Assembly (NCBI GenBank): GCA_016926755.1
Contig: JAFGNZ010000031.1
Span: 1 to 64,000 of the forward strand
From: Myxococcaceae bacterium
GTDB taxonomy: Bacteria; Myxococcota; Myxococcia; Myxococcales; Myxococcaceae
DNA: 64,000 nt
Direction: 5' to 3'
The notes beneath the pieces are model-generated. The model had not been told where the DNA came from. It saw only the letters and a program-made list of their open reading frames with translations, and did no database searches. Numbering within the stretch: position 1 is the first letter of the stretch; the number at the start of each line of letters is the position of its first letter. This document shows positions 1-64,000 of this stretch, one piece after another. Made by a program: the position numbers and the translations under genes.

Positions 1-631
1 CGCGGTAGCGGGCGTTGGGGTCACGGAAGAAGTGGAGTGAGAAGAGCCAGGCCTCCGGGGAGCGGTAGGCCGGGGTGCCCGGAGGCAAGAGGTCCGGGGT
101 GAGGGTGGGGGCGTCCGGGAAGCGGCCGGAGCCGAAGTCGGTGAGCAGGGCGCGGCAGTCGGAGTGGCGCACCAGGACGTTGTCGCCCTTGAGGTCGCGG
201 TGGAGGCAGCCCTGGGCGTGCAAGGCCCGGAGGGCGCTCGCGAGCTGGGCCAGGAGCCGGAGCACCTGCTGGGAAGAGGGGTTGTGCTGCCGAGCCCAGT
301 CATACAGCGGCGAGCCCTGCACCCAGTCCATCACGAGGAACGGGTAGCGGGCGCCGCCGGGGTGCTGCCACTCGCCGTGTTCCCACAGGCGCGGGACGCT
401 GGGGTGGCGCACGCAGGAGAGCAGCTCCACCTCGCGCGCGAAGCGAGGATCCCTGGGGAGCAGGGCGAGCTTGAGGGCGACGGGAGAGGCGAGGGGATTG
501 TCCACGGGGACGGCCTTGTAGACAGCGCCGTGGACGCCTTGGCCGGCCCAGGCCACCACGAGCCAGTCACCCACGCGGGTGCCCGGGGGAAGGAGGGCGG
601 GGTTCAACGCGAGGGCTCGAGGTGTCTCCAT
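1..631 (-). CDS. Ser/Thr protein kinase, 3' end outside window
   Basis: This is the N-terminal part of a eukaryote-type serine/threonine kinase, read from the ATG at 631 leftwards and still open at base 1. About 210 residues are visible. A Gly-containing nucleotide loop (GQGVHGAVYK) begins near residue 30, followed by a VALKLAL segment with the ATP-binding Lys, the catalytic loop HRDLKGDNVLV and the magnesium-binding DFGSG. The catalytic residues are therefore all present, so the visible kinase core looks active. The C-lobe and any sensor domain lie outside the window. Such kinases are abundant in myxobacteria as signalling proteins. No partner is apparent; the gene upstream on the same strand is the HNH nuclease. 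Confidence 0.9.
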   Translation of the reverse strand, partial: METPRALALNPALLPPGTRVGDWLVVAWAGQGVHGAVYKAVPVDNPLASPVALKLALLPRDPRFAREVELLSCVRHPSVPRLWEHGEWQHPGGARYPFLVMDWVQGSPLYDWARQHNPSSQQVLRLLAQLASALRALHAQGCLHRDLKGDNVLVRHSDCRALLTDFGSGRFPDAPTLTPDLLPPGTPAYRSPEAWLFSLHFFRDPNARYR

Positions 632-747
632 GGGGTGGCTCAAGTAGGGGAGAGACACCTTACCTCAAAGGTCGTGCCACGCGGATTCCTGCGTGCCAGC
701 GAAAAGAGCGGCACCGAGCCCGTACCGGCCGGCGTTCGCCCGGATCA

Positions 748-1707
748 TCACAGCGGGAATCTGTCCCGGTGCCGCTTCAGGAGATCTGGGGCGGGAGGGT
801 GGCTGACAGGAAGGCGGAGGCGGAGGCCATCCATATCCTTCAGTTGTTTGCCCAGTGGCGAGTCAGGGCGGATACGGCGGTTCATCCGAATGTAGAACCC
901 TTCATCAATGATGAGATAGCCTCGTTCGAATGCCCGGTCATGCAGGACGCAAAGGCACAATCCGTTTGCCGGGTTCAGTCGGTTTTTCGTGTCCTCCGCC
1001 CAAGCAACGATGTGGCCTGCGACCAGGAAGTCCTGCTCTGTGATGCCGCACATGGCACAGGCCGTTCCATAGTTTGCCTTGACCTGCGCCGCGAATCTGG
1101 CGTGCAACCGACGTCGCTTGGCGACAGCAGTGACGTCGTCAGCAGAGTAGTTGCTTATCGCGGCATCATGCAGTTCGCCCAAGACTCCCGTGAACTCTTC
1201 ATGAGAGTAGGGGATGTCGAACCAGTCCTCGATGGGGCCATGTCTTGCCTCGAAGGCCTGGACTCGTTCGTCTGATACTCGTATGGCCCCTGCAACATCG
1301 AAGTTGGGTTGATAACCGAACCGGGTCACGAACTCAGCCTTGGGAATGCTAACGTGACGAATGTTTCGGAGGAAGTAGATCAGTTCCCAGGAATTCTCGC
1401 CTTTGACGGGCCACAGGTCGTCACCGAGAGCCTTGTTTTCGAGCTTGAAAGTCACCTGCGCGTAGTGGGTGAAGCGCTTGGTGCCCCTCTCTGACAAAAG
1501 GACGATGTCCCCCGGGCGCATGGCGTCGAAGGTGGCACGCTTGGTGTGAGTCATCGCCCAGCAGCGGATGCCCTCCATTCCAGCTCGAGCCTGAATCTCC
1601 TCGATGATGCTGCCCGAAACGTAACGTGCAAGCCGCTCAAGGGGGACATTCTGCTCGATGGAGCAATCCAGGTTCTGGCGATTTGCTGGGACGAAGTACA
1701 GAGACAC
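748..1707 (-). CDS. HNH endonuclease with EVE/PUA-like N-terminal domain
   Basis: A 319-residue protein. The C-terminal part carries an HNH nuclease of the HNH_2 type: C217xxC220 starts the zinc knuckle, H232 lies in a GHIVAW segment, N248 in the RLNPANGLCL motif and H256 in LHDRAF. All metal and catalytic positions I would expect are present. Residues about 55-130 (a DAMRPGDIVLL segment, then a strand-rich stretch ending near VSIPKAEF) resemble the EVE/PUA-like fold used to read modified bases, but this is by eye and less certain. The combination suggests modification-dependent DNA cleavage, a type IV restriction-like role. No methylase sits next to it. It is preceded on its strand by a MazG-like gene 162 bases upstream. 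Confidence 0.82.
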   Translation of the reverse strand: MSLYFVPANRQNLDCSIEQNVPLERLARYVSGSIIEEIQARAGMEGIRCWAMTHTKRATFDAMRPGDIVLLSERGTKRFTHYAQVTFKLENKALGDDLWPVKGENSWELIYFLRNIRHVSIPKAEFVTRFGYQPNFDVAGAIRVSDERVQAFEARHGPIEDWFDIPYSHEEFTGVLGELHDAAISNYSADDVTAVAKRRRLHARFAAQVKANYGTACAMCGITEQDFLVAGHIVAWAEDTKNRLNPANGLCLCVLHDRAFERGYLIIDEGFYIRMNRRIRPDSPLGKQLKDMDGLRLRLPVSHPPAPDLLKRHRDRFPL

Positions 1708-1869
1708 AACCGCTCCTCGCTGGGGCCAAGCGGCCGGCCCAGGAGGGCTGGCCAGCGCGAAGCGGAGTAGGTGCTCTGCCTTTTCACCAGGACGTGGGAG
1801 GTTGGGGGAGAAGGCACAACCTGGGCATTTTGGAGTTTCTGGTCGCTGAAACCGCTTGAGGGGGCATGC

Positions 1870-2256
1870 TCAGGGGCGATGGCGTTCAGGGCGTTCCGCG
1901 CGACCGCGAGTGCTCTCGGCGGGGTAGTTCCTGCGGTTGACTTCGAGCTTGTCGAGGATGGCGCTCTGGAGGTCGATCCCTGCCCTGTCGCACAGCAGCA
2001 GAAGCGAGATGGCGACATCGGCGACCTCTGCTCTGAGGCGCTCGTGATTCTCTGGAAGGCGGACGAACGCATCAGCTTCGTCGTTCCGCACCCAACGTAG
2101 CAGGGCTACAAGTTCGCCGGCCTCGGATGCGACTGCCATCGAAAGGTTCTTGGGATCGTGGAACTGCGCCCATTCCCGATCCGCGACGAACCTTCGTAGT
2201 TCGTCCAAGAGAGCCGCGAGTTGGCCGGTGTTCGCAGAATTGGTTGGGGCTGGCAT
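1870..2256 (-). CDS. MazG-like nucleotide pyrophosphohydrolase
   Basis: A 128-residue all-alpha NTP pyrophosphohydrolase of the MazG / dCTPase type. The metal-binding pairs are E45xxE48 (in SEAGEL) and E77xxD80 (in AEVADV), the ExxE...ExxD signature of the superfamily. Proteins of this size hydrolyse nucleoside triphosphates to the monophosphate and pyrophosphate for pool sanitation. The reading frame is open further upstream, to 2844, but that extension overlaps the toxin stub on the other strand and has no family similarity, so I start at the ATG at 2256. The C-terminal 20 residues are basic and probably disordered. Confidence 0.85.
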   Translation of the reverse strand: MPAPTNSANTGQLAALLDELRRFVADREWAQFHDPKNLSMAVASEAGELVALLRWVRNDEADAFVRLPENHERLRAEVADVAISLLLLCDRAGIDLQSAILDKLEVNRRNYPAESTRGRAERPERHRP

Positions 2257-2310
2257 GCCAACGAACGTAGCAGCGATGCGCAGCAGGGGCCTTTGTTTCC
2301 TGAGGTGTGA

Positions 2311-2847
2311 GGTGGACCCCTTCGGTGGGAGGGCTACGAGTGGCTGCGTGTGCGGTTCGCCCGAGTGCTGGCGTTCGAGCGATTCATGGTGGCCCTGCTG
2401 CGCGCGGATGCAGCGCTGCCACGAGCGCAACGGCTTTGGCTCCGGGACTTTGTCGATCCGCGCATCGAGACCTGTGTGGGGGTGGCGAAGGAGGGCCAAC
2501 CCGGCGTGCGCTTCGTGGACGTGCTTGTGATCGAGGATCGCCCCCCAGTCGGCCAGCCGCCACGCGTGGAGTCCTTCAGCTTCAAGAGCCGCAACCCCAG
2601 CCTGCTGGACGACGAGACATTGGCCGGGCAAATGAAGGCGGACGCAAGGGATGCCCTGCGGTACTATGGCGAGACGCTGAACATCCGCCGTCCCGTGCTC
2701 AAATACCTCGGGCCCAAGGTACCGGTCCGCAGGGTCCGTCTCATCTACGAGGGCGGCGAACTCAAACCGAGAGACCCAAAGGCATTGAGGGAGGCCATCA
2801 TCGAAGCCGAGGAGAGTGTCAAGGGAGTGGAGGTGCTGGTGCAATGA
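2311..2847 (+). pseudogene. Truncated polymorphic toxin C-terminus (Tox-REase-5-like)
   Basis: The frame is open from just after a stop at 2308 to 2847 and has no convincing start. A GTG at 2350 and an internal ATG exist, but the peptide already looks like mid-protein before them (WEGYEWLRVRF). Residues downstream contain RFVDVLVIED and then RVESFSFKSRN, an E-x-K arrangement that fits a restriction-endonuclease-fold toxin tip. Such tips normally end proteins several hundred residues long, so I read this as the orphan toxin domain of a larger secreted toxin whose delivery part was lost; the MazG gene now occupies the upstream DNA. It overlaps the immunity gene by four bases (ATGA), the usual toxin-immunity arrangement. 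The family name is recalled, not computed. Confidence 0.6.
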
Positions 2848-4187
2848 AGGTGCTGAAGTTTCACGACTTGAATCCGGAGGACCGCCTCCGGCTCTCCTTC
2901 AAAGGTACCTTCAACCCGCGGGCTCCGCTTGAGCGTGAGTTGGAGCCCTTCCTCCATGCCCTTGAGACATTCGCGGGCGACTGGATGCCGGAAGTCATCA
3001 GAGGCAAGCGACACTGCAAGTACTCCCGTGCCGCCATCTGGAAATCCCTGGAGGAGAAGCGCGACGAAAACAGCACGTCCATCGGGCTCTATCGCACGAG
3101 AGGGCCCGCGTTGGATATGACGCTCAGGCTCAAGTTCCCACCGCGCGCTCCCGAACTGTACATCTGGGTCGCTGTCCAACCGCTCTCCGTCTTCAAGGGA
3201 GAGGACCGTTGCCGCGAGTTCGTGGACATGGTCCGCGCCTGGGCTTCCCACTATCCCGTCACCACCTATGCCGACGCCAACAGCCTGGCGGAGGACCAGC
3301 TGGCGGATGCGCCCAACTACGGCCGCGACGATGCAACCACGATGCGAGACGGGTTCGACAAGATCTACGAGGTGTGCTGGCTCAACATCTTCGGCCCGAA
3401 GCTGGTGGAGGCCGTCGGCCGCGAGCGCATGCTGTCCACGCCCGCCCACCGGGTGGAGGAACTCCCCAACGGCTCCATCCTCCTGATCATCTGGCCCACC
3501 GCCGCGGACTTTGCTACCGAGGGGGCGCGCCAGGCCCAGGCCCGCGCGCACGTCCACCTCCGGCCGGAGCTCGACTTTGACACCGTATTGCGCACCCTGC
3601 GCGAGCGCAGCGCCGCGCTCGTCCCTGTCGAGCCCCGCTTCCACCCAGACGTAGCTCCGCTCCTTTCGCGCGTGGTGGACCACGTCGCTATCGCCGAGCG
3701 CCAGCGCAAGGTGGCCGAGTTCAACGCCTGGCAGCCGCCCGAGCCGGAGGAGTGGTTGCTCGAGGATGCCGCCCTGCCTTCGGATGTGCCGGACCCCAAG
3801 GCCGCCTGCGAGCACTATTCGCTGCTCGCGGAGCACCTCGTGGCGCTCATGCACACGAAGGTGCCCTCGGTCTTCAAAGAGATCCCCGAGTCGCTCACGG
3901 ACGTCGATTTCCAGTTCTGGCGTGAGGACTTTCCGAGAGTCTTTGAGCGACGCAACATCGACGAGCACGCGGTGCCGGCTGTGGGGGGATACCTGGGCGA
4001 GGTGTTGATCCGCAACCTGGGTGGGCAGTGGATCCCGCGCAAGAAGCTCGAGGAGGCTCAGGTTCGCGTCGGCGACCGCGTGTGGCTTCCGTTCCTCCGG
4101 GCTCACCGTTACATGCGCTCGCGTCAATCACTGCTCGACTACTCCCTCACGCAGTTGTACCGGGTTGCAGAGCGGCACCGTGGATGA
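2844..4187 (+). CDS. Imm52-like immunity protein
   Basis: A 447-residue cytosolic protein with no signal peptide or membrane segment. I take the ATG at 2844 because it overlaps the toxin stop as ATGA; an in-frame upstream extension to 2307 runs through the toxin frame and is not real. The first half (about residues 10-260) resembles myxobacterial Imm52 proteins, the partners of Tox-REase-5 nucleases: a CWLNIFGPKLVE segment, then STPAHRVEELPNGS, then VHLRPELDFDTVL. The second half ends with a WLPFLRAHRYMRS segment and is unassigned. The expected role is to bind and neutralise the cognate nuclease. It is intact although its toxin is truncated. Confidence 0.68.
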   Translation: MKVLKFHDLNPEDRLRLSFKGTFNPRAPLERELEPFLHALETFAGDWMPEVIRGKRHCKYSRAAIWKSLEEKRDENSTSIGLYRTRGPALDMTLRLKFPPRAPELYIWVAVQPLSVFKGEDRCREFVDMVRAWASHYPVTTYADANSLAEDQLADAPNYGRDDATTMRDGFDKIYEVCWLNIFGPKLVEAVGRERMLSTPAHRVEELPNGSILLIIWPTAADFATEGARQAQARAHVHLRPELDFDTVLRTLRERSAALVPVEPRFHPDVAPLLSRVVDHVAIAERQRKVAEFNAWQPPEPEEWLLEDAALPSDVPDPKAACEHYSLLAEHLVALMHTKVPSVFKEIPESLTDVDFQFWREDFPRVFERRNIDEHAVPAVGGYLGEVLIRNLGGQWIPRKKLEEAQVRVGDRVWLPFLRAHRYMRSRQSLLDYSLTQLYRVAERHRG

Positions 4188-4193
4188 GAGGTA

Positions 4194-4522
4194 TTGATTC
4201 GGCTGAGCGAGATCCACCGGCCAGCCAGCTCGGCTCCGAGGAGAACTCTCGCCAATTGCACCCATCCACTGGAACTCAACGCGGATGATCTCACTCTCCA
4301 CCCGCCCGCCCGCTCCCGATTGCAACGACCGAGGGGGTGGACAAGGTCTGTCTGTCGGTCACGGGGGAGCGCGCGGGGGCAATCTTCTACTGGGACGGGT
4401 ATGCGCGGGCGGGTGAGCGCAACCTCTCCTTCCTGGCCGATGACTTTGCTTCCTTGGCCACGGTCATCGGTCGCCTCCGTCCGCGATCATCCGGGCACGA
4501 CGATCACGAGCCGAGAGCGTGA
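4194..4522 (+). pseudogene. SMI1/KNR4 (SUKH) immunity remnant, frameshifted
   Basis: Two frames together resemble the C-terminal half of a SMI1/KNR4 (SUKH) protein. The frame from 4194 gives LNADDLTLHPP and is then lost. About 4301-4313 the coding potential moves to another frame that reads PLPIATTEGVDKVCLSV, GAIFYWDG and NLSFLADDF. The motif FYWD followed by a Phe-Leu-Ala-Asp segment is typical of the family. SUKH proteins are common immunity proteins in polymorphic toxin loci, which fits the position directly behind the Imm52-like gene. No normal start is visible and the frame is broken, so it is very probably inactive. Confidence 0.5.
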
Positions 4523-4529
4523 TCATCGC

Positions 4530-4745
4530 TCACGAGCCGTGGTTCTGCTCCATCTTCCTACGCAGGCTCAGCGGGCGCATGTCCGTCCACACCTGCTGGA
4601 TGTACTCGAGACACTCCGCCTGGGTGCCCTGCTTGCCCGCGTCCTTCCAGCCGAGCGCGTTCTCGCGGTCCGCCGGCCAGATGGAGTACTGCTCCTCGTG
4701 GTTCACCACGACCTTGTAGAGCGTTGTATCCTCGGTCTCACTCAT
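4530..4745 (-). CDS. mbtH: MbtH-like NRPS accessory protein
   Basis: A 71-residue protein of the MbtH family. Starting at the ATG at 4745 it shows the family signature: TLYKVVVNHEEQYSIWPADR, then LGWKDAG, then CLEYIQQVW and a final MRPLSLR. MbtH proteins bind the N-subdomain of NRPS adenylation domains and are often required for their folding or activity. A 19-residue upstream extension in frame is not part of the family. It lies on the same strand as the NRPS operon but is separated from its last gene by the caspase/anti-sigma unit. It most likely serves the three adenylation domains between 9.7 and 30.3 kb. Confidence 0.93.
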   Translation of the reverse strand: MSETEDTTLYKVVVNHEEQYSIWPADRENALGWKDAGKQGTQAECLEYIQQVWTDMRPLSLRRKMEQNHGS

Positions 4746-4938
4746 GGGCCACCGCAGGGTAACCGGTATCCAGCCTGGAGTGCGCGGGAAATGAGTCAGC
4801 AACAGCCCCCTCGACTGCGAATGTTCTGCGCAGAAGCTCGGCCCAGGGAAGTCGGGTCTGCCCGGGTGCCTTCGTAGGAACGGGAGGGGGGGAGGAGGGT
4901 GGGGCGCGGGGAAGCGAGGCCGGCAGGTGCTCCAGGAA

Positions 4939-7176
4939 TCAGAGCCGCAGGCCGAGCTGCACCCCGGGCCAGTACTGAATCGTGTTGTCCCGGCCGAAGG
5001 AGCGCTGGCGCACCGGCAGCGTCGTCAGCTTGCGATGATCCTCCGGCCGGAAGGCGAGGCAGGTGTTGTACGTGGGCCCGGCGAACACGGCGAACCGCCG
5101 CGCCACCTGGAAGCCCAGCATCGCCCGCCCCTGCGTCAGCAGGTTCTGGCCCTCGAACGGATCCTTCATCATGTGCACCGTGTTCACCACCGCGTCCAGG
5201 TCCAGCCAGAAGCGGGAGCCCAGCGGAAGGTGCACGCCCAACCCCAGCCCATAGCTGAAGCGGTCCAGCCGATCGTCCGGCCCCATCCCCGCCACCAGCG
5301 TCGTGTACACGTACTGGCCGCTGAACTTCACCGCCACGTTCGTCAGTTGGATATCGCTGGACCAGATCTCCAGGTGGAGTTGCCCCTTCTCCTCGAAGGT
5401 CAGCAACCCCAGCGGCACGCCCCGCACCTCCTCGGCCACGTTGATCACCCCCACCTGGGCGCCATTCACCACCTTGCCCACGTTGATCACCCCCACCTGG
5501 GCCCCCGTCACATCCCCGCTCACGTTCAGCACCGCCAGCTGCAGGCCGTTCACGCGCTCCGCGCGGTTGAAGCCTGCCGCCGCCTGCAAGCCCGTCATCC
5601 CACCGCCCACCCAGTTCCCCCCCGCCGAGGCCTGCAACCCTTGAAAGTCCCGCCGCGCCATGTTCACCAACGCAGTCGCCTGCAACCCCAGCACGTCCCC
5701 CCCCGCCACGTTCACGCCCGCGGCCATCTGCAAGCCATCCACCTCCCCGGTCGCCACGTTCACGCCCGCGGCCATCTGCAAGCCATCCACCTCCCCGGTC
5801 GCCGCGTTCACGCCCACGGCCATCTGCAGCCCGCGCAGGCCCGCGCCCACCGCGTTCACGCCCACCGCGGCCTGCAGGCCTCGCGCCTCCTCGCTGTAGG
5901 CGTTGGACACCAGCGCCAGCGCCACGCCTCCGGCCAGCGCCGCGCCGTCGTTCATCACCCCGAGCGCCACCTGGTTCTCCACCGGCAAGCCCCCAGCCGC
6001 CGCCGCGTTCACGCTCACCCCCGGCACCAACCCCAGGTTGAAGGGCACCCGCTTGCGGCCGCCCACCCCGCGCGCCTGCACCTGCGCCACGGGCGCATCG
6101 GACGGCCCCCCCAGCACCTCGCCGCCGCGTGACACCGTGGCCTCGCTCAGCACCGAGGCGAACTCCCCCGGTGTCACCGGCGTGCGCTGGCCCTCGGCCA
6201 GGAGGAAGTTCGCCTCGGACACGGCCCCGTTCAGCTCGCGCCGCACCTGGTAGCGCCCGGGCGCCAGCCCCAGCTCCGTGGGCCGCCCAGGCACCTTCAG
6301 CAGCTCCACCACCAGCCCGCCTGCCTCGTCTCGCACGAAGAAGCGGCCCTCCAGCTCTTGCGTCAGCACCAGGCCCGCGGAGGTGGCGCGCAGGTCCGTC
6401 ATCACCAGATCGCCCGTGCCCGCAAGCTCCATGTCATAGGCCGGGTGCTGGGGACCGCCCTGGGTGCGCTCGGTGCGCGCCAGCGTCTCGTGGAAGGCGA
6501 ACTGGTAGGCCTCGTTGAGCGTCACGCGCCCGTCCCGCGTCACGTCCGCGGCGCCGCGCAGGCCGGAGATCAGGTGGTGGGTGAAGAAGGAGCCGCCCAC
6601 CCGATCAGACTCCTGTGAGGCCTCATCCGCGCTCGAGGAGGTGAGGATGGCGTGGCCCTTCACCTGGCTGCCCACATCCACGAGGAAGGCGGGGCGCGGG
6701 GAGCCGCCCTTGCGGCGCGCGAAGGCCCCCGAGGCGCAGGAGTCCAGCACGGCGATGCGCACGTCCGCCGGCAGGCTCGCCAGGGCGCGGCGCAGCTCGC
6801 CATAGTCCACGCGCTCGCCCTGGAGCAGCAGGGCCTCGTCGTCCGAGTGCCCCGAGTAATAAAGGAGCACCTCCACGCGGTGGGCCCCGGAGGTGCGGGC
6901 GGACTCGATCATGCCCCTCACCCGCGCGAAGCCCTCCATGAGCCCCGCGCGCCCGGTGTCCAGCAGCAGCACCTGATCTGCCGCCTCCACCCCGCCCAGC
7001 TCGCCAAGCACCTTGGCGAAGGCGCGCGCATCCGTGGTCGCGTAGCGCAGGCGCACGCGCTCGGGGCCTCCATCATTCACGCCCACCAGCAGCGCCAGCC
7101 GGCGCACGGCCACGGGCGTCTCCGCGGCGGACACTCCAGCCACCAACAGCGTCAGCAGCACCAGCACTCGAGTCAT
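4939..7176 (-). CDS. Exported caspase-like peptidase with GLQ repeats and beta-barrel-like C-terminus
   Basis: A 745-residue protein with a short signal peptide (residues 1-18). Residues about 25-260 are a peptidase C14 caspase-like domain: H110 in YYSGHSD and C147 in DSCASGAF form the expected dyad. Residues about 431-590 are around ten degenerate repeats of the form G-L/A-Q-x-A/V-x-G-V/I-N-x-A, which predict a regular beta structure. The remaining 150 residues alternate hydrophobic and aromatic residues and end in LGLRL, like an outer-membrane barrel. The protease would therefore act outside the cytoplasm. It starts in the stop of the anti-sigma-like gene (ATGA), so the two are translationally coupled. 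The substrate is unknown. Confidence 0.82.
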   Translation of the reverse strand: MTRVLVLLTLLVAGVSAAETPVAVRRLALLVGVNDGGPERVRLRYATTDARAFAKVLGELGGVEAADQVLLLDTGRAGLMEGFARVRGMIESARTSGAHRVEVLLYYSGHSDDEALLLQGERVDYGELRRALASLPADVRIAVLDSCASGAFARRKGGSPRPAFLVDVGSQVKGHAILTSSSADEASQESDRVGGSFFTHHLISGLRGAADVTRDGRVTLNEAYQFAFHETLARTERTQGGPQHPAYDMELAGTGDLVMTDLRATSAGLVLTQELEGRFFVRDEAGGLVVELLKVPGRPTELGLAPGRYQVRRELNGAVSEANFLLAEGQRTPVTPGEFASVLSEATVSRGGEVLGGPSDAPVAQVQARGVGGRKRVPFNLGLVPGVSVNAAAAGGLPVENQVALGVMNDGAALAGGVALALVSNAYSEEARGLQAAVGVNAVGAGLRGLQMAVGVNAATGEVDGLQMAAGVNVATGEVDGLQMAAGVNVAGGDVLGLQATALVNMARRDFQGLQASAGGNWVGGGMTGLQAAAGFNRAERVNGLQLAVLNVSGDVTGAQVGVINVGKVVNGAQVGVINVAEEVRGVPLGLLTFEEKGQLHLEIWSSDIQLTNVAVKFSGQYVYTTLVAGMGPDDRLDRFSYGLGLGVHLPLGSRFWLDLDAVVNTVHMMKDPFEGQNLLTQGRAMLGFQVARRFAVFAGPTYNTCLAFRPEDHRKLTTLPVRQRSFGRDNTIQYWPGVQLGLRL
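5707..5812 (-). repeat. Near-identical tandem 48-base units inside the caspase gene
   Basis: Two consecutive units, plus a diverging third, encode GVNVATGEVDGLQMAA-type repeats. The near-identity at DNA level, compared with the diverged flanking repeats, suggests recent duplication or gene conversion and possible copy-number variation. It is coding and in frame. Confidence 0.75.
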
Positions 7177-7970
7177 GGCGACACCTTCTCCAGGGTGAAG
7201 GACACCTGCGTATAGCCCTCGGGGAGCGCGAGCGGGGTGGTGCGCGCGTCGCCCGAGACAGCAGCCTCGCGGGCGGCGGCGAGCACCTCGTCGAGGGCGA
7301 AGGGGGTGTCCGAGGTGATGAAGAGGAAGCGTTCAAAGGCGGGCGCGTCGTCCAGTGCGTAGGCCCGCGGCAGCGCGTGGGTGCCGGAGCCCGCGAGCGC
7401 AATGGGGGCGGACGCGCTGACATCAGGCGCATGGACGGTCACCACGCCGCGCCCGTCCACGGAGAGGATGACGCCATGGCGGCGGCCTGCGGCCACGTAG
7501 GAGACCTGTACCACGTCACCCGCGGCGGCGGCGGCGCCATCGGCGAGGCGCTCGGGGCCGGCGGCGCCCTGGCGGTGGACGACGAGCTGGGGCATCAGGC
7601 CCTTGGTGCGCGTCACCTCGGGCACCTCCGCCCCGGTGTCCGCGGCGCCCGCGCCCGGGCGTGTCACGGCGAAGAGGGCGGTGGCGGCCAGCATCGGCAC
7701 CAGCGCGAAGGCCGGAGCGAAGCGGCCCCAAGGGCGCTCCTTCGCCGCCTCCCGGCCCTGGGCGGCGCGAGCCAGCACCTCGCGGGCCACGGTGGCGGGG
7801 GGGGGCTTCTCGAGCAGGGCGTGGTTGTCGGCCTCGAGGGCGGCGAGGCGGGCGGGGCCATCGGGCTCGAGGGCGAGCCGGGCGCGGGCGGCGGCCAGCT
7901 CGGTGGGCGGAAGCTCGCCCAGGGCGATGCGCTCCAGCAACCAGCCCGGGGTACGGCGAGGGGAGTTCAT
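7173..7970 (-). CDS. Anti-sigma-like single-pass membrane protein
   Basis: A 265-residue protein. The N-terminus (residues 1-80) is helical and charged (PGWLLERIALGELPP), like the cytosolic sigma-binding part of anti-sigma factors. One hydrophobic segment lies at about residues 84-103 (FAPAFALVPMLAATALFAV), followed by a roughly 160-residue exported domain with a GDVVQVSY segment and a HGVILSVDGRG strand pair, similar to DUF4384-type modules. It sits between a decayed sigma factor and the caspase gene, overlapping both by four bases, the usual myxobacterial sigma / anti-sigma / effector order. With the sigma gene damaged it may have no partner or a distant one. The function is assigned mainly from context. 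Confidence 0.6.
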   Translation of the reverse strand: MNSPRRTPGWLLERIALGELPPTELAAARARLALEPDGPARLAALEADNHALLEKPPPATVAREVLARAAQGREAAKERPWGRFAPAFALVPMLAATALFAVTRPGAGAADTGAEVPEVTRTKGLMPQLVVHRQGAAGPERLADGAAAAAGDVVQVSYVAAGRRHGVILSVDGRGVVTVHAPDVSASAPIALAGSGTHALPRAYALDDAPAFERFLFITSDTPFALDEVLAAAREAAVSGDARTTPLALPEGYTQVSFTLEKVSP

Positions 7971-8223
7971 GCGGCCTCCAGCTCGTTCAGGACGGAAGAG
8001 AGGGCTCGGAGGCGCTTGCGCACTCCAGAGACGGAGAGGCCCACCTCGCGGGCGGTCTCCTCCTGGGGCATTCCATCAACTCCTGCATGGCATCCACGGC
8101 CTTCTCCTCTTCGCGCAGGAGGAAGCGCCAGCGCCGAAGCACCTGGGGCCCATAGCGGCGGTAGCAGGCCTCCACCTCGATCGCCAACGGACTCGCTCCT
8201 TCCGGTTCCTGGGGGTGAAACAC
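7967..8223 (-). pseudogene. RNA polymerase sigma-70 family factor, internal deletion
   Basis: Starting at the ATG at 8223 the frame encodes a sigma region 2 N-terminus (CYRRYGPQVLRRWRFLL and then KAVDAMQE). It then jumps directly, in another frame, to the region 4 helix-turn-helix (GMPQEETAREVGLSVSGVRK and LRALSSVLNELEAA), ending with TGA at 7967. The join is near 8073-8080, where MQE meets the DGMPQEE codons out of frame. About 100 residues that link regions 2 and 4 in this family are missing. Neither frame alone encodes a usable sigma factor. The 3' end still overlaps the anti-sigma-like start as ATGA, showing the original operon. Confidence 0.75.
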
Positions 8224-8330
8224 CGGGGCGGGGAGGAACTGTCACCGGCCCCGTGCTTTTTCCAGCTCGACCTCCAGGCCGCGCTCGTCCGGGCGCGGCG
8301 TTCGATCCGGCTGAGGTCGATGCGCCGAAC
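8224..8330. other. Spacer between exporter gene and sigma pseudogene
   Basis: A short GC-rich stretch after the exporter stop. It must hold any promoter of the sigma/anti-sigma/caspase unit. I see no clear sigma-70 boxes and no terminator hairpin. Confidence 0.4.
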
Positions 8331-9659
8331 TCATTGTGGGCTGCCTTGCACCTGGCGGGGGTCGCTGGCGTCAGGCACCATGTCCGGCAGCTCGTCCTCG
8401 ACGCCGCGCACCCGCGGCAGGACGAAGGCGACGAGGGTCGTCAGGAGCAGGGCGACCCCGAGGACCGACATGAGGAGCGCGATGCCCCGTCCTTCGCCCA
8501 CCCCGAAGATCGGGCCGAGCGGCCCGGCGAGCGGGCCGCCAGCGGTCATCAGCGGCACGAAGAGCCCATCGGCAAGCGGGCCGGCGAGGAGATAGCTGAT
8601 CGGCGCCATGGACCCGGCGATCATGTGGGTGATGGCGAAGACGCGCCCCTGGACGCTCGGCGCCACCTTGCTCTGCACGATCGCGGTGGTGCAGCCCTCG
8701 ATGAAGGGCAGGCAGAAGAAGACCAGCGCCATGGCGGCCGTCACCCAGGGGATCGACGGCTTCAGGCCGACCAGGAACACGCCGAGCGCCGCCAGCGGCG
8801 TGAACCCGAAGATGCCGTGGACGCGTCGTCTCGGGCCGCCCCAGGTCCCCATCACCACGCTGCCGAGGAGCAGACCGCCGCCGCCGAGGGTCAGCGCCGT
8901 GCCGAGGCCGGCGGGCGAGGCGAAGGAGAGCACCAGAGGCTGCACCAGCGCGTTGGCCAGGCCGAACGAGAAGTTGATGCCGGCCAGGAAGATCATCAGC
9001 GCCAGCAGCCCGCTGCGCTCGACCACGTACCTCCAGCCCGCGGTCAGCTCGCTCCAGCGCTCGGCCCACGTCGATGCGGCCCGGGTCGCGGGATCCTCTG
9101 GAAGGGGCGGAAACCGGACGGCGAGGAGGGTTCCGGCGGCGATGGCGAAGGTCACCAGGTCGAGCAGCAGGATGCCTTCGATGCCGATCAGCCCGAGCAG
9201 GGCGCCGGAGAGCAAGGGCGCGAGAAGCTGGGACACCGCCTGCGTCGCGCGTACCAGGCCGTTGGCGCGCCCGAGCTGCTCCTTCGACACCAGCTGCGCG
9301 ATGACCGCGGAGTACGCGGGGCGCTGGAAGGCACCCATCGAGCTGCTGAAGGTCAGGATGACGTAGACCCACCCCATCTCGACGTGGTCGAAGAAGAAGA
9401 GCAGGGCCAGCGCTGCAGTGCCGGCAGCGGCGCCGGTGTCGCTCAAGATCATCGTCCGCCGCCGGTCCCAGCGGTCGGCGAGCAGGCCGGCGACCGGCAG
9501 CAGCAGCACGCCTGGCACGGCGGCGGCAAAGAGCACGAGGGCGAACTGGGTGACCGAGCCCGTGTTCTGGTAGGCCCAGACGCCGAGCGCAAAGGTTGAC
9601 GCCCCCGACCCCAGGAGCGAGAGCAGCTGGCTGACCGCGATGATGGCGAGTTTCTTCAC
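8331..9659 (-). CDS. MFS exporter (EntS/MdtG-like)
   Basis: A 442-residue major facilitator protein with about twelve hydrophobic segments. Between segments 2 and 3 it has the family loop GLLADRWDRRRTM. The N-terminal half carries SSMGAFQRPAYSA, typical of the enterobactin-exporter-like group of MFS drug and metabolite exporters. It starts seven bases after the NRPS-TE stop and is the last gene of the biosynthetic operon, so export of the finished lipopeptide and self-protection are the likely roles. There is no ABC exporter in the operon. The energy source would be the proton gradient. Confidence 0.88.
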   Translation of the reverse strand: MKKLAIIAVSQLLSLLGSGASTFALGVWAYQNTGSVTQFALVLFAAAVPGVLLLPVAGLLADRWDRRRTMILSDTGAAAGTAALALLFFFDHVEMGWVYVILTFSSSMGAFQRPAYSAVIAQLVSKEQLGRANGLVRATQAVSQLLAPLLSGALLGLIGIEGILLLDLVTFAIAAGTLLAVRFPPLPEDPATRAASTWAERWSELTAGWRYVVERSGLLALMIFLAGINFSFGLANALVQPLVLSFASPAGLGTALTLGGGGLLLGSVVMGTWGGPRRRVHGIFGFTPLAALGVFLVGLKPSIPWVTAAMALVFFCLPFIEGCTTAIVQSKVAPSVQGRVFAITHMIAGSMAPISYLLAGPLADGLFVPLMTAGGPLAGPLGPIFGVGEGRGIALLMSVLGVALLLTTLVAFVLPRVRGVEDELPDMVPDASDPRQVQGSPQ

Positions 9660-9665
9660 CGGGCG

Positions 9666-13829
<4,164 letters not shown>

Positions 13830-13832
<3 letters not shown>

Positions 13833-13848
13833 GGCATCCTCCAAAGGA
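13830..13848 (-). promoter_or_regulatory. Ribosome binding site deciding the NRPS-TE GTG start
   Basis: On the minus strand CTTTGGAGGATGCCGTG places GGAGGA five bases before GTG (codon 13832-13830). The protein following it, VLEKLYANVAKLPPEKQKLL, is the usual beginning of such modules. This supports GTG over the ATG at 13967. Confidence 0.6.
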
Positions 13849-13970
13849 GCGTCCGCCGCCGGGCGACGGACTCCAATTGGTGTGGCGCCCCGGCGAGGAG
13901 CGCGGGAAGACCGCCCGCAGTCCCGCGCGGTGGCGCTGCGGGGCCGGCGGGCGGTCGGAGGGGTCATGCC

Positions 13971-15551
13971 TCAGCGGGCCAAGACGACGTGCTCGTCGAG
14001 GTAGGCCGTGACTCTCCCGGAGCCGAGGAACTCGCGCACCGTGGCGATGATGTCGCACAGCGGCGAGTCGTCACGGTAGACCGGCACGAGCTCGGCAAGC
14101 ATCTGGTGGAAGCGCCGCGTCAGCGGGCTGTACTCGCCGACATCCTTCAGATGAGCTGCCTGATGGCAGGCGCCGAGCATTACCGCCATGATGTTCTCGA
14201 TATTGTCGGCGAGGCGCAGCGACTTGCGGGCGGCGATCAGGCCCATGCTGACGATGTCCTGGTTCTGGCCGTTCGACGGGAGCGACTTGATCGACGCGGG
14301 CGCCGCCAGATCGAGGTTCTCCGAGGCGATGCTCGTGGCCAGGTATTGGCCGCCCTCGTAGCCGGAGAAGAGGCCTGGCTCGCCGCTCGCGAGGAAGGGC
14401 GAGAGGTGGCCGTTCAGGTGCGGATCGACGAGGCGGTTGAGCTGGCGCTCCACGAGCACGCCGATCTCGGCCAGCGCGATGTTGAGATAGTCGCAGGCCA
14501 TCGCCACGTACTGGCCGTGGAAGTTGGCCCCATGGAAGCTGTTCTCGGGGCGATCGAAGAAGAGCGGGTTGTCGTTGCAGGAGTTGAGCTCCTCCTCGAC
14601 GATGCGCTTGCAGAAGTCGAGCGTCTCGATCACGGGGCCGATGACCTGCGGGATGCACCGCAGCGAGTAGGCGCTCTGCAGGTGGATGCCGGAGTCGGCG
14701 ACATCATCGCCGCCGACACGCTCGGAGATGGCCTTCATGATGTCGGCATGCTCGCGGGTGCGCTCGCTGCCGGCGAGCAGCTCGCGCATCACCTCCGCGA
14801 CGAGGATCTGGCCTCGGTGGTTCTTGAGCTCGTGGCCCTCGTGAGCGAAAGGACGAGTCGAGCCGTGCAGCGCCTGCACGACGTCGGCGCTGGCGACCAG
14901 CGACAGGCGGGCCAGGCGGTAGGCCTTGACCAGCGCCAGCGCCGCGGCGCCGGTCATGCCAGAGGTGCCGTTGATCAGCGACAATGCCTCCTTGTAGCCG
15001 AGCTCGAGGGGCTCCATCCCCACCTCGGCGAGCACGTCGGCGGCGGGGCGGAACTCGCCGTCACCCTTGCGGAGGTGGCCGTAGCCGATGAGCGGCAGCG
15101 CGAGGTGCGACATCGTTGCGAGATCGCCGCTGGCGCCGAGCGAGCCCTGCTCCGGGATGCGCGGCGTCAGGCCCAGGTTGAGCAGCTCGGCGATCATCTC
15201 GACAGCGCGCGGGCTGACGCCGGAATGGCCCTTCATGTGGCAGTTGATGCGTGCCAGCATCATGGCGCGGACCACGTCTGGTGCGAAGACCGGGCCGCCG
15301 CCGGCGGCATGGCTGAGCAGCAGGTGCCGCTGCAGGTCGGACTTGTACCTCGGCGGCACGATGAAGTTGATCAGCTCGCCGAAGCCGGTGTTGACCCCGT
15401 AGATCGGGTAGCTCTGCTGGCCCCATTCCTGGACGCGCTCGTAGGTGGCGCGCACCTTCTTGAGCTGACCCGCATCGAGCTCGACGCGCTCGTTCGCGAC
15501 GGCGACGGCGAAGACCTCATTGATAGTATGACCCTGTCCAGTGACTAGCAT
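13971..15551 (-). CDS. MIO-type tyrosine 2,3-aminomutase / ammonia-lyase
   Basis: A 526-residue member of the aromatic amino acid lyase/mutase family. The self-cyclising triad A140-S141-G142 (in GSLGASGDL) forms the MIO cofactor; Tyr51 in YGVNTGFGEL is the catalytic Tyr loop and His81 follows in SHAAGGG. Later stretches (FHGANFHGQYVAMACDYLN, then SIKSLPSNGQNQDIVSMG) resemble, from memory, myxobacterial tyrosine aminomutases such as CmdF of chondramide biosynthesis more than housekeeping histidine lyases. There are no other hut genes here, and it sits inside the NRPS operon. I infer that it converts L-Tyr to beta-Tyr for an NRPS module. A lyase giving coumarate is the alternative. Confidence 0.8.
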   Translation of the reverse strand: MLVTGQGHTINEVFAVAVANERVELDAGQLKKVRATYERVQEWGQQSYPIYGVNTGFGELINFIVPPRYKSDLQRHLLLSHAAGGGPVFAPDVVRAMMLARINCHMKGHSGVSPRAVEMIAELLNLGLTPRIPEQGSLGASGDLATMSHLALPLIGYGHLRKGDGEFRPAADVLAEVGMEPLELGYKEALSLINGTSGMTGAAALALVKAYRLARLSLVASADVVQALHGSTRPFAHEGHELKNHRGQILVAEVMRELLAGSERTREHADIMKAISERVGGDDVADSGIHLQSAYSLRCIPQVIGPVIETLDFCKRIVEEELNSCNDNPLFFDRPENSFHGANFHGQYVAMACDYLNIALAEIGVLVERQLNRLVDPHLNGHLSPFLASGEPGLFSGYEGGQYLATSIASENLDLAAPASIKSLPSNGQNQDIVSMGLIAARKSLRLADNIENIMAVMLGACHQAAHLKDVGEYSPLTRRFHQMLAELVPVYRDDSPLCDIIATVREFLGSGRVTAYLDEHVVLAR

Positions 15552-15576
15552 GGGATATCCTCTTTTGCAGTTGCAT

Positions 15577-15593
15577 CGCCGACGTCGTCGGCG
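15577..15593. other. Short hairpin between two biosynthetic genes
   Basis: CGCCGAC-GTC-GTCGGCG forms a 7-base-pair stem in the 54-base gap between the GT-NRPS stop and the aminomutase start. It has no U tract, so it is not a classical terminator. It could affect mRNA processing or be chance in GC-rich DNA. Confidence 0.3.
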
Positions 15594-15605
15594 AGAGAGC
15601 CGAGC

Positions 15606-18600
15606 TCAGGTTGTCAGTTTGATGATGCCCTCACTCGCTTGTGAGAGCAGGCGTTCAGTATCGGCGTCAGAGAGATCTTCGACGCGGGAAAGGAGAGTAG
15701 CCAGCCGATTCTCGAGATCGCTGGCGTCGCCAGTGGGCTTCTTGGCGGCGAGGAACTCCGCGAGCTGGGCGACCGTGGGATGGCCGAAGACGTGCTGGAC
15801 GTAGAAGTCGACCCCCTCGCTGCTGCGCAGCCGGTTGACGAGGCGGGTGGCGAGCAGCGAATGGCCGCCAAGGACGAAGAAGTCGTCGTGACGGCCGACG
15901 CCTTCGGCGTCGAGGCCGAGGAGCTCCGCGAAGATGCCGGCGACGGTGCGCTCGAGCTGCCCCTGTGGCACCTCGTAGGGGCGCCCGGCCTCGACGTTGA
16001 GGGCGCGCAGGTGCTGGCGGTCGATCTTGCCATTGGCGAGGCGCGGCATGGCCTCGAGCCAGACCAGCGCCGACGGCACCATGAAGCGCGGCAGCTCTTC
16101 GCCGAGGGCGGCGAGCACCGTTGCGGCGCTGGCCTCGCCGGCGGGGACGGCGTAGGCGACGAGGCGCTGCGTGCCGCGCTCGTCGAGAACGACGACGGCG
16201 CATTCCTCGACCTCCGGCCGGCGGCCGAGCACGGCCTCGACCTCGGAGATCTCCACCCGCAAGCCGCGGATCTTCACCTGGCCGTCGGTGCGGCCGAGGA
16301 GCTCGAGGGTGCCGTCCGGGAGCCAGCGGGCCAGATCGCCCGTGCGGTAGACCCGGTCCGGGTAGTCGTCGTGCAGCGGGTTCTGCACGAAGGCGCGCTC
16401 GGTGAGCTCCGGCATGCCGTGATAGCCAGCGGCCAGGAACGGCGAGCGCACGAAGATCTCGCCCGGTACGCCCGTGGCGCAGGCCTGGCCCTCGCCGTCG
16501 ATGACGAAGAGGCGGCAGCCGTCGACGGGCGTGCCGACCGGGACGCGCAGCCGCTCGGGATTCAGGTGCTCGATAGCGTGGCTGGTGACCAGGATCGACT
16601 CGGTCGGACCATAGACGTTCCAGAGCCGCGTCCGCTCGCCGAAGCGCTTCCGCCACGCGGCGGCGAGCGCGATGGGCAGGTCCTCCCCTGTGAGCAGGAC
16701 GGCGCGGAGATCGGCGGGGGCCTCCTCGCCGGCCAACGCCAGCAGCTCGCGGCAGAAGCTCGGCACCATCTGCACCAGCGAGATGCGCTCGTCCTTGAGC
16801 CACTGCAGCACGCGCGTTGGCTCCTGGCGCAGGTCGCGCGGGGCCACGGTGACGGTAGCGCCGGAGCAGAGGGCGCCGAAGACCTCGACGTAGCAGGGGT
16901 CGTGGCCGACGGAGATCCACTGCGCGATCGGCTGGCCAGGCTGGATGCCGAAGCGCTCGCTGAACCAGCGGATCAGGTAGTGGAAGCCGCCATGTGTCTG
17001 TACGATGCCCTTGGGCTTGCCGGTCGAGCCCGAAGTGTAGGCGACGTAGATCGGGTCATCGGGCCGCGGCGTTCGGCTCATGCCCTCGCCGGCGTCGTCC
17101 GCCTCGGGGTCGAGGCGCGTGGCGTCGATGAGGGCCGGAGCCCCCGCCCGGCGCCAGGCCTCCAGCGTCTCGGGGTGCCCGCTGGCGGCGGCGTGGACGA
17201 GCACGCGGGCGCCGACGTCGCTGACGATGTGGCGGATGCGCGCCGCCGGGTAGTCTGGCTCGAGGCAGACGAAGGGGCTGCCGGCGTGCAGCGCCGCGAG
17301 CATCCCCACCACGTGATCGAGCCCATTGCCGAGCAGCAGCGCCACCGGCGCTCCGGCACCACCGAGCGCGTCGATGTGAGCCGCCAGGCGGCGCGCCGCG
17401 CGGTCGAGCTGGCGGTAGGTCAACGTCCCCTCGGCGGCCGCCACGGCGGTCTCCTCTCCGCTGCGCTCCGCCCAGCGCGACACGTCCTGGTGGACGCCCC
17501 CCTCGGGCAGCGTCCACCGCGGCGGCGTGCGCTCGGGCAGCAGGCGCTGGCGCTCCTCGCCGAGCAGCATCGGCGCGCGGCCGACGGCGGCCTCTGGTGC
17601 TCCGACCAGGCTCTCGACCAGGGTGAGGAAGTGGTCGCGCAGCCGCTCCATGCTGGCGCGCTCGAAGAGCTCGATGTTGTACTCGATGGCGCCGGTGACC
17701 CGGCCGTCCGGCTCGTCCCACAGCTCGAGCGCCAGATCGACGCGCGCCGTCTCGGCCGGCGTCGGGTGCCAGTCGGTCTCGACGGCGTGGAAGGAGACCT
17801 TCCTCTCCGGCCGCTGGTTGAGGGCGAAGATGACCTGGAAGATCGGGTGACGGCTCGGATCGCGCTCCGGCGCCAGCGCTTCGACCAGCTTCTCGAAGGG
17901 CAGCTCCTGGTGCTCGTAGCCTTCGAGGGCACCGCGGCGCACGCGGCCGACCAGGTCCCCGAAGCTCGCTCCCGGCTCCAGCCGGGTGCGCAGCACGAGC
18001 ATGTTGACGAAGTTGCCGACGATCGCCTCCAGCTCGCTGCGGTCTCGGCCGGCGGTCGGCGTGCCCACGACGATGTCCTTTTGGCCGCTGTACCGATAGA
18101 GCAGGACCTTGAAGGCGGCGAGCAGGACGATGAAGAGCGATGCGTTCTCGCGCTTTGCCAGGCGGCGCACGCGCTGCGCCAGCTCGGGAGAGAAGGCGAA
18201 GGGCAGGTGCGCACCGCGGAAGCCCTGCAGCGCCGGGCGCGGGCGGTCGAGGGGCAGGGCCAGCGAGGCCGGGAGGTCCTTCAGGCGGTCGCGCCAGAAC
18301 GACAGCAGGTGCTCGAGCGAGCGGCCCGACAGGCGCTGGCGCTGCCACGCGGCGAAGTCCGCGTACTGGACAGAGAGCGGCTCCAGGTGGAGGGGCTCCC
18401 CGAGGCAGTGGGCGCGGTAGAGGGCGGTCATCTCCCCCAGCAAGATGCCCGTCGACCAGCCGTCGTAGATCATGTGGTGGAACACGAGGACGAGCAGGTG
18501 GCGCTCGTCCGCCAGGCGCACGAGGCGGGCGCGCCACAAGCATTCGGCGGAGATGTCGAAGCCGCGCTCGTCCTCCTCGCGGAAGATCTCCTGGAGGCGC

Positions 18601-20248
18601 TGGTCCTGGGCGCTGGCTGGGAGGTGCCGGAGGTCCTCCTGCACGAGCGGCACCGGCATCGACGCGTGGATCCGCTGAACAGGCTCGCCGTCGACGCTGG
18701 GGAACGTGGTGCGCAGGGGCTCGTGGCGCTCGATCAGGTCCGCCAGGCTCGCCGCGAGCCGGTCGGCGCGGAAAGGACCGGTCAGCAAGTACGGTGCGAT
18801 CGCCACGCTGTAGCTGCCGCGGTGCAGCTCATCGAGGAGCCAGAAGCGCACCTGCGCGAACGATAACGGGAAGTCGTCGGCACGGCCGTCCTCACGCCGC
18901 GCAAGGCGAGGGATCGTGGTGGCACGGCGCCCCTGCTTACGTTCCAGGAGCCGCGCCGCCAGTGCCGCCCGCTGGCCCGGCGAGAGCTCGGCCACACGGC
19001 GGGCGAGGTGGTCCCGGCGGGACGCGGGAGCGCTCGCCCGGGCGACGGCGGGCCGCCGCCCGCACACCCGCTCGAAGCAGCGCTCGAAGCGGCCGAGGTC
19101 AATGCTGTCGACGAAGGCGCGGGCCGCCGCGCGCGACTGCTGGACGAGGGCCTGGTAGTGCGCCCGGTCGCCCAGCACGCGGGCCAGCGCCTCCTGCCAG
19201 GGGCCGAGATCCTGCTCGGGGATGACCGGGATCGGCTTGGCGGACGGATCGGGTCGCTCATAGTCAACGATCGGCCGGACCGGCAGCAAGTACGGCACGC
19301 CGAGCTTGGCTTCGGGAATTCCGCCGACGTCGCTTGCCAGGACCGGCAGGCCGCGCAGCATCGCCTCGACGACGATGAGCCCGAACGCCTCGCCCCACAG
19401 CGACGGCACGAGCAGCACGCGGGCCTGCGCGAAGATCTCGTCGATACGCTCCCGCGGCTCGAGGACGGTGACGTTCGGCAGGCCAGTGATCTGCCGGCGA
19501 TCCTCGGTCTCGGTGCCCCAGGCGGCGACGGTGGCAAAGGGCACCTCCGGGAAGCGTCTCGACAGGCCGAGGAAGATCGATAGACCCTTGAGCGGTGAGG
19601 CATTGACGAGGGTGACGGCACCTCGGTCGAAGGACGGTTGTACTGCCGGATCGGGCTCCCCGTAGACCGGGAACGGCACCACCTCCGACGCGCAGCCCCC
19701 CCAGCGGGCGATGTAGTCACGCACGTACTCGCTGACGGTGAGGATGCCGGGCGTGCGCTTGAAGAGCGTGGTCTTGCGGCCGTCCTTGTCGAAAGCGGCC
19801 GGGCCGAAGGGCAGCGTCGCCTGCGAGTGGGCGAGGTAGATCACCCGCTCGGCGGCGGCGTCGAGGGCGGCGCTGTGGAAGAGACCCGTCTGGTCCTCTG
19901 AGACGAGGACGACGTCGGGACGGGTGGCCTCGATCAGGCGCCGCAGGCCCGCGTAGAAGCGCGGGTAGACGTCAAGGGTGAACTCCGAGACGATCCCGTG
20001 AACCTCGACCTTGCGATGGCGGTAGACGACGAAGTCCTGGTCCTCGCGCACCAGCTCGCAGCCCCTCTCCGCGAGCGAGCGATGCAAGATCTCGCGCTCG
20101 TCGGGCCGCGGCTTGATCGCCTCGTAGGCTGGCGCGTAGACGAAGCAGTCGTGGCCACGCTCGGCCAGACCCTCCATCAGCAGGCGATTGGCTTTGTGGG
20201 CGCCGCCGAAGGGGTAGAGATAGTCGATGAGCTGGATCAGCAGGATCC

Positions 20249-20252
<4 letters not shown>
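15606..20252 (-). CDS. Glycosyltransferase fused to NRPS module (GT4-C-A-T)
   Basis: A 1548-residue fusion. Residues 1 to about 390 are a GT-B glycosyltransferase of GT4 type: GGAHKANRLLMEGL at the N-terminus, nucleotide-side SPLKGL, and the EX7E motif in GEAFGLIVVEAM. A C domain (HHMIYDG from about residue 592), an A domain (A3 YTSGSTGKPKG near 1073) and a T domain (GGHSLL, Ser1465) follow directly. The A4 region reads VGHDPCYVEVFGAL instead of a usual FDxSxW, so the substrate pocket is atypical. The start at 20252 overlaps the upstream stop as ATGA and has AAGGGG before it. It is the second module of the line; the GT may glycosylate the carrier-bound chain or the product. No TE or epimerase. 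Confidence 0.9.
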
Positions 20253-30292
<10,040 letters not shown>

Positions 30293-30309
30293 CGGATTGT
30301 CCTCACCAA

Positions 30310-30453
30310 TTACCTCGGAAGAGTGTCAGACGAGGCTGGGGGACGGCGATTCCCCGGTCCGCGGCCCGGCCTGAACTGGAGCGCCACCTCGATGCGCGAC
30401 GAGCCGGCGTCGATGCTGTCCTGGATCAGCTCCCGGTAGAAGGCGAACGGATC
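30310..30453 (-). pseudogene. Fragment of GHKL/Hsp90-like ATPase
   Basis: This frame encodes DPFAFYRELIQDSIDAGSSR and then IEVALQFRPG, the N-box (REL-x-Q-x-S-x-D) of the Hsp90/histidine-kinase ATPase fold. Only about 45 residues remain, entered by frame change from the metallophosphoesterase fragment upstream. It is a non-functional remnant. Confidence 0.6.
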
Positions 30454-30454
30454 C

Positions 30455-30622
30455 GAACACCGCGTCGGGGAGCGGGGCGCCCCAACGCTCGGCCCGCTCG
30501 ATGTCGAGTAGGAACGGGTCCAGCACCAGCGTCCGGTGCGCCCGGGTCGTCGCGTCGCCGTGCCCGAAGTGGATGTCGGAGATATGAAGCCACGAGAAGA
30601 GCAGATCGCCAGCGCGCCCCAT
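30455..30622 (-). pseudogene. Fragment of calcineurin-like metallophosphoesterase
   Basis: From the ATG at 30622 the frame reads FSWLHISDIHFGHGD, the first metal motif (D-x-H) of calcineurin-like phosphoesterases, and then LVLDPFLLDIERAERWG. The frame loses similarity near 30455, where the GHKL ATPase fragment begins in another frame. The rest of the enzyme is missing, so the domain cannot be active. Confidence 0.62.
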
Positions 30623-30636
30623 GTTCCCTCAAGTGA

Positions 30637-30664
30637 GGGAGAGTCTAGAGACTCCCGCATAATA
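30637..30664 (-). promoter_or_regulatory. Candidate promoter/operator upstream of the biosynthetic operon
   Basis: An AT-richer patch contains TATTAT on the minus strand (30659-30664), a possible -10 box. It is followed by a 20-base near-palindrome (30637-30656, GGGAG...CTCCC, 8 of 10 pairs matching) where a repressor could sit. No good -35 box is seen. The patch lies about 350 bases before the 30292 start, so it could drive the broken phosphoesterase and read into the operon. Confidence 0.25.
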
Positions 30665-30683
30665 AGTGAAATCATCTTGTCGG

Positions 30684-31010
30684 CTAATTGGAGGCCGCCC
30701 CAAGTACGTATGGCGGCCGCTTCTCCTCCAGAACCCCCCGCAGCTTCGGGTCGCGCCCGTACACCTCATCCCCCACCACCCATGAAGGCCTCAGTCCTCC
30801 CTCCAAGGCCCTCTCCAGCATCTGCCGCGCCAGCTCAGGCTTGGTGCGGAAGAGGACCTCTTGCCCCGGCCCGGCCTCTCGACACCGCTCCGGCTCCGCG
30901 AACCAGTGCTCGGGCACGTACAACTCCCTGTCGATGAGTGTGTGCCCGCGCTCAGTGCAGTAGGCCAGGAACACTCCTATCTGCCAGTTTTCTACCTGGC
31001 CCGTCGTACC
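30684..31010 (-). mobile_element. IS701-type transposase fragment (DDE)
   Basis: The frame contains TGQVENWQIGVFLAY, TLIDRELYVPEHW, CREAGPGQEVLFRTKPELA and WVVGDEVYGRDPKLR, which follow the internal conserved blocks of IS701-type DDE transposases. GDEVYG holds a catalytic-type Asp. Both ends of the gene are missing and no inverted repeats are visible. It lies between the VgrG remnant and the phosphoesterase remnant. Confidence 0.75.
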
Positions 31011-31150
31011 GGTGGGCCTCGTTCTACTGGGGATGCTCACCGGATGGCCCCCGCTGGATCCTCCGGACGCTGTCGAGGCTGGGGGGGAGACGGGCTTGCC
31101 GCCAGGCATGCGGGCTCACCTGCTGCCGGGCCTGCCACGGCGACAGCAGC

Positions 31151-31592
31151 ACCAGCCCGGCCGTGCTCGAAGAAGAAGAAGATGCCTTCGGACTCGAGCA
31201 GCCGGAGCACGAAGTCCAGATCGGACTCGCGGTACTGCACGCAGTGCTCGCGCTTGGGGTAGTTGCCGGAGAGCGCCAGACGGTGCTCCACATTCCCCGC
31301 CGCCAGCACCTTGGCAACAATGTTCGGGACAGAGAGGTTCTGGAAGATGCGGCTGCGGCGGACGTGGCGCAGCTTCCCCAGGACCGGCCCGATCCGGACG
31401 CGATACTCGGGCCGGCCGTGATGCAAGCCCAGATCCGCCACCTCCTCCACCCAACCGTGGCGGCTCCAGGGAGGTGGGGAAGAACTCGACCAGGAACTCG
31501 AACGGCTCGGAGAGCGCCTCCTCGCCGCTCAGGCGAGCGACGGCGAGGTCCGCCGCTGCGAACAATTCCGCCTGGAGCTCGAATACGAGCCG
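31151..31592 (-). pseudogene. VgrG remnant, deleted and frameshifted
   Basis: Two frames give pieces of a VgrG N-terminal gp27-like region. The first, about 31592-31475, reads RLVFELQAELFAAADLAVAR and SEPFEFLVEFFPT. The second, about 31450-31151, reads [40 protein letters not shown] and EGIFFFFEHG. Roughly 60 residues between them are missing, and the downstream hub and spike parts are replaced by the transposase fragment. It is clearly inactive and shows that this island once had a third spike gene. Confidence 0.75.
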
Positions 31593-31704
31593 ATGGTCGC
31601 GAGCCACATCTCCACGAGATCCACGCGTCAGGACAGATTTCTGCCCCCTACCCGCACGAACCCCCCGCGTGCTATGCCATGTCTGGACGGAGACCTGTTG
31701 GGCT

Positions 31705-32289
31705 ATGACTTCACCCAGAGACCTTCCCCACGCAGGAGTTCCAAGCACCACCCGAGATGACCCCATCAATTCCCCACGTGTGGGGTGGCTCGTCGGGGTG
31801 AATGAGGCGGGGCTTCCGCTCGTGGACTTCCCTGGCAACCCAGCGGGGCCTTGTGGCGCCCGGAGGACCGTCTCTCTGGAGCCCGAGCTCTTGCAGCGCG
31901 CGGCCGCCCAGCACCCAGGGGTCGTGCTGCTCTTCGAGAATGGGGATCCACGCTTGCCGCTGATCATCGGCTTGGTCCAGACAGAGAGCGCCACTCCGCT
32001 GCTGGATGCGGTGCTCGCCGGATCGAGCGCTGAAGCTCCCTTGGCGCCAGCAAGTGCGCCGGAGCGGGAGGAAGCGCCACAAGCCGAGGATGTCCCAGCT
32101 CAGGCCGTGGAGGCCCACGTGGATGGCAAGCGCGTCGTCCTCGAGGGAGCGGACGAGATCGTCCTGAAGTGTGGTCAGGCCAGCATCACCCTGCGACGTA
32201 ACGGTAAGCTCATCATCAAGGGGACCTACGTCGAGACCCATTCCACCGGCGTCAACCGCATCAAGGGTGGCAGCGTCCAGGTCAACTGA
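31705..32289 (+). CDS. DUF6484 T6SS-associated protein
   Basis: A 194-residue soluble protein. The N-terminal part has VGWLVGVNEAGLPLVDFPGN, RTVSLEPELLQRA and VLLFENGDPRLPLIIGLVQ, an OB-like beta domain seen in T6SS loci. After an Ala/Glu/Pro linker the C-terminal part (VVLEGADEIVLKCGQASITL, RRNGKLIIKGTYVETHS, RIKGGSVQVN) is a repeating beta strand unit like the tip of VgrG spikes. It is probably a structural or loading partner of VgrG. It is followed after three bases by the TIGR02270 gene, and diverges from the VgrG remnant. The start is the first ATG in the conserved frame. Confidence 0.78.
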   Translation: MTSPRDLPHAGVPSTTRDDPINSPRVGWLVGVNEAGLPLVDFPGNPAGPCGARRTVSLEPELLQRAAAQHPGVVLLFENGDPRLPLIIGLVQTESATPLLDAVLAGSSAEAPLAPASAPEREEAPQAEDVPAQAVEAHVDGKRVVLEGADEIVLKCGQASITLRRNGKLIIKGTYVETHSTGVNRIKGGSVQVN

Positions 32290-32292
32290 GCC

Positions 32293-33600
32293 ATGCAACC
32301 CGTGTTGATGGATGTGTTGGAGGAGCACCTCAGCGAGGCGGCATTCCTCTGGTCTCAGTGGGAGAGCGCGCTGGTGTCCGCCAGCCATGGCCTGGAGGAC
32401 ACCGCCCACTGTGAGGAGCGATTGCTGGCCCACGTGGACGGGCTCGTCGTAGGGGGCGAAGCGGCCGTAGGAGAGTTGTTGCTGCCAGCCCTCGAGACGG
32501 GCGAGCGAGAGCGGATCTCCGCCGCGGCGCTCGCGCTGCTCGCGGGGGGAGGGAAGCGGGAGCTGAGTGAGCTGCTGAAGGTGTTCGACTCGGGAGACGA
32601 GGTGCAGCGCGCGGCCATCGGCCGTGCGATGGAGCTGAGTGAGCGAGAGGGCCTGGAGGCGGCGCTGCTCGAGCGGATCTCCGCAGAGGATCCCGCTCTG
32701 CGGGCCATGGCCTTCCGGGTGCTGGCATTTCGCGGCGCGGTGCCGCAGGAGGAGCGGACGCAGTGGCTCCACGGGGACGAGGCCGATCCGGTGATCTGCG
32801 CGCTTCGGGATGCGCGGCCCTTACCTCGGGATGTCGTCCAGACGGTGTTGCCCCAGCTCCTCGTGGACCCTCGCCCAGGCGTGCCCGAGGCCGCCCTGCT
32901 GGCAGGGCTCGTGTCCGGCGCACGTGCGGCGTGGAAGGTGTGCCACAAGGTCGCGGAGGAAGGTGGCGTGGGACGGCGACAGTGCCTGGCCTTGCTGGCG
33001 CTGGGAGGGGACGAACGGGATGTGGGGCTGCTCGCGCGGCTGTTGCGCGAGGAGGAGCTGAGGGCGGACGTGCTCTGGGCGCTTGGGTTCAGTGGACAGG
33101 CGCTCGCTGCGGAGGTGTGCCTGGAGTGGATGGGCGATGACGGAGTTGCGGCGCTGGCGGGCGAGGCGTTCTCCGCCATCACCGGGTTGAGGCTGGAGGG
33201 CGAGTATCGGAGCGCCGCGGAGAAGGAGGCTGATGCGCTCATCCCTCTGGAGGAAGAGGACCTGGATGCCAACCTGGTGCCGGGACCCGAGACCCGTCTG
33301 CCGGTCCCTGTCCAGGAGGCGGTGAAGCGCTGGTGGCAGAAGGCTCAGAAGGGCTTCGAGCGCGGCACACGTTATCTGCACGGGAGCAAGCTTGACGCCG
33401 GCCGGCTCCTGGAGGCGCTCGGGACCGAGCCGATGCGGCGGCGGCCAGTGCTTGCCCTGGAGCTGGCCATCCGGAGCCGAGGTGCGCACCTGCTTCAACC
33501 GCGGGCCTTCACGCTCAGGCAGCGCGCGCAGTTACGCGCGGCGCTGGCGGGACGTTCCTCGGTCTCGATGAACCCGTTCTCGAAGCTGTTCGGGCTCTGA
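32293..33600 (+). CDS. TIGR02270 family HEAT-like T6SS-associated protein
   Basis: A 435-residue, mostly helical, acidic protein. It is made of about 30-residue HEAT-like repeats rich in Ala, Leu and Glu (for example AAALALLAGGGKRELSELL and LARLLREEELRADVLWALG). The N-terminus VLEEHLSEAAFLWSQWESAL and the GL-rich stretch around LAGEAFSAITGL match TIGR02270 proteins, which are found beside VgrG and DUF6484 genes. The expected role is a scaffold or adaptor in spike loading; no enzyme motif is seen. It forms an operon with the DUF6484 gene and converges on the first VgrG gene, 19 bases away, with no terminator visible in that gap. Confidence 0.82.
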   Translation: MQPVLMDVLEEHLSEAAFLWSQWESALVSASHGLEDTAHCEERLLAHVDGLVVGGEAAVGELLLPALETGERERISAAALALLAGGGKRELSELLKVFDSGDEVQRAAIGRAMELSEREGLEAALLERISAEDPALRAMAFRVLAFRGAVPQEERTQWLHGDEADPVICALRDARPLPRDVVQTVLPQLLVDPRPGVPEAALLAGLVSGARAAWKVCHKVAEEGGVGRRQCLALLALGGDERDVGLLARLLREEELRADVLWALGFSGQALAAEVCLEWMGDDGVAALAGEAFSAITGLRLEGEYRSAAEKEADALIPLEEEDLDANLVPGPETRLPVPVQEAVKRWWQKAQKGFERGTRYLHGSKLDAGRLLEALGTEPMRRRPVLALELAIRSRGAHLLQPRAFTLRQRAQLRAALAGRSSVSMNPFSKLFGL

Positions 33601-33619
33601 GGGGCGGTGGGGACGGCCG

Positions 33620-35884
33620 TCAGTTCTCGGCGATCTTCGAGCCCTTGATGATGACATCACCGCTGGCGGTGACCTCGATCTTGGCGCCCTTGATGACCAC
33701 GTCCCCGTTCTTCTTCACCTCCAGGGTCGCCGAGCCCACCTTCAGGGTGAACTGCTCTTCGGCCACCAGGGAGATCTCCTTGGCGCTCAGCGTGTAGCTG
33801 TCCTTGGCGGCGTGGGAGAGCTTACCGCCCACGTTCAAGACGAGGTCCTTGTCCACCTTGAGGGTGCGGTTCTTCTCGATCTGCTCGGAGAGATTGCCGC
33901 CGACCTGCAGGGTGCGCGAGCCCTTCACCGTCTCGGACTTCTTGGCACCCACCGCCTCCACCTTGGCCCCGCCCACCTGCTCGGACATGAGGCCGCCCAC
34001 GAGCTGGTTGAGGGCCGCCCCCACGGTCACAGCATAGCCCCCGCCGACGTTGAGCAGCTTGCCCAACGCCACCGTCTCCGCGGAGGCCATCGCCACCGTC
34101 ACATTCTGGTTGCCGTTCACCGAGATGGACTGGTCGCCCACCACGGACTCGGTGTGGTTGCCCTGCACGGTGGTGGTGCGGTTCTTGACGACCGTCAGGC
34201 TCTGATTGCCGCCGATCATGCTGTCGTCGTTCTTGTTGACCTGCAGCGACTGGTTGCCCTCGATGGTGCGGCTGCGGTCCTTCCGGACGAGCAGCGTCTC
34301 GTTGCCCCGCACCTGCTGCGTCTTGTCGTTCTCGACGATGATGTTGAAGTCCTTCTCGGCGTGCAGGTACACCTCCTCGGAGCCTGCCGCGTCCTCGATG
34401 CGCAGCTCGTTGAAGCCGCTGCCGCCGGGGCTGGAGTTGGAGCGCAGCGTGCTCTGCGTCTTGTTGTCGGGCAGGGCGATGGGCGTGGGGTTGTGGCCGT
34501 TGTAGACGCTGCCGGTGACGAGCGGGCGATCCGGATCCCCCTCCAGGAACTCCACCACCACCTCCTGGCCGATGCGCGGCAGGTAGAGCGCACCCCAGCC
34601 GGGGCCGGCCCAGGCCTGGGCCACTCGGATCCAGCACGAGCTCTTGTCGTTGTTCTGGCCCTCGCGGTCCCAGTGGAACTGGACCTTGATGCGGCCGTGC
34701 TCGTCGGTGTGGATCTCCTCGGCAGGGGGCCCGACCACGATGGCCGTCTGGGCCCCGGAGATAGTGGGCTGGGGGGTGATGCGCGGGGGGCGGTAGGGGA
34801 CCTGGGAGGGGATGCAGACGAACTCGGTGCGGTAGGCCTCCTTGCTCTCCGAGGAGGCCTGCCCGAAGGTGAGGACCTCGGGCTGACGGCCCATGTGGCG
34901 GGCGGAGAGCACCAGGTAGTCCCGGTTCAGCGTGCCCACGGGGTGTTCGTCCAGCTCGAAGGTATAGCCCGCGACCAAGCGACGGCAGTTGCTGGCCCCG
35001 GTCGCCATCTCACTGCGCACCCGCAGCTCCTCCATGCGGACCTGGGCCAGTGTCCTGCCGGTGCCCAGCTCCGTGTAGCGGGCGGGGTAGTCGTAGATCT
35101 CGAGGTCCGGCTCACCATCCTGGGCGTGGGAGAGGGTGGAGAGATCCAGTGCGGGACGCAGGAAGTTGAAGTCCCTCAGGGCGACGGCGCCGGGCTGGAC
35201 CTCCACGCTCGCGGCGAACTCATGGATGGACTCACTGGCGGCCACCATGTTGCTCAGGTCGCGGAACACCAGGAGAGGGTCGCCGGGCATGGCCTCGCAG
35301 GTGGACGAGGCGTCGTTGAGGATCAGGGTGTGGGCATCCTCGGTGTGCTCGAAGTAATAGAAGATCCCCTCCTCCTCGAGCAGGCGTGAGACGAAGTCGA
35401 GGTCCGACTCGCGGTACTGAACGCAGTACTCGAGCTTGCGGTAGGAGCCCTGGAGCAACTGCTTGTGCTCCACCTTCGCTTCGTCGAGCACTTTGTGGAC
35501 GATCTCCGGGATGGTCATCTCCTGGAAGATGCGGCTTCGCCGGGTGTGGCGCAGCGTCCACAGGCGAGGCACCACGGTGATGCGGCAGTGCTGGCGCTCC
35601 GGGCCTCGGTTGGACTCCCAGCGCACCACGCGCGAGACGATGCCGTGGAAGAAGCGATCCGTCCCGTCACCCAGGTGCACAGTCAGCAGGGCGCTCTGGC
35701 CTAGCAGCTCCTTCTCGTCCAGTGAGACGTCCACCGGCGCGGCCAGGGTGACCTGGACGGAGTAGGGCTGGGAGACGGTCTCCTCGGCCTCGAACCCCAC
35801 CACGGCCAGCTCTCTTGCCGCATGGGGGCCAGCCTGGAAATCGAACTCAGCTTGATTTGCGAGGAGGGCAGCGGTGGCGACCAT
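33620..35884 (-). CDS. vgrG: VgrG spike protein 1
   Basis: A 754-residue T6SS spike protein from the ATG at 35884; the frame is open further upstream but crosses the divergent VgrG. The gp27-like N-terminus carries [39 protein letters not shown] and EGIFYYFEH. The gp5 OB-fold region follows with [20 protein letters not shown] and [19 protein letters not shown], then [11 protein letters not shown]. The C-terminal 250 residues are a long beta-helix of repeats such as [12 protein letters not shown] and QTVxGNxT-type strands, ending in [20 protein letters not shown]. There is no added toxin domain. It pierces target membranes and carries PAAR-type tips and effectors. Confidence 0.96.
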
Positions 35885-36037
35885 AGGGAAACCCCCTGCC
35901 CACAGTGTCATCGAGAGCGGTCGACACCACAAGGGCCGAACTGAAAAGAGCGGCGTTCGTGATATGACGAACTGGCTTCTGGCATCCGGGCGGAGGCGTG
36001 CATCGAGCGGCCCGGAGGCATGCCGCAGAGGGGCACT
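35885..36037. promoter_or_regulatory. Divergent promoter region between two vgrG genes
   Basis: A 153-base gap separates the two outward-facing spike genes and must hold both promoters. Around 35925-35965 it is less GC-rich than its neighbours. I find no convincing -35/-10 pair or sigma-54 (GG-N10-GC) site by eye. Confidence 0.4.
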
Positions 36038-38527
36038 ATGGCAGGCTCCAGCGTTCCAGCCTTCTCGTTGCGGGTGGGGCCCTTCGACCCGGGCGAGCTC
36101 ACCGTGGACAGCTTCGCGGGAGCGGAGGGGCTGAGCCGCCTCTATGAATTCCAGATCGACTTCCACCCCGCCGGGGATGTGCCCCTGGAGGCGCCGGAGT
36201 TGCTGGGCGCCGAGGCGCTGCTGACCTTCGAGGTGCCCGGCGGCGGCCCGCGCTTCCTCCACGGGAAGGTTCGCTCCATCAGCGCCCTGGGGCATCGCGG
36301 GGGGAGGGGGCGGTACCGCATCTGGGTGGTGCCCCAGCTGTGGTGGCTGACGCGCGTGCACCAGAGCCGCATCTTCCAGGGCAAGTCGGTGCCGGACATC
36401 CTCGAGGAGGTGCTGGGCGGCGCGGGCGTCGAGGTGAGGTTGTCGCTGAGCGGCAGCTACGAGGCGCGCGAGTACTGTACGCAGTACCGAGAGACGGACT
36501 TCACCTTCCTCAGCAGGCTCATGGAGTGGGAGGGGCTCTTCTACTTCTTCGAGCACTCAGAGAGCGGCCACACCCTGGTGATCGGGGATGCCCGCTCGGT
36601 GCATGAGCCGCTGCCGGAGGGGGCCGTGGTGCCGCTGCGGGAAGACCGCGGCCAGGCCACGGACGGTGAGTACCTCTCCGCCCTGCAGCGGGTGCATCGG
36701 CTGCGTCCCGGGAAGGTGCACATCAAGGACTACGACTTTGTGAGGCCCTCGCTGGACGTGTCGGGCAAGGGGCAGGACACCTCCCATGGCGTCGCCTCAC
36801 TGGAGGTGTATGACTACCCCGGTGAGTACGTGGCGCCCGCTGTGGGTAAGAGCGCCGCCAAGGTGCGCCTGGAAGAGCTGGTGCAGGCGGCGCGTACGCT
36901 GGAGGGAGAGGCGGTATGTCCGCGGCTGACTCCTGGCTACCGCTTCGAGGTGGAGGACGACGGCACCTATTCAGGCGAGTACCTGGCGGTGGAGGTGGTG
37001 CATACGGGCCGGCAGCCGGAGACACCCGGGGGCCGCGAGGCCATGGGCTCTCTGTACCGCAACAGGTTCAAGTGCATGCCGGCCGCGGTGCCTTTCCGTC
37101 CCAGGCGCACCACGCCCCTGCCGGACATTCCGGGGGTGCAGACGGCGACGGTGGTGGGGCCCGCGGGCGAGGAGATCCACACGGATGAGCACGGGCGCAT
37201 CAAGGTGCAGTTCCACTGGGATCGCGAGGGCCAGCGGGACGACAAGGCCTCGTGCTGGGTGCGCGTAGGCCAGGCCTGGGGAGGACCCGCCTGGGGGGCG
37301 TTGTATCTGCCGCGCATCGGCCAGGAGGTGGTGGTGCGGTTCCTGGAGGGCAATCCGGACAGGCCGCTCATCGCGGGCACCGTCTACAATGGAAGCAACC
37401 CGACACCTTATGTCCTGCCGGACGAGAAGACGAAGTCCACCCTCAAGAGCGCCTCCAGCCTGGGCAGTGAGGGCTTCAACGAGTTCCGCATCGAGGACGC
37501 CACGGGCGACGAGGAGCTCTACGCCCACGCGCAGAAGGACGAGAACCTCGTCACGGAGAATGACAAGGACCAGCAGGTGCGTGGCTATGAGGAGCTGCTG
37601 GTGAAGAAGGAGCGCTCCCGGACGGTGGAGGGCAACCAGACCTTGTCGGTGGGCTACGATGACGATAGCCGCGTGGAGGGCAACCAGACCCTGACGGTGA
37701 CGGGCAACCGGACCACCACGACGAAGCTCAACCACCTGGAGTCCGTGGAGAAGAACCAGACCCTCACTGTCGGCGGGAAGTTCACCTCGCTCGTCACCCA
37801 GGCCGCCGCGGAGACCGTGGGGGCCGCGAAGGCGCTCTCCATCGGCGCGGCCTACGGCGTCAACGTCGCCCTGGCCCTCAATGAGGCCGTCGGCGGCCTC
37901 AAGTCCGTGGAGGTGGCCGCGGCCCAGAAGGAGATCGTCGCCGGGGCGCGTCAGGAGAACATCGTCAAGGACAAGGAGGTCAAGGTCGGTGGGGACTGGG
38001 ACAGCCGCATCAAGGGGTACCTGGCGCTCACCATGGGCAAGGATCTGGATGAGCAGATCGGCAAGGAGAGCCTGCTCTGGGTGAAGGAGCCGACGATCTT
38101 CCATGCCAGGTCCTTCTCGCTCAAGGCAGACAAGTTCTCCCTCATCGTCGGGGGGCACCTCATCCTGAGCGTGGAGCAGTCGGGCAACGTGGCCTTCAAC
38201 GTCAAGACGTTCACCTTGGAGGGCTCGGACATCAAGCTCAAGGGCAAGTCCATCAAGAAGCAGGCGGCCGGCTCGTTGAAGGACAAGTCCGTCAAGCCCA
38301 AGGAGCTGAAGGATCTCGAGGATCCCGAGCCGCTCAAGGTGGAGGTCGAGCTGAAGGACACGGAGGGCAAGCCGGTGAAGGATCAGGCCTTCGAGCTCCA
38401 CTTCCCCGATGGCACCATCAAGAAGGGCAAGGTGGATGGGAGCGGCAAGGCCGTGGTGGAGAAGGTGCCCCCAGGGGATTACCGCATCGTGTTCCCGGAG
38501 CTCGAGGCCCGCATCAACAAGGGCTGA
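36038..38527 (+). CDS. vgrG: VgrG spike protein 2 with C-terminal extension
   Basis: An 829-residue VgrG. I prefer the ATG at 36038 (GAGGGG spaced five bases before it) to the in-frame ATG at 36020. It has the same layout as VgrG 1: [40 protein letters not shown], the OB region [20 protein letters not shown], then [12 protein letters not shown] and the repeat needle with [11 protein letters not shown]. The last about 65 residues differ: after a Lys-rich linker, [20 protein letters not shown] and [16 protein letters not shown] form a small Ig/transthyretin-like beta domain. That tip probably docks or presents the next gene's product. It is 40 bases upstream of the amidohydrolase gene. Confidence 0.95.
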
Positions 38528-38567
38528 GCGCCTTCACTGAAAGCCGAAGTCCCAGGGTGGATCTGCG

Positions 38568-40712
38568 ATGGACCTGTACATCGTCAATCAGGGAGATACT
38601 CCCGACAGCATCGCCCAGAAGTTCGGGATCAAGCAGTGGAAGCAGATCTATGAGCATCCGGACAATGGCGCTCTGCGCAGCGCGCGGGGACCCAACGAGG
38701 TCAAGAAGGACGACCGGGTCCTGATCCCCAACATCGCGGAGTCCATCGTTCAGGCGGGCGCGCCTCAGAAGCTCATCGTCGCCCCGGGAAAGCTTGTCCT
38801 GCCGCCTGTCACCTTCGACGCCCACATGCACATCATGAGCGGCAACTGCACGCCCCTGCCGCCGCTGTACGCCATGATGAAGGACAAGGGGGTGGGCATC
38901 CTCGAGTCCACCAAGGCCACCCGCAAGACGATCAACGGCCTGGGCAGGGGCATGGCGTGGTTCAGCCGCAACGTGCTCGCCGTGGTGCCCGCGATTGGTG
39001 AGTTCTCCCACCGCAGCACCCTGCGGATCGGCCTGGAGGCCGTCAAGCTCAACGACGGCCTGTTCCAGGACCACACCGTCTATGTGCCGCCACCCCCGGG
39101 TGACATGGTGGGGATCCCCAGCTACTACACGGTGACGAGCGTCTATGGGAGCTATCCCAGCACCAAGGCCATCGTGGAGGCCAAGGACTCCTTCGTGGGG
39201 ATCTCCATTGCCCTCACCATGGACATGGATTTCTGCCACCTGAGTGGTTACGACGGTGAGCCCGTCTACCAGAAGGAGGTGAGCAAGAGCGGGAAGCCGG
39301 TCTACGTCTATTACCGCCGCACCAGCTCCGACCGGGCCCAGAAGGGCACAAGGGTCGAGACCGATCCGTCCGAGCTCAAGGCCTTCGAGACCTGGAGCCA
39401 GCAGATCATCGACACCGAGTTCGCCGCGGCGGCCTTCCCCTTCCGGGTGCTCCCGCTCTACCACTTCGAGCCGCGCCGCTACATCAAGCAGGCGGACAAG
39501 ACGATCCCCTTCAAGAGGGTAGCCACTCCCGAGCAGGCGGGGGGCTTCGCTGGGTTCAAGATGTACACGCCGCAGGGCTACATGCCCGCGGACCCGCACC
39601 CGCCCGTCTCGGACGTACTGAAGTGGTTCTTCCAGGAGTGCGCCTCGAAAGGCACTCCGCTCATGACCCACTGCACGCCGGCCGGATTCTATACCCATGA
39701 CCGCAAGTTCTACCTGGATAACGAACCGGACGCGGCGGTCCGCAAGCGCTACCTGCCTGCCGAGGCGGACGTAAAGAAGGCCGACGAGCGCATCCAATCA
39801 GCCAGGAAGAAGCTGGCCCTGGCAGAGAAATTCCTGCCGACGTCCTTGCCGGGTCCCTTGAAGATTCCTTTGCCGACCCCCCTGAGCTGGGCCACGAAGA
39901 AGCTCCTGCAGCGCCAGCTCGACAATGACATCGCGGAGCGGGAGGAGCTCTTCGACAAGGGACGCCTGCGCTACTTCTACGAGAACTTCGTCCACCCGGA
40001 GGCCTGGCGGAAGGTCCTCTCGTCGCCCGGATGCTCCTCGCTGCGGCTCTGCCTCGCCCACTTCGCTTCCGACAAGAGCTTCTGGAATGTGGAGAAGGGG
40101 GTCTCCGTCCTCACGGACAACCAGAAGCTGAGCTACACCAAGAGCTGGCTCCTCGCCATCGTCGAGCTCTGCCGGGACTTCGAGAATGTCTATACGGACA
40201 TCTCGTATCTGCCCCTGATGGACGACGAGATCTGGAAGCTGCTGGGGAAGATCCTCATCGACTATCCCTGGATGCAACAGAAGATCATGTACGGCACGGA
40301 CTGGTACATGATCACCGCCGAGCCCGTGGAGTACGGCGACTGGCATCGCAACACCATCGCGGGCCTGGAGCGTGCCCAGAAGATGGAGGGGATGCCGCAG
40401 TTCAACCTCTTTCACCAGTTCGCCATCGTCAATCCGTCGCGCTTCTACCGCCTCGTCGAGATCGCCCCCAAGCTCAAGGAGGGGCTGAAGGCCCTCGTCT
40501 CGAAGCACAAGCAGGCGATCGAGGAGCGCAAGCAGTCGGAGAAGGGGTTGGAGGCCGTGGACGTGAGCAAGCTGGAGGAGCAGATCGAGATGCGCTACCT
40601 GACCCTGATGCGGCTGCAAGCTCCTCTGGAGGACATCAAGAAGCGCGGCGGTCTCGCCAGCGGCCCCATCCTCTTCACGGAAACCCCGTCGAAGCCCTCC
40701 AAGGGCAAGTAG
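38568..40712 (+). CDS. LysM-amidohydrolase, candidate T6SS effector
   Basis: A 714-residue protein. Residues 1-55 form a LysM-like module (YIVNQGDTPDSIAQKFGI ... DDRVLIPN) of the type that binds peptidoglycan or docks to phage-like tails. The rest resembles a metal-dependent amidohydrolase TIM barrel of the amidohydrolase-2 group: H86 and H88 in FDAHMHIM, H368 in MTHCTP, H498 in CLAHFASD and D578 in YGTDWYM. All five metal-site positions are present. The helix around 400-450 is a large insertion. No signal peptide is present, as expected for T6SS cargo. Position right behind a VgrG with a docking-like tip makes it a candidate effector; the substrate is unknown. A metabolic enzyme is the alternative. 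Confidence 0.72.
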   Translation: MDLYIVNQGDTPDSIAQKFGIKQWKQIYEHPDNGALRSARGPNEVKKDDRVLIPNIAESIVQAGAPQKLIVAPGKLVLPPVTFDAHMHIMSGNCTPLPPLYAMMKDKGVGILESTKATRKTINGLGRGMAWFSRNVLAVVPAIGEFSHRSTLRIGLEAVKLNDGLFQDHTVYVPPPPGDMVGIPSYYTVTSVYGSYPSTKAIVEAKDSFVGISIALTMDMDFCHLSGYDGEPVYQKEVSKSGKPVYVYYRRTSSDRAQKGTRVETDPSELKAFETWSQQIIDTEFAAAAFPFRVLPLYHFEPRRYIKQADKTIPFKRVATPEQAGGFAGFKMYTPQGYMPADPHPPVSDVLKWFFQECASKGTPLMTHCTPAGFYTHDRKFYLDNEPDAAVRKRYLPAEADVKKADERIQSARKKLALAEKFLPTSLPGPLKIPLPTPLSWATKKLLQRQLDNDIAEREELFDKGRLRYFYENFVHPEAWRKVLSSPGCSSLRLCLAHFASDKSFWNVEKGVSVLTDNQKLSYTKSWLLAIVELCRDFENVYTDISYLPLMDDEIWKLLGKILIDYPWMQQKIMYGTDWYMITAEPVEYGDWHRNTIAGLERAQKMEGMPQFNLFHQFAIVNPSRFYRLVEIAPKLKEGLKALVSKHKQAIEERKQSEKGLEAVDVSKLEEQIEMRYLTLMRLQAPLEDIKKRGGLASGPILFTETPSKPSKGK

Positions 40713-40724
40713 CCAGGTGCGGAC

Positions 40725-41861
40725 ATGAGGGAACTGCCCCTGCTCTCACCCAAGCTGCCAGCGCCCGGCTCCCCCACGCGCTACACGCTGCCCGTCCCCT
40801 GGAGCAAGCTGGCGCTGCTGCTGCCCATGCCGCTCCCCGGCTCTGTGGGGATGGTGACCCTGGACGATGCGTTGTGGCGTCTGGAGCTCAAGGGCTCCGA
40901 GCTGCAGCGCGCGCAGGTGGACAAGGAGTTCACCAGTCAGGTCTCCGGTGGGCGCCTGCATGCCATGGCGCCTCCCGGACCGGAGACACTCGCCTGGCTC
41001 CAGAGCCGGGTCATCGTCCTCTATGATCTCGAGTGGAAGGACGCCCTCGAGTACTGGGTGGTGGGGGATCTCGAGGAGGTGGGCTCCGCGGCGCGATGGA
41101 TCTCGTTGGAGCCCCGCGTTGCTGCCATCCGGATCGAGGACTCGACGAACTACCTGGCCCAGGATCGGCTCGACTACCGGATCCGCTCCTACCGGCTGGA
41201 GGAGGGACAGAAGGGGGATGAAGAGGGGCAGTCCGTCCTGCTGGGAACCCTGGAGCTGGGGGCGATGCTGCCCGCCTCGCCGGCCTGGGATGCCGGAGGA
41301 GGGCTGCTGGCCTTGATCCGGAGCGGGAAGCTCGAGGTGTATGGCCCTGAGCTGGGCAAGCCCAAGCCCGAGCATCCGCTGGCGCTCGCCGCCGGGAAGC
41401 TGCTCAAGGAGGGCGGCCTGACGCCGCACTCGGTGCGGCTGCACCCCACGCGTCCGATCGCGCTCCTGGCCCTGGGCAGGGCCACGCCTCCCTCGAAGAA
41501 GGAGGAGCAGACGCCCGCGGGCGTGTGGTGCGTGGACTGGAGCTCCAAGGCGCCTCAGTCCATTCCCCTCGTCGAGATGCCGCCCGGACAGGAGGTGCAG
41601 CTCGGTGCCTTCTCGCCCGCGGGTGACTGGGTCTACTACCGGGCTGAGTCCGCGATGCGGATGCACCTCTACGTCCAGCAGCTCGGCGACACGCCGGGAA
41701 AGCCGATGTACCTCGGGGAGCTCCCCTCGTCCTACGACATCTTCTGGACGCGCGAGCCGGTCGCGCTCGTCGCGCTCGAGAGGGTACCCGACGGGCTCTC
41801 GAAGCTCGTGCGCTGGGACATGGCACAACCCCCGGCGGCTCCGGGCAAGGCCAAGCCGTGA
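40725..41861 (+). CDS. Unknown protein, possible beta-propeller; partner of the amidohydrolase
   Basis: A 378-residue protein, 12 bases after the amidohydrolase gene. I do not recognise the family. It has repeating strand-rich blocks ending in aromatic and Asp residues (WRLELKGSEL, GGLLALIRSGKLEVYGPEL, WCVDWSSKAP, GDWVYYRAESAMRMHLYVQQL and DIFWTREPVALVALE), which resemble the strands of a WD/TolB-like propeller. No signal peptide or transmembrane segment is seen, so it should be cytosolic. As last gene of the VgrG-effector unit it may be the immunity protein or an adaptor. Nothing in the sequence chooses between these. Confidence 0.55.
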   Translation: MRELPLLSPKLPAPGSPTRYTLPVPWSKLALLLPMPLPGSVGMVTLDDALWRLELKGSELQRAQVDKEFTSQVSGGRLHAMAPPGPETLAWLQSRVIVLYDLEWKDALEYWVVGDLEEVGSAARWISLEPRVAAIRIEDSTNYLAQDRLDYRIRSYRLEEGQKGDEEGQSVLLGTLELGAMLPASPAWDAGGGLLALIRSGKLEVYGPELGKPKPEHPLALAAGKLLKEGGLTPHSVRLHPTRPIALLALGRATPPSKKEEQTPAGVWCVDWSSKAPQSIPLVEMPPGQEVQLGAFSPAGDWVYYRAESAMRMHLYVQQLGDTPGKPMYLGELPSSYDIFWTREPVALVALERVPDGLSKLVRWDMAQPPAAPGKAKP

Positions 41862-41886
41862 TGGACGCCAGGCCGAGGCAGCGGGC

Positions 41887-42321
41887 TCAGAGCTTCACTC
41901 GAATGACGGGAGCCAGGTGAGGGCCCACGCTGCCGCAGATGTCGTAGATCCCCGGCCGCGCCGGTATCCGCGCCTGGGCGAAGAGATCAATCTCGAAGAA
42001 AGCGCGCTGGTACGGCCCCACCCGCCGGATGTCGTCCTCGAAGACGAGCCCCTGCCCGATCGCGGAGAAGCTGATGGGGAGGAGCATCGTGCGATAGACG
42101 GCCAGCAGCGCCACCGCTTGCAGCATGGACACCTGAAGTCCTTTGAGCTCCGCCTCCAGGCACTGGCAGACACCGGTGATCCAGATGGAGCGGACGCCAT
42201 CCGAGCGCTGATAGATGCCCGCGGCGAGCCGCAGCCCAGCGCCTGACAGCGCGGGAACGACGGCACCCGGCTCCTCGGTGAAGTTGGGGAGGCGCCGGGC
42301 CTGGGGAGCCCTCTTCGTCAT
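41887..42321 (-). CDS. Small unknown protein in T6SS operon
   Basis: A 144-residue protein that I do not recognise. It has a central hydrophobic helix (VSMLQAVALLAVYRTMLLPIS) and two pairs of strands ending in GPYQRAFFEIDLFA and GIYDICGSVGPHLAPV. It starts inside the stop of the lipoprotein gene (ATGA), so the two are coupled. As the last gene of the zinc-protease operon it is a candidate immunity or chaperone protein. The gap to the convergent propeller-like gene is 25 bases with no hairpin. Confidence 0.55.
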   Translation of the reverse strand: MTKRAPQARRLPNFTEEPGAVVPALSGAGLRLAAGIYQRSDGVRSIWITGVCQCLEAELKGLQVSMLQAVALLAVYRTMLLPISFSAIGQGLVFEDDIRRVGPYQRAFFEIDLFAQARIPARPGIYDICGSVGPHLAPVIRVKL

Positions 42322-42926
42322 TGCTTATTCAACTCGGTGGTGACGACGTTGGACTGGTGCTGCTCGAGCGTCACGTGGACGCGATACGTCGCCTCCGCCA
42401 CTGGCAGAGGCAGCACCTGCGCCAGGTTGAACGTCAGGTAGCGCAGCGAGAGGGTCTCCACCTGGACCGCTCCGGGCCCAGGGGCGGGCTCTGGAGGACG
42501 GGGCGGTGACGGAACGAAGTCCGGCTCCTGAATCGGCGCGCTGAAGGAGGCCCCCGTCTTCGCATCCACCGCCACCGCCACCATGTGCGCTGTGATGGCG
42601 TCGAACCGGCTCGCATAGGAGACGGGAAAGAGGAAGGTCATGCTGACCGGAATATAGGCAAAGCCCTCTTCCGAATCGGACGAGGCGCCGCGAGCGAAGG
42701 TGACCACGGGAGGGATGGCGATGCGGATTCCCTGGGCCCCGTCCTCCACCGTGGGCGAGAAGGGAGTCTCATCCTTGTACCCTGGCCTGACGTCGAAGGG
42801 GCTCTTGAATTCTTCGTTCATAGTCTGAGGGGGAGAGGCAGCGGGAGGGGAATGCCGGCAGGCCGCCCCGGCGAGCAGCGCTCCCAGGGCCAGGGACCCG
42901 AGAGGTGTCCGGATCAGGGAGCGCAT
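42318..42926 (-). CDS. Exported protein, probable lipoprotein; candidate immunity protein
   Basis: A 202-residue protein with a signal peptide (MRSLIRTPLGSLALGALLAG) followed by AAC, a plausible but imperfect lipobox. The mature part begins with a Pro/Ser stretch and then is mainly beta (FAYIPVSMTFLFPVSYASRF, ITAHMVAVAVDAKTGASF and LEQHQSNVVTTELNKQ). The family is unknown to me. It starts in the stop of the zinc-protease gene (TGATG). A periplasmic or membrane-anchored protein placed directly behind a secreted protease gene is what one expects of an immunity protein against a periplasm-acting T6SS effector. This function is inferred from position only. Confidence 0.6.
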   Translation of the reverse strand: MRSLIRTPLGSLALGALLAGAACRHSPPAASPPQTMNEEFKSPFDVRPGYKDETPFSPTVEDGAQGIRIAIPPVVTFARGASSDSEEGFAYIPVSMTFLFPVSYASRFDAITAHMVAVAVDAKTGASFSAPIQEPDFVPSPPRPPEPAPGPGAVQVETLSLRYLTFNLAQVLPLPVAEATYRVHVTLEQHQSNVVTTELNKQ

Positions 42927-44167
42927 CAGGGAGGAGTGAACCCAGGCAGCGTCCGGGCATCCAGGTTCAACCCCCGGACGCTCTCGCTGCAGACCGTACA
43001 GAAGACATTGTCACGCGTCGAGTGGATGATCCCGTACATCACACACTTGTTGGTGTTGTGGTTACAGTGGCCGCCCCGGTTGGAGTAGTAGGTTGACTGG
43101 GTGCCGGGGACCATGCCGAGCTTGTGCCCGGCCTCGTGGACCAGCGTGGACTTCATCTCATTGTCGTCTCGCGCCTTCCAGTAGGCGCGTGTCGCGACGC
43201 AGATGAAGTTGGAGCCCAGGCTGAGCCCCGTCCTGAAGCGATCCACCGTCTTCAGCTTGACCTTGAACTTCCCCTTCGTTCCCTTGGCGATCTTGTCCGT
43301 CTTCACGACCAGGGTGCTCGTCCCGGCGGCCCCCTTCGGCGAGACATCCGCCGCTTCGATCTTGACGGCTGGCAGCTTGGCATCCGTCGGCTGGAAGTTG
43401 CCCTCCAGGAACCAGTTGGCTTCAGGTGTGCCCGCGGCGTCGAGGTCCAACCAGAGCGGGTTGGCGGCCTTGAGCTCGACCGTGGCGGTGGCATCGGTGA
43501 TCTCCACCTCGGCGGCCGAGAGCACGGTCTCTGAAGTCGAGGCGGCCAGCTGGTTGACGAGGATGAGCGCGAAGCAGTACGGGTTCTTCGAGTCCGAGTA
43601 GGAGGCCTTGGCCTGGGTGGGGATCTGGCCCTGCTGGCTCTCGTCATAGTTCGCCAGCCCGTTCATCTCTCCCTTGGAGGCGATCTTGACGAGCTTGATG
43701 AAGTGCTTGCGGCCCTCGTTCAGGAACTCGGCCTCGGCGTGCGAGCACAGGACGGCCTCGGTCGCGCTCATGCCCTTCATCAGGATGACCTGGTAGTAGA
43801 GCATCCGCCGGGTCTCGATCTCGTCGGGGATCTCCTTCTCCTTGCCCTCCTTGTCCTTGATCTTGAACTTGAACTTGTCCCCTCCCGCCGAGGACAAGGT
43901 GACCTTGAACTTGACCTTCCCATCCTTGGCGGTGCCCGCCTTCTCGGAGCTGTCTGCGGCCAGCACCGGCTTCTTGGCATTGTCCCCGCCAGGGACGATG
44001 ACCAGGGTGGCGACCGCGGACGCGTCCTTCGTGTCGAACTCGGCCTCGATGAAGACGTCCCGCCCCATGTGATCTTCGCTGTCGACGCCATCTCCCGCGA
44101 AGCGTGAGCGCTTCAGCGAGGCGGTGTCCTCCGAGGGAAGATTGACCCACTGTATGCGAGGCGCCAT
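42926..44167 (-). CDS. Zinc metalloprotease, candidate T6SS effector
   Basis: A 413-residue protein without a signal peptide. The C-terminal part holds a zinc-protease site: H344-E345-A-G-H348 in STLVHEAGHKLGMV. H367 in RGGHCNHN is a likely third ligand and CVMYG resembles a metzincin Met-turn. The ligand spacing is longer than in classical HExxHxxGxxH metzincins. Several Cys residues near the end suggest disulfides or a second metal. The first 300 residues carry Lys-rich beta stretches (KVKFKVTLSSAGGDKFKFKI) and may be a carrier region. The genes upstream (DUF2169, thiolase-like and PAAR-like) are T6SS loading proteins, so I infer a delivered protease. The target is unknown. Confidence 0.75.
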   Translation of the reverse strand: MAPRIQWVNLPSEDTASLKRSRFAGDGVDSEDHMGRDVFIEAEFDTKDASAVATLVIVPGGDNAKKPVLAADSSEKAGTAKDGKVKFKVTLSSAGGDKFKFKIKDKEGKEKEIPDEIETRRMLYYQVILMKGMSATEAVLCSHAEAEFLNEGRKHFIKLVKIASKGEMNGLANYDESQQGQIPTQAKASYSDSKNPYCFALILVNQLAASTSETVLSAAEVEITDATATVELKAANPLWLDLDAAGTPEANWFLEGNFQPTDAKLPAVKIEAADVSPKGAAGTSTLVVKTDKIAKGTKGKFKVKLKTVDRFRTGLSLGSNFICVATRAYWKARDDNEMKSTLVHEAGHKLGMVPGTQSTYYSNRGGHCNHNTNKCVMYGIIHSTRDNVFCTVCSESVRGLNLDARTLPGFTPP

Positions 44168-44213
44168 TCCAGTACTCCCAATCCGCTAGGGTCCGGTGTG
44201 TCGTGAGCAGGCC

Positions 44214-44711
44214 TCACGCTTCATGCTGAGCCTTGGTGGAGAGCTTGGCGGAGGTGAGGTTCACCTTCTTCGGGCTCTGCTCGATCGGTGGCACCATGAC
44301 CAGGGGAGGCTGCACCTCCGGCATGGGAGGCGTGTTCGGGCTCCCTCCCTTGTTCTGCACCATCATGTCGCCGAGGCGGCAGACGTTCTTGCCCTCGATC
44401 TTCACGTCGAACGAGTAATTGACGAACTCGGCCTTGCCCCGGGTCGTGGACGAGGCGACCCCGCCCGCGCTCCCCGCCTCGTCGCCGGTGCTCTGGGAGA
44501 AGTTCGAGCCCTTGAGCATCAAGGGCTCTCCCTCCTCCTCCACGGTCGTGCTCCCATTGGCCGTGTCCGAGGACTTCGCGATGTTGGGGTAGGGAATCGG
44601 CACAGGCCCGGCCGGTGAGGGCGTCTTGCAGACATCCGGAAAGCCAGTGGCGATGCCACTGCTCGCCTTGTGCACCACGGTCCTCATGTTCACGTTGACC
44701 TTGCTCCCCAT
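44214..44711 (-). CDS. PAAR-like (DUF4150) spike tip protein
   Basis: A 165-residue DUF4150 protein, a PAAR-related tip that caps VgrG and carries an effector. Key stretches are GIATGFPDVCKTPSPAGPVP, YPNIAKSSDTANG and SFDVKIEGKNVCRLGDMM. The Cys and His needed for the zinc-like point of PAAR proteins may be supplied by the C and H positions in these blocks. It is 46 bases upstream of the zinc-protease gene, and nine bases downstream of the thiolase-like gene. The C-terminal tail is short with no toxin domain, so the separate protease is the likely cargo. Confidence 0.85.
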   Translation of the reverse strand: MGSKVNVNMRTVVHKASSGIATGFPDVCKTPSPAGPVPIPYPNIAKSSDTANGSTTVEEEGEPLMLKGSNFSQSTGDEAGSAGGVASSTTRGKAEFVNYSFDVKIEGKNVCRLGDMMVQNKGGSPNTPPMPEVQPPLVMVPPIEQSPKKVNLTSAKLSTKAQHEA

Positions 44712-44720
44712 GGTGACCTC

Positions 44721-45803
44721 TCAGCTGGGTTGTTCCACGACGCAGGCCGTCCGCTGACCACCGCTCGCCGAGGCCCAGAGCAACGCCCGCGCAGCAGGAG
44801 CATAGCCGCGCGCAAAGGCGCGGGAAACCATGGCCAGGTAGAGCCCGCCAGACGCGGCTCCTACATCTCCAATGCAGTCGCTCGGGTGCCAGAGCACCCG
44901 CTGCAGCTGCAGCCCGGAGAGCTCCGCCATGCGCGTGTAGGCGAGCCCCCACTCGTGGGCGCGATAGCTCTCCCCATTGAGATCACAGATCGTCCACATG
45001 GGCTCTGACTGAGGCACGGCCTCCACCGCGCTCCGGATGGCCTGCACGAGCCCCCGCCCCGAGGAGAGGCGGTCAGACTCGATGGTCCGCTCCTCCGTGG
45101 CGCTCCCCAGGCTGCGGATGCGCGCGAGCACGGGCTGTCCTCGGGCCTTGGCCTGCCTCGCGGTCTCCAGGAGCACCACCGAGGCGCACTCGCCCGGAAT
45201 GAAGCCGTCGATGTTCCTCAAGCTCTTCAGGCGCCAGGTCTCATCCAGCCAGCGCAGGGTCGCTTGATCGAGGTAGGACTCCACCCCCACCAACACGCAG
45301 AAGCGGCTGGCCCCCTGCCGCAGGCTCTGCACCGCGTTCATCAGCGCGGTGAACATTCCCGTCTGGCCCTCGCGGTAGAGCTGTGGGGGCTCGGCGGGGG
45401 AGATGGCCAACCGCTCGAAGTACGGGAGGACGAAGTCCTGGCCCGAGGCGAGCCCTGGCCGTCCGCCGTGGGAGCCCGGCAGGCTGAAGAAGTAGCGCGT
45501 CGCGGCGAGATCCTTGCGCGCCATCCTCGCCCCCGCCACCAGCTCCTTCATGGGAGGCACTGCGAGCTCCAACAGCCGCTCCACATGCGAGCGCGGCTCG
45601 CGGAAGGGAGGGACGGGAGCCACGATGGCCTTCTCGGCCTCGGCGAGCGGAGGCTCCGGGAGCCGGGGCAGGAAGGAGGGGTGCTCCTGGAGGCGGGTGA
45701 TGGAGGCCCGGAGCGCGGCGCAGGTGGCCGCCGCGCTGAGCCCGACGGGGGAGATGAGCCCCAGGGCGGTGACCGCCACATCGCCTGACTCTTGCCGGCT
45801 CAT
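44721..45803 (-). CDS. Ketosynthase/thiolase-like T6SS-associated protein, probably non-catalytic
   Basis: A 360-residue thiolase-fold protein. It starts VAVTALGLISPVGLSAAATC like a beta-ketoacyl synthase and keeps FIPGECASVVLLETARQAKA and DVGAASGGLYLAM, which match fold elements. At the nucleophile elbow, where ketosynthases have a Cys (xACSSS), it reads REGQTGMFTAL, so the catalytic Cys is absent. Genes of this kind stand between DUF2169 and DUF4150 genes in several T6SS loci, where they are thought to act in assembly, perhaps as adaptors. It overlaps the DUF2169 stop by four bases. It is unrelated to the polyketide operon. Confidence 0.75.
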   Translation of the reverse strand: MSRQESGDVAVTALGLISPVGLSAAATCAALRASITRLQEHPSFLPRLPEPPLAEAEKAIVAPVPPFREPRSHVERLLELAVPPMKELVAGARMARKDLAATRYFFSLPGSHGGRPGLASGQDFVLPYFERLAISPAEPPQLYREGQTGMFTALMNAVQSLRQGASRFCVLVGVESYLDQATLRWLDETWRLKSLRNIDGFIPGECASVVLLETARQAKARGQPVLARIRSLGSATEERTIESDRLSSGRGLVQAIRSAVEAVPQSEPMWTICDLNGESYRAHEWGLAYTRMAELSGLQLQRVLWHPSDCIGDVGAASGGLYLAMVSRAFARGYAPAARALLWASASGGQRTACVVEQPS

Positions 45804-46810
45804 GACTCCTGCATCCGCCCGGTGACGACGGCCTCATCGATGTACAGGAAGGAGCGGGCACAAGGCATGGTCACTTTCCACGAGAGGATGATCCGCTCCT
45901 CGTCCGGCTCGATGATCACGGTCTCGAGGAGCGGGGTGTACTGTGATCGCTTGCCCCGGACGGAGAGGGTGGCCTCCAGGGTCCAGCGCGGAAGCGAGAA
46001 GGACAGGGGCCCCCGCTTCGAAGCTCCGTTGATGTGGACCGGCTCTCCTCCTCGCAGGTGCGGCCGGGCGACGAGGCCGCGAGGGGCTGCATTGAAGAAG
46101 CGCTCATCGAAGTCTCGAGGCGCCAGCGGGAAGCGATCCTTCTTCCAGGCCTCGTCATAGGTGCCCGCGTAGCTGGAGCGAGGGGGCCACGAGGGGGCGA
46201 TGAAGCCGAAGCCCGCGGGTTCGGGCCTGCTGTCCCAGGAGCGGATGAGCGCCTCCGGAGACTCCAGGTTGGGCAAGGCCATGCCTTCCAGGCGCTCCGC
46301 CGAGCTCCGTGCCGCGAACCCCGTCCCTACGGGGTTGCGGGCGTCGTGCGCTCCGTTCTTGGCATCCACCCCGCCGAAGGCCCGCTCGTAGATGAGGGGC
46401 ATGCTCTGGAAGGGAACGGGGTGCGACATCTGCCAGGCGCCCACGGAGCGGAACCATTTGCGCTCACCGAAGACCCGGACCACCTTCTGGAGCCCTCCGA
46501 CCTTGAGGGTCAGGTCCATGGTCTTCACGGTCCCGCTCGGGGGGTAGGCATGTCCGATCAGGATGATGTCCGTCCCCGGCTTCGTTGGACAGCTCTCGGA
46601 GGCGTAGAGGATGCTGGAGGAGGCGGGGGCTCCCCGGTACTCATCGCTTCGGGTGACCGGGACCTGGGCTTGCGAGAGGGGGAGCGGGCCTCGCGCGTTG
46701 CGGAGGTTGAAGGTGCCCTTGATCAGGAGCACGGCCGCCTCGCCTCCCTCCGCATCGATCCAGGGGAAGAGCGCGACCTCCAGAGGCGTCTTGTTCCGGA
46801 TGCTCAGCAA
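45800..46810 (-). CDS. DUF2169 T6SS effector-loading protein
   Basis: A DUF2169 protein of about 336 residues. Hallmarks are LSIRNKTPLEVALFPWIDAE at the N-terminus, AVLLIKGTFNL, DIILIGHAYPPSG, VRVFGERKW, MPLIYERAFGG and RNPVGTGF. DUF2169 proteins are chaperones or adaptors that help load PAAR-like proteins and effectors on VgrG. The first gene of the operon (DUF2169, thiolase-like, DUF4150, protease, lipoprotein and small protein). There is no ATG near the conserved N-terminus; I chose TTG at 46810 because GGAG stands six bases before it. A TTG at 46855 would add 15 residues. Confidence 0.85.
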   Translation of the reverse strand: MLSIRNKTPLEVALFPWIDAEGGEAAVLLIKGTFNLRNARGPLPLSQAQVPVTRSDEYRGAPASSSILYASESCPTKPGTDIILIGHAYPPSGTVKTMDLTLKVGGLQKVVRVFGERKWFRSVGAWQMSHPVPFQSMPLIYERAFGGVDAKNGAHDARNPVGTGFAARSSAERLEGMALPNLESPEALIRSWDSRPEPAGFGFIAPSWPPRSSYAGTYDEAWKKDRFPLAPRDFDERFFNAAPRGLVARPHLRGGEPVHINGASKRGPLSFSLPRWTLEATLSVRGKRSQYTPLLETVIIEPDEERIILSWKVTMPCARSFLYIDEAVVTGRMQES

Positions 46811-46885
46811 GAGGTTCTCCGTCAGGAGAGGCGGGCGCCTGGGCAGGGCACCCAAGCGCTGAGCATAGCACCGGGTGGGGCAGGA

Positions 46886-47063
46886 CTAGAACTGTGTCCC
46901 CCCTGGTGTCCTCGGACTGCGCCGGATGTTAGAGAGGCACGCCTCCACAGCACGAAGGAACTCCGCGCCTAAGGCTTAGACCTTTGCCGTGCGCCTCGTA
47001 CCAGCGGGCCGCATCCGCGATGTCCGCCTGCGCGGGCTTGCGGAGCCGCAGCTCGCAGCTCAC
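46886..47063 (-). pseudogene. RelE/ParE-type toxin, frameshifted and short
   Basis: A GTG overlapping the antitoxin stop begins CELRLRKPAQADIADAARWY and EAHGKGLSLR, the N-terminus of a RelE/ParE toxin. The frame then runs into a stop. In another frame the conserved EFLRAVEACLSNIRRSPRTP continues to TAG at 46886. The total of 178 bases is not a multiple of three and the family is normally about 95 residues, so the toxin is broken and shortened. Confidence 0.65.
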
Positions 47064-47281
47064 AGGGACTCAAAAATCCGCGCCTTGACCTCGTCCCAGG
47101 ACTCGCCCCCCTGAGGGTTCGCATCCAACTCGGCCAGTCGCTTCTCGAGTTCGGCGAGCTGCTCCGGCGCGGTCTCCACTTGCTCGGGGTGGGCTGCCAC
47201 GCTGTCCCACAGATCCTCGACCAGTTGGATGCGCTCGGCCACGCTCAGCTGCAGCAACTCGGAGAGGCTCACACTCGCCAT
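47060..47281 (-). CDS. Addiction-module antitoxin (Unstab_antitox family)
   Basis: A 73-residue helical protein starting at the ATG at 47281 (MASVSLSELLQLSVAERIQL). It has VEDLWDSVAAHPEQ and ends SWDEVKARIFESL. The EDLWDSVA and C-terminal WxEVK motifs are those of the PF09720 antitoxins that pair with RelE/ParE toxins. An upstream in-frame extension to 47371 has no family similarity. It overlaps the start of its partner, which is frameshifted, so the gene has survived its toxin. Confidence 0.82.
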   Translation of the reverse strand: MASVSLSELLQLSVAERIQLVEDLWDSVAAHPEQVETAPEQLAELEKRLAELDANPQGGESWDEVKARIFESL

Positions 47282-47362
47282 GTCCCTACGATAGCCCGCT
47301 GGCTGCGGCGCGACGAGCTGCCAAGAAGACGTCGGCCCTACCCACGGGAGCATATCCCTACC

Positions 47363-47827
47363 ATGCCCCATCGAATTCCTCAGGATTCAGCGCATCAGCA
47401 AGCCGTCATCGAGGAGCTGAGCAACCTCGTCCACGGCATCTCCGCGCCCTTCGTCTGCAGCGGCACACTCGTGCCCGAAGCCCCGGTGACACTGCGCTTC
47501 AAGGACGGAGTGCAGGTGCCCATCACGCGGTTGGAGCGCGGCGCGGATCCACACCCCGCTCTTGAGCCTCTGCTCGCCCGGTGCGCGCCGGCCCCCTTCG
47601 GAAAGGGCAGGAAGACGCTGTACAACCGCCGCGTGCGTGATGCCCTCCACCTCAAGGCCGAAGGGGGGGCATTCACCGTCCTGAACTTCGATCCGGCCGC
47701 CTCCGGCGTGCTTGAAGTCGTCCGCCAGCAGCTCTGCCCGGGTGACCCTACCGCCCTCACCGCCGTGCTGTACAACGTCAACGTGTACGGGACGGAGGGC
47801 CACTTCGAGCCTCACAAGGACACGATG
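47363..47827 (+). pseudogene. N-terminal fragment of 2OG-Fe(II) oxygenase
   Basis: From the ATG at 47363 the frame encodes about 155 residues ending in LYNVNVYGTEGHFEPHKDT. The H-x-x-x-x-D pair in EGHFEPHKD resembles the iron-binding H-x-D region of 2OG-Fe(II) oxygenases, where a partner His would follow about 70 residues later. Similarity stops there and the frame enters the DUF1016 fragment. The C-terminal half of the enzyme is missing. Confidence 0.55.
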
Positions 47828-48015
47828 CCGAGGTGGCCGCGGCAGCGCTCAGGGCGGGCGACCTGTCGGCGAGGTTCGGCCGCGGCTTCGGTCGCGCAAA
47901 CCTCTTCCAGATGCGAGCGTTCTTCCTCGCATATCGTGAGACTGTCCAGACAGCGCCTGGACAATCTGGCGGCGTGAAGAAAGTCCGGACGGCGTCTGGA
48001 CAATTGGCTCGACAG
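47828..48015 (+). pseudogene. DUF1016 (YhcG N-terminal) fragment
   Basis: The frame reads LRAGDLSARFGRGFGRANLF and QMRAFFLAYRETVQTAPGQS, matching the start of DUF1016/YhcG proteins (helical, followed by a PD-(D/E)XK nuclease domain). It begins exactly where the 2OG-Fe(II) oxygenase fragment ends and is lost before the repeat at 48150. The nuclease domain is missing. Confidence 0.6.
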
Positions 48016-48149
48016 GAACTGCGGATGACTTCTGCACGGTTGCTCTCTGACCTGGCGCGGGCCTTCCCGTTGCCCTGGCAGCCGCCGAGGCTGGCCCCGG
48101 CGCAGGGGCCCCCCCAGAGCGCGTGGTGGGGGTGAGAGCACCCCTGCGG

Positions 48150-48345
48150 TAGCCAAGGCGCGCCAGCCAGCGGCCGAGTCCCCGCTGGGAGCACGGCGTT
48201 GGCAGGGGTGTGCCTGAAGGGGGCTGCACGGCCGCTCCACCGGCCAGGCGCATAGGCCTGGGGGCCCCCTCCAGCAGCCCTCTTGCCCCGCAGTGCCCCG
48301 GGCCGCACCCCGCAACAGCGCACCCATCCTTCCTATCGGCCTCGC
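48150..48345. repeat. Dispersed repeat, copy 1
   Basis: Bases 48185-48253 match 58661-58729 without gaps at 54 of 69 positions by eye. A further shared end occurs near 48330 (CCCATCCTTCCTAT against CCCATCCCTCTTAT). Both copies have the same orientation and lie between broken or convergent gene ends. It appears non-coding and has no recognisable transposase. It interrupts the alcohol dehydrogenase fragment. Confidence 0.6.
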
Positions 48346-48349
48346 CCGC

Positions 48350-48547
48350 GTATTCCAGACCAGGGACGTCCGGAGGCACATCCGGAGGAGGCGCGTAGTG
48401 CCCCCGAAGCTGGAGCAGGTCCGCGCGGTTGAGCGCGGTGGCTCGTACCCTGACGAGCAGCTCCGAGGACCCAGGGGTGAGATCCGGGCGCTCCTCGAGG
48501 GAGAGGACCTCGGGACCGCCAGCGCCTGTGGTGCGGAAGACGTGCAT
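48350..48547 (-). pseudogene. Zinc-type alcohol dehydrogenase / quinone reductase N-terminal fragment
   Basis: From the ATG at 48547 the frame reads MHVFRTTGAGGPEVLSLEER, LLVRVRATALNRADLLQLRG and DVPGLEYAGEAD, the first 65 residues of a quinone-reductase-like medium-chain dehydrogenase (the A-x-N-R-x-D-L motif is typical). Similarity ends where the dispersed repeat begins. The nucleotide-binding half is missing. Confidence 0.7.
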
Positions 48548-48656
48548 GGGAACCTCGCAAGGGACCCCCGCGCTGATACCAGAAAGGCCGTCCTTCACCA
48601 CGAAGCCGCAGGGCGTGGGGATGGGGATCGGGCTCGTCCGCCGCGCAGCGTCATCA

Positions 48657-48690
48657 GGAAAACGTTTACTCCGAGCGGGAAAACGTTTAC
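48657..48690 (+). promoter_or_regulatory. Two tandem LacI-type operators
   Basis: Two copies of GGAAAACGTTTAC-like sequence with palindromic cores AAACGTTT at 48660-48667 and 48681-48688, 21 bases apart, which is two helix turns. The central CG of an A/T-flanked palindrome is typical of LacI/GalR operators. They lie 17 bases upstream of the regulator gene and probably control the whole rightward operon, including the regulator. Confidence 0.82.
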
Positions 48691-48706
48691 ATGACAACAC
48701 CAGCCA

Positions 48707-49774
48707 ATGACCGGAATCGCGCGAGACGGAGCGGTGGCCAGCATCAAGGACGTGGCTCGCAAGGCCGGCGTCTCCATCGCTTCCGTTTCGCGAGTCATGA
48801 ATGGCCAGGGCAACGTGGGCGCCGACACGCGTAAGCGAGTGATGGCGGCGGTGCGCTCCCTCCATTACGTGCCGCACAGCGGGGCGCGCAGCCTGGCCAC
48901 CCAGCGGACGAATGTCGTCGGCGTCCTGCTGCCCGATCTGCACGGCGAGTTCTTCTCCGAGCTCATCCGTGGCATCGATGCCGTGGCGCGCCTGCGGCGG
49001 CTGCAGCTCCTGCTGTCGAGCACGCACGGTGATGCGGCGGAGCTCGCCGTCGCGATCCGCACCATGCGCGGCAGAGTGGACGGGCTCCTCGTCATGTCGC
49101 CGCACGTCGACGCCGCGCTCCTGGACAAGAACCTGCCCAGCGCCTTGCCCGTCGTGCTCATCAACAGCCCGCTGAACGACGCCCGGCGCTCGACGTTGAC
49201 GATCGACAGCTACCGCGGTGCACGCGCCATGGTCAGCCATCTGGTCCGATGCGGCCACAGGCGGATCGTTCACGTGGCCGGGCCAGAGCTCAACTTTGAC
49301 GCCCGGGAGCGTCTGCGCGGCTATCGCGATGAGATGGCCTCCGCCCTGCCGCGGGTCGCACCGCAGGTGCTGCCTGGGGATTTCAGCGAGAAATCGGGCT
49401 ACCTCGCCGGGCAACAGCTGGCCGCCCAGCACGGCCGCCCGGACGCGATCTTTGCCGCCAACGATGTGATCGCGCTCGGGTGTATGGCCGCCTTCCGAGA
49501 GGCAGGCTTGCGAGTCCCCGGCGACATCGCGGTGGCTGGGTTCGACGACATCCCGCTCGCCTCGCTGGTCAGCCCCACCCTGAGCACGGTGCGCGTGCAG
49601 ATCGCGGAGCTCGGCCGGTCCGCGCTGGAGCAGCTCCTGCTCAGCATCGAGAGCCCTGAGCGAACGCGGCTGGTGTCGCGCGCGCTGTTGCCCGAGGTTG
49701 TGGTCCGCGAGTCTTGCAGTGCCGAGAAGCCGCCCAAACGACGCTCTCCGCGTCGCGCAGCGAGGTTGCCATGA
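48707..49774 (+). CDS. LacI family transcriptional regulator
   Basis: A 355-residue regulator. The N-terminal helix-turn-helix and hinge are SIKDVARKAGVSIASVSRVM, NVGADTRKRV and LHYVPHSGARSLATQRT. The effector domain of the periplasmic-binding type follows (NVVGVLLPDL, GRVDGLLVMS, GYLAGQQLAAQ, AIFAANDVIALG and GDIAVAGFDDIPLA). It should bind the two AAACGTTT operators before its own gene and release on a sugar, thereby inducing the operon. Its stop overlaps the TonB receptor start (ATGA). A GTG at about codon 9 is an alternative start. Confidence 0.94.
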   Translation: MTGIARDGAVASIKDVARKAGVSIASVSRVMNGQGNVGADTRKRVMAAVRSLHYVPHSGARSLATQRTNVVGVLLPDLHGEFFSELIRGIDAVARLRRLQLLLSSTHGDAAELAVAIRTMRGRVDGLLVMSPHVDAALLDKNLPSALPVVLINSPLNDARRSTLTIDSYRGARAMVSHLVRCGHRRIVHVAGPELNFDARERLRGYRDEMASALPRVAPQVLPGDFSEKSGYLAGQQLAAQHGRPDAIFAANDVIALGCMAAFREAGLRVPGDIAVAGFDDIPLASLVSPTLSTVRVQIAELGRSALEQLLLSIESPERTRLVSRALLPEVVVRESCSAEKPPKRRSPRRAARLP

Positions 49775-52689
49775 GATCGACGAAGAAGCTGAGCATCAGA
49801 TTCGGCTGGCTGGGGAGCGTGCTGGGAATTGCCATCTTGCTCGCGGCCGCCCCGGCGCTCGCGCAGAAGACGACGGCGACCATCCGGGTGGGTTTCGTCC
49901 CGCAGAGCAGTGCATCCACCGGCGTGACCGTGCTCGCGGTGAACACCAACAGCGGCTTCGCGACCAGGGGGACTGCGCGCTCGGACGGCTCTCACCTCCT
50001 GACGGGCCTGGAGCCTGGTGAGTACGTGATCACCGCGACCCAGCCCGACGGCAAGGAGGTCTACCGGATGGTCACCGTGCAGGTCGGCCAGACGGTGGAC
50101 CTGGACATCAACCTCGAGGAGGAGGTGCCGCTCAATCTCGGCCAGAGCGAGACCATTGTCGTCGAGGGGAAGACGACAGAGAGCTCGACGTCCGAGGTCG
50201 CCACCAACGTCAGCCGCGAAGAGATCGAGAACCTGCCCCAGAGCAGCCGCAACTTCCTCAACTTCGCGGCGCTCGCGCCCGGCGTGCGCCTCTCCAATGA
50301 CGAGTTCAAGAAGAGCTTCTCGTCTGGCGCGCTCGAGGCGATGAACACCAACGTGTTCGTGGACGGCGTGAGCCTCAAGAACAACATCATTGAAGGCGGC
50401 GTGGTCGGCCAGGATTCCAGCCGCGGAAACCCCTTCCCCCAGCTCGCGGTCAGCGGGTTCCGCGTGGTCAGCCAGAACTACAAGGCCGAGTTCGAACAGG
50501 CCGGCGGCGCGATCATCTCCGCCATCACGCGCTCGGGCGGTAATGAGCTCCACGGCGACGTCTTCCTCACCTTTCAGAACAAGCCCCTGGTGGCCCGGAA
50601 TCAGTTCGCCGTGGAGCGCGGTGAGCTGGAGCGGCCCGATCTGTTGCGCTCTCAGTTCGGGGCGGCGGTGGGCGGCCCCGTCGTGAAGGACAAGCTTCAC
50701 TTCTTCGTGACCTATGAGGGCAACCTTGAGAATCGCTCGAACATGGTGACGATGGGCAACCCGACGGACGAGAACCTGAGCCGGTTCGGCGATTTCCAGG
50801 GCAGCTTCGGGAGCCCCTTCCGCGAGCACCTCGGCTTCGGAAAGCTGACCTGGCGGGCGGCCGAGAACCAGACCGTGGATCTCAGCGTCAGCCTCAGAAG
50901 AGAGACCGACATCCGCAGCTTCGGCGGCGTCGTGAGCGCCGAGAGCGCTGAGAACGTACGAAACAATGTGCTCACCACCGCGGCAAGGCATCAGCTGCGG
51001 CTGGGCTCGCTGACGAACGAGGCCACGTTCCAGTACCTCAACTCGCAGTTCAACCCCACCGCCGCGAACCCCGGGCTGTTCGGGCAGGACTACGAGGGCG
51101 TCATCCGGATCGGCGGCCGCGATACCAGCCAGGACATTGTCCAGCAGGCGTTCACCTTGCGCGACGACGTGACCTTCGCCAACTTCTCGTGGGCCGGCCA
51201 GCACGTGGTGAAGACCGGCGCGAAGCTCTCCTCCCAGCAGTACCAGGTCGAGAAGACGCTCTTCGGGAACCCCGTGTTCCGTTTCCGCAACGACGCCGCC
51301 AACAACCTCAGCTACGACTTCCCGGCCGAGGCCTCCTATGGCGTTGGTGATCCCAGGGTGACGGCCAACAACACGCAGTTCGGCGTGTACATTCAGGACG
51401 ACTGGGAGATCGCACGGAGGCTCACCCTGAACCTGGGGGTCCGGTGGGATGTCGAGAGCAATCCGCTGAACAACGACTACGTGACTCCCAGCGAGGTCCG
51501 CGCAGCGGTGGAGGAGCTCGCTCGCCTGGTCGAGCCCACGAATGGGCCCGACTTCTTCCGGGTCGAGAACTACGTCACCGACGGCAAGCAGCGCCCCGTC
51601 TTCCTGGGCGCGGTGCAGCCGCGGCTCGGCGTGGCGTTTGACGTGATGGACAATGGAAAGACAGTCCTCTTCGCCGGCGCCGGGCGCTACTACGATCGCA
51701 CGCTGTTCAACACCGGGGTGGATGAGCGGCTTCGCCTTCAGTACCAGGTCCGCACCTTCCGGTTCTCGCAGGACGGCTCCCCCCGCAATGGTCAGCCGAC
51801 CATCGCCTGGCGGCCCGAGTACCTGAGCCAGGAGGGGCTCAACGCGCTGATCGAGAGCGGCGAGGCGCCCGCGCCGGAGATCTTCCTGCTCGAGAACGAC
51901 ACCAGGCCACAGTTCAGCGACCAGTTCAGCGCCGGCGTCCGGCAGCAGGCCGGACCCATCAACACCTCGGTGACGCTCACGTTCATCCGCAGCGAGAACG
52001 GTGTCGGCTTCTACCCCGCCAACCGCAGGTCGACAGGCAACCGCGACTTCATCCCCACGCCGGGCGGCTTTGGCAATGTCCTCATCTCGGTCGACGACCG
52101 GACCTCCACCTATGGCGGCGTGCAGGTCTCGGCTGAGAAGCCCTACTCGAGCGAGCTCTCGAAGGGGGGCGTTCAGTGGGGCGCGTCTCTGGCCTACACC
52201 TTTGGCGTCGCAAAGGAGCGCGGGACGCTCTTCAACTTCGACTACCCGACCGTCAAGGACAGCCCGGTGACGCCCACCTCGACGGACGAGCGCCATCGCC
52301 TCGTGCTCTCCGGCATCGTCGGGCTGCCGCTGGAGTTCAAGCTGTCTACCCTGATCACGCTTGGATCCGGCGTGCCCTTCACCATCGCCGATGCGTCCCA
52401 GGGCTTCGGGCCGACCGAGTTCGTGCTCCGCCGCAATGAAGGCAGGGCGGAGGGCTTCCTCCAGTACAGCCAGGTCGATGTCCGGCTCGCGAAGGACTTC
52501 ACGATCTTCGAGGGCCGTCGGATCAATGCCTTCGCTGAGTGCTTCAACCTCTTCAACGCCAAGAACTACGGCGGATACGACGGGTTCATCCCGCCAGAGA
52601 CAGGGGATCCAAACCCCAAGTTCGGCCAGCCCTCGAGCCTGGTCGGCCCGACGCGCAGCTTCCAGTTCGGCATGGGCTACAGCTTCTGA
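49771..52689 (+). CDS. TonB-dependent outer-membrane receptor
   Basis: A 972-residue receptor from the ATG at 49771, which overlaps the LacI stop. A signal peptide ends at about residue 31 (AAPALAQ). A carboxypeptidase-regulatory-like domain follows (residues about 40-125, SDGSHLLTGLEPGEYVITAT). The plug has NLPQSSRNFLNFAALAPGVR, a TonB-box-like segment before it, and NTNVFVDGVSLKNN. A 22-strand-type barrel with many aromatic strand ends closes with FQFGMGYSF. The Oar/carbohydrate-type layout and position suggest uptake of oligosaccharides across the outer membrane. No SusD-like gene is present, in keeping with the group. Confidence 0.93.
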   Translation: MRSTKKLSIRFGWLGSVLGIAILLAAAPALAQKTTATIRVGFVPQSSASTGVTVLAVNTNSGFATRGTARSDGSHLLTGLEPGEYVITATQPDGKEVYRMVTVQVGQTVDLDINLEEEVPLNLGQSETIVVEGKTTESSTSEVATNVSREEIENLPQSSRNFLNFAALAPGVRLSNDEFKKSFSSGALEAMNTNVFVDGVSLKNNIIEGGVVGQDSSRGNPFPQLAVSGFRVVSQNYKAEFEQAGGAIISAITRSGGNELHGDVFLTFQNKPLVARNQFAVERGELERPDLLRSQFGAAVGGPVVKDKLHFFVTYEGNLENRSNMVTMGNPTDENLSRFGDFQGSFGSPFREHLGFGKLTWRAAENQTVDLSVSLRRETDIRSFGGVVSAESAENVRNNVLTTAARHQLRLGSLTNEATFQYLNSQFNPTAANPGLFGQDYEGVIRIGGRDTSQDIVQQAFTLRDDVTFANFSWAGQHVVKTGAKLSSQQYQVEKTLFGNPVFRFRNDAANNLSYDFPAEASYGVGDPRVTANNTQFGVYIQDDWEIARRLTLNLGVRWDVESNPLNNDYVTPSEVRAAVEELARLVEPTNGPDFFRVENYVTDGKQRPVFLGAVQPRLGVAFDVMDNGKTVLFAGAGRYYDRTLFNTGVDERLRLQYQVRTFRFSQDGSPRNGQPTIAWRPEYLSQEGLNALIESGEAPAPEIFLLENDTRPQFSDQFSAGVRQQAGPINTSVTLTFIRSENGVGFYPANRRSTGNRDFIPTPGGFGNVLISVDDRTSTYGGVQVSAEKPYSSELSKGGVQWGASLAYTFGVAKERGTLFNFDYPTVKDSPVTPTSTDERHRLVLSGIVGLPLEFKLSTLITLGSGVPFTIADASQGFGPTEFVLRRNEGRAEGFLQYSQVDVRLAKDFTIFEGRRINAFAECFNLFNAKNYGGYDGFIPPETGDPNPKFGQPSSLVGPTRSFQFGMGYSF

Positions 52690-52705
52690 GGAGGAACTCC
52701 CCTTG

Positions 52706-54151
52706 ATGGTACGCCCAGGCAGCCGCCAGCTTCCCTCCGTCGTGGCGGCTGCGGCGCTCCTCTCGATCGCAATCATGGGCTGCGCCAGCAGCCACCCGGA
52801 CCTGCGCTCGTCTCCGAGCGCCACGGGAGGCTCCCCGCAGGTGGTGCTGGATGACCTGGAGGAGCGGACCTTCCGCTACTTCTGGGAGACGGCGAACCCG
52901 GAGAACGGCCTCGTCCCGGATCGGTATCCGAGCCCGTCCTTCAGCAGCATCGCCGCGGTCGGCTTCGGCCTGACGGCGTATGGGATTGGCGTCGAGCGCG
53001 GCTATGTGAGCCGCGAGGCTGCTCGCGAGCGGGTGCTCGCCACGCTGCGCTTCTTCCACTCCGCGCCGCAGGGCCCCGAGGCCAGCGGCGTGAGCGGTCA
53101 CCAGGGATTCTTCTACCACTTCCTGGACATGAAGTCGGGGCACCGCTTCAAGACAACCGAGCTCTCCACCGTCGACACGGCCTTGCTCCTCGGAGGCGTG
53201 CTGTTCGCACAGTCCTACTTCGACGGCGCCGATCCGCAGGAAGCAGAGATCCGGAAGCTGGCTGACGAGATCTATCGCCGTGTCGACTGGCGCTGGGCGC
53301 AGGCGCGCCCGCCCGCCATCTCGCATGGCTGGACGCCGGAGGCTGGCTTCATTGCCTATGACTGGATTGGTTACAATGAGGCGATGTTGCTGGTCCTCCT
53401 CGCGCTGGGCTCGCCGACCTTTCCCGTGGAGTCCGTGGCCTGGCAGGCGTGGGTCTCCGGCTATGAGAAGGATTGGGGCACCTTCTTCGGCCAGGAGCAT
53501 CTGAGCTTCCCTCCACACTTCGGCCATCAATACAGCCATGTCTGGGTGGACTTCCGAGGCATCCAGGACAGCTACATGCGTGGCCGCGGCATCGACTACT
53601 TCGAGAACAGCCGCCGAGCCACGTATGCACAGCGCGCATATGCGATGGCCAATCCCGAGGGTTGGAAGGGGTACGGCCAGGACATCTGGGGGTTGACCGC
53701 CTGCGACGGGCCGGCCGACGCGGAGCTCGACTACCAGGGCAAGCGCCGGATGTTTCGCAGCTACTCCGCCCGTGGCCCAGGCTCGAATGACGACGGCACG
53801 CTGGCGCCCACCGCGGCCGCCGCGTCCCTCCCGTTCGCGCCCGAGATCGTGATCCCAGCGATCATGGAGCTGCGCCGCCGCTACGGCGAGCACATCTACT
53901 CCACCTACGGCTTTCTGGACTCCTTCAATCCCAGCTTCGATCACGAGGTTCCGCTCGCGGATGGCCGCCGGGTGCCGGGCCTCGGCTGGGTGGCCGACGA
54001 CTATCTCGGCATCGATCAGGGGCCGATCATCGCCATGATCGAAAACCACCGCAGCCAGCTCGTGTGGCGGGTGATGCGCAAGAACCCCTATATCCGCGCA
54101 GGCCTCGAGCGCGCTGGCTTCCAGGGTGGCTGGCTGGAGGAGGAGAGGTGA
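52706..54151 (+). CDS. Lipoprotein glycanase, glycoamylase-like (GH144-type)
   Basis: A 481-residue protein with a lipoprotein signal (LLSIAIMGC, Cys at the lipobox). The mature part is an (alpha/alpha) toroid of the PF10091 glycoamylase-like family: LEERTFRYFWETANPENGL, SIAAVGFGLTAYGIGVERGY, GFFYHFLDMKSGHRF, STVDTALLLGG, YDWIGYNEAMLLVLLALGSP and WGLTACDGP. GH144 endo-beta-1,2-glucanases belong to this family, but some relatives are unassigned. It likely cleaves long beta-glucans on the cell surface or in the periplasm, supplying the TonB receptor and ABC system. It begins 17 bases after the receptor stop, with GAGGA upstream. Confidence 0.85.
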   Translation: MVRPGSRQLPSVVAAAALLSIAIMGCASSHPDLRSSPSATGGSPQVVLDDLEERTFRYFWETANPENGLVPDRYPSPSFSSIAAVGFGLTAYGIGVERGYVSREAARERVLATLRFFHSAPQGPEASGVSGHQGFFYHFLDMKSGHRFKTTELSTVDTALLLGGVLFAQSYFDGADPQEAEIRKLADEIYRRVDWRWAQARPPAISHGWTPEAGFIAYDWIGYNEAMLLVLLALGSPTFPVESVAWQAWVSGYEKDWGTFFGQEHLSFPPHFGHQYSHVWVDFRGIQDSYMRGRGIDYFENSRRATYAQRAYAMANPEGWKGYGQDIWGLTACDGPADAELDYQGKRRMFRSYSARGPGSNDDGTLAPTAAAASLPFAPEIVIPAIMELRRRYGEHIYSTYGFLDSFNPSFDHEVPLADGRRVPGLGWVADDYLGIDQGPIIAMIENHRSQLVWRVMRKNPYIRAGLERAGFQGGWLEEER

Positions 54152-55446
54152 CGGTGGCGGCTGCGCGGCCAACGCGGACGGGGGCCCGCTTGCTCGGCGT
54201 GGCCTTGCTCTGCTGGTGCATGGCCGGCTGTACCAGTCCGGAGCCGGGCGAGATCGTGCTCCAGTTCTGGGCGATGGGCAGGGAAGGGGAGGTGGTGGCT
54301 GAGCTGACACGTGACTTCGAGGCGAGCCATCCCGGGATCCGCGTCAAGGTGCAGCAGCTCCCCTGGCAGGGGGCGCACGAGAAGCTGTTGACCGCGTTCG
54401 TGGGTGAAGCGACGCCCGACCTGGCGCAGATGGGGAACACCTGGATCCCGGAGTTCGCCTCGCTCGGAGCGCTCGCCACACTGGACTCGGCTGTCGCGGC
54501 GTCGTCCCTCGTCGAACAGGAGGACTACTTTCCCGGCATCTGGGACACCAACGTCATCAATGGCCAGCTCTTCGGAGTGCCCTGGTACGTCGACACGCGG
54601 CTGCTCTTCTATCGCCGCGACCTCCTGGCCCAAGCCGGCTTTCCTCGCCCGCCCAGGAGCTGGGACGAGTGGAGGGAGATGCTTGTCGCCATCAAGCGGC
54701 TGCCTGGCGCGGAGCACTATTCGATCCTGCTGCCGCTCAACGAGTTCGAGCCGTTGCTCCTCCTCGGGCTCCAGCAGGAAGAGCCCCTCCTGCGCGATGG
54801 CGGCCGGTGGGGCAACTTTCGCAGCCAGGGCTTCCGGCGTGCGCTTGGCTTCTATCTGGAGATGTTCGAGAAGGAGCTGGCGCCACGCGCGACCAACACC
54901 CAGATCGCGAATGTATGGAATGAGTTTGCCCGCGGGTATTTCGCCTTCTACATCACCGGCCCCTGGAACATCGGCGAGTTCAGGCGCCGTCTGCCCAAGG
55001 AGCTCCAGGAGAGCTGGATGACGGCGCCGCTGCCTGGACCCGGCGGCCCCGGCCTGTCGAGCGCCGGAGGCTCGAGTTTGGTGGTGTTCGCGGACTCACG
55101 GCGCAAGGAGGCGGCCTGGAAGCTCGTTGAGTACCTGTCGCGGCCCGAGGTGCAGCGCCGCTTCTACGCGCTGTCTGGCAACCTGCCGCCCCGGCGGTCG
55201 AGCTGGGATGATCCGGCGCTCAGCGGCGACGTCCATGCGGCCGCCTTCCGTGAGCAGCTCGAGAGGGTGGAGCCCACCCCCAAGGTGCCGGAGTGGGAGC
55301 GGATCGTCACCGAGATGAGAATCGTCGCCGAGCAGGCGGCGCACGGGGGCCTGACCGTCGACGCCGCGGCCGCGGAGCTGGATGCGCGCGCAGACCGCAT
55401 CCTGGAGAAGCGGCGCTGGATCCTGGCGCGGGAGGCGGGGGAGTGA
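54148..55446 (+). CDS. ABC sugar-binding lipoprotein
   Basis: A 432-residue extracellular solute-binding protein of family 1. The GTG at 54148 overlaps the previous stop (GTGA) and has GGAGGAGAG before it. The signal ends in a lipobox (CWCMAGC). The mature protein shows the usual signature IVLQFWAMGREGEVVAELTR, then FVGEATPDLAQMGNTW, VPWYVDTRLLFYRRDLL and FAFYITGPWNIGEF. It should capture oligosaccharides and deliver them to the two permeases. Its stop overlaps the permease start (GTGA). Confidence 0.92.
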   Translation: MTVAAARPTRTGARLLGVALLCWCMAGCTSPEPGEIVLQFWAMGREGEVVAELTRDFEASHPGIRVKVQQLPWQGAHEKLLTAFVGEATPDLAQMGNTWIPEFASLGALATLDSAVAASSLVEQEDYFPGIWDTNVINGQLFGVPWYVDTRLLFYRRDLLAQAGFPRPPRSWDEWREMLVAIKRLPGAEHYSILLPLNEFEPLLLLGLQQEEPLLRDGGRWGNFRSQGFRRALGFYLEMFEKELAPRATNTQIANVWNEFARGYFAFYITGPWNIGEFRRRLPKELQESWMTAPLPGPGGPGLSSAGGSSLVVFADSRRKEAAWKLVEYLSRPEVQRRFYALSGNLPPRRSSWDDPALSGDVHAAAFREQLERVEPTPKVPEWERIVTEMRIVAEQAAHGGLTVDAAAAELDARADRILEKRRWILAREAGE

Positions 55447-56321
55447 AGGCCGCGCGCGCCGGGTGGTTGTTCGTCACGCCCGCACTGATGATGCTCGCCG
55501 TCTTCTTCTTCCTGCCGGTCCTGGCCGCGCTTGGCCTCAGCCTGACGGACTTCGACATCTACGCCCTGGCGCGGCTGGACAACCTTCGGTTTGTCGGGGG
55601 CGGCAACTACCTCCACCTCCTCCAGACGCCCCTCTTCTGGAAGGCGCTGGGCAACACGCTCTTCTTCGTCATCGCCGGAGTCCCGCTCTCGATCGCGGTC
55701 TCGCTCGCGGCGGCGCTGCTCCTCCACTCGGCGGTGGTGCGTGGCAAGACGATCTTCCGCACCGCGCTCTTCGCGCCGGTGGTCACCACCCTGGTCGCGG
55801 TCGCGGTGATCTGGAACTACCTGCTCCACACCCGCTACGGCCTCATCAACGCCGTACTTGGATGGGTGGGCATCGATCCGATTGACTGGCTCGGCGATCC
55901 CGACTGGGCCATGCCCGCGATCATCCTGTTCGCGGTGTGGAAGAACTTTGGCTTCAACATGGTGATCTTCCTGGCCGCGTTGCAGAGCATCCCCGAGGAG
56001 CTGTACGAGGCCTCGCGCATCGAAGGCGCCACCGCTCCCCAGCAGCTGCGCTTCGTCACACTGCCCGCGCTCGCTCCCACGCTGGTCCTGGTCAGCACGC
56101 TGACCATGGCTGGCTACTTCCAGCTCTTCGCGGAGCCCTACGTGATGACCCAGGGGGGCCCGCTGCAGAGCACGACCAGCGTCCTCTACTTCATGTACGA
56201 CGAGGGCTTCAAATGGTGGAACCTCGGCTCCGCCTCGGCGGTCGCCTTCCTCCTCTTTCTCCTCATCCTCGCGGTGACGATGGTGCAGCTCTTCGCCCTT
56301 CGCCGCTGGAGTGAGCCATGA
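55443..56321 (+). CDS. ABC sugar permease, MalF-like
   Basis: A 292-residue inner-membrane permease with six transmembrane segments. The GTG at 55443 overlaps the binding-protein stop. The first segment is FVTPALMMLAVFFFLPVLAA and the EAA loop is EELYEASRIEGATAPQQLRF with TLPALAPT. QGGPLQST and FGFNMVIFLAAL are usual in this family. It forms the channel together with the next gene. No ATPase gene is in this operon, so it must share an ATPase encoded elsewhere. Confidence 0.93.
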   Translation: MKAARAGWLFVTPALMMLAVFFFLPVLAALGLSLTDFDIYALARLDNLRFVGGGNYLHLLQTPLFWKALGNTLFFVIAGVPLSIAVSLAAALLLHSAVVRGKTIFRTALFAPVVTTLVAVAVIWNYLLHTRYGLINAVLGWVGIDPIDWLGDPDWAMPAIILFAVWKNFGFNMVIFLAALQSIPEELYEASRIEGATAPQQLRFVTLPALAPTLVLVSTLTMAGYFQLFAEPYVMTQGGPLQSTTSVLYFMYDEGFKWWNLGSASAVAFLLFLLILAVTMVQLFALRRWSEP

Positions 56322-57139
56322 CGCTGCGATCGCGGGCCGTCCTGGTGAATGCGTCATTGCTCGCGGCCGCGGTGGTCGCCTTGGGACCTCTGGTGTGGAT
56401 GGTGTCGGTGTCCTTCATGGCTCCGGGGGAGGCGAGCAGCTCTCCACCGCCGCTGCTCCCTCGTGCGCCTACGCTCGAGAACTACCGACAGCTCCTCGCT
56501 CAGACCCGCATGGGCCGTGGCTTCCTCAACAGCCTGCTCCTGGCCACGGCGGCCACCTTGCTTGCGCTCGTCTTCAACGTGAGCGCGGGATATGCGTTCG
56601 CCAAGCTGCGCTTCGCCGGCCGCGAGCGCCTCTTCCGGCTCCTGCTCGGTGCCCTCCTCATTCCGGCCCAGGTCGCCATGATCCCCCTGTTCCTGCTTCT
56701 CAAGAGCATGGGGCTCGTCAACACGTACCTGGGAGTGCTGCTCCCGCCAGCGGCCAACATCTTCGGCATCTTCCTCGTGCGCCAGTATGCACTCTCCATT
56801 CCGGACGAGCTGCTCGAGGCGGCTCGCATCGACGGGGCAGGGGAGGTCCGCCTCTTCTGGTCGATCGTGCTCCCTGTGCTGGGGCCGATCCTGGTGACCC
56901 TGGCGATCTTCACCTTCCTCGGCTCGTGGAATGACTTTCTCTGGCCGCTCATCGTGCTCACCGACGACAGCCGCCACACGCTACCAGTCGCGCTGGCAGC
57001 GCTGACGCGAGAGCACGTCCAGGACAGCGAGCTGATGATGGCCGGCGGCGTCATCACGGTGCTGCCGGTCCTGGCGCTGTTCGTGGTGCTGCAGCGCTAT
57101 TACATCCAAGGCCTCCTGGCAGGCAGCATCAAGGGTTGA
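56318..57139 (+). CDS. ABC sugar permease, MalG-like
   Basis: A 273-residue permease that starts in the stop of the MalF-like gene (ATGA). It has six transmembrane segments, the MalG-type N-terminus LVWMVSVSFMAPGE, the EAA motif DELLEAARIDGAGEVRLFWS followed by IVLPVLGP, and FLGSWNDFLWPLIVL. The C-terminus YYIQGLLAGSIKG is the family's standard ending. It pairs with the upstream permease for import of the sugars delivered by the binding lipoprotein. Confidence 0.94.
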   Translation: MTLRSRAVLVNASLLAAAVVALGPLVWMVSVSFMAPGEASSSPPPLLPRAPTLENYRQLLAQTRMGRGFLNSLLLATAATLLALVFNVSAGYAFAKLRFAGRERLFRLLLGALLIPAQVAMIPLFLLLKSMGLVNTYLGVLLPPAANIFGIFLVRQYALSIPDELLEAARIDGAGEVRLFWSIVLPVLGPILVTLAIFTFLGSWNDFLWPLIVLTDDSRHTLPVALAALTREHVQDSELMMAGGVITVLPVLALFVVLQRYYIQGLLAGSIKG

Positions 57140-57154
57140 AGACAGAGATCGAAC

Positions 57155-58585
57155 ATGACAAAGACCATCCAGTTCCCACCTGGTTTCCTCTGGGGCTGCG
57201 CCACCTCGGCCTACCAGATTGAGGGCTCACCGCTTGCCGACGGCGCGGGTCCCAACATCTGGCAGCGCTTCCTGCACACGCCAGGCCTCACACCCAGCGG
57301 CGACACCGGCGATGTCGCTTGTGATCATTACCGCCGCTACGCAAGCGACGTGGCGCTCATGCGCGAGCTGGGCATGCAGGCGTATCGCTTCAGCATCGCG
57401 TGGAGCCGCATCCTTCCCCATGGCAAGGGCGCCGTGAACCAGGCTGGCCTCGACTTCTATGACCGGCTCGTCGACGCGCTGCTGGCCAGCGGCATCGAGC
57501 CGATCGTCACGCTCTTTCACTGGGATCTGCCGGCCGCGCTCGACGATCTCGGTGGATGGCTCAATCCAGACATCGCGGGCTGGTTCGCCGAATATGGCGC
57601 CACGCTGTTCCGCCGGCTCGACGACCGGGTGAAGAAGTGGGCGACGCTGAACGAGCCATGGGTCGTCTCCGACGGCGGCTACCTGCACGGGACGCTGGCT
57701 CCCGGACACAGGAGTCGTTTCGAGGCGCCGATCGCCTCGCGAAACCTGATGCGGGCACACGGCGCGGCGGTGCAGGCCTATCGGGCCATGGGCAAGCACC
57801 AGATAGGCCTGGTGGTGAACCTCGAGCCCAAGTATCCCGCCTCGGACAGCGAGGCTGACCAGGCGGCGACCCGGCGCGCGGACGGGTACTTCAACCGGCA
57901 GTTCCTCGATCCCGCGCTGCTTGGGAGCTGTCCGGACGAAGAGATGACCGAGGTCTTCGGCGAGGCCTGGCAGCCCTGGTCAGAAGAGGCGCTCAAGCTG
58001 ACCCGGCAGCCGATCGACTTTCTCGGCATCAACTACTACACGCGCAGCGTGACGCGCTCTGACGAGCGCTCCTGGCCGCAGCGGGCGGCGGCGGTGCGGC
58101 AGAAGCAGGCCACGTACACGGAGACGGGGTGGGAGGTGTTCGAGCAGGGCCTCATCGACACACTCCTCATGGTGAAGAAGCGCTACGGAGATATTCCCAT
58201 CTACATCACCGAGAATGGCGCCGCCTTCTTCGATCCGCCGGTTGCCGAGGGCGGCCGCGTCCGCGATCCGCTGCGAATCGATTACCTGCGCAAGCACCTG
58301 ACTGCCGTCCATACCGCCATCCAGCAGGGCGTCGATGTCCGCGGCTACATGGTCTGGTCCCTGCTCGACAACCTCGAATGGTCGCTCGGCTTCACCAAGC
58401 GGTTCGGCATCGTCCATGTCGACTTCGAGAGCCAGAAACGGACTCCCAAGGACAGCGCGCGCTTCTACTCGCGCGTGATCGCCACCCAGGGTGCTTCCCT
58501 GGGCGAGCCTCCAGGCGCCCTGGAGCCCGAAGTGCTCACGCATCATGCGCCAGGCCTGCACATTGGCCGAGGCCAGAGGAGGTAG
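57155..58585 (+). CDS. Glycoside hydrolase family 1 beta-glucosidase
   Basis: A 476-residue GH1 enzyme. It has FPPGFLWGCATSAYQIEG at the N-terminus, acid/base E167 in TLNEPW and nucleophile E353 in YITENGAAF; YRFSIAWSRILP and DNLEWSLGFTKRFGIVHVD complete the family pattern. There is no signal peptide, so it acts in the cytoplasm on imported beta-linked glucosides and releases glucose. It begins 15 bases after the permease stop and is the last gene of the operon. The C-terminal tail of about 25 residues is not conserved. Confidence 0.95.
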   Translation: MTKTIQFPPGFLWGCATSAYQIEGSPLADGAGPNIWQRFLHTPGLTPSGDTGDVACDHYRRYASDVALMRELGMQAYRFSIAWSRILPHGKGAVNQAGLDFYDRLVDALLASGIEPIVTLFHWDLPAALDDLGGWLNPDIAGWFAEYGATLFRRLDDRVKKWATLNEPWVVSDGGYLHGTLAPGHRSRFEAPIASRNLMRAHGAAVQAYRAMGKHQIGLVVNLEPKYPASDSEADQAATRRADGYFNRQFLDPALLGSCPDEEMTEVFGEAWQPWSEEALKLTRQPIDFLGINYYTRSVTRSDERSWPQRAAAVRQKQATYTETGWEVFEQGLIDTLLMVKKRYGDIPIYITENGAAFFDPPVAEGGRVRDPLRIDYLRKHLTAVHTAIQQGVDVRGYMVWSLLDNLEWSLGFTKRFGIVHVDFESQKRTPKDSARFYSRVIATQGASLGEPPGALEPEVLTHHAPGLHIGRGQRR

Positions 58586-58639
58586 AGGAGCCCGGGCCGC
58601 AGGCCGCGGGGTGTTGAGACTCAAGACAGCCAAGCGGCC

Positions 58640-58822
58640 CAAGCCCCTGCCATGCACCTGATGGGAGCGCAGCCTGGGCAGGCGTGTACCCCAAGGGGGC
58701 TGTGCGGCCTGTCCACCGGCCGGGAGCATCACTCGGACGGCCCCGTCAGCGGCCCTCCTCGGTCCCTGTGTACCCTCCCTCCCCCTCAACTGGGCCCCCA
58801 TCCCTCTTATGCGCTCGTCGTT
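58640..58822. repeat. Dispersed repeat, copy 2
   Basis: The partner of the repeat at 48150-48345. Bases 58661-58729 match without gaps at about 78% by eye, and the end near 58800-58817 also matches. It is in the same orientation as copy 1. It lies between the GH1 gene and the convergent pseudouridine synthase, and the last bases touch that gene's 3' end. Confidence 0.6.
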
Positions 58823-59709
58823 GTCCTGAGCTCGCGAGGCGGCGGGGCGTGAAGCTGCATGTGTGCGCCTGAGAGCGGATGCGCGAACACGAGCCACTCG
58901 GCATGCAGCAGGTAGCCGCCGTCACCGGGCAGACCGGGGTGATCGGCCCGGGGCAGGCCGCCGGCGACAAACAGCGGGTCCCCCACGAGCGGATGGCCGA
59001 TGAAGGCCAGGTGGATTCGAATCTGTTCTGGACGTCCCGTGTGGATGTCGACCTCGAACAGGGTGTGCAACGGGCGCCGCTCCAGCACCCGGGCCGTGCT
59101 CCGGGAGGGCTTGCCCGCCTCGCTCGCGCCGTGCACCGCTCCCAGGAGCGGGTGAGGCACCAGCCCGATGGCGGCGGAGATGTCGTAGCGATCCTGCTCG
59201 GCCCGGCCACTCGAGAGCGCGCGGTACCGCTTCTCAATGGTGCCCTCGCTCCAGCTCTTGCCCAGCCCGGAGGCTGCAGCTCGCGTGCGCGCGAAGAGCA
59301 CCAGGCCCGACGTCGCACGACCCAGGCGATGCATGGGGACCGCCTCTGGCCACCGGGCCTGCACGAGGTGGAGCAGGGTGTTCTTCAGAAAGCCGCCCGA
59401 GGGAAGGGTCGGCAACCCGCTCGGCTTGATGACCGCGAGGATCGCCGCGTCCTCGTACACGAGCTCGTAGCTTCGGGGTGCGTCGCCCTCCTCCCACGGC
59501 GGGCGGTGCCAGCAGAGGAGCTGGCCTGCTCGCAGCAGCTCGGTGCCGCTCGCGGTGACTCCGTCGAGCAGCACCTCGCCCCGTACGAACCGCGCCTTCC
59601 ACTCCTGCTCAGAGGAGTGGCGGTACTTGTCAGCGATATAGGCGAGCGCACTCTTGCCCGGTCGGGACGCGAGCTGTTCTCGGTACACGTAGCCATCGTT
59701 GAGCGACAC
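58807..59709 (-). CDS. RluA-family pseudouridine synthase-like protein
   Basis: A 300-residue protein. An S4-like RNA-binding part lies at residues about 15-65 (RFVRGEVLLDGV). The RluA fold follows: ELVYEDAAILAVIKPSGLPT, then the catalytic loop, then RPEQIRIHLAFIGHPLVGDP and YLLHAEWLVFAHP. The catalytic loop reads PMHRLGRATSGLVLF. Position 130 is Gly where RluA enzymes have the catalytic Asp (HRLD). A subgroup with HRLGR exists, to my memory in plants and some bacteria, but its activity is not known to me. It may still modify RNA by another route, or only bind it. Its 3' end touches the dispersed repeat. Confidence 0.85.
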   Translation of the reverse strand: MSLNDGYVYREQLASRPGKSALAYIADKYRHSSEQEWKARFVRGEVLLDGVTASGTELLRAGQLLCWHRPPWEEGDAPRSYELVYEDAAILAVIKPSGLPTLPSGGFLKNTLLHLVQARWPEAVPMHRLGRATSGLVLFARTRAAASGLGKSWSEGTIEKRYRALSSGRAEQDRYDISAAIGLVPHPLLGAVHGASEAGKPSRSTARVLERRPLHTLFEVDIHTGRPEQIRIHLAFIGHPLVGDPLFVAGGLPRADHPGLPGDGGYLLHAEWLVFAHPLSGAHMQLHAPPPRELRTTTSA

Positions 59710-60214
59710 CGGCCCAGCCTAGCTGATGCGAACAGCTCGAGGCGTCCGCCGCTGCGGAATCGGTGAATGAGCCTGCCCTGGGGAGCCACCACCTGAACCT
59801 CGTAGAACACGCTGCGCACCCCGCAGCCTCGGGCGTCGGTCAGCCCCAACTCAGGCGCACCGCCTACCTCTGGAGCTCCTCGTTCGCCTCGCCCTGCTCG
59901 ACGCGGATGTTCGCCGCGAGATCGGGAAACTCGGTTTTGAGCCCTTCGAACTCCGTGCAGCGCTTCGCGTCAGATGTCGAGGGATTCGACCTCTCTGCAA
60001 GGTACATGAGCCCGCGAAAACGCCGAACTTTTCGGCGCAAAGCCCAGGGCGGTAGGGCGCGGGGGACCTCATTGGCGCACGGTGTTGCACCCCGCCGCGA
60101 CCCGAGGGCTCGCTCCTCCGGTCTCATCGACTTTCCTTGGGTCTTGTTGACAAGGCCCGATCTGGGTACCGTGCTCAAGTGCACAGTGGTCCCGATCGGC
60201 CCGGAGCAAAGGGA
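59710..60214. other. Unassigned spacer
   Basis: No gene that I can support. Minus-strand frames contain pieces such as GVRSVFYEVQVVAPQGRLIH (near 59760-59830) and EFEGLKTEFPDLAANIRVEQ (near 59880-59950). These look protein-like but are in different frames and belong to no family I know. They may be remnants. Confidence 0.3.
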
Positions 60215-60416
60215 ATGACAACAGAGCCTTGGGTCTCGGTCGAAGACGTCGCCAAGCACCTCGGGGTTGCTGAACTACGCGGCTCTCGACGCCGAGATCC
60301 TCCTCGCGCTCCACGAGCGGTTCAAAGACTTGGGCGGCGCGCCCGACCGCGATCGATTCGCCGCGCTTCCTGAAGATCGTCTCCAGAAGAAGCACGACGC
60401 TGGGAGCCGACCGTGA
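60215..60416 (+). pseudogene. Chimeric remnant: excisionase-type HTH start joined to another gene's end
   Basis: From the ATG at 60215 the frame begins MTTEPWVSVEDVAKHLGVA, the usual start of helix-turn-helix excisionase-type DNA-binding proteins, and is then lost. At once another frame reads LLNYAALDAEILLALHERFK and ends DRLQKKHDAGSRP with TGA at 60416. This second piece has no family I know. The join suggests a deletion that fused two genes. The final stop overlaps the RhuM start (GTGA). Confidence 0.5.
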
Positions 60417-61468
60417 CGAAGTCGACCGAGGGCACGCCCAAGGGCGAGCTGATCCTCTACCAAACCGAGGACGGGCGCGCGCGCATCGAGTGCCGCTTCG
60501 AGGACGAGTCGGTCTGGCTCACGCAGGCGCTCATGGCCCAGCTCTTCGACATCGGCGTCGGGACGGTGAACCACCACCTGAAGGAGATTTTCGCCGAGGG
60601 GGAGCTGGCGCCGGAGGCAACTATTCGACGCCATCGAATAGTTCGAACCGAGGGGCAGCGCACCGTCGCGCGCGAGATCGAGCACTACAACCTCGAGGCG
60701 ATCCTCGCCGTCGGCTTTCGCGTCCGCAGTCATCGCGGCACTCAGTTCCGCAAGTGGGCCAACGCTCGTCTGTCGGAGTACCTGGTCAAGGGCTTCACGA
60801 TGGACGACGAGCGGCTGAAGAACCCGCCCGGTCCAGGCCACACCGACTACTTCGACGAGCTACTCGAGCGGATTCGCGACATCCGCGCATCCGAGCGGCG
60901 CTTCTACCAGAAGGTCCTCGACATCTACGCGACGAGCGTCGACTACCAGCCCGACATCGACCTCTCGCAGCAGTTCTTTGCGACGGTGCAGAACAAGATG
61001 CACTGGGCCGCGCACGGGCACACGGCCGCCGAGATCGTCCACGAGCGCGCCGACGGCGAGAAGCCCTTCATGGGCCTGCAAACGACGCGGCCGGGAGGCG
61101 TGGTCCGCAAGGCCGACGCCGCGATCGCGAAGAACTACCTGACCGAGCCCGAGCTGCAGGTCCTCCATCGCATCGTGAACCTCTACATCGAGTTCGCCGA
61201 GCTGCAGGCGCTCGAGCGGAAGCCGATGACGATGCGCGACTGGGTCGACAAGCTCGACGAGTTCCTCAAGGCGTCCGGCCGCAAGCTGCTCGATCACGCG
61301 GGGACAATCTCGGCAGAAGTCGCGAAGGCGAAGGCCGAGCGCGAGTACGAGCGCTACCAGGCGCTCCAGGACGCGAAACCGCGCATGATCGACGCCGCCT
61401 TCGAGGCGACAGCGAAGCAGCTCAAGAAGCCTGCCCAGACGCGCGGGAAGAAGGGGCGCGGCAAGTGA
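60413..61468 (+). CDS. rhuM: RhuM family protein
   Basis: A 351-residue protein similar to the virulence RhuM family. It has GELILYQTEDGRARIECRFE, SVWLTQALMAQLFDIGVGTV (a helix-turn-helix), HYNLEAILAVGFRVRSHRGT and QFRKWANARLSEYLVKGFTM. The GTG start overlaps the preceding remnant. RhuM genes often stand in restriction or defence islands and in pathogenicity islands; their biochemical role is not settled. The C-terminus is Lys-rich. Codon use looks similar to neighbours. Confidence 0.88.
   Translation: MTKSTEGTPKGELILYQTEDGRARIECRFEDESVWLTQALMAQLFDIGVGTVNHHLKEIFAEGELAPEATIRRHRIVRTEGQRTVAREIEHYNLEAILAVGFRVRSHRGTQFRKWANARLSEYLVKGFTMDDERLKNPPGPGHTDYFDELLERIRDIRASERRFYQKVLDIYATSVDYQPDIDLSQQFFATVQNKMHWAAHGHTAAEIVHERADGEKPFMGLQTTRPGGVVRKADAAIAKNYLTEPELQVLHRIVNLYIEFAELQALERKPMTMRDWVDKLDEFLKASGRKLLDHAGTISAEVAKAKAEREYERYQALQDAKPRMIDAAFEATAKQLKKPAQTRGKKGRGK
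60619..60643. repeat. Perfect 10-bp inverted repeat inside rhuM
   Basis: AACTATTCGA-CGCCA-TCGAATAGTT. The loop CGCCA resembles the loop CGCCC of the inverted repeat at 61832-61858. It lies in coding sequence (EATIRRHRIV), so it may be chance. Confidence 0.6.
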
Positions 61469-62031
61469 TGTGCTGCACCCTCGCGCCCCTGCTTCGCGGA
61501 CGGCGCGCCCGGGCGCTCTTTGTCCGCGGGCCGCGCCAGGCGTCCCAGCCCGCGCTTCGGGCGCGCCACGAGCCAATGTGGGCGCCCTGGTGGCGGCCGG
61601 CGGCGGGCTCGGCAGACCGCCTTGGGGCGCTCGGGGAGGTTCATGGGATCTGGCTGAAGGGCTCCCTGCCTGCTCTCGCCCCGTTCACCTGCCCACCCAC
61701 GCGCCCGATGCCCGCGCGTCGCGCCGAGCGCTCCTCGGCGCTCTCGGCAACCCCTCGATTTCCCAGGCGCAAGACTCCGGCTCGCTCTCGGCCGGTGAAG
61801 CCGATCGGTTTGGTGGAGGCGACGCCATGCGGAACCGTTGCACGCCCTGCAACGGTTCGCGCCGCACGCCGCCCACGGTCTCCCCGTGGGCACGAGAAGA
61901 GAGCGCGAACGCCGTCCCGCGCGCCCTCGATGCGCGCCTTTTCACGCGCGTGGCGCTCTCATCGCGAACGCCGTCCCGGCATGCGCGACGCTCGCCTGAG
62001 CGCAAACCCTCGGGAAATCAAGGGAGAAAAG
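61469..62031. other. Hairpin-rich spacer with no gene recognised
   Basis: No protein family is visible in any frame. The spacer contains the inverted repeats listed separately and a direct repeat of GCGAACGCCGTCCCG near 61905 and 61966. It could be a structured RNA, an untranslated region, or decayed DNA. Confidence 0.4.
61832..61891. repeat. Two adjacent inverted repeats
   Basis: The first is a perfect 11-bp stem GAACCGTTGCA / TGCAACGGTTC with loop CGCCC (61832-61858). The second is a perfect 8-bp stem GCCCACGG / CCGTGGGC with loop TCTCC (61871-61891). They are 12 bases apart. No U tract follows either. Confidence 0.7.
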
Positions 62032-62067
62032 ACGAAGCCCCCGAGGCAGGTACCTTGGGGGCTTCGT
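62032..62067 (-). terminator. Intrinsic terminator for leftward transcription
   Basis: An 11-bp perfect stem ACGAAGCCCCC / GGGGGCTTCGT with a 14-base loop. On the minus strand the stem is followed by CTTTTCT, a short U tract; on the plus strand it is followed by TAACTGA, which is not U-rich. So it most likely ends transcription of the leftward genes at 62.5-64 kb. Confidence 0.7.
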
Positions 62068-62522
62068 TAACTGACCCTCGCTGCGAAGTTCGCAAGGAGG
62101 AAGAAATGGCTCCCCTCCTGTAACCCACCGGCAAACTGCCCTCTTCCCGCCTCTCCATGGAGAGAGGTGAAACTGTCTGAAATTATTGAGATCCTCTGGA
62201 AGCGAAGGTCTGGTGCGGAGTGTTCGAGTGTCATGTTGCCGATACGTCTCTGAACCAAATCAAGATTTGGTCTCGTGTCCTGCACCAGCTCGGCGCGATG
62301 AGTCGGTGGGAGCTTTCGGCATATCACCCCGCGCGGGAGCTGTTTCTGCACGGCGGCGACACGGAGCGTGTTCGTGAGGAACATGCGGCTCACCGTTCAT
62401 CAGTAGCTCCAGCGACTCGCAGCGCTCGATGAGCAGGCTGAGCGACGCGTGCTTGGCCGGGCAGGCCGAGTGATATAGCTCCGGATCGTCGTAGAACTCG
62501 CATTCGTTGCTGCGGGCCGACC
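62068..62522. other. Spacer downstream of the HEPN operon
   Basis: Mostly without recognisable genes. On the plus strand a strong AAGGAGGAAGAA stands before a five-codon frame (MAPLL, 62106-62123). On the minus strand a piece near 62395-62515 reads NECEFYDDPELYHSACPAKH and LLIERCESLELLMNGE, which looks protein-like; I do not know the family and it lacks a good start. Confidence 0.3.
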
Positions 62523-63323
62523 TCAGTCCTCTCCAAACATGAAGCCGACGTGCGCCATGGCGATCTGGCACGCGGAGCCGACGAGCACGCCGAGTGCCTC
62601 GTCGATCTCCGGCGCGCAGGTGTCCAGAATCTTTCGCAGGTCGTCGCCAGCCGAGGGAGCCCACGTGTTCCCGAGTCGAGAATGAGTGGCGTTTATGTTG
62701 TACTCCTTCACGCGTTCCTCAACTCGTGCCCAACCTGGCACAGAGATCCTGAACGCAGACGCAGCCGTCGGACCGGCGAAGAAGTCGCCACCCGCGCCGT
62801 CGTGAAGGAAGTGATTCCGGAGCGCATACGAGATCGCTATTGGCCAGCCGAAGGAGTGCCGCAGCGAGTAGAACGCAATGGCAGCGGTCTTCGTCTCCGG
62901 CCCCTTGCCGCCGACAAAGTGCGATACGAGCTGTGGCGCATTCTTGGGGTCCTGCAGGGAGTTGCGAATGCACAGGACTTGGCCAGCCATGCCAACGAGG
63001 CGATCCGCCAGTGCCCACTGTGCGGCGAGGTATCCCTGAACGCCGAGCAAGCGAACGGTCTGGAACTTTGCCTTCGATGCGCCGTACGGGACGTCGTCGT
63101 TCTGGTCAGCTTGCTGCTCGAGGTTTTCCAGCAGAGAGCGCGCCGTCTGCCGCGCGCTCAACATCTGGTTCCAGTGCTCGACGTTAGAGGCGAACGTGGC
63201 GATCGCCTTGAACTGCGTCTCGACGTCTGGGGCCAGCTTGCCAGCGTGACGTGCGATAGCCCCATCGACTTTGCCGAGCGCCGTCTTGGCGTCCTGCAGA
63301 CGATCCTCCAGTGTCTTGCTCAT
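62523..63323 (-). CDS. HEPN-motif protein of unknown function
   Basis: A 266-residue, mostly helical, cytosolic protein. I do not recognise a named family. Residues 158-178 read FGWPIAISYALRNHFLHDGAG: R169-N170-x-x-x-H174 fits the R-x4-6-H signature of HEPN nucleases, with the polar residue after Arg that is usual. This suggests an RNase-type domain as found in toxins and defence proteins, but single motifs of this kind can be chance. Its start overlaps the stop of the upstream gene (ATGA), so they are coupled. The C-terminus carries an acidic EIDEALGVLVGSACQ helix. Confidence 0.6.
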   Translation of the reverse strand: MSKTLEDRLQDAKTALGKVDGAIARHAGKLAPDVETQFKAIATFASNVEHWNQMLSARQTARSLLENLEQQADQNDDVPYGASKAKFQTVRLLGVQGYLAAQWALADRLVGMAGQVLCIRNSLQDPKNAPQLVSHFVGGKGPETKTAAIAFYSLRHSFGWPIAISYALRNHFLHDGAGGDFFAGPTAASAFRISVPGWARVEERVKEYNINATHSRLGNTWAPSAGDDLRKILDTCAPEIDEALGVLVGSACQIAMAHVGFMFGED

Positions 63324-64000
63324 TCGCCGCGCTCCTCTTTCGCGCGCTCTTCCTGTTCGCGCAGGTCAGCTTCCGCGAGGGTGAGGCGGTGCTGCCAGTA
63401 TGGCCGAAGGTCCGGCTCCACCTCAGTGTCGAGCGCGGTTCGGGCTTCGGTGACAGCAGCAATGAAAATCGGCGGCACCTCACCGATTGCCCCCGACCAC
63501 GAGAGAATGCCCCGTTCATCAAGAGAGCCATACACGGAGCGAAGTGCCTCTGCGCCGTGGGGCGTAACTGCGCGAATCACTGCCAGGGCGATCGTCCTCC
63601 ACGGGGAGCTGTTGACCGCGTAGGCCCCGCCGATGCGCGCGAGCCTCCGTACGTCTTCAGCCCCCGCAGCGCTCTTGGCGCGCACTGAGACGGCGGCGGG
63701 AACTACCACACCATCAGGATCGATGTCGCTCAGGATCTCCGGAAGGTAGTAGCCGACCGTCCCGTTGTCGTCGACGAAGTCCAATACTTTGTTCACGGCT
63801 TCGGTGACACCGGGATCAGTTACCTCGGCGGCCGCGATCTTGCGGACGTACTTGCTGACGCGCGCGTCGTGGCTGACTGCTCGTGCCTTATGCCCATCAC
63901 CGTTGGTCGCCTCTTGCTCCTGTCGCTTCGCGAGCGCCCCGGGAAGCCAGCGAACATCAACGCCCCCCAGGCTCTTGAGGATCTCCGTGAGGTGCCACTC
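63320..64000 (-). CDS. Unknown protein, 5' end outside window
   Basis: The frame is open from the window end to TGA at 63320, at least 226 residues, without a start in the window; a GTG at 63796 is inside it and the coding character continues upstream (EWHLTEILKSLGGVDVRWLP), so it is not the start. Contents are helical with conserved-looking GYYLPEILSDIDPDGVVVPA and RPYWQHRLTLAEADLREQEE. The family is unknown. It is coupled to the HEPN-motif gene and may be its partner in a toxin or defence pair. Confidence 0.6.
   Translation of the reverse strand, partial: EWHLTEILKSLGGVDVRWLPGALAKRQEQEATNGDGHKARAVSHDARVSKYVRKIAAAEVTDPGVTEAVNKVLDFVDDNGTVGYYLPEILSDIDPDGVVVPAAVSVRAKSAAGAEDVRRLARIGGAYAVNSSPWRTIALAVIRAVTPHGAEALRSVYGSLDERGILSWSGAIGEVPPIFIAAVTEARTALDTEVEPDLRPYWQHRLTLAEADLREQEERAKEERGE

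What the first reader, a model, noticed from the sequence alone, without database searches (positions are those of the whole stretch)
8331..30292. Iturin-type beta-amino-acyl starter combined with an aminomutase in a myxobacterial lipopeptide operon
The order FAAL-ACP-KS-AT-ACP-AMT-C-A-T is read directly from motifs and active-site residues. The same order (acyl ligase, KS, aminotransferase, condensation) is known in mycosubtilin/iturin synthetases, where AT is supplied in trans; here AT is in cis. It is followed by two more modules, an MIO enzyme and an exporter. I infer a beta-amino-fatty-acyl tripeptide, possibly with beta-Tyr, linear or closed by the TE through the beta-amino group. I cannot name a matching known compound.
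Basis: partly seen in the sequence, partly recalled or inferred. Interest (0 to 1): 0.88.

Follow-up and report, generated by a model that had tools for sequence, protein, structure and literature searches.

The report
Myxobacterial beta-amino lipopeptide operon with glycosyltransferase-NRPS
This is a five-gene myxobacterial assembly line that probably makes a small, sugar-bearing lipopeptide from a beta-amino fatty acid, tyrosine, beta-tyrosine and a third amino acid; each part is of a known kind, but the combination, and a glycosyltransferase built into the peptide synthetase, was not found elsewhere.

Summary
Genes at 30292-8331 (minus strand) encode FAAL-ACP-KS-AT-ACP-AMT-C-A-T, then C-A-T, an MIO enzyme, C-A-T-TE and an MFS exporter.

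Two inferences are now firmer. The MIO enzyme passes NCBI's tyrosine 2,3-aminomutase cutoff. Adenylation domain 2 groups with SgcC1, the beta-tyrosine adenylation enzyme of C-1027 (support 0.92, seventh of 172 A domains tested), and its gene lies directly upstream of the aminomutase gene, as in enediyne clusters. Domain 1 has the same code as the Tyr module of a cystomanamide-type cluster in the same genus. Domain 3 is unresolved.

What is unusual is the combination with beta-tyrosine and the fused glycosyltransferase, seen in no other held Myxococcota genome. Predicted product: glycosylated beta-aminoacyl-Tyr-beta-Tyr-Xaa. Sugar, its position, lipid length and release mode are inferred or unknown. 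New variant of a known kind.

The parts
20249..30292 (-). Gene 1: FAAL-ACP-KS-AT-ACP-AMT-C-A-T (3347 aa); loads a fatty acid, extends it once, transaminates the beta-keto group, adds amino acid 1 (A code DASTVAAVCK, probably Tyr)
28493..30292 (-). FAAL domain (fatty acyl-AMP ligase)
26963..28237 (-). KS domain
25688..26659 (-). AT domain in cis (GHSAGE, HGFH; probably malonyl)
   Evidence: specificity from motif, inference
23468..24805 (-). AMT domain, mycosubtilin MycA type, PLP lysine motif YGKVLGGG
15606..20252 (-). Gene 2: GT-C-A-T (1548 aa); glycosyltransferase fused to module 2
18879..20252 (-). GT4-type glycosyltransferase domain plus linker (EX7E motif EAFGLIVVEA)
15996..17501 (-). A domain 2, SgcC1-like, code DPVQLTVLVK, predicted beta-Tyr
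13971..15551 (-). Gene 3: MIO enzyme, predicted tyrosine 2,3-aminomutase (526 aa)
9666..13967 (-). Gene 4: C-A-T-TE (1433 aa), A code DVWTIGVIWK (substrate unresolved), releases the product
8331..9659 (-). Gene 5: MFS exporter

Best explanation
A collinear PKS-NRPS operon for a short glycosylated beta-amino lipopeptide. FAAL activates a free fatty acid onto ACP1; KS-AT add one malonate unit; AMT turns the beta-keto thioester into a 3-amino acyl chain; module 1 adds Tyr; module 2 adds beta-Tyr made by the adjacent tyrosine 2,3-aminomutase; module 3 adds an unknown residue and the TE releases the chain; the GT domain fused in front of module 2 transfers a hexose-type sugar from primary metabolism, most simply to a phenol hydroxyl or the free 3-amino group; the MFS protein exports the product. 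Shown by sequence: domain order, intact motifs, MycA-type AMT, TAM-type MIO, SgcC1-type A2, GT fusion. Inferred: Tyr at module 1, beta-Tyr at module 2, sugar transfer and its site, malonyl AT, export. Unknown: lipid length, A3 substrate, linear or cyclic release.
For: AMT: 444 bits to MycA AMT, 219 to the next family. FAAL. MIO: TIGR03832 521.7 bits over its cutoff of 501, HAL models below theirs; 428 bits to SgTAM; 43-47% to enediyne TAMs against about 37% to PAMs; TAM residues YGVNTGFGE, SH, ASG, NQD, not the HAL motif QED. A2: seventh of 172 A domains for SgcC1 (265 bits, median 162, while A1 ranks 69 and A3 103), clade support 0.924, shares D235, P236, Q278 and L299 with SgcC1. The A gene directly precedes the TAM gene in C-1027 and other enediyne plasmids, as here. 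The two other clade members, G048 and G077, were checked afterwards and both have an MIO gene in the same cluster. A1 has the same code as the last module of a cystomanamide-type cluster in the same genus (FkbH confirmed), and cystomanamide B carries Tyr there (PMC9581180). MxvJ sets the precedent that a myxobacterial TAM supplies beta-Tyr to an NRPS (PMC9853869).
Against: Two SgcC1-clade members sit with a HAL-type rather than a TAM-type MIO, so the clade need not mean beta-Tyr. The GT model was poor (pLDDT 58), solved GT relatives are remote (28 bits), and no sugar-nucleotide gene lies in the operon, so donor, acceptor and even activity are unproven. A3 matches no reference found here.
Confidence: 0.68

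Rival explanations
1. Same line, but the GT domain is inactive or acts only on a free product or another substrate; the product is an unglycosylated beta-aminoacyl-Tyr-beta-Tyr-Xaa.
For: GT relatives are remote, no sugar genes in the operon, weak GT model.
Against: EX7E and other GT4 motifs intact; the frame is maintained across GT and C; the closest plasmid relatives lie in a gene cluster with ACP, C-domain, TE and FkbH-type genes.
Confidence: 0.25
2. The MIO enzyme is an aromatic ammonia lyase, or supplies beta-Tyr to another pathway; module 2 takes an alpha-amino acid.
For: Its nearest homologue (G083, 57%) is not in an NRPS cluster and falls below both the TAM and the HAL cutoff; lyase and mutase differ by few residues.
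Against: P0003 passes the TAM cutoff, lies between two NRPS genes of one operon, and A2 is SgcC1-like.
Confidence: 0.15
3. It is a cystomanamide cluster or another already characterised lipopeptide.
For: Same kind of starter and Tyr code; a cystomanamide-type cluster exists in the same genus; cystomanamides C and D carry a sugar (PMC9581180).
Against: Cystomanamide has five modules, Asn-Asn-Phe-FkbH-Tyr, with E domains (PMC9581180); here there are three modules, no E, no FkbH, plus a TAM and a fused GT. GT and MIO relatives are nearly absent from the phylum. MIBiG itself could not be searched.
Confidence: 0.07

Closest known systems
Cystomanamide (ctm) synthetase, Cystobacter
   Same: Myxobacterial beta-amino fatty acyl starter, NRPS modules including Tyr, glycosylated linear lipopeptide (PMC9581180); related FAAL-KS-AT-AMT line in the same genus
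   Different: Five modules Asn-Asn-Phe-glycerate-Tyr with E and FkbH domains; no aminomutase; no hit to this GT in the cystomanamide-type region of G082
Mycosubtilin/iturin synthetases (MycA)
   Same: Acyl ligase, KS and AMT of the same families ahead of the first NRPS module
   Different: AT in trans; heptapeptide; no aminomutase, no GT (from general knowledge)
Laxaphycin/scytocyclamide (LxaA, LxaB, LxaE) and puwainaphycin
   Same: FAAL-ACP, KS, AT-ACP-AMT set with AT in cis (PMC7524897, PMC4219810)
   Different: Domains split over several proteins, 10-12 residue rings, no TAM, no fused GT
C-1027 SgcC1/SgcC4 pair
   Same: beta-Tyr A domain with the TAM gene directly downstream
   Different: SgcC1 is not in a modular NRPS line; the product is an enediyne side chain
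Myxovalargin MxvJ
   Same: Myxobacterial TAM supplying (S)-beta-Tyr to an NRPS module (PMC9853869)
   Different: Isovaleryl starter, no PKS-AMT starter reported, agmatine terminus

Membership tests
Beta-amino fatty acyl (iturin/cystomanamide/laxaphycin-type) starter lines | Acyl ligase (FAAL type) at the start | tested here: met
Beta-amino fatty acyl (iturin/cystomanamide/laxaphycin-type) starter lines | KS and AMT on one extension module, AMT of MycA type, PLP lysine kept | tested here: met
Beta-amino fatty acyl (iturin/cystomanamide/laxaphycin-type) starter lines | Product carries a 3-amino acyl chain | not testable with these tools
   needs metabolomics
Iturin family proper | AT in trans and heptapeptide NRPS | tested here: not met
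   AT in cis and three modules
Cystomanamide synthetases | Modules Asn-Asn-Phe-FkbH-Tyr with E domains | tested here: not met
   Three modules, codes DASTVAAVCK, DPVQLTVLVK, DVWTIGVIWK; no E or FkbH seen; features as in PMC9581180
Tyrosine 2,3-aminomutases | Passes TIGR03832 cutoff; MIO triad; Tyr-type pocket rather than HAL pocket | tested here: met
Tyrosine 2,3-aminomutases | Makes beta-Tyr from L-Tyr | not testable with these tools
   enzyme assay needed
SgcC1-like beta-Tyr A domains | Clusters with SgcC1 and shares key pocket residues | tested here: met
GT4 glycosyltransferases | Pfam GT4 N- and C-terminal domains above gathering score, EX7E | tested here: met
GT4 glycosyltransferases | GT-B fold in a confident model | tested here: inconclusive
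   model pLDDT 58

The most novel reading that the evidence does not exclude
The fused glycosyltransferase is an assembly-line domain that glycosylates a carrier-bound intermediate (for example beta-aminoacyl-Tyr on T1) before condensation with beta-Tyr, so that glycosylation is a programmed elongation step and not a tailoring step after release.
Probability: 0.2. Interest if true: 0.75.

Novelty: new variant of a known kind. Interest (0 to 1): 0.46.

Why it matters
It predicts a lipopeptide with two different beta-amino units (a transaminase-made beta-amino acyl chain and an aminomutase-made beta-Tyr) plus a sugar, from only three NRPS modules: small enough to express and dissect. The GT-NRPS fusion offers a direct test of whether sugars can be added during chain assembly, and a beta-amino-acid-accepting module next to a GT would be useful for engineering.

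Tried and rejected
Cis-AT as the distinguishing feature: rejected, common. Genes at 4939-7970 as part of the operon: rejected, the pair is kept in relatives without the cluster. Searches for other GT-NRPS fusions: none among 195 Myxococcota genomes; the genome-contig scan found nothing close; the plasmid relatives examined are stand-alone GTs. MIO in viral contigs: none. Structure of the GT: low confidence, not used. A shared LSPxQ linker motif as proof that GT and NRPS belong together: too weak. The cystomanamide, DASTVAAVCK and GT-domain literature searches gave no matching compound.

Full report
What is there. Five genes run on the minus strand from 30292 to 8331. Gene 1 (30292-20249) is FAAL-ACP-KS-AT-ACP-AMT-C-A-T; gene 2 is C-A-T with an extra N-terminal domain; gene 3 is an MIO enzyme; gene 4 is C-A-T-TE; gene 5 is an MFS exporter. 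Motifs for KS, AT, AMT, carrier proteins, C, TE and MIO are intact.

What was missed. The long open frame 20825-15606 overlaps gene 1; its first 191 codons are out-of-frame noise. The real start is the ATG at 20252, which overlaps the gene 1 stop as ATGA. The first 400 residues match Pfam GT4 glycosyltransferase families with the EX7E motif. GC by codon position is steady across the GT-C junction, so the fusion is one coding frame.

Starter unit. The AMT domain gives 444 bits to the solved mycosubtilin MycA aminotransferase and 219 to the next family; the FAAL is closest to FAAL structures. AMT relatives above the threshold occur in 51 of 195 Myxococcota genomes. In nearly all of the 20 or so regions mapped they sit in KS-AT-AMT lines with AT in cis, and FAAL-KS-AT-AMT lines also occur in cyanobacteria, Serratia and others. 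Laxaphycin and puwainaphycin are published examples (PMC7524897, PMC4219810). A genome of the same genus (G082) holds a cystomanamide-type cluster with codes reading Asn, Asn, Phe, FkbH, then DASTVAAVCK, as expected from PMC9581180. The starter is therefore ordinary for the group.

Aminomutase and beta-tyrosine. P0003 passes the NCBIfam tyrosine 2,3-aminomutase cutoff (521.7 against 501) and fails the HAL ones; its best solved relative is SgTAM, and it keeps TAM-type rather than HAL-type residues. A2 has code DPVQLTVLVK. C-1027 SgcC1, read from its plasmid (that this AMP-binding gene beside the aminomutase gene is SgcC1, the beta-Tyr adenylation enzyme, is from general knowledge), has DPAQLMLAAK in the same alignment. 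Among 172 A domains collected, A2 ranks seventh for SgcC1, while A1 and A3 sit near the median; the tree puts A2 with SgcC1-type domains at 0.924. In the enediyne plasmids the A gene lies directly upstream of the TAM gene, as here. The two remaining clade members were then checked and both have an MIO gene in their cluster, though of HAL type, so the clade alone does not prove beta-Tyr. None of the AMT loci mapped had an MIO gene.

Other residues. A1 has the code of the Tyr module of the cystomanamide-type cluster, so Tyr is likely. A3 (DVWTIGVIWK) is open. No E domain was found.

Glycosyltransferase. Within 195 Myxococcota genomes the only other match is a stand-alone 39% relative in G194, beside GDP-heptose-type sugar genes. 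Plasmid relatives at about 40% include one in a Streptomyces cluster with ACP, C-domain, TE and FkbH-type genes. Donor and acceptor are unknown; the structural model was too weak to use. Whether the sugar goes on during assembly or after release cannot be decided from sequence.

Setting. The operon has GC 0.718, against 0.664 on its right side. The two genes on its left (7970-4939) are kept together in relatives without the cluster, so they are not part of it. The genus is probably Stigmatella in the GTDB sense: one genome of the same genus (G079) has the length I remember for S. aurantiaca DW4/3-1. This is from memory and not tested.

Verdict. A real, intact gene cluster; a new variant of a known kind. 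The combination of beta-amino acyl starter, SgcC1-type beta-Tyr module, TAM and fused GT was not found elsewhere in the collections searched.

Noticed in passing
L202:1216-2751 (G077) and L201:15667-17202 (G048): NRPS/PKS clusters with an SgcC1-like A domain (code DACQLSLLAK) and a HAL-type MIO gene just upstream of a C-A synthetase gene in the same orientation: possibly a histidine 2,3-aminomutase feeding beta-His to an NRPS.
   Followed up: partly
L055, L056, L204 (G082:C13:283000-333999): A cystomanamide-type cluster in the same genus as the window, with codes for Asn, Asn, Phe, an FkbH module and Tyr.
   Followed up: yes
L007:8854-10482 (G083): An MIO enzyme 57% identical to P0003 but outside any NRPS cluster, below both the TAM and the HAL cutoff: an orphan of unknown activity.
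   Followed up: partly
L008:14305-19929 (G194): Stand-alone relative of the window's GT beside nucleotidyltransferase/HAD and GHMP-kinase genes, suggesting a heptose-type donor there.
   Followed up: no
4939-7970: Two-gene unit (a small protein without a Pfam match and a caspase-fold protein) conserved across the family and independent of the operon.
   Followed up: partly
31012-46855: VgrG-like spike protein (33620-36556) with DUF6484 and DUF2169 proteins, a T6SS-type effector/loading region.
   Followed up: no

Follow-up and report, generated by a model that had tools for sequence, protein, structure and literature searches.

A GT4 glycosyltransferase domain fused in frame to an NRPS module, and its predicted action on a carrier-bound hydroxy residue

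Sugar attachment in peptide natural products is usually seen as a late, separate step. Other tailoring domains embedded in NRPS proteins (methyltransferase, formyltransferase, sulfotransferase and FkbH) lie in frame with their surroundings and are thought to act on the carrier-bound unit, the sulfotransferase embedded in DysB of dysinosin being one example in the accessible text of PMC6520454; the domain described here resembles them in its in-frame position and in its proposed action on a carrier-bound unit, but would perform glycosyl transfer instead. AerI and the AerI-like glycosyltransferases (GTs) of aeruginosin clusters also belong to NRPS clusters but are separate proteins, and in one case such a GT lies beside FkbH-glycerate loading, its proposed action being on Choi (PMC10143770 and PMC6520454, as far as the accessible portions of both go). 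Enfumafungin-type terpene cyclases likewise combine a GT and a core biosynthetic enzyme in one protein, although these are fungal, concern terpenes and have no carrier, and the GT domain on a fungal terpene cyclase outlined in the accessible part of PMC8403587 serves as an analogy only.

The window, a stretch of 64,000 nucleotides from a Myxococcaceae genome assembled as 9.6 Mb in 409 contigs, carries all of the features described below on its minus strand. The gene at 20252..15606 is a single open frame of 1548 codons (1548 aa) that starts with an ATG at 20252. The mechanical ORF opens earlier, with a GTG at 20825, but that start would place part of the gene within the upstream NRPS gene, whereas the ATG overlaps the stop of that gene as ATGA. 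Pfam finds, with all domains scoring above the curated cut-offs, GT4-type domains at residues 16-314, Condensation at 459-905, AMP-binding at 925-1278, AMP-binding_C at 1337-1409 and PP-binding at 1436-1501. The GT domain (residues 1-399; 19056..20252) contains its EX7E motif as EAFGLIVVE at residues 288-296 and leads into a linker (residues 400-458; 18879..19055) with the helix LSPGQRAALAARLLERK, which resembles the helix that precedes C domains. Beyond it, the C2 domain (17538..18878) has HHMIYDG at residue 592, the A2 domain (16026..17480) has YTSGSTGKPKG at 1072 and NGKID at 1407, and the T2 carrier (15750..15947) has its serine, Ser1465, in LGGHS at 1465; C2-A2-T2 therefore has the HHxxxDG motif, A core motifs and carrier serine of an NRPS extension module. 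The GC content of third codon positions stays between 0.85 and 0.96 over the entire gene, codons 401-500 at the GT/C junction included, and so gives no sign that a frameshift is hidden or that a stop or start has been lost, the sequencing error that the initial annotation had named as a possible refutation. The GT4 domain and the NRPS module are a genuine fusion in one frame, as that annotation had read them from the ATG onwards, and the 1548 open codons, the Pfam domains, the motifs and the AlphaFold models agree on this.

The N-terminal domain is predicted, from its motifs and modelled fold, to be an active retaining GT4 glycosyltransferase. For the GT domain alone, AlphaFold predicted a GT-B fold with high confidence (pLDDT 94.2, pTM 0.92), and Foldseek matched this model in the PDB to MshA, PimA, BshA and HepE with Z of 30-31.6 over 329-339 residues. 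These retaining GT4 enzymes share the GT-B fold and EX7E with the window GT, whereas sequence identity to it is 15-24%, and the window GT differs in being NRPS-fused and carrier-adjacent. Across an alignment of 117 GT rows, whose numbering runs one higher than the residue numbers used here, E288 is invariant and E296 is E in 105, D in 11 and Q in one. The model of GT and C together reached a pLDDT of 88.6 and was weak in the linker at 399-410 and 441-443, the helix LSPGQRAALAARLLERK sitting inside this weakly predicted linker; a Foldseek search with this longer model returned only NRPS (C-domain) structures among the 50 matches listed, and the GT was therefore folded alone.

The fused gene follows a gene at 20249..30292 whose 3347 aa product has the order FAAL-ACP-KS-AT-ACP-aminotransferase-C1-A1-T1. 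Its aminotransferase is of class III, and a KS-AT and class III aminotransferase before C-A-T, together with FAAL acyl loading, give it the layout of a beta-amino-fatty-acyl lipopeptide line. Iturin-type synthetases likewise use a beta-amino fatty acyl chain, although for a different peptide. The A1 domain directly upstream of the GT (20618..22057) has, by code alignment, the code DASTVAAVCK, and the T1 carrier assigned by Pfam (20375..20563) is the proposed holder of the acceptor Tyr. On the other side of the fused gene lie a tyrosine 2,3-aminomutase (13971..15551; TIGR03832, scoring 521.7 bits where the cut-off is 501), whose Streptomyces relatives are annotated cmdF, and the last module, C3-A3-T3-TE (9666..13967), in which A3 has the code DVWTIGVIWK. 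Read colinearly in the customary way, the line would yield 3-amino-fatty-acyl-Tyr-X-Y, and the presence of the aminomutase would put beta-Tyr at X or Y; with the GT included, we infer 3-amino-fatty-acyl-(O-glycosyl-Tyr)-X-Y. Neither A2 nor A3 could be named from its code with a confident match. To our knowledge no known specificity code matches that of A2, DPVQLTVLVK, for which the automated reading gave DPVQLTVL plus a gap and the last V was taken by eye; it resembles what we take to be the beta-Tyr code of SgcC1, an unconfirmed likeness, and searching plasmids with A2 brought up no name that was informative. The scanned genes of the window yielded no sugar-nucleotide gene, and an inverted-repeat search at 30250-31800 gave nothing useful. 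The cystomanamide synthetase also shares the beta-amino fatty acyl chain with the window line but makes a different peptide. We considered and rejected the window cluster as a relative of it: the accessible text of PMC9581180 presents the cystomanamides as glycosylated myxobacterial lipopeptides carrying fructose and gives no GT domain, and six myxobacterial genes homologous to the upstream one, from the aminotransferase line, are without a GT.

Relatives of the GT are scarce in the organism's own lineage. At E up to 1e-15 none was found in 95 family genomes besides its own, and at E up to 1e-12 a search of 194 other genomes from the phylum found one; at most the first 9 or 19 candidates were scored per genome, so that absence from those genomes is not proven. 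Plasmid records held three full-length relatives at about 40% identity, one of them in a Streptomyces cluster where it adjoins an ACP, a second GT, a thioesterase and an FkbH-T protein. Scanning species genomes with the single GT sequence gave no match; scanning them with an alignment of four relatives gave 157, and the locus counts that follow refer to the best 80 of these, with domain architectures assigned by small home-made HMMs and checked in part by Pfam or NCBIfam. Eleven of the 80 loci, in four other phyla, join GT to C in frame (L037, L042, L049, L050, L051, L060, L065, L066, L067, L071 and L081; Acidobacteriota eight, Bacillota, Chloroflexota and Cyanobacteriota one each). One comes from an isolate, Paenibacillus curdlanolyticus, while nine of the eleven, and most FkbH-T loci, are from metagenome assemblies or of indeterminate origin. 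The fusion is thus rare in its own lineage yet recurrent across phyla. It is not unique, and the covalent link is not essential, for most of the 80 relatives are separate GT proteins at the equivalent place; nor did the literature searched hold a characterised homologous fusion, the initial annotation's other possible refutation, the fusions found being uncharacterised ones.

Among these separate forms, Paenibacillaceae and Herpetosiphon have three genes, A-T / GT / C-A-T-TE, and many Acidobacteriota have a minimal operon, FkbH-T / GT / GT-TE; a GT-TE (thioesterase) fusion is present in 34 of the 117 GT rows. In the Tyr systems, separate GTs have at their end a helix such as LPPEKREKLLATLQERR, which by visual comparison resembles the linker of the fused form and the start of the C protein that follows (a strict regular expression matched 10 of 15 tails, the pattern being too strict), and this tail fits GTs that may have split from, or adapted to, NRPS proteins. 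A tree built by a quick method from 75 hand-chosen rows of the 117 places the window GT in a starred clade (98) of 16 rows, 13 of which are Tyr systems, and these 13 need one change on the tree (support 79). Acceptor type as a whole needs four changes, against a shuffled mean of 15.4, and the nearest row to the window GT by tree path is L037, which has FkbH-T upstream and so a glycerate rather than a Tyr context. The GT-C state needs eight changes, of which starred branches force at least three, and repeated origin or loss of the fusion is therefore probable. All 13 GT-TE rows in this tree fall in one clade.

We propose, on grounds of gene order and domain codes, that the GT O-glycosylates the hydroxy unit on the preceding carrier, here Tyr on T1, before the fused C domain acts, a reading that we consider rather probable. 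In this model, members of the GT subfamily would have as substrates the units that carrier domains hold as thioesters. The window GT would accept the beta-amino-fatty-acyl-Tyr (or Tyr) that the upstream protein carries on T1 and move sugar from a nucleotide sugar to the phenol oxygen of Tyr, after which C2 would condense this glycosylated donor with the T2-bound amino acid of A2. Against the proposal stand the 18 of 80 loci in which no carrier directly precedes the GT, the glycerate context of the row nearest to the window GT on the tree and the negative scan of window genes for a sugar-nucleotide gene. Catalysis itself, the Tyr oxygen as acceptor and the placing of glycosylation before condensation rather than after release are all parts that we infer. 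The initial annotation had suggested that the GT, being covalently joined, might modify the carrier-bound chain, a suggestion supported, though not proved, by the adjacency of a carrier in most of the subfamily and by the hydroxy-amino-acid codes upstream.

Directly before the first GT, 59 of the 80 loci have a carrier (FkbH-T 38, A-T 17, T alone 4), the remaining ones having a contig edge (3) or none (18). In three of the 18 (L054, L069 and L077) a T frame lies no more than about 2 kb upstream. One starred GT clade, mostly planctomycetes and proteobacteria, has no carrier upstream, and carrier linkage is therefore a property of only part of the subfamily. In most of the FkbH-T / GT / GT-TE operons of Acidobacteriota, FkbH-T is the sole loading domain found, which points to carrier-held glycerate as the likely acceptor in them; two loci, L080 and L107, have in addition an acyl-ligase-like domain and a C domain upstream. 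This arrangement bears on the foremost alternative, in which the GT glycosylates the finished, released peptide and the fusion secures only co-expression and proximity. Most known glycopeptide GTs do act after release, and the many relatives that are separate proteins sit well with such a role. However, where a carrier is present the GT sits after the carrier of the hydroxy unit and before the next C or TE, the GT-C and GT-TE fusions are laid out like assembly-line domains, and the separate GTs keep an NRPS-like tail helix, all of which leads us to regard glycosylation after release as unlikely.

The identity of the acceptor was addressed through the specificity codes of the A domains in these loci, read by alignment with positions set from GrsA numbering. 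Immediately upstream of the GT, the A domain had a Tyr, Ser or Thr code in 17 of 17 read, the window included, although the 17 are not independent, 12 coming from two bacterial families; an eighteenth, in L043, was truncated and left out. DAST(V/I)AAVCK, which includes the A1 code and which we take to be a Tyr code, occurs in the window, eight Paenibacillaceae and four Herpetosiphon; DVWHxSLxDK, presumably a Ser code, in L049, L066 and L081; and DFWNIGMVHK, presumably a Thr code, in L060. The first A domain downstream of the GT had a hydroxy-residue code in only 1 of 23 (Fisher, 2e-10), and the difference persisted when the loci were merged manually into lineages (7 of 7 upstream against 1 of 12 downstream, p 1.6e-4); action of the GT on the downstream amino acid was rejected on this count. 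Other A-type domains of the same loci, a few of them fatty acyl ligases, had Tyr, Ser or Thr codes in 4 of 44. The Tyr code string was not found in the literature searched. A1 has Ser at position 239, and according to the accessible text of PMC11355689 the W239S change in GrsA brings an approximately threefold preference for Tyr over Phe, which lends indirect support to the Tyr label of A1. The six myxobacterial homologues have first A codes other than Tyr (DAENIGAITK, DILQLGLIWK and DTKDLGVVDK), so that the window has both the GT and a Tyr-type A1, and the six have neither. The GT has what is seen in embedded tailoring domains, being in frame with a module and lying where the neighbouring carrier would hold a suitable acceptor (17 of 17 upstream A domains read).

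The same comparison weighs against the GT acting elsewhere on the T1-bound chain, for instance at the fatty acid's beta-amino group. The beta-aminotransferase line is present in the cluster, and cystomanamides carry fructose (PMC9581180, accessible portion), that of cystomanamides C and D being the comparison; most GT relatives, however, have no adjoining beta-amino acyl line yet do have a hydroxy unit upstream, and we consider this route improbable. It is more doubtful still that A1 loads a free tyrosine glycoside, the GT acting on free amino acids: the GT could meet free Tyr, but nothing direct speaks for this, the Tyr-type pocket code of A1 is common to 12 other systems, and free glycerate is not the loaded species in FkbH systems (PMC8949500, accessible portion). 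Equally far-fetched is an inactive GT domain or a fusion created by assembly error, since although the fusion is known from one genome, with no match among the first candidates of the 95 others of the family, its codon pattern and catalytic residues are intact and GT-C occurs in 11 other loci, the Paenibacillus isolate included.

Glycosylation of the carrier-bound hydroxy unit, the reading we prefer, may extend well beyond this gene. We regard as evenly poised the wider proposal of a widespread, undescribed assembly-line class in six phyla besides the window's own, in which GT4 enzymes, whether separate, GT-C or GT-TE, would glycosylate carrier-bound Tyr, Ser, Thr or glycerate, and in which the minimal FkbH-T / GT / GT-TE operons would make a carrier-held diglycosyl-glycerate. 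The parts are of known kinds, while the arrangement is apparently new and the carrier-linked GT4 group apparently undescribed; in the literature searched on NRPS GT domains and carrier-bound glycosylation we found no GT-C fusion or such GT domain, a novelty that is provisional with most subscription papers outside the search. A carrier-acting GT between T and the next C would make glycosylation, including the residue concerned, predictable from gene order, could be moved between assembly lines and would make C-domain gating on a glycosylated donor testable. If this is true, glycosylation by NRPS systems would become programmable in the way that methylation or epimerisation is.

The cluster of nonribosomal peptide synthetase (NRPS) genes has a transposase fragment (DDE_5; 30684-31109) immediately upstream of its first gene; downstream of the cluster lies a gene for a protein with a caspase-like (Peptidase_C14) domain (4939-7176). 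Elsewhere in the window, two overlapping ORFs in opposite orientation (33620-38527) each resemble a gene for a VgrG-like spike of type VI secretion, and a DUF6484 protein is encoded close to the pair. A DUF2169 feature lies at 45800-46855. A glycosyl hydrolase family 1 gene (57155-58585) lies ~27 kb away from the cluster.

Relatives of the GT4 glycosyltransferase (GT) that is fused to C-A-T in the window occur in several other settings. At L013, a locus of a genome from the same phylum (G194), the GT (9542-11101) terminates right after an NRPS linker-like helix and is adjoined by sugar-nucleotide genes. On a plasmid of Streptomyces sp. NBC_00441 (L011), a cluster encoding an ACP, an EryCIII-like GT, a GT4, a thioesterase, an FkbH-T protein (glycerate-loading domain plus carrier), a condensation protein and sugar genes represents the actinobacterial version of this GT4 group. 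Separately, a Herpetosiphon NRPS protein (L045:11305-16758) carries an in-frame Major Facilitator transporter domain at the C-terminal end of C-A-T-TE.

In Paenibacillus curdlanolyticus (L037:8651-19072), FkbH-T is followed by two consecutive GTs of the window's group, the second fused to a condensation domain; this arrangement suggests the formation of a disaccharide on glycerate. Many Acidobacteriota loci, among them L055, L057, L062, L075, L087 and L089, hold compact operons of FkbH-T, GT and GT-TE, with FkbH-T and GT-GT-TE as an alternative layout, and these operons look like a complete carrier-based diglycosyl-glycerate route.
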